A stretch of 64,000 nt of DNA from Flavobacterium sp. SUN052 (GTDB lineage: Bacteria; Bacteroidota; Bacteroidia; Flavobacteriales; Flavobacteriaceae): NCBI RefSeq assembly GCF_028867935.1, contig NZ_JAPQNS010000011.1, positions 62,001 through 126,000 of the forward strand, given 5' to 3'. Positions 1-64,000 of this stretch are shown here, piece after piece. The translations under genes and the position numbers were made by a program. Numbering within the stretch: the stretch's first letter is position 1; the number at the start of each line of letters is the position of its first letter. Under the pieces are notes generated by a model. That model had not been told where the DNA came from. It saw nothing but the letters and a program-made list of their open reading frames with translations, and did not search any database.

Positions 1-1318
1 CCAGAACAGCCTTTTCCAAGGTCGGGTCCACCATGGTTGCTTTGTGCAACATGGCATCGAGGGTCTGGTTCATCGCCTTGTTCTCCCTGTCGAACCGTAG
101 GGCGTGTCGGGAGTGGTGCTCCACGTAGCGATGCTTCAATTTAGTTTCATCCAGAAACCATTCGTCCATTGTCATACCTAGTTTGAATAGGCGTTTGGCG
201 CTTACCCGTGGTACATAAAGGGCAAAATTCCGAGGCATGAGCAACGGAAACGGCGTTTGGTAGTGGTCAAACACTGTTTTCAACTGCATCCAGTACGGCA
301 CTTCGGAAGGCCCACCGATATAAGCCAGATTGGGCAGAATCGTTTCCTGGTAGAGTGGCCTTAGTACGACATTAGGGCTGAACCGCTCTGGATGTTGTTC
401 CACCTGAGTCAGCAGATCAGCTTCCGAAAATGCCCATTTGGTGTTCATTACCGTATAATGTCCACTTGCCCCTTCCTCACCGGAAACGTGTTCAATACGC
501 TCGCGGAGACCATCGGTCAGGTAAAACAAGTTAATGTCGCGGGGCGAAATAATGGCATCGTAGCCCTGTTTAGCCAGCCGATCCGTTGATTGCTTTACCA
601 ACTTGGCGGAGTTGTGATTCGTCAGCTCGTCGATAATAACCGGAACAAACAGTCGCTTCAAGTCTGGATCGTCGGCATCTAAACAAACCAGGCCCTGGGC
701 TCCAAATAGCTCGTTTACATAATATCGAACAGCATCGGCTAGTGTATCATGGTTTAAATACGCTTGTTCAAAAAGACTTAGTTTTTCAGGAATCTGTTCA
801 AACAGTGTTTTGAGTTCTTTTGGGTTCATGCGCCCCACGGCCCCCCGTTGCTCCGTTTGCCAAACGTGTTTCCGCCCGAACAACTGAAAATGGTTAATCT
901 CCTCAAAATCGTGATCCTCAGATGCCATCCAGTACACCGGCACAAAATTATAGTCGGGATAGACTTGCTTAAGCCGTTTAGCCAGGTTGATGGTAGTGAC
1001 CATTTTATAGATCACATAGAGGGGACCCGTGAAAATATTGAGCTGATGGCCAGTGGTCACCGTAAATGTTTTCGCATCAGCCAGCACCGACAAGTTGGGC
1101 TTACTGGTAATGTTAGCGTACTGTTTTTCAAGCACACATACCAATGTTTGGCGATGTTCGGCGGGGAAGTCCTGCTTCTGTTTTAGCTGGGCACCGAAGG
1201 CTTCCGGAACTGGAAACTGCCCATAAAATGGGCTTAAAGACTCGTTACGGGTAATGTAGTCGAGAAAAAACTTGGAAAACTGGCCGGTGGCCGAAAGCGG
1301 CAGGTACTGACAGTCCAT
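1..1318 (-). CDS. bshC: Putative cysteine ligase BshC, bacillithiol synthesis (3' end cut by window)
   Basis: The minus-strand frame opens with ATG at 1318 (MDCQYLPLS) and stays open to the window edge, so about 439 codons are present and the C-terminus is missing. Recognisable BshC-family stretches are TVTTGHQLNIFTGPLY near residue 87, VPVYWMASEDHDFEEI near residue 120 and IGGPSEVPYWMQL near residue 315. In the family, BshC is proposed to add cysteine to glucosaminyl-malate as the last step of bacillithiol synthesis, a cytosolic thiol used by Bacilli and many Bacteroidota. It is divergent from the lipoprotein gene at 1639. Assignment is by family motif recognition; the function of the family is itself partly inferred from genetics. 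Confidence 0.9.
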   Translation of the reverse strand, partial: MDCQYLPLSATGQFSKFFLDYITRNESLSPFYGQFPVPEAFGAQLKQKQDFPAEHRQTLVCVLEKQYANITSKPNLSVLADAKTFTVTTGHQLNIFTGPLYVIYKMVTTINLAKRLKQVYPDYNFVPVYWMASEDHDFEEINHFQLFGRKHVWQTEQRGAVGRMNPKELKTLFEQIPEKLSLFEQAYLNHDTLADAVRYYVNELFGAQGLVCLDADDPDLKRLFVPVIIDELTNHNSAKLVKQSTDRLAKQGYDAIISPRDINLFYLTDGLRERIEHVSGEEGASGHYTVMNTKWAFSEADLLTQVEQHPERFSPNVVLRPLYQETILPNLAYIGGPSEVPYWMQLKTVFDHYQTPFPLLMPRNFALYVPRVSAKRLFKLGMTMDEWFLDETKLKHRYVEHHSRHALRFDRENKAMNQTLDAMLHKATMVDPTLEKAVL

Positions 1319-1638
1319 GCAGGAAGCGGGGTTTGACAAAGCCAACAAACGAAAAACCCGCAAGGTTCAGCTTACACTGTTCAGAATAGACACTTGCTTG
1401 TATTTAAGCCGGTTACAGGGGCATATCGATTAATCCATTTATAATCTCAGGAACAGGTCAATAATTTGCGGGAATAACTTAGAATTGCGGTTTAATGAAT
1501 TGACCTAAGATAATTTGCTGACAAACAAACACTTGTCAATATTAATTGCCATTTGCTTATTCTGTCTCCTATTGTTTGATCAAGTTACCCCAAATCCCCT
1601 TCTTACTATACCCAAAGCAACCCCAATCAGCGCCTACT
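1319..1638. other. Intergenic region between divergent genes
   Basis: About 320 bp separate bshC (minus) from the lipoprotein gene (plus). The stretch is AT-rich and must hold both promoters. I find no clean TAnnTTTG element. A weak 7-bp dyad (GGTCAAT near 1457, ATTGACC near 1498) is the only structure seen. No coding potential is supported. Confidence 0.4.
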
Positions 1639-2391
1639 ATGATGCGATTTTTATTCTCTCTCTGTCTTCTTGCTCTTTGCCTAACTTCTTGCACCAAGAA
1701 AAAAGCAGGTTCAGAAGATCAAATGCCCACTCAAGCCGTAATGGATTCGGCAACTCAATCAACAGCCAAAGCCCCCGAAGCGGTTACAACGCCCGACGTG
1801 GCTTCTACCCCCGAAGAGCCTACTGCTTCTAAAGATGCTTCTGTCTCCGAAACCGTTGCCAAGGTAAAGAAGTCGTCTAAAACCGTAGTATCTTCTCCCA
1901 TTTCAGAAGAACCTTCGGCCTCAGTAAGTACTCCCTCATTCCGTCCTCGTTCGACTAGAGCGAGTGGGTATCTGTGTGATTCGGTGGAATTTATCAAGTA
2001 CGAACGCTTGCACGACGGTGAAGGAGGCTTCATGCGGGGTAAAGTACTCGCCTATAACAGCCAGCAGTGTGGCTATGTAGCACCAGTAGCTAGTAAAGAA
2101 TCTCCTAAGGCCAGCCCAGTTGCTACACCTGTGGCCCCTGTTGCTAGTAAAGAACCAGCGCCAGCACCAGAACAATGGATAGCTGATCCGCTAACGCCCG
2201 AAAAATGCGAAGACGGTATTCTCTATAGGTATGAAAAAAATGCGCAGACGGGTGTAGGTCGTAAAAGCAAAATCGGTGTGTGCGCCGTAGAGGCCGCAAA
2301 ACCCGACTACCTCAATAAGAGCATTCAGCAGGTAAAAGACGATGGCCTTATCAAAAAAGGGGAATCAGGTACCCGTAAAAAAGACAATTAA
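1639..2391 (+). CDS. Predicted lipoprotein, Pro/Ala/Ser-rich, unknown function
   Basis: I start the 250-aa product at ATG 1639 because it places a lipoprotein signal at the N-terminus: MMRFLFSLCLLALCLTSC, with lipobox LTSC and Cys18 as the lipidation site, followed by KKK. An upstream in-frame ATG at 1546 would bury this signal. The next ~100 residues are low-complexity Ser/Thr/Ala/Pro/Glu, a probable flexible tether. Two short Cys-containing segments follow, around CDSVEFIKYERL and CEDGILYRYEK, separated by a second Pro/Ala linker with a repeated PVASKE element. They look like two copies of a small unit anchored to a membrane. The gene is 20 bp upstream of the TPR/ASKHA gene and probably co-transcribed. 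I do not recognise a family. Confidence 0.7.
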   Translation: MMRFLFSLCLLALCLTSCTKKKAGSEDQMPTQAVMDSATQSTAKAPEAVTTPDVASTPEEPTASKDASVSETVAKVKKSSKTVVSSPISEEPSASVSTPSFRPRSTRASGYLCDSVEFIKYERLHDGEGGFMRGKVLAYNSQQCGYVAPVASKESPKASPVATPVAPVASKEPAPAPEQWIADPLTPEKCEDGILYRYEKNAQTGVGRKSKIGVCAVEAAKPDYLNKSIQQVKDDGLIKKGESGTRKKDN

Positions 2392-2411
2392 CCCAATCCC
2401 ATTCCAACATA

Positions 2412-4184
2412 ATGAAAACGATATTAACCTTTCTCTTGCCGCTTATCATTTTTACCAATGTATCGGCTACTTCTCAGTCTACCATCGAACGAGCGAACCG
2501 GTTTGTCAGCTCCAGTCAGATGTATCTGGAAAAAGCCAATATGCAGGCATCAGAGACGGCTGCCCGCGAAGCCGTTAAACTAGCCGAGACAACCAGCGAC
2601 GCGCGTCTTCTAGCCAAATGCTACGGAAACCTTGGCATCGCTTTGTTTAAAGCCGAGAAGATAGTAGGAGCCGACAAATACCTGAACAAGGCTTTGTCTC
2701 TTTATCAGGGGCTTAAGGAATCACCACCTGAAGCGATTGCAGTTCTTCAAACATTGAACAAACTATACGGCGTTACTAACGACGATGAAGAAGTAGAGCC
2801 TCGTTCAACGGATGTTAATAACCCGGAGGAAGCGATCAGCAAAAGTCAATTTTACCGGAACGCTCAGATAAACACCGCGAAGGCTTTTCGGGGGGCACGG
2901 GGGCCGCTTACCTCAGCATTACGAACCAAAAATCTCAAAATTATTGCCCGTGCCGAAGCCAATATTGGTTTGCTGCTGGCACAATCCAACTCAGAGAAAG
3001 ACATAATTGATGCCACAAAATACCTTGGGCGTTCGCGAAATCACTTTTATGAAAGTCAGGCAAAATCACCGGAAATTGCTCCCGTTGAGCAGACTTTGGA
3101 CGAACTGTATCAGAAGAACGCCTTCTTAAAAAATGCACCGGGTGATAAGTACGCCGGTATTGAAATCGGATCTAAAGGCGTTAAAATGAGCATTATCCGA
3201 TTAAAGTCAGATGTTAAAGGAGAGTATGCTTACTCTGTTCTCTCCGATACCGCTATTAATACCGAGGTCATTCTGTTTACATCGCAGGCCATTAATGAGT
3301 CAATTAATGCGGTGAAAACATTGCATGATATAGCCGTTAGACGCGAAGGTATTCCTTCGAAACGGGTTTTTATCGCCATCAGTAGTGGGGTGCAGAGCCA
3401 GGCCAAGAAAAAGAATAAACTGCCCCTGTTACTGGATATTCAGGAAGGTGTTCGGAATGAATTGGCTCAGGCCGAACGAAATGTGGAAGTTATCACGGTT
3501 GAAGATGAACCCCGTTTATCCCACTTGGGCGTTGTGCACCCTGAAGGCCGCTACGATGCCATGATTATTGATATCGGAAGTGGAAATACCAAAGGTGGTT
3601 ATTTTGCCGATAACACCCTCAATTTCATATCATTCCACGTAGATTGGGGAACCAAATCGCTCACAAATGAGATGGAAAAAACTGATTTTGTCTCGATTGC
3701 TCAATATGCAAAGGCGGTCAACGACAAGGTTCAACAGCTAAAAGTAGAAGAGATTCGACCAGCTATCAGCGCCAAAAGCGGTCTACGCAACAAACCACGA
3801 ATTATTATGAGCGGTGGTATATGCTGGGCAATCGCTACAATCATGCACCCCGAAAGCATGAATAGTGCTTATGTTGAAGTTACATCAGACGATGTCAAGC
3901 GTTTCCGGGAAATTGCTGTCAGTGATTATCAGCAGATTGCGAATAAAGACAGTCAGATGTACAAAGTCCAGAACAAAGACGACCGCGAAAAAGCCAAAAA
4001 AGAAATCGGGCGAGTGCTGGACGTGTTTGACCAGAAAGCCATGATTGCAGGCTCTGCTCTTCTAGAGACAATGATGAAAGAGTTCAATGCAACATCCGTA
4101 CCCAAAAACTATTATCTAGCCCGCTACGGCTACATTGGTTGGGTAACGGGCTACATCATTCGGTCGCTCGCTGGCGATGAATAG
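2412..4184 (+). CDS. Secreted TPR protein with Ppx/GppA-like (ASKHA) domain
   Basis: 590 aa. Residues 1-20 form a signal peptide (MKTILTFLLPLIIFTNVSA). Residues ~25-240 look like two TPR-type helical blocks (AKCYGNLGIALFKAEK and ARAEANIGLLLAQSNSEKD). From ~247 an actin/Hsp70/exopolyphosphatase fold is suggested by a phosphate-1-like strand turn YAGIEIGSKGVKMSIIRL (the usual Asp is Glu), a phosphate-2-like DIGSGNTKGGYF near 392, and an adenosine-type IIMSGGICWAIATI near 475. Ppx/GppA enzymes hydrolyse polyphosphate or pppGpp in the cytosol, so an exported version is odd and its substrate is unknown. It follows the lipoprotein gene by 20 bp. Domain assignment is by motif inspection only. Confidence 0.65.
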   Translation: MKTILTFLLPLIIFTNVSATSQSTIERANRFVSSSQMYLEKANMQASETAAREAVKLAETTSDARLLAKCYGNLGIALFKAEKIVGADKYLNKALSLYQGLKESPPEAIAVLQTLNKLYGVTNDDEEVEPRSTDVNNPEEAISKSQFYRNAQINTAKAFRGARGPLTSALRTKNLKIIARAEANIGLLLAQSNSEKDIIDATKYLGRSRNHFYESQAKSPEIAPVEQTLDELYQKNAFLKNAPGDKYAGIEIGSKGVKMSIIRLKSDVKGEYAYSVLSDTAINTEVILFTSQAINESINAVKTLHDIAVRREGIPSKRVFIAISSGVQSQAKKKNKLPLLLDIQEGVRNELAQAERNVEVITVEDEPRLSHLGVVHPEGRYDAMIIDIGSGNTKGGYFADNTLNFISFHVDWGTKSLTNEMEKTDFVSIAQYAKAVNDKVQQLKVEEIRPAISAKSGLRNKPRIIMSGGICWAIATIMHPESMNSAYVEVTSDDVKRFREIAVSDYQQIANKDSQMYKVQNKDDREKAKKEIGRVLDVFDQKAMIAGSALLETMMKEFNATSVPKNYYLARYGYIGWVTGYIIRSLAGDE

Positions 4185-4200
4185 CTGTAGAGTTTTATAA

Positions 4201-4261
4201 TTTAGGCGAGTTCAGTTAGTACAACATCTACACTTTGCTGTACTGACTGAACTCGCCTAAA
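4201..4261. terminator. Bidirectional terminator between convergent genes
   Basis: Two 22-nt arms (4201-4222 and 4240-4261) are inverted copies with one mismatch and a 17-nt loop. The dyad lies between the plus-strand ASKHA gene and minus-strand hepT and includes the hepT stop codon. The arms begin with TTT and end with AAA, giving short U tracts in both directions. Confidence 0.75.
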
Positions 4262-4601
4262 TATCTTCTAAAATGCTACTTAATTGCGCTTTCAGGTCAG
4301 GCAGATTATTGTGTACAATATCCCAGACAAGCGCGGCATCAACACCAAAATATTCGTGAATCAGCAGGTTCCGAAGACCAACTATTTTGCGCCACTCCAC
4401 TTCTGGGTATTTAGCAATTGTTTCGGTATCTACGTGATTACAGGCCTCACCAATGATTTCGAGTTGTTTTATACAAGCAAATCGCATCATAGAGTTAGAT
4501 AAAAACAGATCAAATGTCTGTTCGGCTACGTAGTTTTCAATTTCGCCAATTGCATCGATCGCATGTTCAATGCGCTGCTTATTACCGAACCGTCCTTTCA
4601 T
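4257..4601 (-). CDS. hepT: HEPN toxin HepT (type VII toxin-antitoxin)
   Basis: 114 aa, all-helical HEPN/DUF86 family RNase. The catalytic RX4HXY motif is intact: Arg77, His82 and Tyr84 in RNLLIHEYF. In the characterised Shewanella pair, HepT cuts RNA and is silenced when MntA adds AMP to the motif tyrosine; the same residue is present here. The start at 4601 overlaps the 3' end of mntA by 20 bp, so translation is probably coupled. Order antitoxin then toxin on the minus strand is the usual one. The stop lies in the shared terminator. Confidence 0.88.
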   Translation of the reverse strand: MKGRFGNKQRIEHAIDAIGEIENYVAEQTFDLFLSNSMMRFACIKQLEIIGEACNHVDTETIAKYPEVEWRKIVGLRNLLIHEYFGVDAALVWDIVHNNLPDLKAQLSSILEDI

Positions 4602-4884
4602 ATATTAGCTGCTTGTCCTGCTCTACAAATGGGCGGATACGTGGAGATAATCCATTTGCTGAAACCAAATCGACGGGTTTGTGAAGTTGCTCTTCGAGGT
4701 CAAGTTTCATGCCAACAAACTGAAGCCCAATGGGCTGGCTATAATCAAGTTCAAGTAGCAAATCCAAATCACTTTGGTCATCTGCCTCACCACGCGCATA
4801 AGAGCCAAAGATATAAGCTCTTACAACAGGCTTGTTGCTTAAATAATACCTGATTATTTGTACATCGTTTGTAGTCAGCTTCAT
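4582..4884 (-). CDS. mntA: MntA-type nucleotidyltransferase antitoxin
   Basis: 100-aa minimal nucleotidyltransferase. The family motif GSX10DXD is complete: Gly27-Ser28 and Asp39/Asp41 in FGSYARGEADDQSDLDLLLE. Known MntA proteins AMPylate the HepT active-site tyrosine and so neutralise the toxin. The ATG at 4884 is only 9 bp downstream of the rimO stop, with no room for an independent terminator and promoter, so the pair may be read through from rimO or use a promoter inside rimO. Confidence 0.88.
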   Translation of the reverse strand: MKLTTNDVQIIRYYLSNKPVVRAYIFGSYARGEADDQSDLDLLLELDYSQPIGLQFVGMKLDLEEQLHKPVDLVSANGLSPRIRPFVEQDKQLIYERTVR

Positions 4885-4893
4885 ACATCTAAT

Positions 4894-6201
4894 TTAAACG
4901 ACCCTTCCATATAAATCAAACTCCTCGGCGCGATCAATCATGACATTGGCAAAATCACCCAATCGCACGTATTGATCCGCCGAGACAATGACTTCATTAT
5001 CTACTTCAGGAGAATCAAATTGGGTGCGACCGATAAAATACCCACCTTCTTTTCGGTCGAACAGCACTTTATGAGTCTGCCCTACCCGAGCCTGATTTAG
5101 CTCAAACGAAATACCTTGTTGCACCTCCATAATGGCATCGGCGCGTTCCTGCTTTTCCTCAGCAGAAATGTCGTCGGGCATGGAGTGGGCATGCGTGTTT
5201 TCTTCATGCGAATATGTGAATACCCCCAACCGGTCGAAACGCATCCGTTCTACAAAGTCGTACGTCTCTTCGAACATCGCTTCCGTTTCACCAGGGTGGC
5301 CCACAATCAGGGTGGTGCGAAGCGCGATACCCGGCACTTGCTCGCGGATTGTCTCTACAAGGGCTTCCGTTTTTTCGCGGGTTATTCCCCGGCGCATTAA
5401 CTTCAACAACTCGGTTGAGCCAGTTTGCAGCGGCATATCCAGGTATTTACACACGCTCGGGTGCTCGCGCATTACGTCGAGTACGTCGAGCGGGAACCCC
5501 GACGGGTAGGCATACTGCAAGCGCACCCAGTCGATACCTTCCACATCGGCCAGCTGCCCGATCAGCTCCGAAAGGTTTCGCTTTTTATAAATATCCAAAC
5601 CGTAATACGTCAAATCTTGGGCAATCAGAATCAGCTCTTTCGTACCACGGCGAGCCAATGAGCGGGCTTCGGTTACCAACTCGTCCATTGGGCGCGACAC
5701 GTGTTTCCCCCGCATGAGCGGAATGGCGCAGAACGAGCAGGGCCGGTCGCAACCTTCAGCAATTTTCAGATACGCGTAATGGCTGGGTGTGGTCAGCAGA
5801 CGTTCACCAACCAGTTCTTTTTTATAATCTGCTTTGAGGGTCTTCAGCAAGCGAGGCAGCTCGTTGGTACCAAACCATGCATCGACAGTTGGAATTTCGA
5901 TTTCCAGTTCGTCTTTGTAGCGGTGCGATAAACAACCCGTTACGTAAACCTTATCGACTACGCCCGCATCTTTGGCATCGACGTAGCGCAAAATGGTGTT
6001 TATTGATTCTTCTTTAGCATTATCAATAAACCCACAGGTATTAATTACTACAATATTGGCATCGTCTTTCTTCGACTCGTGGGTAACGTCCATTCCATTG
6101 CCCCGAAGTTGGGTGAATAGTACTTCCGAATCCACTACGTTCTTGGAACAACCCAGCGTGACAATATTAATTTTATTGGTACGAATTCCTTTTGTTTTCA
6201 T
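4894..6201 (-). CDS. rimO: Ribosomal protein uS12 methylthiotransferase RimO
   Basis: 435-aa radical SAM methylthiotransferase that thiomethylates an aspartate of ribosomal protein uS12. The radical-SAM cluster ligands are Cys151, Cys155 and Cys158 (CDRPCSFC). The N-terminal cluster ligands are Cys18 (TLGCSKN), Cys56 (INTCGFI) and Cys90 (VTGCLSHRY); the TLGCSKN and FGTNELP signatures fit RimO better than MiaB. A C-terminal TRAM-type domain occupies about 370-435. ATG at 6201 gives the standard length. It is followed by mntA-hepT on the same strand, and it lies downstream of ftsY, as often in Bacteroidota. Confidence 0.95.
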   Translation of the reverse strand: MKTKGIRTNKINIVTLGCSKNVVDSEVLFTQLRGNGMDVTHESKKDDANIVVINTCGFIDNAKEESINTILRYVDAKDAGVVDKVYVTGCLSHRYKDELEIEIPTVDAWFGTNELPRLLKTLKADYKKELVGERLLTTPSHYAYLKIAEGCDRPCSFCAIPLMRGKHVSRPMDELVTEARSLARRGTKELILIAQDLTYYGLDIYKKRNLSELIGQLADVEGIDWVRLQYAYPSGFPLDVLDVMREHPSVCKYLDMPLQTGSTELLKLMRRGITREKTEALVETIREQVPGIALRTTLIVGHPGETEAMFEETYDFVERMRFDRLGVFTYSHEENTHAHSMPDDISAEEKQERADAIMEVQQGISFELNQARVGQTHKVLFDRKEGGYFIGRTQFDSPEVDNEVIVSADQYVRLGDFANVMIDRAEEFDLYGRVV

Positions 6202-6268
6202 TTATATACGGTGGACTTGCTATCCGCCCTCAACTAGTATTGGCGGATGTAAAACCCACCCTGTTTCT

Positions 6269-6742
6269 CTAAAACGCAGCTTGATGCGTAATCTCAATTG
6301 TCATTTTCGTCACCTTCCCGGTGGTTACCGTTTCGGCGTTAACCCGATTAGCAGCGTCGAAACTATTACCATACAAGCCTTTTGGTTCGCGAACCAGCAC
6401 TGAGTAGCGACCAGCGGGCAGATTATACACACAGAACTTACCCAGTTTGTCGGATTTTACGGTTTTGATCGGCTTTATACCCGGCACATCTGTAATAAAA
6501 CCGTCATCGTTTGCGGTCGTCTGATCCATTGTTAACACCGGGTAAATAACCACCTCACGCACCACCGGTTGCCCCTTGGGAACAATCTTATCAGGGCCAG
6601 GCATGTTGTTACCGGTCTTTTCTAGAACGGTACCGCAAATTCCCTGATTCACCGTAGGTTTTCGCTTAGTTGGCCGGAATTTCTGAGCGAAACTTGGATT
6701 GGCTGCGAACAGCGCAAGAGTTAGCCAAAGCAGATTAAGCAT
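6269..6742 (-). CDS. Small secreted protein with carboxypeptidase-regulatory-like fold
   Basis: 157 aa from ATG 6742, chosen because it starts a clean signal peptide ([20 protein letters not shown]); the longer open frame upstream would run into ftsY. The mature part begins with a basic [11 protein letters not shown] stretch. It contains a beta-sandwich-like pattern ending in [24 protein letters not shown], the typical transthyretin/CarboxypepD-regulatory ending (GxYxLPAGxYxV). Such domains are usually periplasmic or surface attached in Bacteroidota. Lies between ftsY and rimO on the same strand. Exact function unknown. Confidence 0.7.
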
Positions 6743-6800
6743 ACTTTTCGTTGATGTGAGTCTGAAATACTTCGGACATGTAGCAATCGCCATTGCCATC

Positions 6801-7763
6801 TCACTTCTTGAAGAACGAATCCACAAACTCCATTTTATTGAACGTCTGCAAATCCTCGATGCGCTCACCTACGCCGATGTATTTTACCGGAATCTTAAAC
6901 TGATCCGAAATGCCAATGACTACTCCCCCCTTAGCCGTACCGTCGAGTTTGGTAATCGCCAGAGCAGTTACCTCAGTGGCTTTGGTGAACTCGGTAGCTT
7001 GAATAAATGCATTCTGACCGGTTGAACCATCCAATACCAGCAACACCTCGTGCGGAGCTTCAGGCAGGAATTTCTGCATTACGCGCTTAATTTTTGTAAG
7101 CTCGTTCATCAAATTCACTTTGGTATGCAGCCGACCCGCCGTGTCAATAATCACCACGTCGGCTTGCATATCTACCGCTTTTTTGACCGCATCAAACGCT
7201 ACTGCCGATGGGTCGGTATTCATGCCATGCTCAATTACAGGGACACCAACGCGACTACCCCATAGTTTGAGCTGATCAACGGCAGCAGCCCGGAAGGTAT
7301 CACCCGCGCCCAAAACAACTTTGTAACCCCGCTTGTGGAATTGAGCAGCCAGTTTGCCAATAGTCGTCGTTTTACCAACGCCATTTACGCCGACCACCAT
7401 AATCACATACGGCTTTTTATCTGCGGGTAGCGCAAAGTCTTCACTTATAGAATCGGTAGGTGATTTGATTTCGGAGAGCAGTCCGGCAATTTCTTCGCGC
7501 AAAATGCGGTCGAGTTCGTCGGTACCGAGGAATTTGTCGCGAGCAACGCGTTCTTCAATACGCCGAATAATCTTAACGGTGGTATCCACACCCACATCCG
7601 ACGTGATCAGTACTTCCTCCAATTCGTCAAGTACCTCGTCGTCAACCTTCGATTTGCCAACAACAGCGCGACCCAGTTTGGAGAAGAAACTATCTTTTGT
7701 TTTCTCAAGCCCCTTATCGAGCGTTTCTTTTTTTTCCTTCGAGAAGAGTCCGAATAAAGCCAT
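6801..7763 (-). CDS. ftsY: Signal recognition particle receptor FtsY
   Basis: 320-aa SRP GTPase receptor that docks ribosome-SRP complexes at the inner membrane. The short N-terminal helix ([13 protein letters not shown]) stands in for the long acidic A domain of E. coli. The N domain spans ~20-100. The G domain has G1 [11 protein letters not shown] (~124-134), the insertion-box region [12 protein letters not shown]3 DTAGR, G4 [10 protein letters not shown] and a C-terminal [10 protein letters not shown] closer. ATG at 7763. A -7-like element is visible at 7810-7817. Confidence 0.97.
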
Positions 7764-7781
7764 ATTTCTAAGTCAAAAGTC

Positions 7782-7795
7782 GTAAGTCGACTTAC
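7782..7795. repeat. 14-bp palindrome upstream of ftsY
   Basis: GTAAGTCGACTTAC is a perfect palindrome inside a longer imperfect dyad, about 20 bp upstream of the ftsY ATG. It sits between the -7-like element and the start codon, so it is in the presumed 5' leader. It could be an operator or simply a repeat relic. Confidence 0.4.
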
Positions 7796-7809
7796 AACTA
7801 GGTTTCCAA

Positions 7810-7817
7810 CAAAGCTA
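7810..7817 (-). promoter_or_regulatory. Candidate ftsY promoter -7 element (TAGCTTTG)
   Basis: On the minus strand the sequence reads TAGCTTTG, an exact match to the Bacteroidota -7 consensus TAnnTTTG, 46 bp upstream of ftsY. No well-spaced -33 TTG is seen. Confidence 0.45.
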
Positions 7818-7825
7818 AAACAAAA

Positions 7826-7846
7826 AAAGTCCCAGATAGGGACTTT
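7826..7846 (-). terminator. Terminator of the rpmG-DUF4295 unit
   Basis: On the minus strand: AAAGTCCC, loop TATCT, GGGACTTT, then a run of T. An 8-bp perfect stem followed by a U tract, between the DUF4295 stop and the ftsY promoter, fits an intrinsic terminator and implies that ftsY is transcribed separately. Confidence 0.75.
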
Positions 7847-7881
7847 CGTGAGTGTTCGGATAGCTGATGACTAAAAAGCAA

Positions 7882-8037
7882 TTAGCCTTTCAGCGCGTTC
7901 TGCACCTCGTCCACCGGGACCATTTCTTCCTTAAATGTGTAAGCGCCTGTTTTTGGCGACTTCACAGCGCGGATAATCTTAGCAAATGCTTTGCCGTTAT
8001 CCTTCGTTTTCAGGGTTGCAACTACCTTCTTTGCCAT
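7882..8037 (-). CDS. DUF4295 small ribosome-associated protein
   Basis: 51 aa from ATG 8037, beginning MAKKVVATLKTKDNGKAFAK and ending VDEVQNALKG. Length, basic N-terminus and position directly after rpmG fit the Bacteroidota-only DUF4295 family. From memory, the Flavobacterium johnsoniae ribosome structure reported an extra Bacteroidota large-subunit protein (bL38), and I believe it is this family, but I cannot confirm this here. Gap to rpmG is 80 bp and is filled by a 25-bp inverted repeat. Confidence 0.82.
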   Translation of the reverse strand: MAKKVVATLKTKDNGKAFAKIIRAVKSPKTGAYTFKEEMVPVDEVQNALKG

Positions 8038-8053
8038 GTGTTTGGTCAGTAGT

Positions 8054-8113
8054 CATTAGTCATTGGAAATTAGTCATTAGCGAACACCAATGACTAATTT
8101 CCAATGACTAATG
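8054..8113. repeat. Perfect 25-bp inverted repeat between rpmG and DUF4295 gene
   Basis: Arm 8054-8078 and arm 8089-8113 are exact inverted copies separated by 10 nt. Each arm is built from repeats of a TTAGTCATT-like unit. The element almost fills the 80-bp gap between two co-oriented genes and has no U tract, so it looks like a dispersed palindromic repeat more than a terminator. Confidence 0.8.
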
Positions 8114-8117
8114 GCGA

Positions 8118-8300
8118 TTATTTAATTTCTTTATGAAGCGTTACGCGTTTGAGGAACGGGTTGTACTTCTTACGCTCGATGCGGCTCGGCGTATTTTTGC
8201 GGTTTTTGGTCGTAATGTACCGCGACATGCCCGGAGTGCCCGAAGTCTTCTGCTCAGTGCATTCCAAAATAACCTGGATTCTATTGCCTTTCTTAGCCAT
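8118..8300 (-). CDS. rpmG: Large ribosomal subunit protein bL33
   Basis: 60 aa, [18 protein letters not shown] to the C-terminal VTLHKEIK, with family core [21 protein letters not shown]. The zinc-binding CxxC pairs of the C+ type are absent, so this is the zinc-independent form. bL33 sits near the E site of the 50S subunit. In many Bacteroidota rpmB (bL28) precedes it; here the upstream neighbour is a TonB receptor on the same strand and no rpmB is present. Confidence 0.95.
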
Positions 8301-8329
8301 CGCTATGATCTATTTTCTCAACAAGAGCG

Positions 8330-8360
8330 CAAAGGTAAGAAGTTTCAACTATTTCCCCAA
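8330..8360 (-). promoter_or_regulatory. Candidate rpmG promoter (TTG, 20 nt, TACCTTTG)
   Basis: On the minus strand TTG (8358-8360) is followed after 20 nt by TACCTTTG (8330-8337), matching the Bacteroidota -33/-7 pattern in both sequence and spacing. It lies 29 bp upstream of the rpmG ATG. Confidence 0.6.
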
Positions 8361-8394
8361 GTACCTGTTCGAAAATGTGATGATTTGTAGCGTA

Positions 8395-10797
8395 TTAAAG
8401 TTTGTGGCTGTATCCAATGCGTACAACCTGGGTTTCATAGTAATCGGTACTGACATACCGAAAACCTGCGCCCTTAACCTCCCGGCGTATCCGAAGAGTG
8501 TTGGCTATATCCGTTGCATTTACAAACCATTCATCTTTTTTGGCGGTCTTCTTCAAACCAACATCAATAGAGAAACGCGAGTCGATACGGCCTTGTGGAA
8601 CCAGGTCGGGGGCTAGATAAATAGTGGTTAGCTGGGCCTCAATTTGCCGGGGCAGCTTAAACAGGCCGTTCAATTTCACATTACCCGAAACAAGCTGATC
8701 GCGGGCAGCGGTATATGTATTTAGTATAGGGTATCTATTCACGACCGTAAAAGCATCAATTGTATTCTGATACCCATTGAGATTCAGGTTTACCGATACC
8801 CACGGAGCTATCTGCTGCGACAGCACCAGTTCAACCCCCGAATTGCGGCTGCGCCCTGCATTCTGAAAAATGTTATAAATCAGTGTGCTACCTGGAACAA
8901 TGCTGCCAATACGGGCAATAGTTGCCTGCATCTCTTTGTGATACAGTGCGGAATAGAAATAACCTTTTGACCAGTTTGTTTTGTAACCCAGCTCAAACGA
9001 GCTTGTGAACTGGGGCTTTAGAGCAGGATTACCCACTTTAATAATTTCGGCATCGTCGTATTTGGGGAAAATCCGAATATCAACCTCGTTGGGCCGATCT
9101 ACCCGCCGGTTGTAGAAGAACGAAAGGCGATTATTGTCATTGAATTTGTAGGCCAAACGGACTGATGGGAATGGCTGTGAGTAATGGTAGCCATCGCTCT
9201 TATAAGTGTTGTGATTGGGATTCACCTCATAGCGCAGATCTACATATTCGTAACGCAACCCTGCTTCCGCTTCAATGCGCTGGTTTTCGTAAATGTAGTT
9301 TCCATACACGGCCGGAATAACCTCGCTATACGTAGCTGCTCCCCCGGCATTCACATCAAGCGGGGAGTTTAACCCCGGAAAAAACTGCATATTGGTCGGA
9401 ATAATCCGACGACGGAGTTTGGCCCCGGCCTCAACCCGACCATATCGCAACGGCTGTACATAGTCAGCAGTCAGGTCGCCCACGTGCTCATCCGACAGTA
9501 GCTTAAACGAATCAGTACCAGTGAACGTGGGGAGGATGTTCGTAAAAAAATATTTCTCATCCTCCCGGTGAAAGGTGTAATTAAAACCCAGGTTAAACAA
9601 TCGACCCGGCTGTTTAAACGTGTGTCGCCAGGCAGCCGTTGCCGTTACGGTTGTCTTTAGTTCATCTTCCAGAAATTGCCACAGCCGCTGCCGTTCCGAC
9701 AAATCGCTGTTAAAAAATGGTTCATCGCCCCGGTCAATGATTTTTTCGCTGCTGAACAGACCCGAAACGGTAAGGGTATTGGTTGGGTCAATAAACCAGT
9801 CGATGCCCGCCTTGCCCGTTATAATATTGGTGTTCCGGTTTCGCTTGGTTTGCTGTCGAACTACCTGCCCGGTATCATAAAACCGGTCGGCAAACTCGTT
9901 TTTGTTAAGGGTTTGTGTGTAGAGATTATCACCCTGAAAAAACAGATTGACTTTGTTTTTGCGGTAGTTGAGCGAAAGCGAGGGATTAAGCTTGGGTGTG
10001 TTTTGATACTGTGGTCGAATAGATGGAAAGTTGTCCTGTTTTACCCATAAAGCACCCAGCCCCAAGGCCAGCCCAATTTTGCCGGTGAAGCCGTCTTTCT
10101 TCTCTTTTTTGTAAATGATATTGATGATCCCGGCGTTTCCGTTAGCATCGTATTTCGCCGAAGGGTTATTGATAATTTCGATTTTGTCGATTGCCGAAGC
10201 CGGAATGTTACCCAGCCCCGTCTGGTTACCAAAACCTGTCAGAGCCGTTTGCCGACCGTCGATCAACACCATTACGCGGTCGTTGCCGCGCAAAAGGACT
10301 TTTCCATCGTTGTCGACAGCAACACCAGGCAAATTTTTCATGGCTTCCAGTGCCGACGAACCCGCCTGCGTAATGTTATCGCCCAGCGTAAAGGTTTTTT
10401 TGTCCAGCGTGCTGGCAATGGCCTCCTGCTGCGCAGTCACGGTTATTTCACCAAGTTGGGCGGTCTGCTCGGTTAGTTCAATCGTTCCAAGGCTAAGAAA
10501 TGGACTCAACTGACCCACCAGCATAGACTGGATCTTTGGCTGGTATCCAACGTACGTAATCTTCAGAACATAGGTGCCGCTCGGAACGCCGGCAAGGCTA
10601 AAAAGACCGTCCTCATTCGTTATAGCCCCCGTCACAAAACTGCTATCTTGTGGCAGAAGCAATGTAACATTGACGAATGGAAGCGTCGTTTTTTTTACTG
10701 CCTCTTTAACGGTGCCAGAAACAGTCACCTTACCAACCTGAGCAGATGCTGTAACGGCTAAAAAAGAGAGCAGAAGCCAGAAGAAGTTCTTTTTCAC
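8395..10797 (-). CDS. TonB-dependent outer-membrane receptor with CarboxypepD-regulatory N-domain
   Basis: 800 aa. Signal peptide MKKNFFWLLLSFLAVTASAQ; a carboxypeptidase-regulatory-like domain at ~24-105 (GLFSLAGVPSGTYVLKITYVGYQ); a plug at ~120-230 with IDKIEIINNPSAKYDANGNAGIINI; then a large beta-barrel (outer-membrane protein beta-barrel family type) ending in aromatic-rich strands. This family is very common in Bacteroidota; the ligand cannot be read from sequence. The start is GTG at 10797, as the preceding in-frame codons reach a stop five codons upstream with no ATG. No susD-like partner is adjacent, so it is not a PUL pair. Confidence 0.9.
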   Translation of the reverse strand: MKKNFFWLLLSFLAVTASAQVGKVTVSGTVKEAVKKTTLPFVNVTLLLPQDSSFVTGAITNEDGLFSLAGVPSGTYVLKITYVGYQPKIQSMLVGQLSPFLSLGTIELTEQTAQLGEITVTAQQEAIASTLDKKTFTLGDNITQAGSSALEAMKNLPGVAVDNDGKVLLRGNDRVMVLIDGRQTALTGFGNQTGLGNIPASAIDKIEIINNPSAKYDANGNAGIINIIYKKEKKDGFTGKIGLALGLGALWVKQDNFPSIRPQYQNTPKLNPSLSLNYRKNKVNLFFQGDNLYTQTLNKNEFADRFYDTGQVVRQQTKRNRNTNIITGKAGIDWFIDPTNTLTVSGLFSSEKIIDRGDEPFFNSDLSERQRLWQFLEDELKTTVTATAAWRHTFKQPGRLFNLGFNYTFHREDEKYFFTNILPTFTGTDSFKLLSDEHVGDLTADYVQPLRYGRVEAGAKLRRRIIPTNMQFFPGLNSPLDVNAGGAATYSEVIPAVYGNYIYENQRIEAEAGLRYEYVDLRYEVNPNHNTYKSDGYHYSQPFPSVRLAYKFNDNNRLSFFYNRRVDRPNEVDIRIFPKYDDAEIIKVGNPALKPQFTSSFELGYKTNWSKGYFYSALYHKEMQATIARIGSIVPGSTLIYNIFQNAGRSRNSGVELVLSQQIAPWVSVNLNLNGYQNTIDAFTVVNRYPILNTYTAARDQLVSGNVKLNGLFKLPRQIEAQLTTIYLAPDLVPQGRIDSRFSIDVGLKKTAKKDEWFVNATDIANTLRIRREVKGAGFRYVSTDYYETQVVRIGYSHKL

Positions 10798-10822
10798 GAA
10801 ATTGGCTATGTAGAATAATCAA

Positions 10823-10830
10823 CAAAGCTA
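10823..10830 (-). promoter_or_regulatory. Candidate receptor promoter -7 element (TAGCTTTG)
   Basis: Minus strand TAGCTTTG, exact TAnnTTTG match, 25 bp before the GTG start of the receptor. A TTG at the canonical distance is not seen. Confidence 0.45.
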
Positions 10831-10896
10831 CGGCGTACCGCTGTACAAACATTAAAACGGAACAAGACTTATAAACACTATTCATCGCGTCCCCAC

Positions 10897-10904
10897 TACC
10901 TTTG
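10897..10904 (+). promoter_or_regulatory. Candidate nuoD promoter -7 element (TACCTTTG)
   Basis: TACCTTTG ends 7 nt before the nuoD ATG. If used, transcription would start at or within a few bases of the start codon, giving a nearly leaderless mRNA. No TTG is found at 19-21 nt spacing. Confidence 0.5.
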
Positions 10905-10911
10905 TGCTCTG

Positions 10912-12165
10912 ATGACAACGCAAACGATCGACTATACTCCTGGCGCAGGTTTACTCACCACAGAGCCAATGACTTCGGGTCAGTTACTGCTAACGTCGGA
11001 GACCAACTTCTACAAACCCGAAGACCTCGACGAAGGGCAAATGATCCTGAATATGGGTCCGCAGCACCCGTCAACCCACGGCGTCCTGCGCCTTGAAGTC
11101 GTTACTGATGGAGAGATTATTGTGGACGTAGTGCCGCATATGGGTTATCTGCACCGTTGTTTCGAGAAGCACGCCCAATCGTTACCCTTCAACCAGACTA
11201 TTCCGTTTGTTGACCGCCTGGATTACCTGGCTGCGATGAATGCCGAGCACGTTTTTGTGATGGGCGTGGAGAAAATGCTGGGTATTCAGGGCGACATTCC
11301 TAAACGCATCGAATACATCCGGGTATTAGTCGCTGAATTAAACCGAATCACGTCGCATTTCGTCGCCATTGGCACTTATGCTATCGATATTGGCGCTTAC
11401 ACGCCGTTCCTGTATTACATGCGCGACCGCGAACATATCCAGCGTATGCTCGAATGGGTCAGCGGGGCCCGCATGTTGTACAATTACATTTGGATTGGTG
11501 GGCTATTTTATGACCTTCCGGTGGGTTTCGAGGAACGCTGCCGTGAACTGGTTACCTATCTGGACCCCAAGTTGACCGAGTTGGAACAATTGGTTAACGA
11601 AAATGAAATCTTCATAAAACGAACGGCCCATGTGGGCGTACTGCCGTTGCCTGTAGCGATCAATTACGGCTGTACCGGGCCAGTACTGCGCGGGTCGGGG
11701 CTCCGCTACGACCTTCGTCGGGTTGATGCCTACTCGGTATACCCTGAACTAGACTTTGATATTCCGATTGGAACGGGGAAAGTTGGTACCGTTGGCGACA
11801 GCTGGGACCGTAACTACGTTCGGGTACGCGAATGTCGCGAGTCGTTGAAGATTATCAGCCAATGCCTCGATCAACTAACCGGCGACCACAAACGGACCCG
11901 AGACTTCGATCCACATGCCATGTTGCCCAAGAAAATCCGGCCCAAAGCTATGGACATCTATGTTCGGGGAGAGAGCGCGAAAGGAGAATTGGGCTTCTTT
12001 TTCCGCACCGATGGCAAATCCGATATACCGGTGCGCTGCAAAGCCAGGGCCTGCTCGTTTCATAACCTTTCAGTTATTGAAGCCATCAGCAAGGGTGCCA
12101 TGATTGCCGACCTGGTTGCCATATTAGGCTCAATTGATATTGTAATGGGAGAAGTTGACAGATGA
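10912..12165 (+). CDS. nuoD: NADH-quinone oxidoreductase subunit D
   Basis: 417 aa, full length for the 49-kDa/NuoD subunit of complex I, which lines the quinone site with NuoB. Family signature near residue 46: MGPQHPSTHGVLRLEV; further blocks are PHMGYLHRCFEKH, DRLDYLAAMNAEH, ITSHFVAIGTYA and the closing ADLVAILGSIDIVMGEVDR. The first ~35 residues are a variable extension. Its stop overlaps the start of the HupE-like gene by 4 bp (ATGA). No other nuo gene occurs in the window, which is unusual for a complex I subunit. Confidence 0.95.
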   Translation: MTTQTIDYTPGAGLLTTEPMTSGQLLLTSETNFYKPEDLDEGQMILNMGPQHPSTHGVLRLEVVTDGEIIVDVVPHMGYLHRCFEKHAQSLPFNQTIPFVDRLDYLAAMNAEHVFVMGVEKMLGIQGDIPKRIEYIRVLVAELNRITSHFVAIGTYAIDIGAYTPFLYYMRDREHIQRMLEWVSGARMLYNYIWIGGLFYDLPVGFEERCRELVTYLDPKLTELEQLVNENEIFIKRTAHVGVLPLPVAINYGCTGPVLRGSGLRYDLRRVDAYSVYPELDFDIPIGTGKVGTVGDSWDRNYVRVRECRESLKIISQCLDQLTGDHKRTRDFDPHAMLPKKIRPKAMDIYVRGESAKGELGFFFRTDGKSDIPVRCKARACSFHNLSVIEAISKGAMIADLVAILGSIDIVMGEVDR

Positions 12166-12773
12166 CAGATTTTTTTATTTACCTCGGCCTTGGTTTCGAT
12201 CATATCACTGATCCGCGTGGCTACGACCATATTCTGTTCGTAATTGCGCTTTGTGCCATTTATAGCCTTAAACAGTGGCGCCAGGTGCTGGTTTTGGTAA
12301 CAGCGTTCACTATTGGTCATTCTGTTACGCTGGCCTTAGCAACGTTGCGGGTTTTCGAATACAGCACCGCCGTTGTCGAACTGCTTATTCCAATCACCAT
12401 CCTGATTACGGCCGTTGTCAACTTTTTTCACGAAGAAAAACCAAGTCGATTTGCCATTAGCAGACGCAAACAGCGGTCATGGTCACGGTACGGGTTAGCC
12501 GCAGTATTTGGACTGATCCACGGGATGGGCTTCTCCAACTATTTGCGGAGTTTATTAGGGCGCGAGTCCAACATCGTGCAGCCGCTATTGGCGTTCAATA
12601 TTGGCCTGGAACTGGGTCAGCTGGTGATTGTACTTTTCGTGCTGGCTATTGCCTGGTTAGCCGTTGACAGGCTGGGAACCAGCAAGCGAACTTGGATACT
12701 AATTGTATCGGGCATCGTAGCCGGTATGGCGATCTCACTGATTTTGGCCAATAAACTGGTGGCAGGCGAATAA
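12162..12773 (+). CDS. HupE/UreJ-family integral membrane protein
   Basis: 203 aa with about six membrane segments. Family motif at the N-terminus: GLGFDHITDPRGYDHILFVIALCA; also FTIGHSVTLALATL and VFGLIHGMGFSNYLRSLLG, with conserved His residues in or near membrane segments. HupE/UreJ proteins are linked to nickel or other metal transport, but many Bacteroidota members lack any hydrogenase or urease context, as here. Translationally coupled to nuoD by an ATGA overlap. Its stop directly abuts the stop of the convergent rhodanese gene. Confidence 0.82.
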   Translation: MTDFFIYLGLGFDHITDPRGYDHILFVIALCAIYSLKQWRQVLVLVTAFTIGHSVTLALATLRVFEYSTAVVELLIPITILITAVVNFFHEEKPSRFAISRRKQRSWSRYGLAAVFGLIHGMGFSNYLRSLLGRESNIVQPLLAFNIGLELGQLVIVLFVLAIAWLAVDRLGTSKRTWILIVSGIVAGMAISLILANKLVAGE

Positions 12774-13277
12774 TCACTCGTACACCTTCTCCCCTCGTTT
12801 CAGCCAGATGCCCCACGGGCGCGAAAACGCGTGAACGCGATTGGTTGGCTTACCGGCATTATCCACCACCGGGTTGCCCTGATTGACCCATTCAAACAAA
12901 CTTCCGTAGAGGTTATGTACTGGGCAATAGCCCGCGGCCTTGAGCTTATCACCAATTTTGTCGCTTCGGTAACCGACTGAGCAGTATGTGACAATGTTGG
13001 CGGTTTTGGGAATATCTTTGATACGATCCAACGTAAAATCATCATAGCCTACCCAGCGGGCATTGGGCAGGTGGCTCACATCGAATTCCTTTTTTTCGCG
13101 GGTATCCAGCAAAACCACGTTCTTCATTTTCTTGAGTTCGACTACGGTAACAGTCGGCACAGTGCTGTTGCCGTAGAGGGTACTCAGCAATGTTTTGTAG
13201 GCCGAACTGGCTGGTTGTGCCATAGCAGAATTTACCAGCACGAATGTACTTACCAAAAACAGTAAATTGATTTTCAT
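12774..13277 (-). CDS. Exported rhodanese-like sulfurtransferase
   Basis: 167 aa. Signal peptide MKINLLFLVSTFVLVNSAMAQ. One rhodanese domain at ~42-150: VVLLDTREKKEFDVSHLPNA and the active-site loop CSVGYRSD with Cys99 as the persulfide-forming residue. The loop CxxGxRS is typical of single-domain, catalytically competent rhodaneses. Predicted periplasmic. Convergent with the HupE-like gene with zero bases between the stops. Confidence 0.87.
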   Translation of the reverse strand: MKINLLFLVSTFVLVNSAMAQPASSAYKTLLSTLYGNSTVPTVTVVELKKMKNVVLLDTREKKEFDVSHLPNARWVGYDDFTLDRIKDIPKTANIVTYCSVGYRSDKIGDKLKAAGYCPVHNLYGSLFEWVNQGNPVVDNAGKPTNRVHAFSRPWGIWLKRGEKVYE

Positions 13278-13390
13278 TCTCTTGAAGCCATTTAATCAGA
13301 TAGCAGTTGGTATCACACCAGTACCTCAGATTATTTTCGTACACTCCACCTATTACCAAACGGTCAACGTACTCTGTTTGTTGAGTATCT

Positions 13391-14200
13391 CTAAAAACGA
13401 TAATAGCCTGTTACGGTTAGGGCATGTTCTTCGTCAAACTCACTAAGTGATCGGCGTTGGCGGTGCGAGAATTGGTAACCTGCCTCTAAAATCAGGTACT
13501 TATTCAGGTTTCCGCCTATGGCCAAATTGGTTCGGTTTATCTCGTAGGTTTGCTGAACCGCAACGTTGGGAGCAACGGGAAGTAATGTTTCATTCCAAAG
13601 CGACGTATACATTTTGGAAGTAAGGTCGCGCCGAATCAAAACCCGAAAACGGGCTCGGCCTGTTGGTGGAATACCAGCAAAACGGCGATACTCATAACCT
13701 CCCCGGATACGAATACTCAGATGACGGAGTAGTGCCTGACTCCATTCGATCAGGGCAGTAGGCCGGAGTTCATTGGTGCGGGGACGGCTGTAGTCAGCCT
13801 CCTTACCCAAAGCTGGAAATGCCCGGTATAGAGCAACGGGAAAAAGGGCAAATGACCAATGCTTTGTTCGATAGTTGACTCCTATCCGGCCGGAAGGAGC
13901 TAACAATGGAGCAGCAAGTGCGTTGAATTTGCTGCCATGCAAATCATTCTGGCGACGATACCAGAGGTCAGCTGTCAGGTTCCAGTGCTTGTTAATTTCC
14001 CAGGTTGGGGCAAGTCGAAGCCATACTGATGAGTGTACGTAATGCTGTCCAACCGTTGTAAGGCTCGATAAAAAGAATAAAAGAACCCAGAAAGAGTGAC
14101 GGCAGGAAATCAATGAGCGCAATTTTTGGACGAAAGTAATGATACACTTGCATGAAACAGTGAAATTTGCGTTAAAAACCTGTCCGACTAGTTTAATCAT
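13391..14200 (-). CDS. DUF2490-family outer-membrane protein
   Basis: 269 aa. Hydrophobic segment FWVLLFFLSSLTTVGQ at ~37-52 acts as signal peptide, so the first ~35 residues may not be translated and the true start could be an internal non-ATG codon; ATG 14200 is the only ATG available. The mature part has repeated aromatic/basic beta strands: HSSVWLRLAPTWEINKHWNLTADLWYRRQ and a closing YQFSHRQRRSLSEFDEEH followed by LTVTGYYRF, the C-terminal barrel strand. This pattern fits DUF2490, small Bacteroidota outer-membrane barrels of unknown function. Confidence 0.75.
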   Translation of the reverse strand: MIKLVGQVFNANFTVSCKCIITFVQKLRSLISCRHSFWVLLFFLSSLTTVGQHYVHSSVWLRLAPTWEINKHWNLTADLWYRRQNDLHGSKFNALAAPLLAPSGRIGVNYRTKHWSFALFPVALYRAFPALGKEADYSRPRTNELRPTALIEWSQALLRHLSIRIRGGYEYRRFAGIPPTGRARFRVLIRRDLTSKMYTSLWNETLLPVAPNVAVQQTYEINRTNLAIGGNLNKYLILEAGYQFSHRQRRSLSEFDEEHALTVTGYYRF

Positions 14201-14289
14201 TATGGTCTAACGGCTTCATTGACTAATTTTATGAGTTCGTATGACGAGAAAGACATTTTTATCGGACTGATTATTACGATTCAGTACCT

Positions 14290-17200
14290 ATGAGCAAGAA
14301 TGTGCGAATTGGATTTTCCGTAACTGGCCTGTTGTTTATTGGATTGTGGAGCGCATTGGCTTGGTCGGGACCTGTCAAACGGTTTTCTGCGTCGTTTCGG
14401 CGAGCTCCGGCCACCACAAAAGCAGTAGTAAAACCTGCTGCTGTTCGCCGGGTATATCCTGCAGCGCAACCTGTTGAGGTGTTAGCTCCTGTGGACAGCT
14501 CGGCTGAGAAATGGATTGACAGTGTATTTACCACCATGACTCCCGAACAAAAAGTCGGGCAGTTTTTCATGGTTGCGACCTTCTCGAATCGCCACGACAA
14601 TCACTACCAGTATATAGAGCACCTGATCCAGCATTACCACATTGGCGGGTTGATATTTTTTCAGGGCGGACCACACCGGCAGGCACTATTGACCAACCGC
14701 TACCAGGCACTGTCGAAAATTCCGATGCTTGTGGGTATCGACGGTGAGTGGGGATTGGGTATGCGCCTTGACAGCGCGATGGATTTTCCGAAGCAGATGG
14801 CCCTCGGCGCACTCCGCGACGACAAATTGGTGTACCGAATGGGCGACGAAATTGGCCGCCAATGCCGCCGATTGGGTATTCACATCAACTTTGCGCCCGT
14901 TTCCGACATCAACAGCAATCCGGCTAACCCCGTAATCGGCAACCGTTCATTTGGCGAATCGAAAGAAAACGTGGCACAGAAGGCGTCAGCCTACATGAAA
15001 GGGTTGCAAGTGAACCGCATTATTGCCACCGCCAAACATTTCCCCGGTCACGGCGACACTAATCTTGACTCGCACCATACACTGCCCGTCATAAGCCGCT
15101 CGTCGGAGCAGCTGCACGATATTGATCTATTTCCCTTTCGTCGGCTCATTGCTGATAGTCTGATGGGTATGGTAACGGGTCATTTGTATGTTCCCGGCGT
15201 TGACGATCGCCCAGCGTTGGCGGCCACCCTCTCGAACAAGGTGGTCACCGAATTGCTCAAAAACGAATTGGGCTTCCGGGGTCTGGTGTTTACTGATGCC
15301 ATGAATATGAGTGGCGTAAGCCGGGGCGGACGAGCAGTTGATATTAACCTCCGCGCTTTAATGGCTGGTAATGACATTCTGCTGTACCCAGAGAATATTA
15401 AAGAAGCGGCCGCAGTTATTCTAAATGCCGTACAAACCGGACAGATTTCGCAGGCCTTGATCGACGAGAAGGTGCGGAAGATTCTGCGGGCCAAATACTG
15501 GGCAGGGCTTAATCATTACAAGCCCATTCCAATGCTCAACCTGGAGCAGGATTTAAACTCCGACGAAGCTCAGGTTCTGAAACAGGAAATTTGTGATGCT
15601 GCCGTAACTGTTGTGGAGAACCAGCAGAATATTATGCCCATCATGCGACTAGATACTACGCGTATTGCGTCGGTAGCCATCGGTACTGATTGGGACAATG
15701 TTTTCCAGAAGACGCTGGCTCAGTATGCCCCCATCAAAAAAATCACATATTCTGACAAACCCACTACCGACGCTGACCTGAACGATATGCTGGCCCTCGT
15801 GGGCGATGCTAACCTGGTCATTATGAGCTTTCACCGAATGAGCGAGTCGGCTTACCGGAAATTTGGAATCACCAAAACCTCGCTCGATCTGATGAACCGG
15901 CTCAAACAGCGGGGCACTAAAGTGATTGTCACCGCGTTTGGCCCGGCCTATAGTTTGAGCCAGTTTACAGCTGCCGACGCGTTGATTTGTGGGTATCAGG
16001 ATTTCGACGAAATGCAACGAGCCACCGCCCAGGTTATTTTTGGTGGCTTGGGTGCTCAGGGTATCATGCCCGTTTCAACAGGTAACTGGAAAATTGGCTT
16101 CGGTAAAACGCTGGCACCCAATGGCCGATTGTCGTACGGAACTCCAGAAAGTGTGGGTATGAACTCGACCAAGCTGAAGCAGATTGATCAGTTGATGCAA
16201 ACTGCCCTGAACAATCGGGTAGTACCAGGAAGCCAGATAATAGTAGCGCGGAAAGGTAAAATTGTCTTTGAAAAGAATTTCGGCAAGCTCACCTACACAG
16301 GTACGGAAAAAGTAACGAGCGAAACGCTTTATGATCTGGCTTCACTGACAAAAGTGCTCAGTACGCTACAGGCTACTATGCTGCTGTATGATCGCAAGCA
16401 GTTAGATATTACCCAGAAGGCGTCCTTCTACCTACCTGAATTACGCGGTACAAATAAGCAAAACATTGTTATTCAGGATTTGCTCTGGCATCAGTCGGGC
16501 ATGGTGTCGTATTATCCAACTACCTGGGACCGCACTCGTCTACCCGGCGGGGGCTTAAAACCGACTCTTTACAGCGCTACTCCTGACAGCGCGTTCACCT
16601 TACAGGTAGCGCCGAACCTCTGGGCCAGAACTGCCCTGAAAGACTCGGTCTGGAAGTGGGTAGTACAGTCACCCATGTCGAAAAAGGTAGATGATGGGAA
16701 ACCTGCCTACGTGTACAGCGACCTGAACTTCCTGACGCTCCAGAAAATTGTGGAGCGGATCACGAAAACGCCACTAGATCAGTTTGTAGAGCAGCAGATT
16801 TACAAACCACTTGGTCTAGGTTCAATTGGTTTCACACCTTTGCAACGGTTCGCCAATCCTCGTTGCGCGCCTACTGAAAATGATACGTATTTCCGAAATA
16901 CCTTGCTGACAGGTACAGTACACGATCAGATGGCGGCTGTACAGGGGGGCGTTTCGGGCCATGCAGGCCTGTTTGCCAACGCTCGTGATGTGGCTGCGCT
17001 GTTGCAGATGAACTTACAGCGGGGGGAATACGGCGGTCACCGGATTTTTCAACCCGGCACAGTGCCCTACTTTACACAAACGGTCAGCCCTCGCAGCTAT
17101 CGTTCGCTTGGTTGGGATCGCCAAAACCCCGAGAGCAACAGCAGTGTTTACCTGGCTCAACAAGCTTCTGAGCGGTCATTTGGCCACACTGGTTTTACGG

Positions 17201-17349
17201 GAAACGTAGTTTGGGTTGACCCCAACGAAGAATTGGTTTTTGTGTTCCTTTCGAACCGTATTCACCCCACAGCGGCCAATACCTCAATCAACACAACCAA
17301 ACTCCGACGTAAAATTCACGAGGTGATTTACGGAGCTATTGAGGAGTAG
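14290..17349 (+). CDS. GH3 beta-N-acetylhexosaminidase fused to serine beta-lactamase-like domain
   Basis: 1019 aa. An N-terminal hydrophobic segment (residues ~7-27) is a signal or anchor. The GH3 domain (~70-410) has the NagZ-type loop KHFPGHGDTNLDSHH near residue 250 and FTDAMNMSGV near 335. A GH3 C-terminal-type domain spans ~430-600. From ~620 a class-C beta-lactamase/PBP-like esterase fold shows SLTK near 683 (nucleophile Ser in ASLTKVLST), YSDLNF near 809 (YxN) and HTGFTG near 965. The architecture is known in Bacteroidota and suggests peptidoglycan turnover: removing GlcNAc and acting on peptide or amide bonds. Its stop is 1 bp from the convergent cyanophycinase-like gene. Confidence 0.93.
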   Translation: MSKNVRIGFSVTGLLFIGLWSALAWSGPVKRFSASFRRAPATTKAVVKPAAVRRVYPAAQPVEVLAPVDSSAEKWIDSVFTTMTPEQKVGQFFMVATFSNRHDNHYQYIEHLIQHYHIGGLIFFQGGPHRQALLTNRYQALSKIPMLVGIDGEWGLGMRLDSAMDFPKQMALGALRDDKLVYRMGDEIGRQCRRLGIHINFAPVSDINSNPANPVIGNRSFGESKENVAQKASAYMKGLQVNRIIATAKHFPGHGDTNLDSHHTLPVISRSSEQLHDIDLFPFRRLIADSLMGMVTGHLYVPGVDDRPALAATLSNKVVTELLKNELGFRGLVFTDAMNMSGVSRGGRAVDINLRALMAGNDILLYPENIKEAAAVILNAVQTGQISQALIDEKVRKILRAKYWAGLNHYKPIPMLNLEQDLNSDEAQVLKQEICDAAVTVVENQQNIMPIMRLDTTRIASVAIGTDWDNVFQKTLAQYAPIKKITYSDKPTTDADLNDMLALVGDANLVIMSFHRMSESAYRKFGITKTSLDLMNRLKQRGTKVIVTAFGPAYSLSQFTAADALICGYQDFDEMQRATAQVIFGGLGAQGIMPVSTGNWKIGFGKTLAPNGRLSYGTPESVGMNSTKLKQIDQLMQTALNNRVVPGSQIIVARKGKIVFEKNFGKLTYTGTEKVTSETLYDLASLTKVLSTLQATMLLYDRKQLDITQKASFYLPELRGTNKQNIVIQDLLWHQSGMVSYYPTTWDRTRLPGGGLKPTLYSATPDSAFTLQVAPNLWARTALKDSVWKWVVQSPMSKKVDDGKPAYVYSDLNFLTLQKIVERITKTPLDQFVEQQIYKPLGLGSIGFTPLQRFANPRCAPTENDTYFRNTLLTGTVHDQMAAVQGGVSGHAGLFANARDVAALLQMNLQRGEYGGHRIFQPGTVPYFTQTVSPRSYRSLGWDRQNPESNSSVYLAQQASERSFGHTGFTGNVVWVDPNEELVFVFLSNRIHPTAANTSINTTKLRRKIHEVIYGAIEE

Positions 17350-17350
17350 C

Positions 17351-18427
17351 CTACGGCTTCTTCCCAACTACACCCTTGTCTACGAACCAATACTGTTGGA
17401 TGCTTCCTGCCCCAGGAGTCCAGTTTGTCAAATTGAATGTACCTGTTCCGGTAGCCGTCCCTTGAACAGCCTGTACGTTGAGGGCTTGCTGACCTCTTAA
17501 CCAATGCATTTGTTGCGCTGGTTTGCATTGCTCTGGGCCACCATTCTTTTTGTTCTGCGTCACAAAGTAAGCTACACCTGCACCCATGACGCGGGCGGTA
17601 CCATCGGGCTCGATGCAAACGGCGGTACGTTCATTAACAGCAATACCCCGAGGCTTAATATGCCAATCCATATTCATGCGTGCCAAAAAAGTGATCAGTC
17701 GGCCACGCCGGTCCCGCTCATCAAAGTGCATATCGGTGATAGTGTTCTGTAGCATGGGCATATGCAAAAAATCGTTGCGGCCCAGCGTGAGGCTTTGGCT
17801 GAAAGGATTAGCCAGCGCTTCGGCGGAGGTGACAGTACCGTTAAGGGCCGAAAAATAGATCTCGCTCAGAATAGCGCATCCGGCGCTGGTGCCACCAACC
17901 GGCACATGTTTGATGTTACCGAGGTAATTTATCGCTTCTTGAACCTTCGTGCCTTTCCAGAAATTAACATAATTGGCCTGATCGCCCCCTGCTATAAAGA
18001 GAGCTTCGGCATTCCTGATTTTTTGCGCCACAATCGGATCATCAGCCAGCATTCGCGAATTGATCATGATCGTTTCAACCGAATTGACACCACCCAGTTG
18101 GGTATAGATGTAGTCGTTATACCCGTTGGAACCGCTAGACCGAATAACCACAAAATCTCCTCCGCCCGACTTTTGGATCATCCAGCGAAAAGCAGCATCA
18201 ACATCCTTGCTACCACCCATCAATACAGTACCCCCAGTAGTCTTCGGCTGCACATCGGTACTATCGCCCGTGAGCCAGGTGGTCAGCCTGGGCGCACGAC
18301 CGAGTGTATCAGCGTATACAACAGTACCCGAGTGCGCTTGTTTGCCGCTGACCGATACCGGTAACAGGGCCACTAACAAGGCAAACAAATGAACCGTATA
18401 GACAGATATGGTGAGCGAGCTAATCAT
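17351..18427 (-). CDS. Cyanophycinase-like S51 peptidase, exported
   Basis: 358 aa. Hydrophobic N-terminus MISSLTISVYTVHLFALLVALLPVSVSG is a likely signal peptide. The S51/class-I glutamine-amidotransferase-like fold shows GGTVLMGGSKDVDAAFRWMI near 65, FIAGGDQANYV near 150 and the nucleophile elbow GGTSAGCAIL near 180, where Ser is the catalytic residue. DMHFDERDRRGRLITFL is another family block. Cyanophycinases split cyanophycin into beta-Asp-Arg dipeptides; no cyanophycin synthetase is nearby, so it may act on imported or external polymer or another isoaspartyl substrate. Confidence 0.88.
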   Translation of the reverse strand: MISSLTISVYTVHLFALLVALLPVSVSGKQAHSGTVVYADTLGRAPRLTTWLTGDSTDVQPKTTGGTVLMGGSKDVDAAFRWMIQKSGGGDFVVIRSSGSNGYNDYIYTQLGGVNSVETIMINSRMLADDPIVAQKIRNAEALFIAGGDQANYVNFWKGTKVQEAINYLGNIKHVPVGGTSAGCAILSEIYFSALNGTVTSAEALANPFSQSLTLGRNDFLHMPMLQNTITDMHFDERDRRGRLITFLARMNMDWHIKPRGIAVNERTAVCIEPDGTARVMGAGVAYFVTQNKKNGGPEQCKPAQQMHWLRGQQALNVQAVQGTATGTGTFNLTNWTPGAGSIQQYWFVDKGVVGKKP

Positions 18428-18458
18428 GAAACAGGATACGGATTGTCGCTAATGAAGT

Positions 18459-19331
18459 TTATCCAAACAACTCCGACGACAGATAGCGATCACCCCGATC
18501 GCAGATGATGCAAACTACAACGCCAGACTCCAGCTCGTTAATCAGTTCGAGGGCGGCATGAACACTGCCTCCGCTGCTCATTCCTGCGAAAACACCTTCT
18601 TCTCTAGCTAATCTGCGGGCCATTATAGTAGCCTGCTCCTGCGATACTTCGAGCACCCGATCAACACGTTCTGGCTCAAAAATTTTAGGTAAATATTCTA
18701 CTGGCCACTTCCGAATGCCGGGAATAGAAGATCCATCGGTCGGCTGGCAACCCACAATCTGTACATTCGGGTTTTGCTCTTTCAAATAGCGTGACGTGCC
18801 CATAATTGTGCCAGTGGTTCCCATTGATGACACAAAGTGCGTTATCTGTCCTTCGGTGTCTCGCCAGATTTCGGGACCGGTTGTGCGGTAGTGTGCCAGG
18901 TAATTATCGGGGTTGGCAAATTGATTAAGCATCAGAAAGCCGCCCTTTTTCACTTGGTCTTCAGCATAGTCGCGGGCGCTTTCGATGGTTTCCGTCAGAG
19001 TGACAGTGGCCCCAAAAGCCTCCATCGTCAGCACACGCTCACGGGTGGAATTTTTGGGCATGGCCAGTTCAATTTCAATACCGAACAAGCGGGCAATCAT
19101 GGCCAAGGCAATACCTGTATTACCACTTGTGGCTTCTATAAGTTTAACTCCGGGCGTTAACTCTCCACGGTCGATCGCCCCTTTAATCATACTGTAAGCC
19201 GCACGATCTTTCACACTGCCACCTGGATTGTCGCCCTCTAACTTACCTAAAAGCCGGACATTTCTATTCGTATTAACGCGGTTCAATTCAACGAGGGGAG
19301 TATTACCAACAAGGTCAAGCAGAGTAGCCAT
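18459..19331 (-). CDS. cysM: Cysteine synthase B (O-acetylserine sulfhydrylase)
   Basis: 290-aa fold-type II PLP enzyme. PLP lysine is Lys41 in NPGGSVKDRAAYSM; the phosphate/substrate loop is TSGNTGIALA near 70; the second PLP-phosphate loop is SSMGTTGTIMG near 175. The CysM-type WPVEYLPKIF segment is near 208 and the C-terminus VVCIICDRGDRYLSSELF is canonical. Makes cysteine from O-acetylserine and sulfide (or thiosulfate for CysM). Monocistronic on the minus strand. Confidence 0.92.
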   Translation of the reverse strand: MATLLDLVGNTPLVELNRVNTNRNVRLLGKLEGDNPGGSVKDRAAYSMIKGAIDRGELTPGVKLIEATSGNTGIALAMIARLFGIEIELAMPKNSTRERVLTMEAFGATVTLTETIESARDYAEDQVKKGGFLMLNQFANPDNYLAHYRTTGPEIWRDTEGQITHFVSSMGTTGTIMGTSRYLKEQNPNVQIVGCQPTDGSSIPGIRKWPVEYLPKIFEPERVDRVLEVSQEQATIMARRLAREEGVFAGMSSGGSVHAALELINELESGVVVCIICDRGDRYLSSELFG

Positions 19332-19547
19332 AGGGGGAGTTTACCAGATTATTTACAAAAAGGTGTCAACGCCCAAAATAGTTCTGATTTGGCAATACAA
19401 GGTTTTTTTAAGTGGGAAATCCCCGCGTCGGCATACGTATTTCTACGTGAAATTGCGGCAACGCTAGGTGTTTATTAATTTTTTTCTAATCTTTACTATG
19501 TCGCTCAAGCGCTTAGGCTTGCGGGCGGTACTATATCCATCACATTT

Positions 19548-19988
19548 ATGAAAGCCCATTTGACCAATCTTCCGTTGGCGCATAACGAGCTTGAAGCCGT
19601 TGCCCGCCAACTCCACATGGCCGATTTAAATCTGCCATTCTGGGGCTACCGTAAGCCCATGCCCATGCACCGGATCATCCGGCTGGAAGGCGAAGGAAAT
19701 TACACTCACTTTCACTTCGACGACGGCACAAGCCTCATTGTATCGCTTACGCTCAAACGCATTGAGAGCCGGTTACCGGCCAATGTGTTCGTCCGTTCGC
19801 ACAAGAAAAATCTGATCAACCTACTTTATTTACAGGAGGTCAGCCCAAATCATCAACCATTTATGGTGGTGTTGTCGAATGGGGACTTTGTGGAAGTATC
19901 TCGCCGGAAAGCCACGCAGTTTTACCGGCAGATCGAGTCGTTTCAAAAAGAAATGAGAATGTTGCAGCAAGGACAGGCGGAAGCGTAA
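19548..19988 (+). CDS. LytTR-domain DNA-binding protein without receiver
   Basis: 146 aa. The LytTR domain spans ~45-140: HRIIRLEGEGNYTHFHFDDG, then LKRIESRLPANVFVRSHKKNLINLLYL and VLSNGDFVEVSRRKATQFYRQ, matching the usual pattern of an N-terminal beta strand with EGxxNYT and the FxRxHKSxxVN block (here FVRSHKKNLIN). There is no receiver domain; the 45-residue N-terminus is unremarkable. Likely a transcription factor with targets elsewhere, or one that works with a separate sensor. Followed by a strong hairpin. Confidence 0.88.
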   Translation: MKAHLTNLPLAHNELEAVARQLHMADLNLPFWGYRKPMPMHRIIRLEGEGNYTHFHFDDGTSLIVSLTLKRIESRLPANVFVRSHKKNLINLLYLQEVSPNHQPFMVVLSNGDFVEVSRRKATQFYRQIESFQKEMRMLQQGQAEA

Positions 19989-20025
19989 AAACGGGTTTCG
20001 TTGCTTTATGGCTTCAGCTGTTTCT

Positions 20026-20065
20026 ATGCTGCGCGTTTCATTTTGAAACCTGAAACGCGCAGCAT
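20026..20065. terminator. Bidirectional terminator, 15-bp perfect stem
   Basis: ATGCTGCGCGTTTCA (20026-20040) and its exact inverse (20051-20065) enclose a 10-nt loop between the convergent LytTR and fadD genes. Downstream T-rich sequence on the plus side supports termination. Confidence 0.8.
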
Positions 20066-20071
20066 TTCTAA

Positions 20072-21772
20072 CTATTTCTGTTTCGCCAGTTCCTCGTCGC
20101 GGAGGGGTCTGCGGAGGATTTTACCTACATTCGATTTGGGCAATTCTGTACGGAACTCGATTTTCTTGGGGACTTTGTAGCCCGTGAGGTTCTCCCGACA
20201 GTAGGCCGTGATGTTTTCTTCGGTCAGGCCGGGGTCTTTCTTAACCACAAATATCTTCACGGTTTCACCCGAGCGGGCATCGGGTACGCCAACGCAAGCC
20301 ACCTCCAGAACGCCGGGGCACTGGCTCACAACTTCTTCTATCTCATTGGGATACACATTGAATCCCGACACCAGGATCATGTCTTTTTTGCGATCCACAA
20401 TTTTGAAATAGCCTTCGGCATCCATCACGCCAATATCACCGGTCTTAAACCAGCCATCCTGTAGCACTTGTGCCGATTCGTCGGGGCGGTTGTAGTATCC
20501 TCCAAAAACCTGCGGTCCCTTTGCCCAGATTTCGCCGGGTTCGCCAAGGGGCGCTTCGGTGCCATCGTCCTGCATACACTTCATGTACGTGCTTGGCCAG
20601 GGAATACCAATAGTTCCCACACGGTTTCCGTTCACAATAGGGTTTGAACATAGTACCGGCGATGTTTCGGAAAGGCCATAACCCTCGGCTGGTTTGCAGC
20701 CTGTCAGCTTTTCCCAGCGATCCGTCACAGACGTTTGCAGGGCCATACCACCCGCCGAAGTAATTCGTAACTGGCTGAAATCAACCTCGTTGATGCGCGG
20801 ATTATTCAGCAACCCATTGTACAAGGTGTTCAAGCCTGTGAACGACGTAATCGGATACTTTTTAAGATCGTCGATAAAGGCATTCATGTCGCGCGGGTTT
20901 GTAATGAGCAGGTTCATATACCCACTTTTCAGCGCAGCCAAGGCATTGGTTGTTAGGGCATAAACGTGGTACAATGGCAATGCAGCCACGCAAATTCCCG
21001 TACCAACCGGTACACCGGCTGGCTTCATCCACTCATCCTGACAAATCACGTTAGAGATGATGTTCCGATGAGTCAGGGCGGCTCCTTTCGAAACCCCAGT
21101 TGTGCCGCCCGTGTACTGCACGAAAGCCAGGTCCGTATTTTTGATGGTTACTGGTGTCAGTGCCTGCCTACTACCCCGGCTCAGCGCATCGCCAAACGAG
21201 ATTGCTCCCGGCAGGCTATAATCAGGCACCAGTTTTTTTACATACTTTACCACGGCGTTGACAATCAGCTTTTTGGGGAAACCAAGCATGTCGCCAACGT
21301 TGGTAACAATCACGTGTTTGATGGCAGTCTGGGCAATTATTTTTTCCAGATTCACCGCGAAGTTGGCCAGAATTACAATGGCTTTAGCACCTGAATCCTT
21401 GAACTGATGCTGCATTTCGCGGGGAGTGTACAGCGGATTTGTATTAACCACAACCATGCCCGCCCGGAGCGCCCCAAACATGGCAATAGGGTATTGCAGC
21501 AGGTTCGGCATTTGAATGGCAATGCGGTCGCCCTGTTGCAGTTTGAGGTCGTGCTGTAAAAACGACGCGAATTGCTGTGACAGTTTATCCAACTCTCCGA
21601 AAGTAATCTGCTTGCCCATGCAGGCATAAGCAGGTGCCGAACTGAATTTCTGGAATCCCTCGTCGATCAGCGCGGCCAGGGACGAATAACTGTCAGGATC
21701 AATATCGTAAGGAACACCCGGTGGATAATGGCTTAACCAGGGGCGTGTTTCAGCAGCAGTTTGTGACGACAT
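20072..21772 (-). CDS. fadD: Long-chain fatty acid-CoA ligase
   Basis: 566-aa adenylate-forming enzyme. The ATP/AMP P-loop-like motif is YTGGTTGVSKGAALTHRN near residue 218; GYGLSETSPV near 365 is the A5 motif; GWFKTGDIGVMDAEGYFKIVDRKKDMI around 445-472 contains the A7/A8 fatty-acyl-ligase signature; the C-terminal Lys is in PKSNVGKILRRPLRDEE. It activates fatty acids to acyl-CoA for beta-oxidation or lipid synthesis. Substrate length is inferred from overall FadD-like similarity. ATG 21772. Confidence 0.93.
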   Translation of the reverse strand: MSSQTAAETRPWLSHYPPGVPYDIDPDSYSSLAALIDEGFQKFSSAPAYACMGKQITFGELDKLSQQFASFLQHDLKLQQGDRIAIQMPNLLQYPIAMFGALRAGMVVVNTNPLYTPREMQHQFKDSGAKAIVILANFAVNLEKIIAQTAIKHVIVTNVGDMLGFPKKLIVNAVVKYVKKLVPDYSLPGAISFGDALSRGSRQALTPVTIKNTDLAFVQYTGGTTGVSKGAALTHRNIISNVICQDEWMKPAGVPVGTGICVAALPLYHVYALTTNALAALKSGYMNLLITNPRDMNAFIDDLKKYPITSFTGLNTLYNGLLNNPRINEVDFSQLRITSAGGMALQTSVTDRWEKLTGCKPAEGYGLSETSPVLCSNPIVNGNRVGTIGIPWPSTYMKCMQDDGTEAPLGEPGEIWAKGPQVFGGYYNRPDESAQVLQDGWFKTGDIGVMDAEGYFKIVDRKKDMILVSGFNVYPNEIEEVVSQCPGVLEVACVGVPDARSGETVKIFVVKKDPGLTEENITAYCRENLTGYKVPKKIEFRTELPKSNVGKILRRPLRDEELAKQK

Positions 21773-21798
21773 GTAACAATAGTTTGTACGTTTTAAAG

Positions 21799-21806
21799 CA
21801 AAAATA
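21799..21806 (-). promoter_or_regulatory. Candidate fadD promoter -7 element (TATTTTTG)
   Basis: Minus-strand TATTTTTG matches TAnnTTTG 26 bp upstream of the fadD ATG. No clear -33 TTG at the expected spacing. Confidence 0.4.
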
Positions 21807-21949
21807 AGAGATTAGGAATAAAGCCGTACCGATAAAGGTCCTGCTCGTTAATATTTGTTTGTCAGCAGCACAAAAACGCGGAGTGAGCGAACTCTTGCCG
21901 TGATTCTGTACCGTTTCGGGGTAATTTAGGGGCGAAATACGACCTGAAC

Positions 21950-23668
21950 ATGAAAAAACAGTTTTACTTATTACTCTGTCTGCTCAGCAGCGTTGCTTCT
22001 GCTCAATCCAAACCCGACTTCGTTACGCCTTACGAGCGGAGTAAGGGGCGTGAAACAGCAACGTACGCCGAAATTATTGACTACTTTCAACGACTCGACC
22101 GACAATTTGATCAGGCTAAGCTCATCGAAATAGGTAAAACGGACGTGGGCAAACCCCTGCACCTGTTGCTACTCGCAGCCGACAAGGTGTTTACGGCCCG
22201 ACCCGGCCGAGTTACGCTACTGATCAATAACGGAATTCACCCTGGCGAACCGGAGGGTATTGATGCCTGCATGATGATGGCACGCGATCTGCTGATGGCC
22301 AATAAACTGCCCAAAAACGTGCTGCTGGCTATTGTGCCCGTTTTTAATGTGGGCGGCAGTTTGAACCGGGGTGTATCGCGGGTGAACCAGAACGGCCCCG
22401 AAACGTATGGTTTCAGAGGTAACGCCCGCAACCTGAACCTCAACCGCGACTTTATCAAGGCCGATGCCGAAAATACAAAGGCGTTTCAAGCGATGTTTCA
22501 GCAACTGAAACCGCAGGTATTTATTGACAACCACACCAGCGACGGGGCCGATTATCAGCACGTGGTCACGTATTTTGCCACGCAGAAAGACAAATTACAT
22601 CCGGCATTATCGGGCTACATGACACAGACGTTCCAGCCCGATCTGGACAAGGCACTGGCTGGCCAAGGCTTCCCAACTGCGCCTTACGTGAATCATCCTA
22701 AGGATACACCCGAAAGCGGCTTATTGGGCTACAACGACTCGCCACGCTACACCACAGGCTATGCGGCTATGTTCAACTGCTTTGGCTTTACGCTCGAAAC
22801 CCACATGTGGAAAGATTACCCAGCGCGGGTAAAAGGTAGTTACGCCTTCGACGAGGCCGTATTGCGGTTATGCGAGCGCGACGCCAAAACGATTCTGGCT
22901 AACAAGCAGCGAGCCGATGCGGCCGTTACTCAACAGACCAGTTTTGCCCTCAACTACAAACTCGACCGTAACAAAGTGGATTCGGTTACGTTTCTGGGCT
23001 ATGAAGCGGCCTACAAACCAAGCGAAGTGTCGGGCCTGAAGAGACTCTACTACGACCGGACCAAGCCTTTCACCAAACGCATTCCCTACATGAATACGTT
23101 TGTGCCCGACCTCCAGTTGACCAAACCCAGCGCCTATGTGATTCCGCAAGCCTGGCATGAAGTTATTACACTGCTGAAACGCAATGGCGTTAAGATGCAG
23201 GCAATACCCAAAGACACCCTCATAGCGGTGTCGGCCTATTATCTGGACGACTACAAAACGAGTACACGCCCTTACGAAGGCCATTACACACATACAGGCG
23301 TGAAACTCAGAACGGAGGCCCAGCGCATTCAATTCTACAAGGGCGACTACCTTATTCCCACCAACCAGCCCGCGAATCGTTACCTCATTGAAACGCTGGA
23401 ACCACAGGCGCAGGACTCCTTTTTTACCTGGAATTTTTTCGATAGCGTGCTCGATCAGAAAGAGTATTTCTCGAACTACATTTTTGAAGATACAGCCGCT
23501 GAGTTACTCAAAAAAGACCCCGCATTGCGGAAGCAACTTGCCGACAAGCGAGCAGCCGACAAGGCATTTGCTGAAAATGCTAACGCCCAGCTGGAGTTCA
23601 TTTACAAGCAAACGCCTTATTTCGAAAAGACTTTCAACCGCTATCCGGTGTATCGGCTGGAGCCGTAA
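21950..23668 (+). CDS. Exported M14-family zinc carboxypeptidase
   Basis: 572 aa. Signal peptide MKKQFYLLLCLLSSVASAQ. The M14 domain shows the HxxE zinc pair His97/Glu100 (GIHPGEPEG), substrate-binding Asn-Arg in NARNLNLNRDF (~158-168), third zinc ligand His195 (IDNHTSDG) and the likely catalytic Glu283 in FGFTLETHMW. The ~250-residue C-terminal region is the accessory part seen in large Bacteroidota M14 proteins. It removes C-terminal residues from peptides in the periplasm or outside the cell; specificity cannot be read here. Confidence 0.9.
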   Translation: MKKQFYLLLCLLSSVASAQSKPDFVTPYERSKGRETATYAEIIDYFQRLDRQFDQAKLIEIGKTDVGKPLHLLLLAADKVFTARPGRVTLLINNGIHPGEPEGIDACMMMARDLLMANKLPKNVLLAIVPVFNVGGSLNRGVSRVNQNGPETYGFRGNARNLNLNRDFIKADAENTKAFQAMFQQLKPQVFIDNHTSDGADYQHVVTYFATQKDKLHPALSGYMTQTFQPDLDKALAGQGFPTAPYVNHPKDTPESGLLGYNDSPRYTTGYAAMFNCFGFTLETHMWKDYPARVKGSYAFDEAVLRLCERDAKTILANKQRADAAVTQQTSFALNYKLDRNKVDSVTFLGYEAAYKPSEVSGLKRLYYDRTKPFTKRIPYMNTFVPDLQLTKPSAYVIPQAWHEVITLLKRNGVKMQAIPKDTLIAVSAYYLDDYKTSTRPYEGHYTHTGVKLRTEAQRIQFYKGDYLIPTNQPANRYLIETLEPQAQDSFFTWNFFDSVLDQKEYFSNYIFEDTAAELLKKDPALRKQLADKRAADKAFAENANAQLEFIYKQTPYFEKTFNRYPVYRLEP

Positions 23669-23693
23669 CTGTAGGATGAATGAAAGCGGTGGT

Positions 23694-24107
23694 TTATTTA
23701 ACCACATCGGTACTTTTCAACGCCCAATACACAAGCGCTGGTTGAAAAAACAGACGAACAAACCGCTTGGTATCGGTGTCCAGGCCAAATGCGCTTCGTT
23801 TATTGACATACTGTGAAATATTGCCGGGGAAAATAGCCGTAAAAAAAGCGGCTGCCACTTTTCCGACTGTTTCCTGGTGTTCATCGTCGGTCAGCACCAG
23901 GCTACTGCCCAGCGCGATTTCGGCAATACCCGAATACAAAACGGTATCGTCTTTTTTTAAAGGAACCCAATCGGGCACCTGCGCTTTGAAGTCCTTCCGG
24001 GCGAAAGTCAAATGGCTTATACCCGCAAACAGTAACGAACCGCCTAAGGCGATTCGGGCTAATTTCTTTGCACTTTTCTCGTTCATCGCAGTTTTGTTTA
24101 CAGCCAT
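23694..24107 (-). CDS. DoxX-like small membrane protein
   Basis: 137 aa with about four hydrophobic segments: ARIALGGSLLFAGISHL, TVLYSGIAEIALGSSLVL, VAAAFFTAIFPGNISQYV and FVRLFFQPALVYWALKS. The GISHLTF and IAEI-G patterns and the short loops fit the DoxX/DUF4267-like superfamily. Function unknown; relatives are linked to redox processes. The final codons overlap a 6-bp hairpin (23689-23705) that may help termination between convergent genes. Confidence 0.7.
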   Translation of the reverse strand: MAVNKTAMNEKSAKKLARIALGGSLLFAGISHLTFARKDFKAQVPDWVPLKKDDTVLYSGIAEIALGSSLVLTDDEHQETVGKVAAAFFTAIFPGNISQYVNKRSAFGLDTDTKRFVRLFFQPALVYWALKSTDVVK

Positions 24108-24318
24108 ATGAGGCTCTTGCTACGATTAACCAGACTTTGCTTTTTAAGTTAGTGAACTGACGGTTTTCTGATCATTGGGCAGTTTGTAGTAAGAGAAATA
24201 ACTACACCATCAGTCTTTCGTCCCATTTTTAGCCCATTTCACCCCATTTTTTCATTCTCCTTATAATAGCTCAGTATACTTGCAGCAGGTTAATCACATC
24301 CTTTTTATTGATTGGACC

Positions 24319-26754
24319 ATGATCGGAAGCTACATCAAAACGTCGAAACGCAACCTGCTGCGTAACAAGCTGTTCTCGTTCATCAACATTATTGGCCTTG
24401 CCGTCAGTATGTCCGTTGGACTATTGCTGATCGCGTTCGTGTTCGACATGCGTTCGTACGACAGGTTCCACGAAGATGGGGATCGAATCTACCGCATCAC
24501 CAGTGTATTGACTGAAAATCGTCAGCAAAGCCGATCTCGGAATGGCGACAAGTTTGCTACTACATCTATAAAGGCGGGAAAGCTTATCCGGCAGAAAGTG
24601 ACCGGCATAGAGGAGGTTGCGATTATGCGTAACGACTTTTCGCAGGACGCGAAAGTTGGCGATAACACTCTTCCGATCAAGGGTTTCTGGACGGAACCGT
24701 CATTCTTCAACGTCTTTTCCTTTCCGATGCTGGATGGCAATCCCGCAACAGCCTTGAAGGACCCTTATTCAATTGTTCTCACGGAGACGGCAGCGAAAAA
24801 GCTATTCGGTAGCGCCGATGCGCTGGGCAAGTCGATCCGGTTCGATACACTCGATTACCAGGTGACCGGTGTCATGAAAGATGTTCCCTTCTTTTCGCAC
24901 ATCAACTTCGAAGCCCTGGTATCGCTGTCGACGGCCGAGCAACTCAACAAGGACAATAACTTCGATAAATGGACCAGCATGTCGTCGAACTGCGTGTATC
25001 TCCTGCTGCCTCCCACTGTCGACATGGCCTCGGTGCAGTCGCAGCTTGACGCCATCGCAAAACAGGAAAACCGCGCGGAAGACAACACGACGATCCAACT
25101 TGAGCTTCTCCCTTTATACAAGATCGTAGTCGGCGAGAACCTCCATCAATCGGAAGGTGGACCTGGCTCCATGGGCCCTCACATGCCTCCGGTTGTGCTT
25201 TGGATACTTGGCGGGCTGGCCCTTATTGTGATCCTGTCGGCGTGTTTCAACTATACCAACTTATCGATGGCACGAGCCATGCGCCGGTTTAAAGAAGTAG
25301 GTATTCGGAAAGCAATTGGTGCCGGGAAGAGTCAGGTATGGCAACAGTTTCTGGTGGAGGCAGTCATGATCGCATTGGCCTCTCTTCTGCTTTCCTTCCT
25401 GCTATTTTTAGTATTGCGGCCGCAGTTAATCAACCTGGCTCCGGAGATGCAACGCATGGTGAAGCTCGAACTCACTCCAACAATGGTCATAGCCTTCATC
25501 GTCTTTTCGGTCACGGTGGGTGTAATTGCTGGCCTGATGCCAGCCCTTTTCTTCTCAAAAGTTAGCGCGATCAGTGCGCTCAGGAATGTGTCTTCGGTAA
25601 AAGCATTCAAACACGTACCACTCCGGCGCGCCCTGGTGGTAATTCAGTACACACTCACGCTGATCTTTATTACCACAACCGCTATTGGCTACGTGCAGTA
25701 CAGAAGCATACTCGCCTTTGATTTGGGCTTCAATACCCAAAACATTCTGAACATTACCATGCAGGGTAACAAACCGGATGCGTTTATGAAGGAGCTGAGC
25801 GAGATGCCGGAAGTAACAGCCTTATCCCGCTCGTTAATAATCACCAGCGTGGGCAACGCCTGGGGCGGCTTTATGAAATACAACAATTCGCGCGACTCTG
25901 CCCTGGTCATGACCAACCACGTCGACGAAAACTACCTGGCTCTGCACGACTACAAGCTCATTGCCGGGGGTAACTTCAAAGCACGACCCACTACAACCGC
26001 AGCTGCCACGGAAGTCATTGTTAATCAGCAGATCTTGAAACGATTTAACATCAGTGCCAGCGACCCCGAGAAGGCAATTGGGCAGGAGATCACCTTCAGC
26101 AGTTTCCACGGCACCCGCAAGATGACCATTATCGGCGTCATGAAAGACTTTCACTATGGTAAGGTCGACAACCTCGTTGGACCGACAGCTTTCATGTTCT
26201 GGACACCCGAAGACCGGGCCGTTATCAATGCCAAAATACAAAGCAGGGATATGTTGGCAACCAGAGCTAAGATCGAATCTGCCTGGAAGAAATTTGATCG
26301 CGTTCATCCCCTTAAGGCTGAATTCTATGACGAATCCATAGAAGAAGCCTACAGCGAATTTTCTGCCATGATCAAAATCATTGGTTTCCTTTCTTTCCTG
26401 GCCATTTCGATCGCATCGATGGGTTTGTTCGGCATGGTGGCCTACACAACCGAAACCAGGCTGAAAGAAATCAGTATCCGCAAAGTGATGGGTGCAAGCT
26501 CCGGCAGCCTTATTTATTTGTTAAGCCGCGGGTTTCTCGTACAGCTGGCGTTATCGGCACTCATTGCGTTGCCCGTCACGTACCTTTTCTTCGAGAAGGT
26601 TGTACTCACCCGCTTCCCGTACCACACCCCCGTGCGAATCGTTGAGTTGTCTATCGGCTTACTGGTTGTATTGCTGATTGCCTTCCTCATGATCGGATCA
26701 CAGACAATGAAAGCAGCGAAGACTAATCCGACAGAAGTGCTGAAGGGCGAATAA
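24319..26754 (+). CDS. MacB/FtsX-type ABC transporter permease
   Basis: 811 aa from ATG 24319 (MIGSYIKTSKRNLLRNKLFSFINIIGLAVSM), preferred over the in-frame ATG at 24280 because family members begin with this pattern. Architecture: TM1 (~20-42), MacB-type periplasmic core (~45-270), three TM segments with FtsX motif (~290-430, FKEVGIRKAIGAGKSQVWQQFL), TM (~440-460), second periplasmic core (~470-650) and a final FtsX block (ETRLKEISIRKVMGASSGSLI) with TMs to the end. Tandem-duplicated permeases of this type are abundant in Cytophagales; the ATPase is not adjacent. Substrate unknown. Confidence 0.9.
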   Translation: MIGSYIKTSKRNLLRNKLFSFINIIGLAVSMSVGLLLIAFVFDMRSYDRFHEDGDRIYRITSVLTENRQQSRSRNGDKFATTSIKAGKLIRQKVTGIEEVAIMRNDFSQDAKVGDNTLPIKGFWTEPSFFNVFSFPMLDGNPATALKDPYSIVLTETAAKKLFGSADALGKSIRFDTLDYQVTGVMKDVPFFSHINFEALVSLSTAEQLNKDNNFDKWTSMSSNCVYLLLPPTVDMASVQSQLDAIAKQENRAEDNTTIQLELLPLYKIVVGENLHQSEGGPGSMGPHMPPVVLWILGGLALIVILSACFNYTNLSMARAMRRFKEVGIRKAIGAGKSQVWQQFLVEAVMIALASLLLSFLLFLVLRPQLINLAPEMQRMVKLELTPTMVIAFIVFSVTVGVIAGLMPALFFSKVSAISALRNVSSVKAFKHVPLRRALVVIQYTLTLIFITTTAIGYVQYRSILAFDLGFNTQNILNITMQGNKPDAFMKELSEMPEVTALSRSLIITSVGNAWGGFMKYNNSRDSALVMTNHVDENYLALHDYKLIAGGNFKARPTTTAAATEVIVNQQILKRFNISASDPEKAIGQEITFSSFHGTRKMTIIGVMKDFHYGKVDNLVGPTAFMFWTPEDRAVINAKIQSRDMLATRAKIESAWKKFDRVHPLKAEFYDESIEEAYSEFSAMIKIIGFLSFLAISIASMGLFGMVAYTTETRLKEISIRKVMGASSGSLIYLLSRGFLVQLALSALIALPVTYLFFEKVVLTRFPYHTPVRIVELSIGLLVVLLIAFLMIGSQTMKAAKTNPTEVLKGE

Positions 26755-26757
26755 GGA

Positions 26758-26808
26758 TTACACATCTTTATAAACCCCTATCGACGACGCAGCGGCTTGA
26801 TGTCGGGT
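26758..26808 (-). pseudogene. Remnant of the 3' end of an M3-peptidase (dcp-like) gene
   Basis: This 51-bp stretch closely resembles the last ~52 bp of the intact dcp gene at 28968-29019. Read on the minus strand it gives P-D-I-K-P-L-R-R-R, then an in-frame TAG, then sequence matching the G-L-M-K-D-V stop of dcp after a 1-nt deletion. Dcp reads PDIKPLLRRRGLMKDV. Nothing upstream of this short piece resembles dcp. It lies directly after the ABC permease stop. Confidence 0.7.
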
Positions 26809-26876
26809 AAAAAGTAGTTAGCGTTTCACAAAAGAGCCTTCGGTGAGAATTCTCGTGAGACGCTAACTACTTTTTT
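26809..26876. terminator. Bidirectional terminator between ABC permease and SDR
   Basis: Arms 26809-26829 (AAAAAGTAGTTAGCGTTTCAC) and 26855-26876 are inverted copies with one mismatch, flanked by A and T runs. It separates two convergent genes. Confidence 0.75.
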
Positions 26877-26886
26877 ACTATCTGCT

Positions 26887-27639
26887 TTAAAGGCCCACAC
26901 CACCCGTCACTTCTATGCGCTGGCCGTTGACCCATTTCGCATCTTCACTACATAGAAATGCCACTACACCGCCAATATCATCAGGCAACCCAACCCGTCC
27001 CAGAGCGGTAATGCCTTTTACAAAATCCCGTATTTCTGGCGAATCCTGCATGGTACTGCCACCAAAAATAGCACCCGGTGCCACTACATTGGCGCTGATT
27101 CTCCGTGGCCCCAGTTCCAGGGCAAGGTATCTGGTGTAGACATCGATGGCACCTTTCATGATCGCATAGGCGGACGCACCCGCAAAGGTCTGGCGGGAAA
27201 CGGCGGATGAGATATTAACGATCCGGCCACCGTCCTGCAGATAGCCTAGTGCTTTCTGGGTAAAAAAGTAGACGCCTTTTAGATGGACGTTCATCATTTC
27301 GTCGAATTGTGCTTCGGTCGTTTCAGCGACTGGAGCGGTCACGCTGGTGCCGGCATTGTTGATAAGGAAATCGAAGCGGTCCGTCGCAAATTTATCGTGC
27401 AGTACGGCTTTTAGTTGGTCGAAGAAAGCAGGGAAGCCACTGGTTTCCGAGATGTCGAGCGGCAGTGCAACGGCTTTACGGCCAACCGATTGGATTGCAG
27501 CAACGGTAGCTTCTGTTTCTGATTGGTTACTGCGGTAGGTAAACACGATGTCGACGCCTTTTTGCGCCAGGTTCATCGCAATGTCCTTGCCTATTCCACG
27601 GCTTCCGCCGGTAATGAGTGCTATTTTCTGGGTTGTCAT
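26887..27639 (-). CDS. SDR-family oxidoreductase
   Basis: 250-aa classical short-chain dehydrogenase/reductase. Cofactor motif TGGSRGIG at 10-17, NNAG at 94-97, catalytic Ser145, Tyr158 and Lys162 (YAIMK), and the C-terminal WVNGQRIEVTGGVGL. An Arg after the first beta strand (TYRSNQ) suggests NADP preference. Closest in look to 3-oxoacyl-ACP reductase-like SDRs, but substrate cannot be fixed. It lies 78 bp downstream of an AraC-family gene on the same strand with a dyad between them. Confidence 0.88.
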   Translation of the reverse strand: MTTQKIALITGGSRGIGKDIAMNLAQKGVDIVFTYRSNQSETEATVAAIQSVGRKAVALPLDISETSGFPAFFDQLKAVLHDKFATDRFDFLINNAGTSVTAPVAETTEAQFDEMMNVHLKGVYFFTQKALGYLQDGGRIVNISSAVSRQTFAGASAYAIMKGAIDVYTRYLALELGPRRISANVVAPGAIFGGSTMQDSPEIRDFVKGITALGRVGLPDDIGGVVAFLCSEDAKWVNGQRIEVTGGVGL

Positions 27640-27641
27640 CT

Positions 27642-27676
27642 GACTTTTGTATTAACTGAAAACGAATACAAAAGTC
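27642..27676 (-). promoter_or_regulatory. Candidate operator dyad in front of the SDR gene
   Basis: GACTTTTGTATT (27642-27653) and its exact inverse (27665-27676) are separated by 11 nt. The dyad ends 2 nt before the SDR ATG in the 78-bp gap behind the AraC gene. Spacing of about two helical turns between arm centres fits a dimeric regulator; the AraC protein is the obvious candidate. Alternatively it is an RNA hairpin affecting initiation. Confidence 0.55.
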
Positions 27677-27717
27677 CGGCAAATGAACACAGCAGGGTTT
27701 GTTGCCGTCAATCAATT

Positions 27718-28668
27718 TTATGTATAATTCAAACTTTCTGTCTGACGGCGAAAGGCGCCGGGAGAAAAAGAAGTTTCGCTTTTGAAGAATTTGGCGAAAT
27801 GCGCGAAGTCCGAAAAACCCAGGCTGTCGGCGATCTCGGCAATGGTCCAGTCGGTGTGGAGCAGCAATGCTCTGGCCTCCTGCACAATGCGGCCCGAGAT
27901 GAGTTCTGTGGTTGTCAGTCCAGTGGACTCCCGGAGTACTTTATTCAAATGGTTCACGTGTACCGAGAGCTGGTCAGCGAACTGTTTTGCCGTGCGTAAT
28001 GCGATTTTTTGCTGCGGATTTTCAAGCGGGAATTGCCTTTCCAGTAACTCGATAAACAACGAGGTCGTTCGGGCAAATGCGCTGTGATTGGGATGCAACA
28101 TTGTAGTTGATTGCAGCTTTTGCCCGATGTGTACAAGCTCGAGTGTGTAAGCACGCAACAGGTCATATTTATAGGTATAGTTTGACGTGATCTCGGCCTC
28201 CATATTGTCAAAAATACCTCTCACACGGGCAGCCTGGGTTTCTGACAACGCGTAAACCGCGTGTTCCGGGGATTTAAAAATGGGCAGCTCGTCGAGAATC
28301 ACGCCACTTTGGGTCGGGTGGAGGAAGTCTGCTGTGAACACACAAAACTGTCCGCTTTGCCTGCCAATGGGTAACCAGGTAAACGGACTTTTGGGCGTGG
28401 AGAAGATCAGGGACGGCTGTGTGATCTCTACGGTGCGGTCGGGATACTCGGCCCGTGATTTTCCGGTCAGAAAACTGATCTTATAAAAGGCACGGCAGGC
28501 GTAGGGTATTGCCGGTTTTTCGCGGCTTGTCTGCGTAAGTTCGGTCAGGTTGAACACGTTAAAATGCCCCACTTCGTGCTGAATACCTTCTGGTAGTAAT
28601 GCGCTCAGTTCGGTTGAAGTGCCGTTGGACAGGCTGCTGCAAAGTTCTTCAAAGGAGGTTACGCCCAT
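27718..28668 (-). CDS. AraC-family transcriptional regulator
   Basis: 316 aa. The C-terminal ~100 residues carry two helix-turn-helix units: AKQFADQLSVHVNHLNKVLRE and WTIAEIADSLGFSDFAHFAKFFK, then the closing FSPGAFRR. The N-terminal ~200 residues form a cupin-like sensing domain (VEITQPSLIFSTPKSPF). It probably controls the downstream SDR gene, since the pair is isolated between convergent or co-oriented unrelated genes and a 12-bp dyad lies between them. Confidence 0.92.
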   Translation of the reverse strand: MGVTSFEELCSSLSNGTSTELSALLPEGIQHEVGHFNVFNLTELTQTSREKPAIPYACRAFYKISFLTGKSRAEYPDRTVEITQPSLIFSTPKSPFTWLPIGRQSGQFCVFTADFLHPTQSGVILDELPIFKSPEHAVYALSETQAARVRGIFDNMEAEITSNYTYKYDLLRAYTLELVHIGQKLQSTTMLHPNHSAFARTTSLFIELLERQFPLENPQQKIALRTAKQFADQLSVHVNHLNKVLRESTGLTTTELISGRIVQEARALLLHTDWTIAEIADSLGFSDFAHFAKFFKSETSFSPGAFRRQTESLNYT

Positions 28669-28967
28669 AGTGATCTTTTGTGAAAATCAAATTTTCTTGA
28701 TAACCAGAAAGCGCGGCTATCCGTTTAGATCAATACCAGTATAATAAAATACAGCTATTTTAAACAGTACGACGAAATGGTTGGACTGCTTACAAGTAGG
28801 CACTGTTTGATGATATGGGTGATATAAAATCAGCAGATGCGACTCTCTCAACCAGAACAACTCGACCAAGCTTTTTAAACATTGACTCAGTTGCCTCTAA
28901 TTGCCGTCTCACAAATCAATAGCTCGAATTGCTGTCGTTGAGTGAGTTCATACGACACGACCAATAA
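28669..28967. other. Intergenic region between AraC gene and dcp
   Basis: 299 bp, AT-rich relative to neighbours, containing the araC promoter and whatever follows dcp. I see no long dyad, no TAnnTTTG element on the minus strand and no credible ORF. Confidence 0.35.
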
Positions 28968-31142
28968 TTACACATCCTTCATCAATCCCCGCCGACGAAG
29001 CAGTGGCTTGATGTCGGGTTCGGCACCCCGGAATTTGCGGTAGAGCGACATGGGGTCTTCGGTGCCGCCCCGTTCGAGCACATTTTTGCGGAACGACTGG
29101 GCCGACTTTTGATCGAACAACCCTTTTTGTTTGAACACCTCAAACGCATCGGCATCGAGCACCGCCGACCAGATGTAGCTGTAGTATCCGGCCGAATAAC
29201 CGCCTGCGAAGATGTGCTGGAAGTACGTGCTCCGGTAACGCGGAGGAATCTGGTCGATCAACCCGATCTTATCCATAGCCTGCTTCTCAAAAGCCAGCAC
29301 ATCGGTGGGTATTTCACCCGGTTTCAGCGTGTGGTAGGCCATGTCGAGCAGCGAAGCCGCCAGATATTCGCTTGTTTCAAAACCTTGGTTGAACAGGCTG
29401 GTCTTTTTGATCTTGTCGATCAGCGCATCGGGAATAACGGCCCCGGTCTGATAGTGCTTGGCAAAAAGCTTCAGCATTTCGGGCTCTACCGCCCAGTTCT
29501 CCATAATTTGCGAGGGCAACTCCACAAAATCGCGCGGCACCGACGTACCCGACTGACTGCCGTAATGCACGTTCGACAGCAGACCATGCAGGGCGTGGCC
29601 GAATTCATGGAAGAACGTGCTGACTTCGTTCAGGGAAAGCAGCGCCGGTTCGTTACCCGTTGGTTTGGAGAAGTTGCAGACGATTGAAACAACCGGGGTT
29701 ATTTTCTTACCCTTGTCAACTTCCTGCCGCCGGTAGCTGGTCATCCAGGCACCACCGCGTTTGCTGGCCCGTGGAAAAAAGTCCATGTAGATCAATCCTA
29801 TGTGGCGTCCATCGGCTTCTTTCACTTCATACGCCATAGCATCTTCGTGGTATACGGGGACATCCGTACGGCGTTCGAAGCGCAGGCCATAAAGTCGGCT
29901 TGTTAGGGTAAAAATGCCCTCACGCACACTTTCGAGTGAGAAATAAGGGCGCAGTTCCTGCTCATCGAGAGCATATTTTTCTTTCCGCAGTTTCTCGGCG
30001 TAATATCGCCAGTCCCAACTGGCCAGTTTTGCACCACCAGCCGCCGGGTCTTTGTCCATCATTGCCTGCAAATCGGCGGCTTCCTGCTTCGCCACAGGCA
30101 CCGTAGCCTCCCAGAGCTGATTCAGCAACTGAGCCACTTTCTCCGGGGTCTGGGCCATGCTTTCTTCCAGCCCATAAGCCGCGTGGTTGTCGTAGCCCAG
30201 CAGTTGGGCTTTCTCGGCCCGAAGCGCCACCATGCTCGACATAATTGCCTTGTTGTCGCGCTCGTTGCTGTGGTTGCCCCGTTCGAGGTAGGCCGCGAAG
30301 ATCTGTTCGCGTAGTTTCCGGTTGTCAGCGTACTGCAAAAACGGCATGATGCTTGGATTTTGCAGCGTGAATACCCATTTACCCTCCGACAACTTTCGCT
30401 TTTTGGCTTCGTCAGCAGCAGCAGCGACAACCGAGGCCGGCAGGCCTTTCAGATCGTCGGCCTTGTCGATCACCAGCGTGTAGGCGTTGTTTTCGGCAAG
30501 CAGGTTCTGACCAAACTTCAGCGTCAGCACCGACAGTTCGCCGTTGATTTTGCGTAGGCGTTCCTGTTTGTCGGCGGTAAGAGCAGCCCCGTTCCGAACA
30601 AAGTTTTTGTACATTTTTTCCAGCAGTCGCTGTTGATCGCCCGAGAGTTTTAGCTTGGCCCGCTGCTCATACACGGCTTTCACCCGGCCGAACAGGGTCG
30701 GATTCAGCATAATGTCGTCGCTGTGTTTGGCCAGTTTAGGAGCTACCGTCTGCGCAATTTTCTGCAACTGATCGTTGGTGTTGGCCCCATTGAGGTTTCC
30801 CAAAACGGTGTTGACCCGACGAAGCAAATCACCGCTTGCTTCGAGAGCTTCGACCGTGTTGGCAAAGGTTGGTGCCGCTGTCCGCTGGGTAATAGTCGCA
30901 ATTTCAGCCGTTTGCTGTTTAATTCCCTCCTCAATGGCCGGTTCGAAATGTTCGGGCTTGATCTGATCGAAGGGCGGCACACCAAACGGGGTATTGTAGG
31001 TACTAAAGAACGGATTCGCTGCGGTCGGTGGGTCGATGGTAACGGCAGACCGGTCCGGCGGAGCGGTGTCAGGCGTGTCGGCGTCAGTCGCAAAAGCAGT
31101 CATAACGGTTGTTAGCGCAAAAAGAGTAAGTCCAAATTTCAT
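28968..31142 (-). CDS. dcp: M3-family peptidyl-dipeptidase (Dcp-like), exported
   Basis: 724 aa. Signal peptide MKFGLTLFALTTVMTAFA. The thimet-oligopeptidase fold carries the zinc motif HEFGHALHG near residue 508 with the downstream Glu in FVELPSQIMENW near 540. The family block YGLEESMAQTPEKV lies near 325 and GYSAGYYSYIWSAVLDADAF near 650. It cleaves dipeptides or short peptides from oligopeptides in the periplasm. The C-terminal PDIKPLLRRRGLMKDV is the sequence duplicated as a remnant at 26758-26808. Confidence 0.92.
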   Translation of the reverse strand: MKFGLTLFALTTVMTAFATDADTPDTAPPDRSAVTIDPPTAANPFFSTYNTPFGVPPFDQIKPEHFEPAIEEGIKQQTAEIATITQRTAAPTFANTVEALEASGDLLRRVNTVLGNLNGANTNDQLQKIAQTVAPKLAKHSDDIMLNPTLFGRVKAVYEQRAKLKLSGDQQRLLEKMYKNFVRNGAALTADKQERLRKINGELSVLTLKFGQNLLAENNAYTLVIDKADDLKGLPASVVAAAADEAKKRKLSEGKWVFTLQNPSIMPFLQYADNRKLREQIFAAYLERGNHSNERDNKAIMSSMVALRAEKAQLLGYDNHAAYGLEESMAQTPEKVAQLLNQLWEATVPVAKQEAADLQAMMDKDPAAGGAKLASWDWRYYAEKLRKEKYALDEQELRPYFSLESVREGIFTLTSRLYGLRFERRTDVPVYHEDAMAYEVKEADGRHIGLIYMDFFPRASKRGGAWMTSYRRQEVDKGKKITPVVSIVCNFSKPTGNEPALLSLNEVSTFFHEFGHALHGLLSNVHYGSQSGTSVPRDFVELPSQIMENWAVEPEMLKLFAKHYQTGAVIPDALIDKIKKTSLFNQGFETSEYLAASLLDMAYHTLKPGEIPTDVLAFEKQAMDKIGLIDQIPPRYRSTYFQHIFAGGYSAGYYSYIWSAVLDADAFEVFKQKGLFDQKSAQSFRKNVLERGGTEDPMSLYRKFRGAEPDIKPLLRRRGLMKDV

Positions 31143-31285
31143 TTGAGAGAGCCGTTTGGGAGCAAGTTTGCTGTGTATAATCCCTCAAAAATACGCATTT
31201 TGATTCCATCCCCGACGGGTATTAAACCGAAAAGACTTGCCACAGACAGTAGCAAGCCTTTCCAATTTAAGTATGGCAAAACGAT

Positions 31286-31315
31286 ACTCCTTACTGCTTC
31301 ACTCCTTACTGCTTC
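31286..31315. repeat. 15-bp exact tandem duplication over a stop codon
   Basis: ACTCCTTACTGCTTC occurs twice back to back (31286-31300, 31301-31315). The second copy holds the stop codon of the T9SS protein gene, so the first copy repeats its last codons and stop outside the gene. A simple slippage event. Confidence 0.8.
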
Positions 31316-32226
31316 ACAATCTTTTTGGCAACCTGCTTGCCCTGCACCAATCCGCGAACAAAATAAACGCCAGCCGGTAGGCTCGAAACCACAAATCGGG
31401 TGGAATTGAACCCCGCCTTCGCATTCAGCGCACTGCTTTGTTTTGTCGTTCCCTGCATGTCGAGCAGGTCAAACTTTACGTCCGACTGATCGGCAGAACT
31501 GAAATATTTGACCTCGATTACGTCGGTTGCCGGATTAGGGTAAGCCTGTAGCGATAGCGTGGCAATATCTTCTTTGGGGTCAGCTAAAACCACACCCAGT
31601 TGCGCCTGTTTCTGTTTCAGCACCTCATCCAGCGAGATTACCCCATTCATTTGCTCCAGCGGCCGGGCCGACGTGGATGCCCGTTGACCAGAACGAGTGT
31701 AAAAGCTACCCCGAATATTGAGGGCCATCTTCGTTTCGGCAAACTGCACAAATTTGTCGTCGGTGGTTAATACCTTCACCTTCTCCGGCTCTCCACCCTG
31801 CCCTTTAAACGTAAACATGGCAATGGGCTCTCCACTGGCAAACTGCCCGTAATTAGTTTCCTGTGGGTTTTTACCAATCACATAGTAGGCCCAGTCGGCT
31901 CCGCTCTCCGATGCCGTGAATCCTTCGGGAGCCACCAGCTTATACGGTGCTTTGTCCCAGTTCCCTCTGATATCGCGTATGGTTGTCACCACAAAATCTT
32001 TGGGGACTTTCAGCGAAAACTGCGCCGTTGCCCCCCGGTCTTCGGTCTCCGGGTTGTTGGCGTTGGGTGTGTTGTAGTTGGGAACGATCCAGGCCGTGTA
32101 CAGCGCAGTGGTTGGTTCGTAGGTAACCATGTACCGCACTTCACTCGACGACACCATGACATTACTTTGCGCCCGAACAAAGGGGCTACAAAGCCAGACA
32201 AATATTATAAAACCAATGTTTTTCAT
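31306..32226 (-). CDS. Secreted protein with shared N-module and T9SS type A C-terminal domain
   Basis: 306 aa. Signal peptide MKNIGFIIFVWLCSPFVRAQ. Residues ~27-205 are the operon's shared N-terminal module (VTYEPTTALYTAWIVPNYN, then QFSLKVPKDF, IRGNWDKAPYKL, YYVIGKNPQETNYGQF and SFYTRSGQ). Residues ~225-306 form a classic T9SS type A sorting domain: LQAYPNPATDVIEVKYF, FDLLDMQG and LPAGVYFVRGLVQGKQVAKKIVKQ. It is therefore predicted to cross the outer membrane by the gliding/secretion machinery and be attached to the surface. Last gene of the four-gene unit, 9 bp after the 418-aa gene. It may be the core surface partner for the larger proteins, which lack this signal. Confidence 0.88.
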   Translation of the reverse strand: MKNIGFIIFVWLCSPFVRAQSNVMVSSSEVRYMVTYEPTTALYTAWIVPNYNTPNANNPETEDRGATAQFSLKVPKDFVVTTIRDIRGNWDKAPYKLVAPEGFTASESGADWAYYVIGKNPQETNYGQFASGEPIAMFTFKGQGGEPEKVKVLTTDDKFVQFAETKMALNIRGSFYTRSGQRASTSARPLEQMNGVISLDEVLKQKQAQLGVVLADPKEDIATLSLQAYPNPATDVIEVKYFSSADQSDVKFDLLDMQGTTKQSSALNAKAGFNSTRFVVSSLPAGVYFVRGLVQGKQVAKKIVKQ

Positions 32227-32235
32227 GGCTTTGAT

Positions 32236-33492
32236 TTAAATACGTGATTTAGTTTTTCGAATAACAACAGGGACACATAATGCAGGTGGACAGCAGTTTC
32301 CATCTTCAACAACAATGGGGCAGCAGCCACTTAAAGGGCAACTTCCACTGGCCGACGTAACTGTGTATATGCCTGATTGGGTAATTGAAATAGAATTACC
32401 CGTTGCAAACAAGGTTCCGTTTCTGAACCAGCGGACATCCTGATAACTGCTGAGAATACTGACCAGAAATTCATCGCCCGTACAAAGCCGTACCGGCACA
32501 CTGGCACAAACCGACGCTTCGTTATTGGCGAGGTTGGTATCCTGACTGCCCGTTGCCGTCACACTAGCGGTATTCACAAGCACCCCCTCGGTTTGAACAC
32601 CCACTGTCAACACAAGCGTTGCCACTTCGCCAGCAGTCAGGTCGCCCACGGTCCAGACGCCGGTTGTAGCGTTGAAACTACCGCGAGAGGGCGTTGGTAT
32701 TCCCTGTAACAGCATCGAACCGTTAAGCATGAGCGTGTCTACCACGCTGACACCTACGGCATTGCCCGGACCCAAATTTTGAACCGTTATGGTAAAACTT
32801 AGCGATGAGCCGATAGCCGCTACCGACTGACTTACCAGTTTTGTAATGAGCAGATCGGCGTTGGCCGGAGGCACAGCGCTACACTGAGCGGGTGGTCCCG
32901 CTACTGTTCGAAACTGCTCCAGCGGATTCTGATTACCACCCGAGGGTTGCCCCGAAACAGAATAGAAACTGTTGGCTACGTTAAGAGAAAATTTCAGGTT
33001 GGCCTGCGAAATAAACGAGTTTCCCGGCTCCAGCGGACTCACAGCCCCAAAGCAGCCGCTACCCCGGAAGGTAAACAGAGCCACCGGAGTGCCACTCACA
33101 AACGGACCATAGTTCGTTTCCGACGGCGATTTACCAATTACATAATAGTTCACGGCAGGGTCCAGTCCCGAACCTGCCCAGTCCTGGTTGGGGTTGCCTG
33201 GCCCCAGGCGCAGGGGTTCTTTATCCCACGTTCCCCGGACATCCGTAATGTCTACGATTGAGAATGAAGCCGGTACTTTGAGGGTGAACTGAGCTGTTCC
33301 CCCTCGTTCGGTGGCTCCTGCGTTGTTCGCGTTGGGAAGGCTATATCGGGGAACTACCCAGGCAGTGTAGCGGTCTGTAGTCTGGTCATACGTCACCTGA
33401 TAATCTACCACATTGGCAGACTGTTGAGCGTGGCTCGTCCAGGCCGTAAGACTTAAGTAGCTCCAAATCAGTACGCTTACAAATCGTTTCAT
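32236..33492 (-). CDS. Secreted protein: shared N-module, DUF11 domain, Cys-rich C-terminus
   Basis: 418 aa from ATG 33492 (MKRFVSVLIWSYLSLTAWTSHAQ, a signal peptide); the frame extends upstream only through a TTG codon. Residues ~27-215 are the shared N-module, ending SFYSVSGQPSGGNQNPLEQF. A DUF11/CARDB-type beta-sandwich follows at ~222-335 (ITVQNLGPGNAVGVSVVD). Then an Ig-like segment (VRWFRNGTLFATGNSISI) and a Cys-rich tail SGCCPIVVEDGNCCPPALC ending in VPVVIRKTKSRI. No T9SS type A motif is visible. The Cys-rich tail with basic end is a form I recall from other Cytophagales surface proteins, role unknown. Gaps to neighbours are 9 and 71 bp. Confidence 0.8.
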   Translation of the reverse strand: MKRFVSVLIWSYLSLTAWTSHAQQSANVVDYQVTYDQTTDRYTAWVVPRYSLPNANNAGATERGGTAQFTLKVPASFSIVDITDVRGTWDKEPLRLGPGNPNQDWAGSGLDPAVNYYVIGKSPSETNYGPFVSGTPVALFTFRGSGCFGAVSPLEPGNSFISQANLKFSLNVANSFYSVSGQPSGGNQNPLEQFRTVAGPPAQCSAVPPANADLLITKLVSQSVAAIGSSLSFTITVQNLGPGNAVGVSVVDTLMLNGSMLLQGIPTPSRGSFNATTGVWTVGDLTAGEVATLVLTVGVQTEGVLVNTASVTATGSQDTNLANNEASVCASVPVRLCTGDEFLVSILSSYQDVRWFRNGTLFATGNSISITQSGIYTVTSASGSCPLSGCCPIVVEDGNCCPPALCVPVVIRKTKSRI

Positions 33493-33563
33493 AATATAGC
33501 TGAGTTTCAACGTTCAACAAGTTTGGAGGTAGCCTGGCCGTATGCCAGACTACCCCGAAACAC

Positions 33564-34390
33564 TTAAGGCAACTGCTCCCGAATGGTGAAGAAGGGTAAC
33601 CGGAAGCTGTTGCCCGGATGATTTCTAACCACATTCAGATAAATGAACTCTACATCATTGTTTGTACCCTGGAAAATTACCTGACCGTCCAGGTTCACGT
33701 CGCCCACCTGATAACCCCGCATCTTAAAGGAAGGTGATTTCAGGCCATTGGCCACTGCATTGATCACCAGTTGGTAAGGCTGGTTCACGTCGTTGTTCGA
33801 GCCCTGGTAAATGACCAGGTTACGAGGTGTACTGGCACCGTTATCGTTCAATACGTTACCAGCCCACATGGCTACACCCTGTTGCACGACCACCTGCGCC
33901 TGATCTACGGCTACCTGCGAATAGCTGGTAGTGCCTGTATACGTGAATGTTGGCGTGTTAGGCGTCCGGAAATCAACAATTGATGTTGTAGCCGACAAGG
34001 GCAGCGCCGTCTGGCTCATAACACCCAGGTGATTGCGGTGACGAATAGCCACAAAGTAGTTACCCGACAAAGCCTGTAGGAACGTCAGTGAAGACACCCC
34101 GTCGACCTCAACAATATCCCCATCGCGCTGCAACAGAGCCGCCCGGCTGTCGATAATGGTCGAAGAACTAGTGGCTGAGCGCAGTTCAACGAACACCCAA
34201 TCAACAATGGCGTCGGCTCCGGTAACGGCCGTCACGCTGGCAGCCATAGTACCAACCGGTGTGATTGGGTTAAGCGTTGCGTAAGGGTGAGTAGCTGGCA
34301 GGTAACCCGCAGCCCGTAGATCATCGCGCATCAGCGCACCTGACGTAACACCAAACAGGGCACCTTGTAAGTACACCTGTGGCAACAGTC
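33564..34390 (-). repeat. C-terminal module, copy 1 (in the 1196-aa gene)
   Basis: Encodes ~275 aa starting VRLLPQVYLQGALFGV. It is about 85% identical in protein to 37229-38065 by eye, with long DNA identities such as the stretch around 33973-34005. The module resembles a C-terminal region I recall from many Bacteroidota surface proteins (MxDxLRAxGxLP, IVDWVxVELR, LLQRDGDxVxVDGVSS, VAxRHRNHLGVMS, GDVNxDGxVxxxGxxND, EQLP). Confidence 0.85.
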
Positions 34391-37154
34391 TGACGATCGG
34401 AGCGCCAACAACTGGTGCAGTTGTTACCGTCGCCTGGTTATTGGCTGGCGTGTTATCGCCAACCGGTATGGTCGTGTTCACCGTGAACGTTTGTGGCAAA
34501 CCTACCGTCGGCAACGCAGCGATAACCGGAATCGTGAGGGTTTCACTGGTCAATGTTGCCAGCGATACCGATTTAACGCAGGTAACCAGCTGACCATTTA
34601 CTGTACAGGCAAAGCCGTTAGACGTTAAAAAGCCAGGGGCAACGGTCACGTTAGCAGGCATAGTGAGGGTTACCGAAACAGGCCCCACGTAGTTACCCGT
34701 TCCGATGTTACTCACCGAAATAGGCAGGCTGCTGGTCAAGGTAGCCGTTAGGCTAGGCACGGGTTGTCCGATGCTGACAGAAAGGTCAACAGCGCCATTG
34801 TTCGGGAACACCGTAATGAAAGCGGTTGCCGTGGCGCAGGCTGCGCTGGTTCCGTTGTCGCAAACCTGATACACAAACGAGTCGGTGCCCACAAAGTCAG
34901 CCACCGGCGTGTAGGTGAAGCTACCGGTAGGCGTCAGCGTCAGCGTACCAAACGCTGGACCACTAACGGGGGTTATCGTAGCCGTCTGGGTGTTGCCTTC
35001 CAGGTCCTGATCGTTGGCAAGCACATTGCCAGCCGCAAACGTGCCTGTAAACGTGCTGAACGCATCGTCGTATGCCAGCGTCTGGTTCACCGCTGGATTC
35101 GGACGAACGAATACCGATACTGTTGCCTGATCACACAGAACGGGGTTTCCGTTGTCACACACCTGATACACAAATGTGTCGACTCCGGTAAAGCTGTTCA
35201 CCGGCGTATAGGTGATGGTACCGTTTGCATTCACCACCAGATTACCGTTGATGGGCTGCGTTACAATAATTGGCTGGCCCAGCGGCTGACCATCAGGATC
35301 GCTGTCATTCGCTTTTACCGCAATAGTTACCGGGCTATTGGGCGTTGTGGCAGCCCGATCGTCCTGTGCAATTGGGTTGTCGTTGTTGTTTGGCGCATTG
35401 TCCCGAACTCTGATCGTCACTACTGCTGTAGCGCATTGTGCACCTGGGTTACAGACCTGATACACGAAGCTGTCAATTCCGGTGAAGCTCGTAGCAGGCG
35501 TATAGGTGTAGCTACCTGTTGGCGATAATGTCAGCGTACCGCTGGTTACGCTCACTACAGGTGTTGTTGTTACAGTAAGCGACAACCCTGCCGACTCCTG
35601 GTCGTTAGTAAGCACATTACCCACAACAGACGCGTTTTTAAACGTTTGGTTGAAGTCGTTTTGTGGTAGCGGAATGCTTGGAGCCACCGTAACCGTCACC
35701 GAATTAGTTGAGCACTGGCCGGGCTGAGCAATGTCGCAAACAGTATAGCTGAATGAATTGACACCGAAGAAAGCGGGTGCTGGTGTGTACGTAATCGTAC
35801 CATTAGCATTCACCACGGCCGTTCCGTTGGCAGGCTGACTGGCTAACGTAACCGTCACATTCGTGCTGCTGGCGGGCAGGCCGTTGCGGGTATCATTGGC
35901 CAGCACCGATACACTAACCGGCGTGCCTGAGCCCGTTGTTACCTGATCGGGGTTGGTAATAATTACGGTATTGACCGTTAAGTTAACCGGCGCAGTTGAA
36001 CACCGGCCGGGCTGGGCAATATCGCAGATGGTGTAACTAAACGAAACTGGCCCCGAGAAGCCTGCCGCTGGCGTGTACGTGATTGATCCGTCGGCATTCA
36101 CCGTGGCCGTACCCGTGGCTGGCGGGGTGCTTACACTCACGGTCACGTTGGTAGTGCTGGCCGGTAAGCCGTTGCGGGTATCGTTAGCCAACACCGATAC
36201 GCTGACAGGCGAACCAGCATTGACTGTTGACTGATCGGGGTTGGCCACAATAACGGCATTCACCGTCAGGCTAACAGCCGCCGACGAGCAGATAGTGGTT
36301 TGACCGGGTGCGCAAATGGTATACGTAAACGAAACAGGTCCTGAATAGCCAGCCTGGGGGGCATAATTGATAGTCCCATCGGCATTGACAGTTGCCGTAC
36401 CAATAGTTGGTGGTGTACTTACACTAACGACCACATCGGTATTACTTACCGGTTGCCCGTTACGGGTGTCGTTGGCCAGCACCGATACACTAAAGGGAAT
36501 TCCCGCCGTTACGGTCTGACTGTCGGGGTTGGCCAGCAGAACCGAACATTGTGCAGCGGGACCGGTAATGTTGCGAAACTGTTCGAGTGGCGTCTGGTTA
36601 CCACCAGCGGGCTGACCCGAGCGCGAATAAAAGCTGTTGGCTACGTTGAGCGATAGATTGTTGTCGGCTTCGGCAATGAACGGATCGCCTGCTGGCAACG
36701 GGGTAATTTCTCCGAAACAGCCATTACCCGTGAACGAGAACAGGGGAATTGGTGTGCCGGGCGTAAACTTACCGTAGTTTACTTCGTTCGGCGCTTTACC
36801 GATAACAAAGTAGTTATAAGCCGCATTAAGCGATGCACTGTACGTTTGGCTGGGGTTACCCGGCCCCAGTCGAATTGGCGCTTTATCCCAGCTACCCGTC
36901 AGATCCTGAATATTGGTAATCGAAAATGAACTGGGTACTTTAATCGTAAACTGTGCCGTACCACCTAATTCGTCATTGCCTGTATTGTTGGCATTGGGCG
37001 TAGCGTAGTTTGGTACAACCCAGGCGATATACCGCCCGGTAGCCACGTTATACGTGACCTGGTAGTCAACAGTGTTCGGCGACTGCTGAGCCGAAGCGAG
37101 ATACCCCCCGAGCAGAAAGCAACCCCAGAGGAAACAGGTAAATAACTTTTTCAT
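33564..37154 (-). CDS. Large multidomain surface protein with cadherin-like VxxND repeats
   Basis: 1196 aa. Signal peptide MKKLFTCFLWGCFLLGGYLASAQ. Residues ~26-215: shared N-module (YIAWVVPNYATPNANN to SFYSRSGQPAGGNQTPLEQF). About 215-790: roughly six Ig/cadherin-like units of the Big_9 type, each with VLANDTRNG or VKANDSDPDG and ending TYTPxxxFTGxDSFVYQVCD. About 790-920: a CARDB/DUF11-like domain shared with the 3602-aa protein. About 922-1196: a C-terminal module also shared with that protein, including GDVNLDGQVIFQGTNNDVEF, a calcium-loop-like motif, and ending REQLP. Repeats and Ca-loops point to an extracellular adhesin or matrix protein. Third-position differences keep the repeats apart at DNA level. 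Confidence 0.85.
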   Translation of the reverse strand: MKKLFTCFLWGCFLLGGYLASAQQSPNTVDYQVTYNVATGRYIAWVVPNYATPNANNTGNDELGGTAQFTIKVPSSFSITNIQDLTGSWDKAPIRLGPGNPSQTYSASLNAAYNYFVIGKAPNEVNYGKFTPGTPIPLFSFTGNGCFGEITPLPAGDPFIAEADNNLSLNVANSFYSRSGQPAGGNQTPLEQFRNITGPAAQCSVLLANPDSQTVTAGIPFSVSVLANDTRNGQPVSNTDVVVSVSTPPTIGTATVNADGTINYAPQAGYSGPVSFTYTICAPGQTTICSSAAVSLTVNAVIVANPDQSTVNAGSPVSVSVLANDTRNGLPASTTNVTVSVSTPPATGTATVNADGSITYTPAAGFSGPVSFSYTICDIAQPGRCSTAPVNLTVNTVIITNPDQVTTGSGTPVSVSVLANDTRNGLPASSTNVTVTLASQPANGTAVVNANGTITYTPAPAFFGVNSFSYTVCDIAQPGQCSTNSVTVTVAPSIPLPQNDFNQTFKNASVVGNVLTNDQESAGLSLTVTTTPVVSVTSGTLTLSPTGSYTYTPATSFTGIDSFVYQVCNPGAQCATAVVTIRVRDNAPNNNDNPIAQDDRAATTPNSPVTIAVKANDSDPDGQPLGQPIIVTQPINGNLVVNANGTITYTPVNSFTGVDTFVYQVCDNGNPVLCDQATVSVFVRPNPAVNQTLAYDDAFSTFTGTFAAGNVLANDQDLEGNTQTATITPVSGPAFGTLTLTPTGSFTYTPVADFVGTDSFVYQVCDNGTSAACATATAFITVFPNNGAVDLSVSIGQPVPSLTATLTSSLPISVSNIGTGNYVGPVSVTLTMPANVTVAPGFLTSNGFACTVNGQLVTCVKSVSLATLTSETLTIPVIAALPTVGLPQTFTVNTTIPVGDNTPANNQATVTTAPVVGAPIVRLLPQVYLQGALFGVTSGALMRDDLRAAGYLPATHPYATLNPITPVGTMAASVTAVTGADAIVDWVFVELRSATSSSTIIDSRAALLQRDGDIVEVDGVSSLTFLQALSGNYFVAIRHRNHLGVMSQTALPLSATTSIVDFRTPNTPTFTYTGTTSYSQVAVDQAQVVVQQGVAMWAGNVLNDNGASTPRNLVIYQGSNNDVNQPYQLVINAVANGLKSPSFKMRGYQVGDVNLDGQVIFQGTNNDVEFIYLNVVRNHPGNSFRLPFFTIREQLP

Positions 37155-37228
37155 TGATGGATTACGTTAATTATGGATACTGTTTTGATTGTGATGGAAA
37201 GCTGTGTAATTCTATTTATTGTCTGATT

Positions 37229-38065
37229 TTAAGGCACTTGCTCTCTGATAATGAAGAATGGCACCTTCAGACTGTTGCCCGGATGATTCTTCACAACATT
37301 CTGATAGATGAATTCAACGTCATTACTTGTTCCCTGATAAATCACCTGACCGTCCAGGTTTACGTCGCCTAGCTGATAGCCTCGCAGTTTATAGGAAGGG
37401 GATTTCAGCACGTTGGCCGTCGCATTGATTATCTGCTGGTAATTCTGGTTCACATCGTTGTTCGTTCCCTGGTAGATCACCAGGTTTCGGGGCGCCCGGG
37501 CAGCATTATCATTCAGGACATTTCCAGCCCACATGGCTACGCCCTGCTGCACTATTACCTGCGCCTGATCGGCGGCAATCTGGGTATAGCTCAGTGTACC
37601 CGAACTGGTGTAAGTCGGGGTGTTGATGTTTCGGAAATCGACAATTGATGTTGTAGCCGACAAGGGCAGCGACGTCCGACTCATGACGCCCAGGTGGTTC
37701 CGATGCCGAATGGCCACATAGTAGTTACCCAGTATCGACTGGGCAAAGCTCAGCGAAGAGACTCCATCAACCTCCACAATATCACCATCACGCTGGAGCA
37801 GGGCTGCCCGACTGTCTACGATGACGGCAGGGCTGGTAGCCGAGTGCAGCTCCACAAATACCCAGTCAACAATGGCGTCGGCTCCCGTAACGGCCGTCAC
37901 GCTGGCGTCCATGGTACCAACCGGCGTGATGGGGTTCAGGGCGGCATAAGGATGGCTAGCAGGCAGGTAACCGGCAGCCCGAAGGTCGTCGCGCATGAGC
38001 GAGCCCGTTGTGACACCGAACAAAGCACCTTGTAAATACACCTGCGGTAACAGCCTAACGGTAGG
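37229..38065 (-). repeat. C-terminal module, copy 2 (in the giant gene)
   Basis: Encodes ~278 aa paralogous to 33564-34390, with conserved blocks GALFGVTTGSLMRDDLRAAG, ALLQRDGDIVEVDGVSSL, AIRHRNHLGVMSRTSLPLSA and two YQGTNNDV-type units, the second within GDVNLDGQVIYQGTSNDVEF. Confidence 0.85.
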
Positions 38066-41000
38066 CGGTAACGGCTGTACGAGTACCGAAACCGTCGCGA
38101 CATCACACTGCCCGCCCGTGTTACATACCTGATACGTAAAGCTGGCAGGACCGGTAAATCCTACCGCAGGTGTGTAGGTATAGCTGCCCGTGGGACTCAT
38201 TACCACGGTTCCACTAGTCGGCTGACCAGCTGCATAGCTTAATGGCAGACCCTGCGGATCGTAGTCATTCCCCGCTACTGAGCCCGTTTGAGGAGCATTG
38301 AGTTGAGTTAGCAACAAATCATCCACACCAACTGGAGTCAGCGTTGCACCAACCGGGGGCGAAGGTTGCACGTTGATAGTTACCGTTGCCGTGGCGCACA
38401 AGGCCGGTATTGCCCGATCACAAATCTGATAATCGAAGCTGGCAACACCAGTGAAATCTGCTGGGGGCGTGTAGGTTATAGAACCGTCTCCGTTTACTGT
38501 CGCTATTCCCTGGTTGGGTTGTGCTACCAGCGTGGGAGTGGCCAACTGCCCGCTTGCCGCTGTCGCGCTGTTGGGATCGGTATCGTTGGCCAGCACAACC
38601 ACCCGCACCGATGAGTTCCGGAATGCCCGTAGATTATCGTTCGTAGCAACCGGACGGGCATTTCCGCCTTCAGGGTCAACTTCTATATTGATACTCACAC
38701 AGGCGCTACTGCTCAACCCCGCCGAATTACTCGCACTGTAGCAGAAGGTGGCTACACCCGTGAAGCCAGCCGCTGGCGAGAAGCTAAAACTACCATCTGG
38801 ATTGAGCGTGACGGTGCCGCTGGAAGGCGGTGTCAGAAGCGTGGCTACGAGAGGCAGTCCCTGCGGATCGCGATCATTCGTCAGCACATTACCAGAGACG
38901 GGTACATTGGGCCTTGTTGCCGTTACATCGCCTGTTAGCAGAGGGGCTACTGCCGTAACGGTTATAGTCACCGTTGTGGTAGCGCAGGTAGCGGGCGTTA
39001 GCTGGTCGCAGAGCTGATAAGCAATGGTGTATGATCCTGCAGTAGTACCCACGGCTACACTGACGGAACCGGTGTTGGTATTGAGCGAAATACCCGCTGG
39101 GTATATACCGACCTGGGTTAACAGAGCATTGCCCCCCGCTCCTACCGTCGCCGGTTGGCCGTTGACAACATCGTTCGCAGCCACGTTAACCACGGCAAGA
39201 CCACCACTTCCGCTACCGATAATGCCCAAATCTGGGTTAGCGGTCACGCTAGGCGTCACGGTGATAATCGCCGTTGCAGTCGCGCAGGTAGCAGGGGTTA
39301 GTCGATCACAAATCTGATAAACAACCGTGTACGAACCGGGTGCGGTACCAACGGCTACGCTTACACTACCCGTTTCGGTATTCAAACTAATACCTGCTGG
39401 ATACGTACCAACCGCAGTTAATGTCGCATTACCACCCGGACCTAGTGTTGCGGCTACCCCATTGACCACATCATTTGCCGCAACATTCGCCACGGCGGTT
39501 CCGCCCGTACCAGCCGAAACAGTACCGGTATCGGGATTAGCCGTGAGGCTGGGGGTAACGATGATGGTAACCGTGGTGGTAGCACAAGTAGTAGGCGTGA
39601 GTCGGTCACAGAGCTGGTAAGTGATTGGGTACGTACCCGGTGTGGTACCTATAGCTACACTGACTGAGCCAGTGGTAGTATTAAGGCTGATACCGTTGGG
39701 ATAGGTACCCACTGGGCTAATGGTTGCATTGCCCCCCGTTCCGAGTGTAGCTGGGTTAAGATTTACCTGATCGTTGGTCACCACACTCACGACGGCCAGC
39801 CCACCCGTACTAGCTGATACAGTACCGCTGTCCGGCACCGGGCTGATGCAGGACGAAACGGTTATAGTCACGGTTGTTGGCAGCGATATACAGCCCTGAG
39901 CAGATGTGGCGGTGACCGAATAGAGTGCTGTTCCCAGACCGGCTGTGAAGCTGGCTACGTTGCCCGTTACACCACCCACATTGGGCGAAAACGCATAGCT
40001 GGTACCGCCACCTGCTGTTAGGCTAATGGGCTGGCCATAACAGGTGGACAGTGAGTTGACAGCCAACGTGGCTATTGGCAGGGGATACACCGTTACGGTA
40101 GTGTCGGCTACGGCGGTACAGCCATTGACATCGGTCACCAGCACTCGGTAGGTTCCCGATTGGGCCGGTGTTGGGTTTAGCACCACTACCGGATTTGCCG
40201 TGCCCAGGTTGCCATCTGGTCCGCTCCAGACGTAGCTAACATTACTAATTGGACTAGCAGTCAGGCTGATTGGCTGTCCAGCGCAGTAGGTAGCACTACC
40301 CGTGATCGAAACAATCGGCGGGGACGGTACCGGGTTTACGGTGACACTCGTAGCCAGCGATTCACAACCGGTGGCTATGTCCTTCACTTTCAATTGATAT
40401 ACGTCCGGTTGCAGACCCGCCAGCGTAGCTGAAGACTGGTACGAAATGCCATTGTTGAAGCTATACTGCACCCCCGAAGCCGGAGTCAACACCTGAATGG
40501 TGCCCGTCAGGGTGATACAGGTAGGTTGAGTAACACTGACCGTTGGCGCACTCGGCAGGGGATTTGTAGGCAGGGTTATGCTGCTTGTTGCCGTGCAGCC
40601 ATTGGCATCCGTTACCACAACCGAATAACTGCCGCCACTCAGGCCCGTCAGCGTAGGAGTTGTCTGGGCCAGAGGACCAGTCGTGGTACTCCACGTATAA
40701 ACGTAAGAAGGTGTTCCGCCCGTTGCCGAGCTGGTTATAGTGCCGGTGGCCTGACCCGCGCAAACCGGACCTCCCCCCGTCAGCGAAACAGCCAGTAACG
40801 GCGGTTGTGTGATGGTGGCAGTCTGCGTTAGCGAACAACCATTGGCATCGGTTACCACAATTGAATAATTACCGGCTACCGTAGTAAGCGTGCTGACACC
40901 AGCTGTTTGCGTTGAGGAGATGAGGCCGCTGCTGTTGTAATAACTGATGGTATAGGGTGTTGTGCCACCATTCGTCGTAACCGTGATGGTACCCTGTCCG

Positions 41001-44000
41001 CCAAAGCAGCGGGCATTGGTTGTCTGCGTATTGACAGCTAACGGATTTGGTGTCGATACAACTACCGTAGCGGTGTTGCTCAGACAGCCGCTGGCATCCG
41101 TCACAACCAGGCTGTAGGTGTCGGCTTCACTAAAAACTGGGTTGGGCGCTGTTGAAATGACGCCAACGGCACCCGACCGATACCAGGCGTAACCAACCGG
41201 TGGCGACCCGCCCGTCACCTGCGTAGCAATCGCCACAGCGGGCATATTGTCGGCACAAACGATGCTGGTGTTAAGAATTTGCGCCAGCGGAGTTGGTTTC
41301 ACTGTAACGTTCTGGCTGGCCAGGGCGGTGCAGCCATTCACATCGGTCACCCGAACCTGATAGGTGCCGGAGTTGGCTGTGGTGCTGTTCGGAATCACCA
41401 GCGGGTTGCTGCTGCCCAGGTTTCCCCCCGGTCCGCTCCAAGCATATGTCAGACCTGTAGTAGGATTGGCTGTCAGCAAAATGGATTGCCCAGCGCACAG
41501 AGAAGCACTGCCCGAAATGGTAGGTTGAGGGAGTGCATTGACGGTAACGGTACCCGTGGCTACGGCCGAACAGCCCTGCCCGGAGGTAACTGTCACCGAA
41601 TATGGAGTGACGCCGATAACTGTTGGCGCGACGATGAGCAGGCCGCTCGTGTTTGTATTACCAGGCCCAAACCGATAGCTGTTCCCTCCGGTAGCGGTAA
41701 GGGTCGCACTGGTGCCGTTACAAATTGATGCCGATGATAGAGTGGCTGTCACGGCTGTATTCACCGTAACGGTTGCGGTACTGGTGGCGCAGGCCGGGGT
41801 GCCAATCGTCGAACAAAGCCGATAAACCAGGGCGTAAGAGCCAGCAACTGTACCGGTTGCCACATTGATTGCTCCTGTTGTTGTATTCAGGGTGATGCCG
41901 GTTGGATAGGTACCCAAACTGGTTACAGTCGCGTTAGTGCCCAATACAACTGGTTGACCGTTGACCACATCGTTGGAGGACACATCATTGATAGCAATAC
42001 CTATGCAGACCGTTCCGCTATCAGGCGCGGGATTGCTGCTCGGGACAACCGTTATGCTTACTGTTGTGGTGGAGCAGGTCGATGTCAACTTATCACAAAG
42101 CTGGTAGGCCACGGTATAGGTACCTGGGGTAGTACTTAGGGCCACGTTAATGGCACCGGTTGTGGTGTTTAGGGTAATGCCAGCCGCGTAGGTACCTGAC
42201 GTCGATAGCGTTGCATTTCCGTTAGCGCCCAACGTAGCTGGTAGCCCGTTGATAAAATCATTGGCAGCTACGTTGGCCACCGCCGTGCCGCCTGTCCCGG
42301 AGCTCACCGACCCCGCATCCGGCACGGCGATCACGCTGGGGGTAACGGTAATGGTGACGGTGGCCGTGCTACAGGTGGTAGGTGTTAATCGGTCGCAGAG
42401 CTGATAGGCGACCGTATACGTACCCGGCGTAGTTCCTTGAGCGACACTGATGCTACCAGTGCCAGTGATCAAACTAATGCCGGTTGGGTATGTGCCTACT
42501 GTGGTCAACGTAGCGTTGCCCGCCCCTCCGAGTGTGGCGGGTAGGCCATTGACCACGTCATTGGCTGCTACATTGGCAACCGCCGTTCCTCCTGATCCAG
42601 CTGAAACGGTACCCGAATCGGCATTGGCCGTCACACTCGGCGCGATAACTACCGTCACGGTCGTGGTGGCGCAGGTAGTCGGCGTGAGTTTATCACAAAG
42701 CTGATAAGCAACCGTATACGAACCGGGTGTGGTACCCTGGGCTACACTCACTGAACCCGTGGTTGCATTGAGCGTGATACCCACTGGATAATTACCCACT
42801 GTTGCCAGTGTGGCATTCCCCGTACCCCCTAATGTGGCGGGCACCCCATTGACCACATCATTTGCCGCTACGTTAGCAACCGTGGTTCCACCTATACCAG
42901 CCGAAACCGTACCGGCATCAGGACTGGCTATCACGCTTGGAGTGACGGTGACTGTTACGATTCCAGTGGTGCAGGTAGTCGTACCCAGCGTGCTACAAAG
43001 GGAGTAGACCAGGGTATACGTGCCGGGTGTAGTGGCTTGCACCACACTCACCGAACCGGTACCGGTGTTGAGGCTAAGATTTGGTGAACTGGTGCTAACC
43101 AGACTCAGGCTGGAGTTAGCGGAAGTAGCCGACAGGCCATTGACTACATCATTAGCTCGTACGTTGGCCACGGCAGTCCCTCCGGTTCCGGCGCTCACTG
43201 TACCGCTATCTGGATTGGCGGTTAGGCTCGGAGTAACTGTAACGGTGGCCGTCCCGGTGGTGCAGGTTGTTGTTCCTAAGGTGCTGCACAGTGAGTAGAC
43301 CAAGGAGTAGGTGCCGGGTGTGGTGGCCTGTAACACACTTACGGAGCCCGTGCTGGTGTTCAGACTGATATTTGGCGAGCTGGTGCTGACCAGACTCAGA
43401 CTGGAATTGGCAGCCGTAGCGGGTAAGCCGTTCACTATATCATTGGCTCGCACATCCGCAATTGCTGTTCCACCCGTTCCGGCGCTGACTGTGCCAGCGT
43501 CCGATGAAGCGGTAATGCTGGGCGTAACTGTAATAGTGACGGTAGCAGTCGCGCAGGTTGTAGGCGTAAGCTTGTCACAAATCTGGTACGCAACGGTATA
43601 TGAGCCCGGTGTAGTACCCTGTGCCACACTGACTGAGCCAGTTGTTGGGTTCAACGTAATGCCCGTAGGATAGGTACCTACAGAAGTCAAGGTGGCGTTC
43701 CCGGAACCACCTAACGTGGCAGGCAATCCATTGACTACGTCATTGGCGGCTACGTTTGCAACCGCTGTGCCGCCTGTTCCCGCACTCACTGTACCCGAAT
43801 CGGCATTAGCCGTTAGGCTCGGCGTGATGGTGATGGTTACGGTAGCAGTCGCACAGGTAGTGGGCGTGAGCTTATCGCAAATCTGATACCCAATCGTGTA
43901 CGAGCCGGGTGCGGTCCCCTGCGCTACACTCACTGAACCAGTAGCTGTGTTCAACGTAATGCCTGCTGGGTATGTACCCACTGTTGCCAGTGTGGCATTT

Positions 44001-47000
44001 CCCACTCCACCTAATGTTGCAGGCAGTCCATTAACCAGATCGTTGGCCGCTACATTCGCCACCGCAGTACCACCGGCACCCGCTGAAACCGTACCGGCAT
44101 CGGGAGAAGCTGTAACACTGGGGGTAAAGGTTATTCTTACGGTGGTGGTCGCGCAAGTGGCCGGGGTTAAGCGGTCGCAAAGCTGGTAAGTAACCGTATA
44201 CGAACCGGGCGCTGTCCCCTGAGCCACGCTGATGCTACCGGTAGTTGGGTTCAGGCTGATCCCAGTGGGGTAAGTGCCCACCGCTGAGACGGTGGCATTA
44301 CCACCTGCTCCTAACGTAGCAGGCAACCCGTTTACGACATCATTGGTAGCCACATTTGCAACGGCCGTTCCTCCCGTACCGGCTGAAACGGTTCCCGCAT
44401 CAGGGCTGGCTGTTACACTAGGAGTAATAGTAATGGCAACAGTCGAGGTGGCGCAGGTGGTTGGGGTGAGCTTATCACAGAGTTGGTAAGCTATTGTATA
44501 CGAGCCGGGGGCAGTGCCCTGAGCCACGCTCACCGAGCCACTAGTTGTAATCAGCGTGATACCTGGTGGATACGTGCCCACTGGGGCTAAGGTGGCGTTT
44601 CCTACCCCGCCTAGTGTAGCGGGGAGGCCGTTAACCAAATCATTGGTGGCTACGTTTGCAACCGCTGTGCCACCTGATCCGGCTGAAACGGTACCGGCAT
44701 CGGGGCTAGCAGTAACGCTAGGCGTGATGGTTACCGTCACGGTGGTGGTGGCACAAGTAGAAGGCGTGAGCTTATCGCAAATCTGGTACGCAACCGTATA
44801 AGTACCCGGCGCGGTGCCTTGAACCACACTGACGGAACCCGTCGCAAGATTCAGACTAATCCCGGCAGGGTAAGCTCCCACTGTTGTCAGAGTAGCGTTG
44901 CCTGTCCCGCCCGGCGTGCCTGGCAACCCATTGACTAAATCATTGGCCGCTACGTTTGCTACGGCTGTGCCGCCTGACCCAGCACTCACTGTTCCTGCAT
45001 CAGGGTTGGCAGTCACACTGGGAGTTACCGTAATGGCTATTGTAGAGGTCGCGCAAGTCGTTGGAGTCAGCACATCACAAAGCTGATACACAAGCGTATA
45101 CGAACCAGGAACTGTACCCTGAGCCACGCTGATACTACCCGTGGTAGCGTTGAGAGAGATGCCCGCCGGATAGGTACCCACGGTTGAGACCGTAGCATTG
45201 CCCCCTGCTCCCAGCGTGGCAGCCTGAGTATTAACAATATCGTTGGCGGCTATATTGGCAACCGCTACCCCACCCGTTCCCGCTGAAGCCGTTCCCGCAT
45301 CTGGTCGGGCTGTAACACTGGAACTAACGGTTATCGATAGTATAGCGACGTCGTTGTTTACGGTGATCTCCGGTGTTGTGGTTCCTACAATACCCGTGAA
45401 ACTTAGTGTTGTTGCAGCGGTAGCAACGGCTGGTGTTATGGGAACTGTGATTGTTGAACTACCACCCACAGCGATGACTGCGGAACTAGAACACGTAACA
45501 TTCGAACCCGTTGTAACGCAGGCAAAGCCACCGCTGGTGAACGATGCGGGCGTAGCCACATTCGCCGGTACAATTAAGGTTGTTGTAATAGGGCCAGAGG
45601 TGGCACCCGAACCGAGGTTGCTAATGGTAATGGGTAAACTACTGGTTTGCCCGACAAGTAGTGAAGGTGTTGGCTGAGCAATTGAAATCGCCGGATCGGC
45701 CAAGCCAATTACAGCAACCGTTGAGGAACACGTACCGGTTGCCTGTGTAGAGCTTACCGTCAGTGTGCGGGTTCCAACGGAGCCTGAGCCATCATAAGCA
45801 ATAGGAATAGCCAGCGATGTCTGGCCCGTAACCAGCGTTGATGTGACTGATGTGGGCGACGCTGTAAAGCCGGAACCGGTTACCGTAATTATTACCTGGC
45901 CATCGCGGGTGGTCGTGATTGGAATAGTGAGCACCCCCGTGGAGGCAGAACCAATAATGAATGTCCCCCCTACTGTGCCATTGGCGCAGTTTCCGTAGGT
46001 GAACGCCCCTTCTTTAATTCGCCAAAGAACCTGCGTGCCATTAGATGGGTAGGCGGTGAGCGGGTTTGTTATGCCCGCGTTGACCGGCCCAAATCCCGCA
46101 TCGTTCGTATCGATGTTATTATCCAGGCCGTCCTCATCCGAATCGACACCAGCCAGCGTCAGACCGGCTTCATTGGTATCAGTTTTTGTATCATTGTCGC
46201 TATCCGTATCAAGGTAATCAGGCGTATCAGTTCCGTCGGTATTGACAGGCATCAGTCCACCCGTGGAGGAATAAGAAGTGGGCAAACCCAACGGGGTAAC
46301 GGTAGTAGTGGGAACAATATATCCGCTTGTTGACTGGGCTTCAATATTGTCGGGAATGCCGTCGCCATCCGAATCCAGATCCAGGGCGTTAGAAATCCCA
46401 TCCCCGTCGGCATCAGCCAGTAAGCCCTCTGTATCGTCAACTATGCCGTCATTATCGTCATCAATATCGTTGGCATCGGCAATACCGTCACCGTCTGTGT
46501 CAAGTACGGGAACACAGGTCGAGTTTGCAGTAAATACGGCAGAGCCATTACCATCGAACGTGAAATAAGAAGCTGTTTCACTCCCGATGTTGTTGTACGT
46601 GATATCGAAGTAGGGTAATCCAACAAAGTTTAACGATACAGCGTAAAAGGCGTCGTTATTGTTTGCTGAGTTGTTGGCCGTTCCCTGAAAGCGAAAAGTA
46701 GCTCCTTCATTGATTACGGATACTGAGGTCGGCGTATTCGTTTTGTAGGAATACAGGGTTGACTTATCTAATTCGATACTCTCTGTTCGAGTAAACGTTG
46801 GTGCGGTGCCTACTCGATCAAGGTCAGCAACGGTGAATGACCCCTGAAAAGGTACGGGCGTGTTTGTACCACTTCGTACAACCGTCCATCGAACGCTTGC
46901 TCTGACATTAGCTGCTAAAATTCGAAATTCTGCCGTGACTCCATTTACAGCAAAATCAACGCTGGCGTTCGGAGTGCTTACGCCAGCAGTGCTTAGGCTC

Positions 47001-48037
47001 AACACATCACCGATAATGTCAACAGCCTGGCCATTTATCGTAGCCACATTACTGTAACGCGCCAGTTTATTGACGCCCGTTCCTGTATTAGATGAAGGGG
47101 CCGCGAATGTAAAGGACGTAAATCCGCTTTGCCCTGGGACTGGGCAGGCAGCTACCCTAATCGCTACGGTAGCCGAAGCTGAAGCCGTGCAGCTATTAGC
47201 ATCTGTTACCCGAACTGTATACGTACCCGGCACCACATTGGATATGTTCTGGGTTGTAGCTCCGTTACTCCAGAGATATGCGAACGGAGCGCGGCCACCC
47301 GAAACTGAAGCAAATGCAGCCCCATCGGCAGTTGTTGAACTGCTGGCGTTGGTCACCATAGTGCCTACCGTCAGCGCACTGTATTGTACAAAGGGGTAAA
47401 AAATAGCGGTACTGGTCGCCAGGCTAACCGTGTTGGCAATAACAATCTGTATTTCATCGAAACTGAGTGTTGTTGCAAAACCCAGTGCGCGTTGATTCGC
47501 GCCTGCTAACGACGTCAAATCCTGTAATGTAGATGCGGTGGATGATTCTCGAAGTGTCCCATCCAGATAGGTACGGATCGTTACCGAAGGCAGCAGGTTA
47601 TTGCCTAAGGCCGTGTTGTTCCCGATCAGGTAACCGGCAATAGCACCCGCGCCGAAAATGGTTGTCCCACCATTAGCATCGGCACTCACCGAAATTTGCC
47701 CACCACTACCGGTGAACTGAGACGACGTAATTGTTGCGGAGTTGGTTAAGCTAACATCAGCTGTATTGGCCGCATTGGAAACGCTACCCGTACCAAGGCC
47801 TAAAAAACCACCGACTCCACCCGTACGACCACTGATTACCCCAGCATTGGTATACGTGGTGGTGGTTAGGGGTTTAAAGTTACAGGGAATGGTTTGGGCC
47901 TCAACCTCAGCCACTGGGCTAACAAAAGCCGTTAGCAGACCGAGCAGAGATAATAACGAAGCTATTCGATGGCCATAGCTGTTGTATAGCTGTCGAAATA
48001 GTGCAGGAATGAAGGTAGAGTAAACAGTTAACTTCAT
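37229..48037 (-). CDS. Giant 3602-aa repetitive surface adhesin
   Basis: Long signal peptide with hydrophobic core SLLSLLGLLTAFVSPVAEVEAQ at ~28-49. Layout in residues: unique region 50-245; SprB-like repeat ~245-290 (GTYTVRVTDANSCTA); a unique beta domain ~290-505; thrombospondin-3-type calcium repeats ~510-640 (DTDGDGIADANDIDDDNDGI); CARDB-like domain ~780-900; twelve ~100-aa repeats ~904-2094; Ig and SprB-like repeats ~2094-2727 (GSYSVVVTDANGCTAT); three more 100-aa repeats ~2727-3029; three Big_9 VxxND domains ~3030-3325; the shared C-terminal module 3325-3602 ending REQVP. No type A T9SS motif. First gene of a four-gene unit; a 20-bp palindrome lies 37 bp upstream of ATG. Predicted extracellular adhesin, akin to SprB in composition but not recognised as an ortholog. 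Confidence 0.88.
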   Translation of the reverse strand: MKLTVYSTFIPALFRQLYNSYGHRIASLLSLLGLLTAFVSPVAEVEAQTIPCNFKPLTTTTYTNAGVISGRTGGVGGFLGLGTGSVSNAANTADVSLTNSATITSSQFTGSGGQISVSADANGGTTIFGAGAIAGYLIGNNTALGNNLLPSVTIRTYLDGTLRESSTASTLQDLTSLAGANQRALGFATTLSFDEIQIVIANTVSLATSTAIFYPFVQYSALTVGTMVTNASSSTTADGAAFASVSGGRAPFAYLWSNGATTQNISNVVPGTYTVRVTDANSCTASASATVAIRVAACPVPGQSGFTSFTFAAPSSNTGTGVNKLARYSNVATINGQAVDIIGDVLSLSTAGVSTPNASVDFAVNGVTAEFRILAANVRASVRWTVVRSGTNTPVPFQGSFTVADLDRVGTAPTFTRTESIELDKSTLYSYKTNTPTSVSVINEGATFRFQGTANNSANNNDAFYAVSLNFVGLPYFDITYNNIGSETASYFTFDGNGSAVFTANSTCVPVLDTDGDGIADANDIDDDNDGIVDDTEGLLADADGDGISNALDLDSDGDGIPDNIEAQSTSGYIVPTTTVTPLGLPTSYSSTGGLMPVNTDGTDTPDYLDTDSDNDTKTDTNEAGLTLAGVDSDEDGLDNNIDTNDAGFGPVNAGITNPLTAYPSNGTQVLWRIKEGAFTYGNCANGTVGGTFIIGSASTGVLTIPITTTRDGQVIITVTGSGFTASPTSVTSTLVTGQTSLAIPIAYDGSGSVGTRTLTVSSTQATGTCSSTVAVIGLADPAISIAQPTPSLLVGQTSSLPITISNLGSGATSGPITTTLIVPANVATPASFTSGGFACVTTGSNVTCSSSAVIAVGGSSTITVPITPAVATAATTLSFTGIVGTTTPEITVNNDVAILSITVSSSVTARPDAGTASAGTGGVAVANIAANDIVNTQAATLGAGGNATVSTVGTYPAGISLNATTGSISVAQGTVPGSYTLVYQLCDVLTPTTCATSTIAITVTPSVTANPDAGTVSAGSGGTAVANVAANDLVNGLPGTPGGTGNATLTTVGAYPAGISLNLATGSVSVVQGTAPGTYTVAYQICDKLTPSTCATTTVTVTITPSVTASPDAGTVSAGSGGTAVANVATNDLVNGLPATLGGVGNATLAPVGTYPPGITLITTSGSVSVAQGTAPGSYTIAYQLCDKLTPTTCATSTVAITITPSVTASPDAGTVSAGTGGTAVANVATNDVVNGLPATLGAGGNATVSAVGTYPTGISLNPTTGSISVAQGTAPGSYTVTYQLCDRLTPATCATTTVRITFTPSVTASPDAGTVSAGAGGTAVANVAANDLVNGLPATLGGVGNATLATVGTYPAGITLNTATGSVSVAQGTAPGSYTIGYQICDKLTPTTCATATVTITITPSLTANADSGTVSAGTGGTAVANVAANDVVNGLPATLGGSGNATLTSVGTYPTGITLNPTTGSVSVAQGTTPGSYTVAYQICDKLTPTTCATATVTITVTPSITASSDAGTVSAGTGGTAIADVRANDIVNGLPATAANSSLSLVSTSSPNISLNTSTGSVSVLQATTPGTYSLVYSLCSTLGTTTCTTGTATVTVTPSLTANPDSGTVSAGTGGTAVANVRANDVVNGLSATSANSSLSLVSTSSPNLSLNTGTGSVSVVQATTPGTYTLVYSLCSTLGTTTCTTGIVTVTVTPSVIASPDAGTVSAGIGGTTVANVAANDVVNGVPATLGGTGNATLATVGNYPVGITLNATTGSVSVAQGTTPGSYTVAYQLCDKLTPTTCATTTVTVVIAPSVTANADSGTVSAGSGGTAVANVAANDVVNGLPATLGGAGNATLTTVGTYPTGISLITGTGSISVAQGTTPGTYTVAYQLCDRLTPTTCSTATVTITVTPSVIAVPDAGSVSSGTGGTAVANVAANDFINGLPATLGANGNATLSTSGTYAAGITLNTTTGAINVALSTTPGTYTVAYQLCDKLTSTCSTTTVSITVVPSSNPAPDSGTVCIGIAINDVSSNDVVNGQPVVLGTNATVTSLGTYPTGITLNTTTGAINVATGTVAGSYALVYRLCSTIGTPACATSTATVTVNTAVTATLSSASICNGTSATLTATGGNSYRFGPGNTNTSGLLIVAPTVIGVTPYSVTVTSGQGCSAVATGTVTVNALPQPTISGSASLCAGQSILLTANPTTGLTYAWSGPGGNLGSSNPLVIPNSTTANSGTYQVRVTDVNGCTALASQNVTVKPTPLAQILNTSIVCADNMPAVAIATQVTGGSPPVGYAWYRSGAVGVISTAPNPVFSEADTYSLVVTDASGCLSNTATVVVSTPNPLAVNTQTTNARCFGGQGTITVTTNGGTTPYTISYYNSSGLISSTQTAGVSTLTTVAGNYSIVVTDANGCSLTQTATITQPPLLAVSLTGGGPVCAGQATGTITSSATGGTPSYVYTWSTTTGPLAQTTPTLTGLSGGSYSVVVTDANGCTATSSITLPTNPLPSAPTVSVTQPTCITLTGTIQVLTPASGVQYSFNNGISYQSSATLAGLQPDVYQLKVKDIATGCESLATSVTVNPVPSPPIVSITGSATYCAGQPISLTASPISNVSYVWSGPDGNLGTANPVVVLNPTPAQSGTYRVLVTDVNGCTAVADTTVTVYPLPIATLAVNSLSTCYGQPISLTAGGGTSYAFSPNVGGVTGNVASFTAGLGTALYSVTATSAQGCISLPTTVTITVSSCISPVPDSGTVSASTGGLAVVSVVTNDQVNLNPATLGTGGNATISPVGTYPNGISLNTTTGSVSVAIGTTPGTYPITYQLCDRLTPTTCATTTVTIIVTPSLTANPDTGTVSAGTGGTAVANVAANDVVNGVAATLGPGGNATLTAVGTYPAGISLNTETGSVSVAVGTAPGSYTVVYQICDRLTPATCATATAIITVTPSVTANPDLGIIGSGSGGLAVVNVAANDVVNGQPATVGAGGNALLTQVGIYPAGISLNTNTGSVSVAVGTTAGSYTIAYQLCDQLTPATCATTTVTITVTAVAPLLTGDVTATRPNVPVSGNVLTNDRDPQGLPLVATLLTPPSSGTVTLNPDGSFSFSPAAGFTGVATFCYSASNSAGLSSSACVSINIEVDPEGGNARPVATNDNLRAFRNSSVRVVVLANDTDPNSATAASGQLATPTLVAQPNQGIATVNGDGSITYTPPADFTGVASFDYQICDRAIPALCATATVTINVQPSPPVGATLTPVGVDDLLLTQLNAPQTGSVAGNDYDPQGLPLSYAAGQPTSGTVVMSPTGSYTYTPAVGFTGPASFTYQVCNTGGQCDVATVSVLVQPLPPTVRLLPQVYLQGALFGVTTGSLMRDDLRAAGYLPASHPYAALNPITPVGTMDASVTAVTGADAIVDWVFVELHSATSPAVIVDSRAALLQRDGDIVEVDGVSSLSFAQSILGNYYVAIRHRNHLGVMSRTSLPLSATTSIVDFRNINTPTYTSSGTLSYTQIAADQAQVIVQQGVAMWAGNVLNDNAARAPRNLVIYQGTNNDVNQNYQQIINATANVLKSPSYKLRGYQLGDVNLDGQVIYQGTSNDVEFIYQNVVKNHPGNSLKVPFFIIREQVP
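38950..39855 (-). repeat. Second tandem array: 3 copies of the ~300-bp adhesin repeat
   Basis: Three units in a row, each ~100 codons, with PDSGTVSA-type start, NDxVNxxPATLG, TYPxGISLNTxTGSVSVAxGT and YQLCDxLTPxTCATTTV. They are separated from the first array by ~1.9 kb of Ig/SprB-like coding sequence and lean to SVAVGT rather than SVAQGT. Confidence 0.9.
41755..45325 (-). repeat. First tandem array: 12 copies of the ~300-bp adhesin repeat
   Basis: About 3570 bp divide into twelve units of ~297 bp. Unit consensus: SVTANPDAGTVSAGTGG, TAVANVAANDVVNGLPATLG, GNATLTTVGTYPTGISLN, TTGSVSVAQGTTPGSYTVAY, QLCDKLTPTTCATTTVTITV. In transcription order units 7 and 8 are a variant pair (NSSLSLVSTSSPN, YSLCSTLGTTTCTTG) and unit 12 is a truncated hybrid (YRLCSTIGTPACATS). 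Protein identity is high while DNA differs at many third positions. Confidence 0.92.
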
Positions 48038-48765
48038 ATAAAGAACGTATGAGTACAGATGCGACTTTGATTCAGCTGGTTCATGAACCAGCTATTTGCC
48101 CATGGGGAGGGGCATTTCACTCAGCGCTACGCTGAAACACAGGCCAGCCGAACGCTGGGCTTTGCTTGCCTGGTTAGTGATACCTTTCCTAAGAGACCGG
48201 TATCTTCTGCACTCATTCTGGCAGGCTTCAGCTCTGCTGATCCCGCTGAAGTCTTTTGCTGTAAATAGTTTTTCATATGTGAGTATTTGTTAAAACATAC
48301 GCTTAAATAAGAAATATGGATTAACTAGATTTTGAGATGCGAAAGATACACGAAAGTTGCCTATCACATATGCTTATATACAACAAATTTAATGTGTTTT
48401 GTGACTAATTGGTTGACCAGTGTTCGAAAAAGGTGACGAAATGAACGGGGAGTTGTCTTCGAATTAATCCGTAAAAGGGGGCGGCAAGGCGTCAATATCT
48501 GTGCCAAAGAAGAATTGACTGGTGCAGCTACGTAAAGGAGATAGCGCACAGATAGAAAAAGTGGCCTACGACACTATAACGAGTAGTCTATTTGTTTTTT
48601 AGAGACCTTTTTTCATACCTTGTATATACGTTAAGTGCCTTCGTAAAACCTTCCGTTGCATAGATTTTGTTAGAGACAACAGAAGTGGCTCGGTTGAATG
48701 CTTCCAAACTGGTTCTGTTGACTATTTTAGTAGATGCGCTAACCCCAGCAATATTGTAAAACTAT
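48038..48765. other. 728-bp intergenic regulatory region of the adhesin unit
   Basis: Lies between divergent genes (adhesin on minus, LytTR regulator on plus). It holds a perfect 20-bp palindrome (48074-48093), a second dyad CTTCAGC/GCTGAAG (48227-48252 region), and a minus-strand TAAATTTG at 48384-48391 that matches TAnnTTTG but lacks a spaced TTG. The 48300-48765 part is AT-rich. Short open frames here have no homologous look and I do not call them. Confidence 0.5.
48074..48093. promoter_or_regulatory. Perfect 20-bp palindrome upstream of the giant adhesin gene
   Basis: AGCTGGTTCATGAACCAGCT equals its own reverse complement. It lies 37-56 bp upstream of the ATG of the 3602-aa gene, so in the leader or core promoter. 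A perfect palindrome with no loop suits a dimeric DNA-binding protein better than an RNA hairpin. Confidence 0.6.
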
Positions 48766-49464
48766 ATGCACGCCTTAATTGCAGTAGACGATAGTACCTG
48801 GGCAACCGAATTAGCGCTAATTCTGACTCCTATGGGCTATGAATCGACAAGGAGCAGCGACGTTAACGAGACTCTGTACTTAATTACAGCTCAGTCTGTC
48901 GACCTTATTATATGCGATACGACGGTGAATCGGGAAGACACCATCAATTTGCTGCAACGAATTCCGAACTTACATTGTGCCATTATCTTTATCACAGACG
49001 CTCCCAGCGAGTTAAGCTACGTGCGGACAACTCGGTTTAAGCAGTCCCGCTTTCTGGTCAAACCGTTTCACCAGTTAACGCTGCGGTCTGTTATCGACTC
49101 ACTGACGAATACGCAAACTGCTGCTCCCGGCCCCAAAGGCATTAAAGTACGGAGCGCTACCGGTCAGCGCCTTTTGCTCACTTTTGACAAAATCCTCTGG
49201 TTAAGCGCTGATAAAAACCACTGCTTCATTCATACCCGGCAGAACCATTACATTCTGAAGCAATCGCTGACAAGGCTTAGCCAGCAACTGGATTGGCGTT
49301 TCGCCCAGGTTCACAAGAGTTATTGGGTCAACATTGACCACATAACACGGGTTAGCTTTAGTCGTCGGCAGGTATCTGTCAACGAGATGCTTATACCAAT
49401 TGGACGAACCTACAAAGACCAACTAGCTGAGCGCTTAATAGATAGCCCCAGCGTCAGGTTGTAA
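48766..49464 (+). CDS. LytTR-type response regulator
   Basis: 232 aa. Receiver domain at 1-115: acidic pair Asp8-Asp9 (AVDDS), phospho-acceptor Asp51 (IICDT) and Lys99 (FLVKPF). LytTR DNA-binding domain at ~125-228: ILWLSADKNHCFIHTRQNHY, FAQVHKSYWVNIDHI and the closing MLIPIGRTYKDQL. No histidine kinase is adjacent. It is divergent from the adhesin unit across a 728-bp gap, so control of that unit is possible but unproven. Confidence 0.9.
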   Translation: MHALIAVDDSTWATELALILTPMGYESTRSSDVNETLYLITAQSVDLIICDTTVNREDTINLLQRIPNLHCAIIFITDAPSELSYVRTTRFKQSRFLVKPFHQLTLRSVIDSLTNTQTAAPGPKGIKVRSATGQRLLLTFDKILWLSADKNHCFIHTRQNHYILKQSLTRLSQQLDWRFAQVHKSYWVNIDHITRVSFSRRQVSVNEMLIPIGRTYKDQLAERLIDSPSVRL

Positions 49465-49622
49465 ACCAGGCAACTTTAAGCGCGCAGAATTCACCGATTT
49501 AGACCGTTACCATACGCTCTGCTGCCGATCCCTCAAGTGTTCGCGGTAAACGGTGCTCCTTTTCGTTTATTCGTAGGCAAGGCCAAAACGGCCTCTTTAT
49601 CAATCTGTTAAAACGAAAGAAC

Positions 49623-50435
49623 ATGAATCCAAACAAAGCTTTGTGGGAAAAGGGAGACTTCACCCAAATTGCGCAAACTATGCGCGAAAGCGGTGAGGCA
49701 CTGGTGGCCCAACTGGGTATCACCAGCAACCTTACCGTTCTTGATCTCGGTTGTGGCGATGGTACGACGGCTATACCCGAAGCCAAACTTGGTGCCACTG
49801 TGTTAGGAGTCGACATAGCCAGAAATCTGGTTGAAGCAGGCAACAATCGGGCAAAAGCAGAAGGACTTACCAATTGCACGTTCCAGGAAGGCGATGCAAC
49901 CGATTTGCATGACTTAGCCGATCAGTCTTTCGACCTTGTCGTAACTATTTTTGGGGCCATGTTCGCCCCAAAGCCATTTGATGTAGCTAAAGAAATGGTT
50001 CGTGTCACCCGCCCCGGTGGCCGAATTGTCATGGGTAACTGGATACCAGGCGACCCTACGCTGGTAGCGCAGATCTTGAAAATTAGCTCTGCCTATACGC
50101 CACCCCCGCCCGAGGGTTTTGTTAGTCCTATGTTGTGGGGGGTAGAGAGCCATGTTGTAGAGCGCTTTGAAAAAGCAGGTATAGCTAAAGAAAACATAAG
50201 CTTTCTGAAGGATTCATTCACCTTCAGCGCTCCCTTTCCGCCGTCAGAACTCGTCAGCAAATTCAAAAACTATTACGGTCCTACTATGAATGCTTTCGAA
50301 GCTGCTGAAAAGAATGGTAAGACATTGGACCTGCACCAGGAGTTGGAAGCCCTATTCAACAGTCATAATAAGAGCGACGACAAAAACACCACGTTGATCA
50401 CGGCTGCATTCTTACGCGTTACTGTCAGGCTATAA
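49623..50435 (+). CDS. Class I SAM-dependent methyltransferase
   Basis: 270 aa. Rossmann-type motif I LDLGCGDGTTAIPEAKLGA near residue 40, motif II VDIARNLVE near 62, acidic EGDATDLHDLADQSFDLVV near 88 and post-motif GGRIVMGNWIPGDP near 134. Pattern is of the Methyltransf_11/UbiE-like group. The substrate is unknown. A weak AGGCC/GGCCT hairpin precedes it at 49580-49594. Flanked by unrelated genes on the same strand. Confidence 0.85.
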   Translation: MNPNKALWEKGDFTQIAQTMRESGEALVAQLGITSNLTVLDLGCGDGTTAIPEAKLGATVLGVDIARNLVEAGNNRAKAEGLTNCTFQEGDATDLHDLADQSFDLVVTIFGAMFAPKPFDVAKEMVRVTRPGGRIVMGNWIPGDPTLVAQILKISSAYTPPPPEGFVSPMLWGVESHVVERFEKAGIAKENISFLKDSFTFSAPFPPSELVSKFKNYYGPTMNAFEAAEKNGKTLDLHQELEALFNSHNKSDDKNTTLITAAFLRVTVRL

Positions 50436-50517
50436 CAGTCATCCTCATTTTTCTTCCACTCATCAGGTCGACCGACCATCCAGGTAGTTTGCTATACATA
50501 GTACCAGCTATAGCCTA

Positions 50518-50525
50518 TACCTTTG
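50518..50525 (+). promoter_or_regulatory. Candidate -7 element (TACCTTTG) for the small secreted protein
   Basis: TACCTTTG, exact match to TAnnTTTG, 59 bp before the ATG at 50585; nearest TTG is 26 nt upstream, a little far. Confidence 0.4.
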
Positions 50526-50584
50526 ATTCATCAATCGGGAAGAACCCGACTAGTTATTGAACCAAAAACAACAAATAGATCATC

Positions 50585-50983
50585 ATGAAAACGCTCATCA
50601 AATCTCTGCTCGTTGCCTTCACTCTTAGTGCCGTTACTGTTTCCGCTTCACAAGCCGAACCAAATCCAGGAAAACAACAAGCCACTGTGGCTACCTACAA
50701 AACAGGCATTTATTCAACAGCAACAGGTAAGTTGAATATCGCCCTCGATAAAGAAACACCAGGCGCTGTTGACATCACGCTGGTAAATGCCAAAGGTCAG
50801 GTACTGTTCACGCAACACCTAGGCAAACATGAAAAAACAGCGCGTATCCGCTTAAATATGGATCAACTACCCGACGGTTCTTATCAGGTAGCTATCACAA
50901 ACGGGGTCGATACCACAACGCACTCACTCACGCTTTCAACACCACAACCCAGCACGCCCGATCGTCTGGTGGCAGTTAATTAA
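50585..50983 (+). CDS. Small secreted protein, T9SS-CTD-like beta-sandwich
   Basis: 132 aa. Signal peptide MKTLIKSLLVAFTLSAVTVSASQA. The mature ~105 residues read like an isolated secretion-domain fold: GKLNIALDKETPGAVDITLVN, then GQVLFTQHLGKHEK and MDQLPDGSYQVAITNG, the same strand order as T9SS C-terminal domains (NPxxxxLxI..., LPxGxYxVxI). A 20-residue Ser/Thr/Pro tail follows. It has no cargo domain. Related short proteins are frequent in Spirosoma-like genomes from memory; function unknown. Strong terminator follows. Confidence 0.7.
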   Translation: MKTLIKSLLVAFTLSAVTVSASQAEPNPGKQQATVATYKTGIYSTATGKLNIALDKETPGAVDITLVNAKGQVLFTQHLGKHEKTARIRLNMDQLPDGSYQVAITNGVDTTTHSLTLSTPQPSTPDRLVAVN

Positions 50984-51033
50984 GCTCAACTGCACAGGAG
51001 AAACTAGTAAAAAAATAGTTTGAGTACATACTG

Positions 51034-51077
51034 GAACCAGCGGAGGTCTTCACTAGACTACCCGCTGGTTCTTTTTT
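51034..51077 (+). terminator. Intrinsic terminator
   Basis: GAACCAGCGG (51034-51043) pairs exactly with CCGCTGGTTC (51062-51071), followed by TTTTTT. Ends the small secreted protein gene. Confidence 0.85.
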
Positions 51078-51266
51078 ATAACATCAACAGGACTGTCCGC
51101 CAAACGATTTTACAATATAATTCTGCTATATATAATACAACTACAGCATATAGCTCGTAATTTTATCACAAAATCAACACACAGTACGAAGTCCCGGCAG
51201 GTATTGGTAGCCGATAAGCGACAAAACACTGCCCGGTCGACACGTTTGTTTATTCATTAGATCATT

Positions 51267-51476
51267 ATGGCTTCTAAAAAGAAACTAATTCGGGTCGTGT
51301 TTGACGTACTCGATGAAACGAATAAAAATATCCAGCAGAATGGCGACCTTTCTGTTTCTGCTACTGACCCAGACGAAGCAATTGATTGGGTCTTTGCTGA
51401 AATGCAACGTCAGTTTAATTTGCCCAACATCCGGCTTTCCCGCGTACGTATTTGTGCACGACATGCTATGCTGTGA
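51267..51476 (+). CDS. Hypothetical protein, 69 aa
   Basis: Begins MASKKKLIRVVFDVLDET and ends SRVRICARHAML. It has a strand-rich start and an acidic amphipathic helix (DPDEAIDWVFAEMQRQF). Not recognised. It is the first of two small genes (gap 35 bp) and lies 190 bp after the terminator of the preceding gene. Protein-like composition and a sensible start make it more likely real than a shadow. Confidence 0.5.
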   Translation: MASKKKLIRVVFDVLDETNKNIQQNGDLSVSATDPDEAIDWVFAEMQRQFNLPNIRLSRVRICARHAML

Positions 51477-51499
51477 CGGTGGTAGTTCGGTCAAAGTGG

Positions 51500-51507
51500 T
51501 ATTTTTG
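51500..51507 (+). promoter_or_regulatory. Candidate -7 element (TATTTTTG) just before the 128-aa gene
   Basis: TATTTTTG ends 4 nt before ATG 51512, so the transcript would be leaderless. Matches TAnnTTTG; no spaced TTG. Confidence 0.35.
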
Positions 51508-51511
51508 AGGT

Positions 51512-51898
51512 ATGAACCGACGCATACGCACTGACGATCTCGAAAACTCACCTCTTAAAGAACGTATTCAGGGACTAGCCTTTCAATGGGTGCGGGCCGA
51601 ACTACCCGCCGAAGGGCTAACCTATGCCGATTATATCACGGACATTCGGATTCTTCTGCTGACGACCCAAGACTCCGACCGCACAGCACTCATTGTCCAG
51701 GCGGTTCTTGCCCAGGCGGTTGCCCTACGCAAGACATCGGTTTGGGTGGAACAGGAACTTAAGTTTGAGGGTATGATCGAAGGGGCCGATCGGGTTGATT
51801 TCCTACGACTTGATCTGCAACAGGCAGGCACCCCCGACGATGCCATGCTGGATAGCTACAACGAACGGATGAGTCGTTTTTCGAGCAATGGGGAGTAG
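51512..51898 (+). CDS. Hypothetical protein, 128 aa
   Basis: Mostly helical by composition: LKERIQGLAFQWVRAELP, ALIVQAVLAQAVALRK and DDAMLDSYNERMSRF. No signal peptide or membrane segment. Not recognised. Codon use resembles neighbouring real genes. Gap to the preceding small gene is 35 bp and to the GH43-like gene 56 bp. Confidence 0.55.
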   Translation: MNRRIRTDDLENSPLKERIQGLAFQWVRAELPAEGLTYADYITDIRILLLTTQDSDRTALIVQAVLAQAVALRKTSVWVEQELKFEGMIEGADRVDFLRLDLQQAGTPDDAMLDSYNERMSRFSSNGE

Positions 51899-51954
51899 AG
51901 TTGTCCTGACCACTAACTTAGCAGCTATGGAATTTATCCCCAACTGACTGCTAC

Positions 51955-53058
51955 ATGGACGGATTTTATCGACTAAAGCTCACAACCTTGCTCATGGTGT
52001 GGGCTATCTTCTTTGGAGACGCTTTGGCTCAATCTAAAAATGAATTGGCCACTAACGGTTTAGCAGTAAACGAGCCGCTCACCATTAAAAAGGATAAACC
52101 CGTCTGGATGCTGACGTACTTCCGCCAGCGTTACCCTACCCGTATTGAGATTGACGCAAAGGGCAATACCGTTGAAGTTCCTTTGCCCGATCCCATGCTG
52201 ATTAATAAGTTGCACATAGCCTTATCGACAGATGGACGACACTGGACGCCTTTAAACGATAACAAACCCGTTTGGGATCAGCATGTTCGTGATCCCTACG
52301 TTCGGAGGGGCCCCGATGGACTTTGGCGAATATTGTCGACTGGTGGCGGCAGGGGCAACGACCGTGAAAAAGTGGGCCCGAGTTGCCTTTATATAACCTC
52401 CAAAGACCTGATTCATTGGCAGGTTGAAGGGCCTTTGCCCTTGATGAAAGATGTACGGAATGAATCGGGAGCCTTGGCGGGAAATATCTGGGCACCGGAG
52501 TGGTTTTACGATGAAAAGACGGGTGAGTACGTCTTATTCTGGTCTTCGTCGTTTAAGGATGCGGGCTGGAAAGAAAGCCGGCTTTGGTCATGCAGAACCC
52601 GCGACTGGAAAACCTTTACCCCAGCCAAAGTCTTCTTCAATCCGCCCTATTCGGCGATTGATGGCACTTTGTTAGAACACAAAGGCACCTACTATCTCTT
52701 TCACAAAGAGGAAGAGTTCGGGGCCAAAACCGGTGAGCGAAGGGCTATCCGGGTTGCTACCTCCAAAAACCTGGATGGCCCCTACAGCCTCGTTGAAGGC
52801 GATTTGAATAAGGGACAAATTGTTCCGGTGATCACCGAGGGGCCAACGGTAATCAAAGATCCCGTTAAACCCGGGTGGTTGCTGCTGTATGATTATTGCA
52901 TGACGAACCGTTTTGGGGCGTCATACTCACCAGATTTACGCCATTGGACCGTTGTAGAGGATGTAAGCTTCCCCTCCGAAGCCCGGCATGGATGTGTTTC
53001 GCAGTTAACCGCTGAAGAGGCACAGACTTTGCTAAAAACCTATTCGGCTAAGAATTGA
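51955..53058 (+). CDS. GH43-like five-bladed propeller glycoside hydrolase, exported
   Basis: 367 aa. Hydrophobic N-terminus MDGFYRLKLTTLLMVWAIFFGDALAQ is a signal peptide. Propeller-type blocks: WDQHVRDPYVRRGPDGLWRI (likely catalytic Asp in RDPYV), IWAPEWFYDEKTGEYVLFWS, and ITEGPTVIKDP holding the likely acid Glu. This is the GH43/GH117-like layout; the sub-family is not fixed, so substrates such as arabinosides, xylosides or galactosides are all possible. It lies 51 bp upstream of a LacI regulator and inositol oxygenase, which suggests supply of plant-derived sugars or inositol glycosides. Confidence 0.82.
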   Translation: MDGFYRLKLTTLLMVWAIFFGDALAQSKNELATNGLAVNEPLTIKKDKPVWMLTYFRQRYPTRIEIDAKGNTVEVPLPDPMLINKLHIALSTDGRHWTPLNDNKPVWDQHVRDPYVRRGPDGLWRILSTGGGRGNDREKVGPSCLYITSKDLIHWQVEGPLPLMKDVRNESGALAGNIWAPEWFYDEKTGEYVLFWSSSFKDAGWKESRLWSCRTRDWKTFTPAKVFFNPPYSAIDGTLLEHKGTYYLFHKEEEFGAKTGERRAIRVATSKNLDGPYSLVEGDLNKGQIVPVITEGPTVIKDPVKPGWLLLYDYCMTNRFGASYSPDLRHWTVVEDVSFPSEARHGCVSQLTAEEAQTLLKTYSAKN

Positions 53059-53109
53059 GAAAGGGGGAAATTTCCAAAACGCAGAACAGAACAATGCGCT
53101 AACGAAACG

Positions 53110-54135
53110 ATGAACGAGAACACGCCGATTACGATCAAGGATATAGCTCGGAAATTCAAATGCTCCCCCTCAACCGTGTCGCGGGCATTGAATAATCACC
53201 CGCTGATCAATGAGGATACACGGCGTAATATTCAGGAGTATGCTCAGAAGGTAGGCTATCAGCGAAATTCTGTGGCCCTGAGCCTGTTGAATCAAAAATC
53301 GGCCATGCTCGGCGTCATCGTACCCAGCCTGAATCATTTTCACGAAACGGCAATGATTGAAGGCTTGCAGAATAAGTTACAGGCGCAGGGCTACATGATG
53401 ACGATATGCGTCACCAACGAACGGTATGCGCTCGAAAAAGAGTACGTTGAAAAACTATTGGCCAATCGGGTAGAAGGCATTTTCCTCTCCGTATCCCAGG
53501 AAACCTACGATTCGGGGCAGTATGAGCATTTGAGTAAGGTGCTGAACCGGCACATTCCCCTTATTTTCATTGATCGGGAATGCGACGGCGTGCCAGCTAG
53601 CAGCATTACCGTTGATGATTATTGGGGGGCTTTCGCGGCAACAGAACACCTGATTCTGAGAGGGGGTAAACGGATTGCCCACCTGAAAGGCCCCAATGGG
53701 TTGACCGTTTGCGAAAAGCGGTTTAAGGGGTATCAGGACTGTCTTGCCAAACACAATATTTATTTTGATGAAGCACTCGTTATCAATACCGATTTCAAAG
53801 CCGAAAGTGCCATTGCGCCTGTGCGAAACCTTATGTCTTTAGCAAACCCACCCGACAGCGTGTTTGGCGTTAACGATGTGGTGGCTTCGGCGGCTATGCA
53901 AGTAATTCGGGAGTTGGGGTTTTCAATACCGGATCAGGTAGCGGTTATTGGGTTCGATAATTCGCCTTTTTCGGCCTACCTCAATCCGAGTCTGTCTACC
54001 GTCGACCGTTTCGGAAAACTACTAGGCGAGGAAGCCACGGGCTTGTTTCTTAATGCCTTAAGTCGAAAAACAGATCAGCAGGAAACGATTGTTTTAAGAC
54101 CAGAATTGATACTCAGAGCGTCCACGCTAGCCTAA
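53110..54135 (+). CDS. LacI-family transcriptional regulator
   Basis: 341 aa. Helix-turn-helix with hinge at 7-60: ITIKDIARKFKCSPSTVSRALNNHP then RRNIQEYAQKVGYQRN. The rest is a periplasmic-binding-protein-like sensor domain with LGVIVPSLNHFHETAMIEG, IPLIFIDRECDG and VFGVNDVVASAAMQVIRELG. Immediately downstream, before the inositol oxygenase gene, lies a CG-centred palindrome typical of LacI-family operators, so it probably regulates the inositol genes and may sense inositol or a breakdown product. Confidence 0.93.
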   Translation: MNENTPITIKDIARKFKCSPSTVSRALNNHPLINEDTRRNIQEYAQKVGYQRNSVALSLLNQKSAMLGVIVPSLNHFHETAMIEGLQNKLQAQGYMMTICVTNERYALEKEYVEKLLANRVEGIFLSVSQETYDSGQYEHLSKVLNRHIPLIFIDRECDGVPASSITVDDYWGAFAATEHLILRGGKRIAHLKGPNGLTVCEKRFKGYQDCLAKHNIYFDEALVINTDFKAESAIAPVRNLMSLANPPDSVFGVNDVVASAAMQVIRELGFSIPDQVAVIGFDNSPFSAYLNPSLSTVDRFGKLLGEEATGLFLNALSRKTDQQETIVLRPELILRASTLA

Positions 54136-54145
54136 CAAACATTAT

Positions 54146-54159
54146 TACAAACGTTTGCA
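54146..54159 (+). promoter_or_regulatory. LacI-family operator before inositol oxygenase gene
   Basis: TACAAACGTTTGCA contains the perfect 10-bp palindrome CAAACGTTTG with a central CG, and extends to a 14-bp dyad with one mismatch. It lies 11 bp after the LacI stop and 82 bp before the ATG at 54241, where an operator for the adjacent repressor is expected. Confidence 0.7.
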
Positions 54160-54240
54160 TAACATTTTATGCTTTTTCTTGAAAAGAATAGTATTGTTTT
54201 GCTCTATCAAATCATTTTCATCACTTAAAATTAGTGCACA

Positions 54241-55110
54241 ATGACCTTCACGGAAAAAGAAATTGCTCCTTTAGCCAGCATAGAAGAATGGGAAGATGAT
54301 GTTTTGGTGCGCTACCCAGAGCCTGACACAACGGCTAAAACAAAGGAAGAGTACCGTAATTACGACGATCCCAAACGCGATACCGTACGCGAGTTTTATC
54401 GCCTGAATCATACCTATCAGACCTACGATTTTGTCAAGCAAAAAGAAGGTGACTTCTTGAAATTCGACAAAAAAGAAATGCGGGTTTGGGATGCGTGCGA
54501 CTTTCTGAACACGCTTGTCGATGATTCGGACCCCGATACCGACCTCGACCAGTTGCAGCATTTATTGCAAACATCGGAAACCATCAGAGCCGACGGTCAC
54601 CCCGATTGGTTTGTTCTGACCGGCTTTTTGCACGATTTGGGCAAGGTTTTATGCCTGTTTGGTGAGCCACAATGGGCGGTTGTGGGCGATACGTTCCCGG
54701 TGGGTTGTCAGCATTCGGATAAAATTGTTTATCCCGAGTTTTTCGACGCCAACCCCGACTCGAAAGACGAACGATACAACACCAAATACGGTGTGTATGA
54801 ACCCAATTGCGGCTTGCGCAACGTACACATGTCGTGGGGTCACGATGAATACCTGTATCAGATCATGAAGGATTACATGCCTGAACCAGCCCTGTACATG
54901 ATGCGCTACCACTCGTTTTATGCGCAACACCGGGAGCATGCCTATGACCATTTGATGGATAAGCACGATCACGAAATGTTCAAATGGGTCAACAAATTCA
55001 ACCCGTACGATTTGTACTCGAAAGTGCCAACACCGCCGAATGTGAAGGAATTGAAGCCTTATTACGAGGATTTGATCGCTAAATATTTGCCTGCTACATT
55101 GAAATTCTAG
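54241..55110 (+). CDS. myo-Inositol oxygenase
   Basis: 289 aa, matching the length of mouse MIOX. It opens the inositol ring with O2 to give D-glucuronate using a mixed-valent di-iron centre. By alignment to the mouse ligand pattern, the iron ligands are His107, His131, Asp132 (FLHDLGK), His201 (WGHDEY), His224 (RYHSFY) and Asp257 (NPYDLYS); all are present. Cytosolic. It follows LacI and its operator and precedes a sodium/solute symporter, which together suggest inositol uptake and entry into glucuronate metabolism. Ended by a strong hairpin. Confidence 0.95.
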   Translation: MTFTEKEIAPLASIEEWEDDVLVRYPEPDTTAKTKEEYRNYDDPKRDTVREFYRLNHTYQTYDFVKQKEGDFLKFDKKEMRVWDACDFLNTLVDDSDPDTDLDQLQHLLQTSETIRADGHPDWFVLTGFLHDLGKVLCLFGEPQWAVVGDTFPVGCQHSDKIVYPEFFDANPDSKDERYNTKYGVYEPNCGLRNVHMSWGHDEYLYQIMKDYMPEPALYMMRYHSFYAQHREHAYDHLMDKHDHEMFKWVNKFNPYDLYSKVPTPPNVKELKPYYEDLIAKYLPATLKF

Positions 55111-55132
55111 TATTTTCCGCATAATTCACAAG

Positions 55133-55200
55133 CAGAAGGGTTACCCATAAACCGTAGTCTTTTAAAATCTAAAGGCTATCGTTTATGCGTAACCCTTCTG
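55133..55200 (+). terminator. Long hairpin after inositol oxygenase gene
   Basis: CAGAAGGGTTAC (55133-55144) pairs with GTAACCCTTCTG (55189-55200), and the inner sequence extends the stem with mismatches around a loop near 55170. TTT follows. It may terminate or attenuate transcription before the symporter gene. Confidence 0.7.
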
Positions 55201-55254
55201 TTTGCCGTATTCTTTCCAGTTGTTACAGTTCCTAAATCTTAAAAATCCCTATTT

Positions 55255-56877
55255 GTGAAACAGCTACAAACGCTCGATTACATCGTTTTCCTGATCTATT
55301 TTGTCTCTGTATCGAGTTATGGCTACTGGGTTTATCAGCGTAAAAAGAACGCCAGAACCAGTACGAAAGACTTTTTTCTGGCCGAAGGCTCGTTAACGTG
55401 GTGGGCTATTGGGGCCTCGCTCATTGCCAGCAACATCTCGGCCGAACAATTTATTGGCATGTCGGGCTCCGGTTTTGCCATGGGTTTGGCCATTTCGTCG
55501 TACGAATGGATGTCGGCGGCCACCCTGCTTCTGGTGGCTATCTTTTTCATCCCCATCTTCCTGAAGAACAAGATATATACCATGCCGCAATTTTTGTCGC
55601 AGCGGTATAACAACACGGTAGCGACCATTATGGCGGTATTTTGGCTCCTGCTCTACGTTTTTGTCAACCTTACCTCCATCCTTTATCTCGGTGCTTTGGC
55701 TATTGAAAGCATTTCGGGCGTTCCGTTTTTGTATGTTATGGTGGGCCTGGCTGTATTCGCCATTTTTATCACGCTGGGCGGTATGAAAGTGATTGGCTAC
55801 ACCGACTTTATCCAGGTTATTGTGCTGATTGTTGGGGGTTTGGTGGTTACGTATTTGTCACTCGATATGGTATCGGAACGCTTCGGCGGCTCGGGCGTAT
55901 GGAGCGGCCTTTCTGAATTGCGTTCGCAAGCCGACGACCATTTTCACATGATTTTTTCGGAGGGCGACAAATACTATGATGCATTGCCGGGTTTTGCCGT
56001 TCTGTTTGGCGGTATGTGGATCAACAACCTCAATTACTGGGGGTGCAACCAATACATTGTGCAACGGGCTTTGGGTGCCGATTTACCAACCGCCCGAAGC
56101 GGCATTTTATTCGCGGCTTTTTTGAAATTACTGATGCCTGTTATCTGCGTGTTACCGGGTATTGCCATGTATGTCTTGCACAAAAACGGCGGTTTTCAGA
56201 CAGAAATGGTGAACGCAGTCGGTCAGATCAAACCCGACCATGCGTACCCAACCTTAATGAATTTGTTACCCGCAGGTTTGAAAGGCCTGTCTTTTGCGGC
56301 CTTGACGGCGGCCATTGTGGCTTCATTAGCGGGCAAGTGCAATAGTATTTCCACAATTTTCAGCCTAGACATTTACAAGAAATTCCTGAATACCGATGCC
56401 TCTGAAAAGCAAACGGTGTGGGTTGGACGCCTTGCGGTATGGGTTGCTTTTGCCATTGCGTTGGTGATCACACCACAGCTGCGCCAACTGGAGCAAGCCT
56501 ATCAGTTCATCCAGGAATATTCAAATTACCTGACGCCGGGGGCCTTTGCGTTGTTCTCGCTGGGCTTGTTCTGGAAACGCACAACGTCGACGGCGGCTAT
56601 TGTGGGGGCTGTTGCGTCTATTCCGATGGTGCTTGTCTTTAAAAATTTGCACAAAGTCATCGGCGGCAATCCCATCCCGTTTCTGCATGTGACCATGTGG
56701 GTTTATCTGGTTATTGTAGCGATTATGGTGGGAATCTCTTTAGCCGATGGCGCCAGTAAAAACAACCCCAAAGGCCTGGTGCTGGACAGTTCAGATTTTA
56801 AAGTATCCAACCAATTTTCGGTTATCTCCATTTTGATCATGGGAATTTTGGTCGCGCTTTACACTGTGTTTTACTGA
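55255..56877 (+). CDS. Sodium:solute symporter (SLC5/SSS family), likely sugar or inositol
   Basis: 540 aa, about 13-14 membrane segments. Starts with GTG at 55255 (MKQLQTLDYIVFLIYFVSVSSYG); no in-frame ATG lies nearby upstream and family members start here. SSS features: FFLAEGSLTWWAIGASLIASNISAEQFIGMSGSG in TM1-2, GGMKVIGYTDFIQVIVLIVGG, and GLKGLSFAALTAAIVASLAGKCNSISTIFSLDIYKK with the SSS signature. Its sub-type resembles SGLT-like sugar carriers rather than PutP or PanF. Genomic position after inositol oxygenase suggests inositol or a sugar as substrate. Confidence 0.9.
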   Translation: MKQLQTLDYIVFLIYFVSVSSYGYWVYQRKKNARTSTKDFFLAEGSLTWWAIGASLIASNISAEQFIGMSGSGFAMGLAISSYEWMSAATLLLVAIFFIPIFLKNKIYTMPQFLSQRYNNTVATIMAVFWLLLYVFVNLTSILYLGALAIESISGVPFLYVMVGLAVFAIFITLGGMKVIGYTDFIQVIVLIVGGLVVTYLSLDMVSERFGGSGVWSGLSELRSQADDHFHMIFSEGDKYYDALPGFAVLFGGMWINNLNYWGCNQYIVQRALGADLPTARSGILFAAFLKLLMPVICVLPGIAMYVLHKNGGFQTEMVNAVGQIKPDHAYPTLMNLLPAGLKGLSFAALTAAIVASLAGKCNSISTIFSLDIYKKFLNTDASEKQTVWVGRLAVWVAFAIALVITPQLRQLEQAYQFIQEYSNYLTPGAFALFSLGLFWKRTTSTAAIVGAVASIPMVLVFKNLHKVIGGNPIPFLHVTMWVYLVIVAIMVGISLADGASKNNPKGLVLDSSDFKVSNQFSVISILIMGILVALYTVFY

Positions 56878-56973
56878 GAACAGACGGCGGCTTCGGCAGG
56901 GTCAGCGATGGTCGGGCTATTGGTTAAATAGTTACCTTTCGTCTAAACTAAGACTCAACCTTAAAAATATCTT

Positions 56974-57399
56974 ATGAACAAGAACGGACCAGTCATCGTC
57001 ATCGAGGATGATGACGATGATCAGGAATTTTTAAGGCAAGTATTTAGTAATCTGAATTACCACAACAAAGTCCTCTTTTTCGGGGATGGTCAGGAGGCAC
57101 TTGACTATTTAACCAGCACGTCTGAACTACCGTTTTTGATCCTCTCCGACATTAACATGCCTAAGCTGGATGGGTTTGCGCTCAGACAAAAGCTGCATAC
57201 TGATGCCGCCCTACAACTCAAGTGTATTCCTTATTTGTTCTTCTCGACAGCCGCTGACCAGCAAATGGTGATCAAAGCCTACAGTCTATCGGTGCAGGGC
57301 TTCTTTGTAAAACCCACGTCAATGGGAGAACTGGAAGACATCATCAGAAACATTATGGACTACTGGAAAAAGTGTGCTGCCCCGAATAGCTATCAGTAA
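56974..57399 (+). CDS. Stand-alone receiver (Rcp1-like response regulator)
   Basis: 141 aa, a single receiver domain. Acidic pocket EDDDDDQ at 11-17, phospho-acceptor Asp59 (LSDINMP), Thr/Ser near 91 (FFSTAA) and Lys113 (FFVKPT). The acidic run and RQKLH spacing are typical of Rcp1-type single-domain regulators in Bacteroidota. No output domain and no adjacent kinase. Possibly signals through phosphorelay or protein contacts. A 9-bp hairpin (57468-57492) follows. Confidence 0.9.
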   Translation: MNKNGPVIVIEDDDDDQEFLRQVFSNLNYHNKVLFFGDGQEALDYLTSTSELPFLILSDINMPKLDGFALRQKLHTDAALQLKCIPYLFFSTAADQQMVIKAYSLSVQGFFVKPTSMGELEDIIRNIMDYWKKCAAPNSYQ

Positions 57400-57467
57400 G
57401 TAGCCGAGAGGGATTGAGTGCCAAAGCATTGCGAACAAAGCTCATCGTTCTCACCTAGCCTGATAAT

Positions 57468-57492
57468 GTGGAAGCAGTATTAGTGCTTCCAC
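57468..57492. terminator. Possible terminator hairpin
   Basis: GTGGAAGCA (57468-57476) and TGCTTCCAC (57484-57492) form a perfect 9-bp stem with a 7-nt loop after the receiver gene. There is no following U tract on the plus strand, so efficiency is uncertain. Confidence 0.4.
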
Positions 57493-57548
57493 AAAAAGAA
57501 GCTCATCCGACTTTTGTGAGTTACCTTGTAGAAATCAAATGACTTATC

Positions 57549-57737
57549 ATGACAAGTCCCTTCATTAATATTCAAGGCCCATTGGGCATCTACTACATTA
57601 ATGTGAATACTATTTGTGCAGTACGAGAATCCGGGCCTAGAGTCTATGTAATAACAGTAGACGGCAAGGAGATTACGGTTGATGAAAGCTACACCGCCTT
57701 GTGTGCAAGAATAAAGGAAGTGTATGAAGGCAAGTAA
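57549..57737 (+). CDS. Small hypothetical protein, 62 aa, beta-rich
   Basis: Reads IYYINVNTICAVRESGPRVY then VITVDGKEITVDESYTALC. The alternating pattern resembles small FlbD-like or LytTR-like beta domains, but length and motifs do not secure either. No signal peptide. ATG at 57549 with no SD. Likely a real gene by composition. Confidence 0.45.
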   Translation: MTSPFINIQGPLGIYYINVNTICAVRESGPRVYVITVDGKEITVDESYTALCARIKEVYEGK

Positions 57738-57832
57738 CAAAGCGCCATTGCTCCGTAGTTAAATTAGCATGGCCCGTTCGTGGTTTTCCTTTACTGTGAA
57801 TCTAGGATCGGGCCAGGTTTTTGTAAAAAGAT

Positions 57833-57870
57833 TTTTCTGGTGCCCCGTGCCTACGTAAGACACCAGAAAA
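57833..57870. terminator. Possible terminator near convergent ends
   Basis: TTTTCTGGTG (57833-57842) and CACCAGAAAA (57861-57870) are exact inverse arms with an 18-nt loop, between the ends of the 62-aa gene (plus) and the 145-aa gene (minus). A and T runs at the bases suit bidirectional termination. Confidence 0.5.
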
Positions 57871-57901
57871 TATCGTCAGTTGACCAGGAACGCATTTTAA
57901 G

Positions 57902-58339
57902 CTATATCAACCCACGGCGTACCAACTCATTCACAAACGCCCGACGCGCATCGGGATAAGGATAGAAGGCCGGAAAGTAGCGCAATGTCATCCGTCTGGC
58001 ATCGGATGAGAAACGCACAACAACGCCATTGAGGATGCGCCCACCGTTACGCGCAAAAGTCAGCACATTTCCAAGGTAAATTCCTTTGTGCTCGGTTGGC
58101 TGCAGACCGGTGAAAAACTTCACCGAACGCCCGGAACGTCCGTCGGGCCCGATCTTTTTCTGCGTTTCCAACCCCCGCAAAATGATAGTAGCGTTTATGT
58201 TTTCGTTAAAAAGCCTGTTCTCAACCACGGTCTCCTCGGGGACCAGGGTAAACCCCGGCTCACACGTTGCCATGATATACCGGCCTTTGTTGGCGTCGAG
58301 AGTGAATGTAACAAGGTTCGATGCTGGTAGGTATGTCAT
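57902..58339 (-). CDS. Hypothetical protein, 145 aa
   Basis: Starts MTYLPASNLVTFTLDANKGR at ATG 58339. Contains VENRLFNENINATIILRGLE and KFFTGLQPTEHKGIYLGNVL, and ends FYPYPDARRAFVNELVRRGLI. No signal peptide or membrane segment. Not recognised. Its start overlaps the stop of the upstream 77-aa gene by 4 bp (ATGA), so the two are translationally coupled and likely act together. Confidence 0.55.
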   Translation of the reverse strand: MTYLPASNLVTFTLDANKGRYIMATCEPGFTLVPEETVVENRLFNENINATIILRGLETQKKIGPDGRSGRSVKFFTGLQPTEHKGIYLGNVLTFARNGGRILNGVVVRFSSDARRMTLRYFPAFYPYPDARRAFVNELVRRGLI

Positions 58340-58569
58340 ACGCTCCGGCTCTCCCCGGCCTCACTCGTTGACATAACACAGCGTGATTGGTTGAGCGCGG
58401 CTACTTCGAGCGGAATACGAAGGGCAAGCCGGGCGTCGGGGCCTTCAAGCAAAGCTTCCCCAATGTGCGCGTGTGGCGTGAAGTTCTCTAACGCCGAGCG
58501 AACGGATACCCGCGCCAGTTTGAGCAACTGATCGGGTGTTATTTGAATCCGGGTTATTGTGCCGTACAT
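58336..58569 (-). CDS. Hypothetical protein, 77 aa
   Basis: From ATG 58569 (MYGTITRIQITPDQLLKLA), preferred to the in-frame upstream start at 58662 that overlaps the 282-aa gene and begins with low-quality sequence. Ends TSEAGESRSV. Short beta-alpha pattern (GTITRIQITPDQLLKLARV). Not recognised. ATGA overlap with the downstream 145-aa gene. Confidence 0.5.
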   Translation of the reverse strand: MYGTITRIQITPDQLLKLARVSVRSALENFTPHAHIGEALLEGPDARLALRIPLEVAALNQSRCVMSTSEAGESRSV

Positions 58570-58658
58570 GGCTATAATTGATTTAGTTGTACGGCAAAGG
58601 TGTAAGGTGGGTAGTGAATGGGGTAGCAGCTGGAGTACTCCAAAGTTTGCGGATTTGA

Positions 58659-59507
58659 TCAATCTCCGTTCAATAGGGCTAACAGTTCGTTGACTGCCTT
58701 TATGTTTTTAGGGTTTCTGTATGGATTATCTTTGAGTGCCATTCTATCCGGGTCACACTGTCTTATATAATCAACAGCATTATCCGCACTCCCTCCACAC
58801 AACACACTAATTAACTTACCCTTAGACTCCCAAGGTAATTGCTGCACCTCTGGAAGTTGAAAGAATCCTAACCTATCCAGCAGTAACACTTTAGGCGGTA
58901 AATTTCTCCAAACGCCTTTGTCGGGCTCCTTCTGTCGATCAACAGAACCCTTTATTTGAACAATACTACGCGGTTCATACATTTCGCGTACCATTTCAAT
59001 GTTGTTGAGTATAGCATATTTGGACGTTTCTATGCCAAACGATGTAGCATTAACCATACCCATATAAATAGCCGCGGCCAGCCTAGTAGGGGTATTCAAG
59101 TTTACTGTTTCTCCAGCTACAATATCAAGTCCTTCCTCATCTATAGCGCCTATGTCGAACAAATCATTAATCGACCACAGGAATGATTTAACACTCTGTA
59201 GTAATCGATCTAAGTCCCGCACGTAACTGAGCAATTCGTATGCATAGCTCTTTTGCGTCCCTTCTTTCTCGTAAAGTGCAAATCTTTGTTTAATCTCAGA
59301 CTCAAATTTGGATTCATTAGAATGACGATGACCTACAATAGTTACTCGAAGGCTCTCAATCTCCTCTACGTCTGAAATTGTAAACCAGTGCTGAGTATCG
59401 TTCCTTACACTCTCACCTATCGAAAATTGATGAGCAACCACTATACGATTCAACTTACGAAGGCAAGTTTTAAGAGTTTCAAAATGAAGGTAATCAGTGG
59501 TAGTCAT
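58659..59507 (-). CDS. Hypothetical protein, 282 aa, AT-rich
   Basis: Starts MTTTDYLHFETLKTCLRKLNRI at ATG 59507. Helix-rich with YELLSYVRDLDRLLQSVKSFL near 105; ends with VWRNLPPKVLLLDRLGFFQL and YRNPKNIKAVNELLALLNGD. No motif I can name. Codon use is clearly more AT-rich (many ATA, TTA, AGA-type choices) than neighbours, which suggests recent arrival. The end overlaps or abuts the next small gene region, and all three genes are co-oriented. Confidence 0.6.
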   Translation of the reverse strand: MTTTDYLHFETLKTCLRKLNRIVVAHQFSIGESVRNDTQHWFTISDVEEIESLRVTIVGHRHSNESKFESEIKQRFALYEKEGTQKSYAYELLSYVRDLDRLLQSVKSFLWSINDLFDIGAIDEEGLDIVAGETVNLNTPTRLAAAIYMGMVNATSFGIETSKYAILNNIEMVREMYEPRSIVQIKGSVDRQKEPDKGVWRNLPPKVLLLDRLGFFQLPEVQQLPWESKGKLISVLCGGSADNAVDYIRQCDPDRMALKDNPYRNPKNIKAVNELLALLNGD

Positions 59508-59753
59508 GGTTTGGTCAGTTTAATAGCCCCAAAAACCCGGTTATATCTCAGATTTTCGGGTGGCTGAGGAGAAGGTTTGCTGGGTTGTTCCGGTTTACTG
59601 GTAATCCTACCTGAATAACTCAAAACTCAGTGTTAACTCAGGTTTTATCAGGTTTTGAGTCTGGATTAATGAGGTTTGGCCAATTACTGAAAGTGCTTAT
59701 GCTCCAGCAAAAGCAGGACTTTTTGCTCCGATTGATTAAACTCTCATATTTCT

Positions 59754-60005
59754 TTACGCGACACCTTCCAGATCACTATAATGCAGAATTACCCGGCCTA
59801 AATTGACTGCTTGAACATCATCGGCGTTTAGGGTTTCTACGCCCAGCGTATCCCCGTTGGCGTTGATAAATTCCACTTCGTAGCGTTGGCCACTACCGTA
59901 AATATGTACTACGGTTCCCACATCGCCCCGGCGCAATCGCATTGCTGCACCGTCCCGCACAGGTAGACCAATCAGCAGAGCAACTAAATCAAGTTCTTCG
60001 ATCAT
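59754..60005 (-). CDS. DUF4926 domain protein
   Basis: 83 aa from ATG 60005 (MIEELDLVALLIGLPVRDG); a GTG at 60020 would add five residues. Core pattern LRRGDVGTVVHIYGSGQRYEVEF, then TLGVETLNADDVQAV, matches DUF4926, small SH3-like proteins often found near toxin-antitoxin or accessory genes. Function unknown. Lies between the AT-rich hypothetical genes and tRNA-Arg. Confidence 0.78.
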   Translation of the reverse strand: MIEELDLVALLIGLPVRDGAAMRLRRGDVGTVVHIYGSGQRYEVEFINANGDTLGVETLNADDVQAVNLGRVILHYSDLEGVA

Positions 60006-60116
60006 GTTTTTAAGGCTCACGTTAGTGTTAACTGGCTAGGAGAGATTCCTTTGGGTCTACTGATGTGACCTATTCAGGCGGTGATACCAAGATACAAAAA
60101 ATAACTAGTGGGCACG

Positions 60117-60158
60117 AAAAAAGGGGACGGATTTAGTATATAAATCCATCCCCTTTTT
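60117..60158 (-). terminator. Terminator downstream of tRNA-Arg
   Basis: AAAAAGGGGACGGATTTA and its inverse (one mismatch) enclose a 5-nt loop with A/T runs on both sides. Placed 89 bp after the 3' end of the minus-strand tRNA gene. Could work in both directions. Confidence 0.75.
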
Positions 60159-60246
60159 AATGACATACGACAAATAACGCTTGTCGGTAAATTATTGATA
60201 GTCAGCCAAGTTTTAATCTATTGAATCAGGCGAAACCTATCATTTG

Positions 60247-60318
60247 TGCTCCCGAAGGGATTCGAACCCCTATCGTCGGTACCGGAAACCGAAATTCTAT
60301 CCATTGAACTACGGGAGC
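60247..60318 (-). tRNA. tRNA-Arg (anticodon CCG)
   Basis: The minus strand folds as a 72-nt cloverleaf: acceptor GCTCCCG pairing with CGGGAGC, D arm with GTTCAATGGATAGAAT, anticodon arm TCGGT-TTCCGGT-ACCGA whose loop gives anticodon CCG (reads CGG), and T arm with the GGTTCGAATCC core. Discriminator A; CCA is not encoded, as usual in this group. A TAnnTTTG-like promoter lies ~34 bp upstream. Confidence 0.93.
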
Positions 60319-60351
60319 GTAGCCGGGCGGCTTTTCAGCCGTTTCGGGTTG

Positions 60352-60359
60352 CAAAAGTA
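60352..60359 (-). promoter_or_regulatory. Candidate tRNA-Arg promoter -7 element (TACTTTTG)
   Basis: Minus-strand TACTTTTG matches TAnnTTTG, 34 bp upstream of the tRNA 5' end. Spacing suits a short 5' leader removed by RNase P. Confidence 0.5.
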
Positions 60360-60443
60360 ATGAATCGGCACTGAAAAATGAATAAGGGAGAACGAAAATT
60401 ATGCGTTTAATCAACATTCTCCATTCTGCATTCCCCGCGTTCC

Positions 60444-61112
60444 TTACAAAAGCCGCATTGTCTCGTAATCACCCACGTGTTTCAGGTACATAAAATGGAT
60501 CAGCAGCCCATTAACGTTATTGATTAGCTGGTGGGCTTCTGGTATCGTTGTGACAACGGTGGTGATTCGCTCAAACTCGGAGTCGTTGGTCATCTTCTGA
60601 TGATGGAACGCCATAATCTTTTCCCTCGATAGCCGCTTCTCCACGAAGTAATAATGCATGGCTTCGTCGCTGGTGCCGGTGCTGGGATACCACAGGCGCG
60701 AGTTTAGCTTCGTCAGTTCGCCGGGCGTAATGCTCAGCCCGATCTCCTCCCCTACCTCGCGGGCGGCTACGTCGGTGGCATCGTCGTCGGCATCGACCAT
60801 TCCCGCCGGATGTTCGTAAGTTTGAGAACCGTCGGAAATACGACGCTGCCGCACCAGAACAACGAATTTGTCGTCCGTTTCCTCGTCTATCAGGCAAACC
60901 AATACCGATGCAGCATGGCCTTTCAGAAAGCAAACCGGCGGAATTTTGTCTCCTTCGGGGGTGTCGGCATCCAGCTCCAGCATCGCGAACAATACTTCGC
61001 CATTGTGCCGTCGCCGGACAAAATGTTCCTTGATTCCGTTAACTGTTAAACCATTATCGATCAATTGTTTCTTCCAGAAACGAAACTTAGGTGCGTCTTC
61101 GAGTTTTTCCAT
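60444..61112 (-). CDS. Nudix hydrolase
   Basis: 222 aa. The Nudix box runs from Gly104 to Leu126 (GMVDADDD, then REVGEEIGL) and matches GX5EX7REUXEEXGU except that the first Glu is Asp110. The catalytic REVGEE core is intact. Upstream context YEHPAGMVDA and the long N-terminal part resemble ADP-sugar-type Nudix enzymes, where a pyrophosphate bond is cut. The start is 2 bp after the stop of the S9 peptidase gene on the same strand, so the two are probably co-transcribed. Confidence 0.87.
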   Translation of the reverse strand: MEKLEDAPKFRFWKKQLIDNGLTVNGIKEHFVRRRHNGEVLFAMLELDADTPEGDKIPPVCFLKGHAASVLVCLIDEETDDKFVVLVRQRRISDGSQTYEHPAGMVDADDDATDVAAREVGEEIGLSITPGELTKLNSRLWYPSTGTSDEAMHYYFVEKRLSREKIMAFHHQKMTNDSEFERITTVVTTIPEAHQLINNVNGLLIHFMYLKHVGDYETMRLL

Positions 61113-61114
61113 AT

Positions 61115-63364
61115 TTATTTTACCTGAGTAGCTGGTTGCCCTACGTAGCGTTCAAAGAATTCGTAAATCCGCAAAATCCGGTCGATACGCTGGCGAACGT
61201 TGCCTGTTCGGCTGAGTTCGTGGGTGGCACCGGGCATCCTGACGTATTCTACGGGTCGGCCCAATATCTTCAGGCTTTTCATCATCATTTCGCTTTGGGC
61301 GGTTCCCGTGCGCAGATCGTTCTCCCCGTGTTTAATGAGCAAAGGCGTCCGAATGTTTTCAACAAACGAATACGGCGAATTGGCATCCAGCACTTTCTGA
61401 GCTTCCGGCTGCCACGGATAACCGCCAAAATAGTTGGGAACCAGACGCCAGGCGTTGGCTTCGCCCATAAATGTGGTCAGATCGTAGACACCCCGCTGTG
61501 CAAAAGCCGCTTTAAATCGATTGTCGTGGCCCACAATCCAGGCCGTGAGGTAACCCGCATACGAACCACCCGTAATCACCTGCCGACTCGTATCGACCCA
61601 AGCTTCTTTGGCGGCATCGGTGGCCGCTGCCAGCACGTCCTCAGCAGGGCCAGTGCCCCAGTCTTTCACGTTGGCTTGCTGAAAAGCCAGCCCGTACCCT
61701 CCTGACCCGCGCGGGTTGGCATACACAACGCCGTAGCCCTGTGAGCACATAAATTGAAATTCGTGCCACATAGAGGCTTCACCCGGTCCCCACATGGCGG
61801 TTGGGCCACCGTGCATATTGAGCAACAAAGGGTATTTGCGGCCCGACGCCTGACGACTTGCATCCGTAGAAACAGCTTGTGCCAGCACCGTTGGCTTCAT
61901 AATCCAATAGTCTACGGCCTGTCCTTTCGAGTTAGTGTAAACGCGCTTTTCGGGATAGCTGAGCGCTTTTTGCTTCACCCAATCATTGTGGGTGGTTAAC
62001 ACAAGTGGGTTTTTAGCGTCTGCATCGGCCACTAGTAATTCCGAAGGATTAGCGACCTCTGTCTGGGCAAACACAACCTGTTTACCACTTACATCGAAGC
62101 TGGTGACTCCTTTTTCGAAGCCCGTGAGCTGAGTAATCTCTTTTGTGATGGCATTAAGTCGATACAAGGGAGAGCCTCCATTGGCAGGAGCGATAAAATA
62201 CAGAACAGGGGTACTGGTAGGCGTGCCTGTTTTCACTGACCGGCCCGCTTTACCAGCCGAGTTTGTTGACCATTTAAAACTGCCCGCAGCCCGATCGAAA
62301 GGTAGTATCTCAGGAGTCGAAACACTGGTTCCACTAAGCGTAGCAATGCCCACCTGCCCGAAGTTAACCCCCTCTGTTGAACTGCTCAAAAACGCCAGCC
62401 GACTACCATCGGCCGCTAGTTCGGGAGAGAAATAGCTCCGTCCTTCGGCGCCCAGTAGCACCGTCCGGCGACCGATGCCATTAAGCGGCAAGGCGACAAT
62501 CGCACTGGTCTGCTCACGGTCGGGATGTTTGAGCGTATCGCGTTTGGTTACAGCTAACACCTGCTGCCCCCCAGGCAACCAACTAGCCGCACTGAATGAA
62601 TAAAATCCCCGGGTGATGGGCCGGGCGGTGGCACCTTCGCGCACGTCGGTCACAAACAGGTGGGTAAAGCCCATGTCGGATTCGGTAGTGGCCTCTCCCT
62701 GAAAATTGAGCCGGGTAATGACTTTCGCCTTTTTGTCATCCACATCTTTCTGCAAATACGCCCGAATTTCGGCCAGCGATCCATCGGGGTTTGCTTTTAC
62801 CGACTTGTCGGGCCGCACAAAATCGTTATTAGCAAATCCCGGTTTTTCGAGCGACCAGACCGGTCCCCGGCGAGAAGGATTTAGCACACTATCGCTCAAT
62901 ATTTCGGCAAACGAAACGCTGCTTTCAAATAGAATCTGCTTGCCATCGGGCGACCAAACAGGACTACTGGCACTGTATTTACCCGAAGTGAGCTGGTAAG
63001 CCTCTCCCCCATCCATCGGCATCACAAACACTTGTCCCTTGCCCTTCACGGTCCGCACAAACGCAAGCCGTGTTCCGTCGGGCGACCAAGCTGGTTGGCG
63101 GGCGCTTTCGGGGCCGCGCGTCAGTGCTTTGGAGTCGCCTGCCTTGAGGCTGCTTAGATAAATATGCGTCCGGTAGTCATACTCTCCGGCCTGATCGGGA
63201 TTCGCTTCGATGGTTGTTAGGGTGTATGCTGCGCGCTGGCCGTCGGGCGATAAGGCTACACCTCCCACCTGTTTGATACGGGTCAGGTCGGAAGCAACGA
63301 TTTTTTGTTGCTGCTGGGCTATAGCAGCTGCTGGCAGAAGGAGAAGGAGAAGTATGAAGCGCAT
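61115..63364 (-). CDS. S9-family prolyl oligopeptidase, exported
   Basis: 749 aa. Signal peptide MRFILLLLLLPAAAIAQ. An N-terminal beta-propeller (~25-470) has WD40-like PDGxxxAY/SPDGKQ blades (LSPDGQRAAYTL, WSPDGTRLAFVR, WSPDGKQILFE). The alpha/beta-hydrolase domain shows the nucleophile GGSYAGYL near residue 600, Asp in HGENDLRTG near 682 and His in GATHELS near 714. It cleaves short peptides, usually after proline or acyl-peptides. Followed by the Nudix gene 2 bp away. Confidence 0.93.
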   Translation of the reverse strand: MRFILLLLLLPAAAIAQQQQKIVASDLTRIKQVGGVALSPDGQRAAYTLTTIEANPDQAGEYDYRTHIYLSSLKAGDSKALTRGPESARQPAWSPDGTRLAFVRTVKGKGQVFVMPMDGGEAYQLTSGKYSASSPVWSPDGKQILFESSVSFAEILSDSVLNPSRRGPVWSLEKPGFANNDFVRPDKSVKANPDGSLAEIRAYLQKDVDDKKAKVITRLNFQGEATTESDMGFTHLFVTDVREGATARPITRGFYSFSAASWLPGGQQVLAVTKRDTLKHPDREQTSAIVALPLNGIGRRTVLLGAEGRSYFSPELAADGSRLAFLSSSTEGVNFGQVGIATLSGTSVSTPEILPFDRAAGSFKWSTNSAGKAGRSVKTGTPTSTPVLYFIAPANGGSPLYRLNAITKEITQLTGFEKGVTSFDVSGKQVVFAQTEVANPSELLVADADAKNPLVLTTHNDWVKQKALSYPEKRVYTNSKGQAVDYWIMKPTVLAQAVSTDASRQASGRKYPLLLNMHGGPTAMWGPGEASMWHEFQFMCSQGYGVVYANPRGSGGYGLAFQQANVKDWGTGPAEDVLAAATDAAKEAWVDTSRQVITGGSYAGYLTAWIVGHDNRFKAAFAQRGVYDLTTFMGEANAWRLVPNYFGGYPWQPEAQKVLDANSPYSFVENIRTPLLIKHGENDLRTGTAQSEMMMKSLKILGRPVEYVRMPGATHELSRTGNVRQRIDRILRIYEFFERYVGQPATQVK

Positions 63365-63380
63365 AAAGTGAGGGAAACCG

Positions 63381-63463
63381 AGATGTCATCTTGTTTGGAA
63401 AGATGACATCTCTAGTGGGTTGGCTGTAATAAGAGATAACATCTTCCAAACAAGATGTCATCT
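63381..63463. repeat. Pair of inverted hairpin repeats between dacB and S9 genes
   Basis: AGATGTCATCT (63381-63391) pairs with AGATGACATCT (63401-63411) around TGTTTGGAA. A second, inverted copy of the whole unit (63434-63463) contains TTCCAAACA. The two units are near-perfect inverse copies (one substitution, one indel), giving a 2-level dyad. Resembles a small palindromic dispersed element. Confidence 0.75.
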
Positions 63464-63466
63464 CAA

Positions 63467-64000
63467 TTAAAACTGATTATGAACCTGTTGCAGAAATTTG
63501 GCTGTGCGTTGCCGCATTTCCGAAATGGGCTGTACAAAGTTATTATGCATCATGCTGAATAACAGCACTTGCCCTTTACGAGTGACTATGTAGCCACTGA
63601 GATTATAAACCCCGGTCATAGAGCCGGATTTAGCAAACACAAAGGGCTTACCCGACTGGTACATTCCGCGAAGCGTACCGGACTGACCAGCTGCCGGAAG
63701 CAAAGCAAAAAGACGGTCCTGGGGCACTTTAGCCTGAATCAGTTGGAGCAGAGAAATCAGACTATTGGGTGTAAACAGGTTATACCGGGACATGCCCGAA
63801 CCGTCGACCCAGCGGGTTTTTGCGTTTCGTAGTACCGTTGAGTCGATCTGGGCGCGAATAGCCTGGGGATTCAAAACCGGGTCGCCCTTTTGGGCCGATG
63901 CCAGCAGCAAGGTATGCTCAGCCAGCGTGTTATCGCTGACATGCAGGGTACGTTTGTACAGCGAATCGGTCGAGATGCCTTTTACTAGTTGACTGGTGGC
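63467..64000 (-). CDS. dacB: PBP4-type D-alanyl-D-alanine carboxypeptidase (5' part outside window)
   Basis: The minus-strand frame is open from the window edge to the stop at 63467, giving the C-terminal ~177 aa. Penicillin-binding motifs seen: SxN as HVSDNTLAEH near the edge, DGSGMSRYNLFTP, and the KTG-type KSGSMTGVYNLSG. The active-site SxxK is outside. The family trims peptidoglycan cross-links in the periplasm. Separated from the S9 gene by the hairpin repeat pair. Confidence 0.9.
   Translation of the reverse strand, partial: ATSQLVKGISTDSLYKRTLHVSDNTLAEHTLLLASAQKGDPVLNPQAIRAQIDSTVLRNAKTRWVDGSGMSRYNLFTPNSLISLLQLIQAKVPQDRLFALLPAAGQSGTLRGMYQSGKPFVFAKSGSMTGVYNLSGYIVTRKGQVLLFSMMHNNFVQPISEMRQRTAKFLQQVHNQF

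Follow-up and report, generated by a model that had tools for sequence, protein, structure and literature searches.

A conserved four-gene locus of secreted modular proteins whose shared modules may form a cohesin-dockerin-like pair

We analysed a window of 64,000 nucleotides (the whole stretch of DNA under study) from a genome listed as Flavobacterium sp. SUN052. Four co-oriented genes run on the minus strand from position 48037 down to 31306 and encode, in that order, a giant protein of 3602 aa (37229..48037), an adaptor-type protein of 1196 aa (33564..37154) and two anchor-type proteins of 418 aa (32236..33492) and 306 aa (31306..32226). The ORF of the 418-aa protein opens with TTG at 33510, which gives 424 aa, and the Met at codon 7 gives 418 aa. 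The gaps between the genes are 74, 71 (counted from the codon-7 Met) and 9 bp. All four proteins begin with a Sec-type signal peptide, recognised by eye. Just behind it the 1196-, 418- and 306-aa proteins share a module of about 178 residues (N-module), and the giant and the adaptor end in another shared module (C-module). A preliminary description had reported the same four genes, gaps and signal peptides, and its list of parts holds in most respects: the N-module in three proteins (pairwise BLASTP E 3e-48 to 2e-83), the C-module in two (82% protein identity), Big_9, TSP3, a type A CTD, and a CARDB-like part in at least two, for which we find DUF11 in the ORF of the 418-aa protein (32236-33510, Pfam E 9.4e-27) and a DUF11/CARDB-like stretch of 113 residues common to the two large proteins (46% identity).

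Above the Pfam cut-off, the four proteins match only Big_9/Ig_7, cadherin-like, CshA-repeat, DUF11 and type A CTD families; neither shared module passes a family cut-off in Pfam or NCBIfam. Pfam gives six Big_9 stretches in the adaptor, and three plus an Ig_7 in the giant. By pattern, the giant also has 14 DxVNG-type repeats, spaced mostly 100 residues apart, and five TSP3-like calcium motifs (DxDxDG; 46127..46501, minus strand). SprB-like repeats had been claimed as well; one such stretch was found by pattern, but PF13573 did not match the giant at E 0.1. Upstream of the giant, the leader folds well (z -3.89), nothing similar was seen in the fetched loci of relatives (best E 0.078), and Rfam gave no match on 47900-48900. 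Promoter and terminator scans found fewer sites in the real sequence than in shuffles. The four genes may form one transcript.

The C-module is 276 aa long in the giant, where it forms the extreme C-terminus (37232..38059), and occupies 33567..34394 in the adaptor, both on the minus strand. The two copies share an 838-bp DNA block of 77.9% identity that starts at the module boundary, and a third, diverged copy lies on contig C13 of the same genome. In both the giant and the adaptor the module appears to consist of an X-module-like beta domain and a dockerin-like tail (37232..37549 in the giant, with two F-hand-like repeats; 33567..33884 in the adaptor). At least 1633 predicted proteins match the C-module at E 0.001, and it ends no more than two residues from the protein C-terminus in 77 of 78 cases (not deduplicated).

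Pfam Dockerin_1 does not match the C-module directly; at E 1e-5 it is present in 28 of 295 class-level genomes, with no match in the genome of the window. There are, however, two bridge proteins that match both models: L137 (539 aa; C-module E 1.4e-27, Dockerin_1 E 1.1e-7) and L144 (1.2e-26 and 6.2e-6). Protein L139 does so with a weaker C-module match (4.7e-5 and 6.4e-7), and the rest of the 30 Dockerin_1 loci returned had no C-module match below 0.03. When 28 Bacteroidia dockerin segments were aligned and compared with the C-module tail, hhalign gave 88% (E 2.9e-6) with both repeats in register, and 67% (E 5.1e-5) against the wider C set; the beta part of the C-module, the N family and the type A CTD gave 0.1-0.5%. 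At the level of sequence, then, the tail is kin of dockerins. The alignment puts four extra residues (such as IYQG/IFQG) into each repeat relative to the canonical dockerin loop, and the G of this insertion is kept in 33/33 in both repeats. Repeat 2 keeps D232 and G237 in 33/33 and N234 in 30, whereas repeat 1 is degenerate, keeping N180 (32) and D184 (30) and not the third ligand. The plug protein thus carries two F-hand calcium repeats, with a reserve for the loop insertions and the degenerate repeat 1. The predicted fold of the whole module resembles XDoc, and this supports the X-module part.

The N-module lies at 36549..37088 in the adaptor, 32893..33426 in the 418-aa protein and 31627..32166 in the 306-aa protein (all minus strand), and the copies are 40-59% identical by BLASTP. 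A strict N profile finds three copies in this genome, all at the four-gene locus, and is unrelated to the C profile. The copy modelled is that of the 418-aa protein, and the predicted fold of the N-module, the adaptor's included, is cohesin-like. In the fold comparison the first 26 rows are cohesins and CBMs come after; Foldseek on its own is weak. Sequence searches gave no such link. PF00963 (cohesin) matched none of 42 N-modules at E 10, and 24 Pfam Cohesin segments showed no match to the N family (hhalign 0.2-0.3%); Pfam Cohesin is present in 23 of 295 genomes, and the genome of the window has no match. Searching the PDB by sequence gave no match that we take as real; we put LpxD rows (E 0.008) and others for viral F proteins down to chance. 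The cohesin reading of the N-module is for this reason drawn from the predicted fold, which supports it, and from the partner module.

A jelly roll fold is common to CBM2/CBM3 and cohesins. The N-module might be a carbohydrate-binding adhesin domain with this fold, the dockerin-like tails binding some other cohesin. We think this quite improbable, as cohesins fill the top of the fold comparison ahead of CBMs and N and C genes are mostly neighbours (43 of 48 strong N-modules lie within 15 kb of a strong C-module).

Two of the four proteins carry recognisable sorting ends. The 306-aa protein has a type A CTD at 31309..31542 (minus strand; PF18962 E 9.8e-11, 42.2 bits, cut-off 27; TIGR04183 E 3.4e-10, 39.8 bits, cut-off 23), and no type A CTD was found above cut-off in the other three. 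The 418-aa protein qualifies as a CVP-CTERM protein, with a putative sorting signal at its extreme C-terminus (32248..32298, minus strand; NF058574 E 5.1e-7, 29.4 bits, cut-off 19). CVP-CTERM, overlooked in the preliminary description, has nine matches in this genome; we found no use of the name in the literature searched. For TIGR04131 (type B CTD), a search at E 1 gave no match in any of the four. It had been proposed that the smallest member brings the T9SS signal to the complex. It does have a genuine type A CTD. However, a putative sorting signal is also present on the 418-aa protein, and in 15 of the 23 loci found in relatives no N+type A gene is seen, some of these loci (L022, L027, L034) being cut by contig ends. 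That every locus would have the 306-aa member was an assumption we gave up, since it is there in 8/23 loci.

An iterated N profile, run on the loci fetched, returned 132 ORFs, of which 124 are distinct and 117 complete at the 3' end. The N-module starts at or before residue 70 in all 117, and five ORFs have two or three copies. By motif or our own models, 26 of the 117 end in a C-module, 33 in CVP (motif) and 38 in type A (own models), with 20 unlabelled; NCBIfam calls TIGR04183 on 37 ends, CVP-CTERM on 28 and TIGR04131 on seven. All seven type B ends fall among the 20 unlabelled ORFs, so 104/117 have one of four ends. Thirteen are without a nameable end, although in three of them we see remnants of a CVP-like end, below what NCBIfam calls.

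Such a set of ends could be read differently. The C-module and CVP-CTERM may be T9SS-type signals in their own right, for sorting or anchoring, alongside the type A and type B CTDs, with the N-module as a ligand-binding or display domain, and the locus would then encode four separately exported proteins with no docking between N and C. The terminal position of the C-module fits this, as does the fact that the window's two C-module proteins have no other CTD, and N-modules are fused to C-module, CVP, type A and type B ends as if these were equivalent. We nevertheless consider it somewhat unlikely, because the tail is dockerin-like by sequence and the whole module is like XDoc in its predicted fold, and because the cohesin-like fold of the partner and the clustering of N and C would be left unexplained.

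The genome holds a diverged second locus, L047 (C13:108000-122806), with four ORFs in order. The first, truncated at the end of the contig and at least 1147 aa long, closes with the diverged C-module. The other three start with a diverged N-module: 276 aa with a type A CTD (PF18962, 35.5 bits), 455 aa with DUF11 and a CVP end (C13:116881), and 531 aa with a type B CTD (TIGR04131, 62.9 bits, cut-off 35), one of the seven type B ends counted above.

Relatives chosen by the listed taxonomy were of no help: among 199 and 395 genomes only the window's own genome matched. GC is 31-35% in listed congeners (four sampled stretches) and 46-56% in the window (4-kb steps). As the listed group does not fit, we re-centred the sample of relatives on the Rudanella genome. 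In a scan of species genomes we found 23 loci, which belong to Rudanella, Spirosoma, Runella, Arundinibacter, Arcicella, Telluribacter, Persicitalea and Arsenicibacter. In 19 of these, the ORF immediately upstream of an N-module ORF has the same orientation and ends in a C-module. For three of the four exceptions (L018, L033, L036) the upstream sequence is shorter than 1 kb; for L030 it extends over 6.6 kb and holds no C-module ORF. The exact order (..C; N..C; N..CVP; N..type A) is kept in L015 and L016 of the 23, and also in genome G587 (L105); the remaining loci have fewer parts or are rearranged. The synteny check that had been suggested thus finds co-directional clustering conserved in other genomes.

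The modules also co-occur. Of 121 Rudanella-family genomes sampled, 38 have an N-module and 57 a C-module at E 1e-5: 29 have both, 9 have N alone, 28 have C alone and 55 have neither (Fisher p 1.4e-5, kinship ignored). Counting only strong C-modules (>150 bits), the figures are 28, 10, 14 and 69 (p 3e-9, kinship ignored). Weak N-modules lie within 15 kb of a strong C-module in 11 of 25 cases, and 51 of 89 strong C-modules have an N-module within 15 kb. Ten genomes have solo N+type A genes of 335-366 aa with no C-module in the stretch read, and in nine of these genomes nothing matches the C-module.

Alternatively, adhesin paralogues that stand side by side may simply have shuffled their domains, without forming any complex. 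Big_9, DUF11 and Ig_7 are freely mixed in C-module proteins, and locus duplication by itself would hold N and C together. We find this explanation very improbable, because N is only ever N-terminal and C nearly always sits at the C-terminus, and because the gene order is kept over several genera and in the diverged paralogous locus. The earlier claim of a single surface system is supported to this extent, by the conserved co-directional clustering and by the diverged second copy.

We built trees from ten loci having both giant and adaptor C-modules. The C-modules of giant and adaptor join within each genus (window pair 0.942, L112 0.919, two Rudanella 0.916, Runella 0.990, L037 0.995, Telluribacter 0.611) and then sort by gene inside Rudanella, Runella and Telluribacter. 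N-modules, in contrast, follow the gene and not the genus in the loci of the window, Rudanella and S. profusum (0.987, 0.990, 1.000). As Runella N-modules group by genus too, this contrast is confined to one clade. It is compatible with a common partner keeping the two plugs alike, but also with gene conversion without such a cause or with a shared export machine; recognition by one machine would also suit the view of the C-module as a sorting signal.

The closest likeness is to the way clostridial cellulosomes are attached by type II cohesins and X-module-dockerins (XDoc) (C. thermocellum ScaA/CipB with ScaB, ScaC and ScaF; Acetivibrio cellulolyticus ScaA-ScaB). Both halves resemble that system in predicted fold, and there too long proteins carry a C-terminal XDoc, anchoring proteins carry cohesins and adaptors stand between. 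CipB is described as a 2177-aa repeat protein with XDoc at its C-terminus, and the A. cellulolyticus ScaA type II dockerin as having an unusual four-residue insertion in the first calcium loop (PMC5141474); here, by alignment, both loops have one. Unlike in clostridial cellulosomes, the socket proteins here end in T9SS or CVP signals, the cargo is an adhesin-like giant and not a scaffold for cellulases, the modules have no Pfam cohesin or dockerin match, and there is one N-terminal socket per protein at this locus. Because it has no degradative enzymes or CBMs and no Pfam cohesin, we did not class the locus as a cellulosome.

Candidatus Stygibacter (Cloacimonadota) has a cellulosome-like scaffoldin for which attachment to its own cell by a conserved CTD has been proposed (PMC8542988), so that it likewise has a cohesin protein with a CTD proposed for cell attachment. 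It differs in its tandem recognisable cohesins, CBMs and dockerins on degradative enzymes, and a giant adhesin operon is not mentioned in the available part of that report. Giant T9SS-related surface adhesins are also known from the SprB/type B CTD proteins of Flavobacterium johnsoniae, and the shuttle is described as PorV for type A CTDs and as PorP/SprF-like for type B CTDs (PMC12618676). In contrast to SprB, our four proteins have no TIGR04131 match, and type B ends are limited to the few N-module ORFs counted above. The preliminary description knew of no named system with this layout, and neither does the literature we searched (titles and abstract openings), where the system is not described; an earlier mention in the survey of non-cellulosomal modules by Peer et al. 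2009 is possible. What had been overlooked is the likeness of the shared modules to the two partners in a cohesin-dockerin pair, which would give the layout a mechanism.

We lean cautiously toward the reading that the locus encodes a non-cellulosomal, cohesin-dockerin-like surface assembly in which the N-module is a socket and the C-module a plug. The locus is real and conserved; it would work in this way if the fold reading is right. The cohesin-like socket would bind the plug, made of the X-module-like beta domain and the calcium-type dockerin tail, and binding would probably need calcium. The 306-aa protein, a socket with a type A CTD, would be exported by the T9SS for display at the cell surface. 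The 418-aa protein, with its socket, DUF11 and CVP-CTERM, would be a second socket carrier with another sorting end that reaches the surface by the CVP route. Having both socket and plug, the 1196-aa protein may be an adaptor or chain extender whose own socket takes the next plug, and the adhesin-like giant, with a plug only, would be the terminal cargo that docks into a socket and is so held on the cell. To cross the outer membrane, the plug may double as a T9SS signal, or plug proteins may travel with a carrier.

Other genomes hint at a related pairing. In G694 (L154, L155) and G800 (L153), a small secreted protein of 264-378 aa adjoins one with a canonical dockerin at its end. The type A CTD of the small protein passes the cut-off in L153 (44 bits) and L155 (41.1) and falls below it in L154 (24.5 vs 27). 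L156 has a similar small protein before the dockerin protein (23.2 bits, below cut-off), and none was seen in L157. G694 is one of 13 genomes in a group that shares no member with the Rudanella family sample, and the C-module model matches nine of the 13, mostly over its first 180 positions. By eye the small G694 proteins look N-module-like, but hhalign of the outgroup small CTD proteins (21 homologues) against the N profiles gave 4.7% and 0.1%; we therefore did not accept them as kin of the N-module and keep them as no more than a lead.

More speculatively, and we think it unlikely to hold as a whole, this may be a widespread way of building surfaces in Bacteroidota. Plug giants without a T9SS signal of their own would either leave the cell together with small cohesin-like T9SS-CTD carriers or be captured by them once exported, N..C adaptors would polymerise head to tail into fibres, and the pairing of canonical dockerin and type A CTD (L153, L155 and the sub-cut-off L154) would be the older form.

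In the literature searched we found no account of how C-module surface proteins are held on the cell. If the socket-and-plug reading is true, a cohesin-dockerin-like pair would explain their attachment, and CVP-CTERM and T9SS ends would share a role as the ends of socket carriers. Cohesin-dockerin assembly would then extend from enzyme complexes to adhesive Gram-negative surfaces.

Upstream of the giant gene of the operon (3602 aa, 37229..48037), we found a 321-nt leader (48030-48350) with a predicted structured fold, for which the predicted folding energy was -95.8 kcal/mol (z -3.89). An Rfam search at the leader gave no match, and nothing similar to it was found in the loci that we fetched (best E 0.078). 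The divergent gene adjoining the operon encodes a LytTR response regulator (48766-49464, + strand), which is a possible regulator of the operon. Farther along on the + strand is a 132-aa protein (50585-50983), approximately half of which is a type A CTD, the T9SS C-terminal domain (PF18962, E 4.8e-8). Adjoining genes at 51955-56877 (+) encode a GH43-like hydrolase, a LacI regulator, a myo-inositol oxygenase and a Na:solute symporter; these are possibly a cluster for using sugar or inositol.

Beyond the two N-module loci of the genome (the operon and its diverged copy on contig C13), CVP-CTERM, a putative sorting signal, has seven more matches, at C38:32011, C1:80929, C1:88471, C12:221376, C12:513310, C12:517412 and C1:343082 (contig:position). 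Their frames range from 56 to 4792 aa and most are large. Neither the N-module nor the C-module matched within the stretches read.

In other genomes, ten loci (L086-L089 and L091-L096) have a solo protein of 335-366 aa that combines a diverged N-module with a type A CTD, and no C-module matched within the parts of these loci that were read. Of the ten genomes, nine lack any C-module match; the exception, G648 (L093), has one on a different contig. In four loci from other Bacteroidia, dockerin-ended proteins adjoin small proteins whose type A CTD scored above the cut-off in L153 and L155 and below it in L154 and L156.

The taxonomic grouping assigned to SUN052 looks wrong, because its genome size (8.1 Mb) and GC (46-56% in the window) are unlike those of the listed congeners (3.1-5.7 Mb; 31-35% in four stretches), and its nearest relatives by protein fall within Rudanella and Spirosoma.
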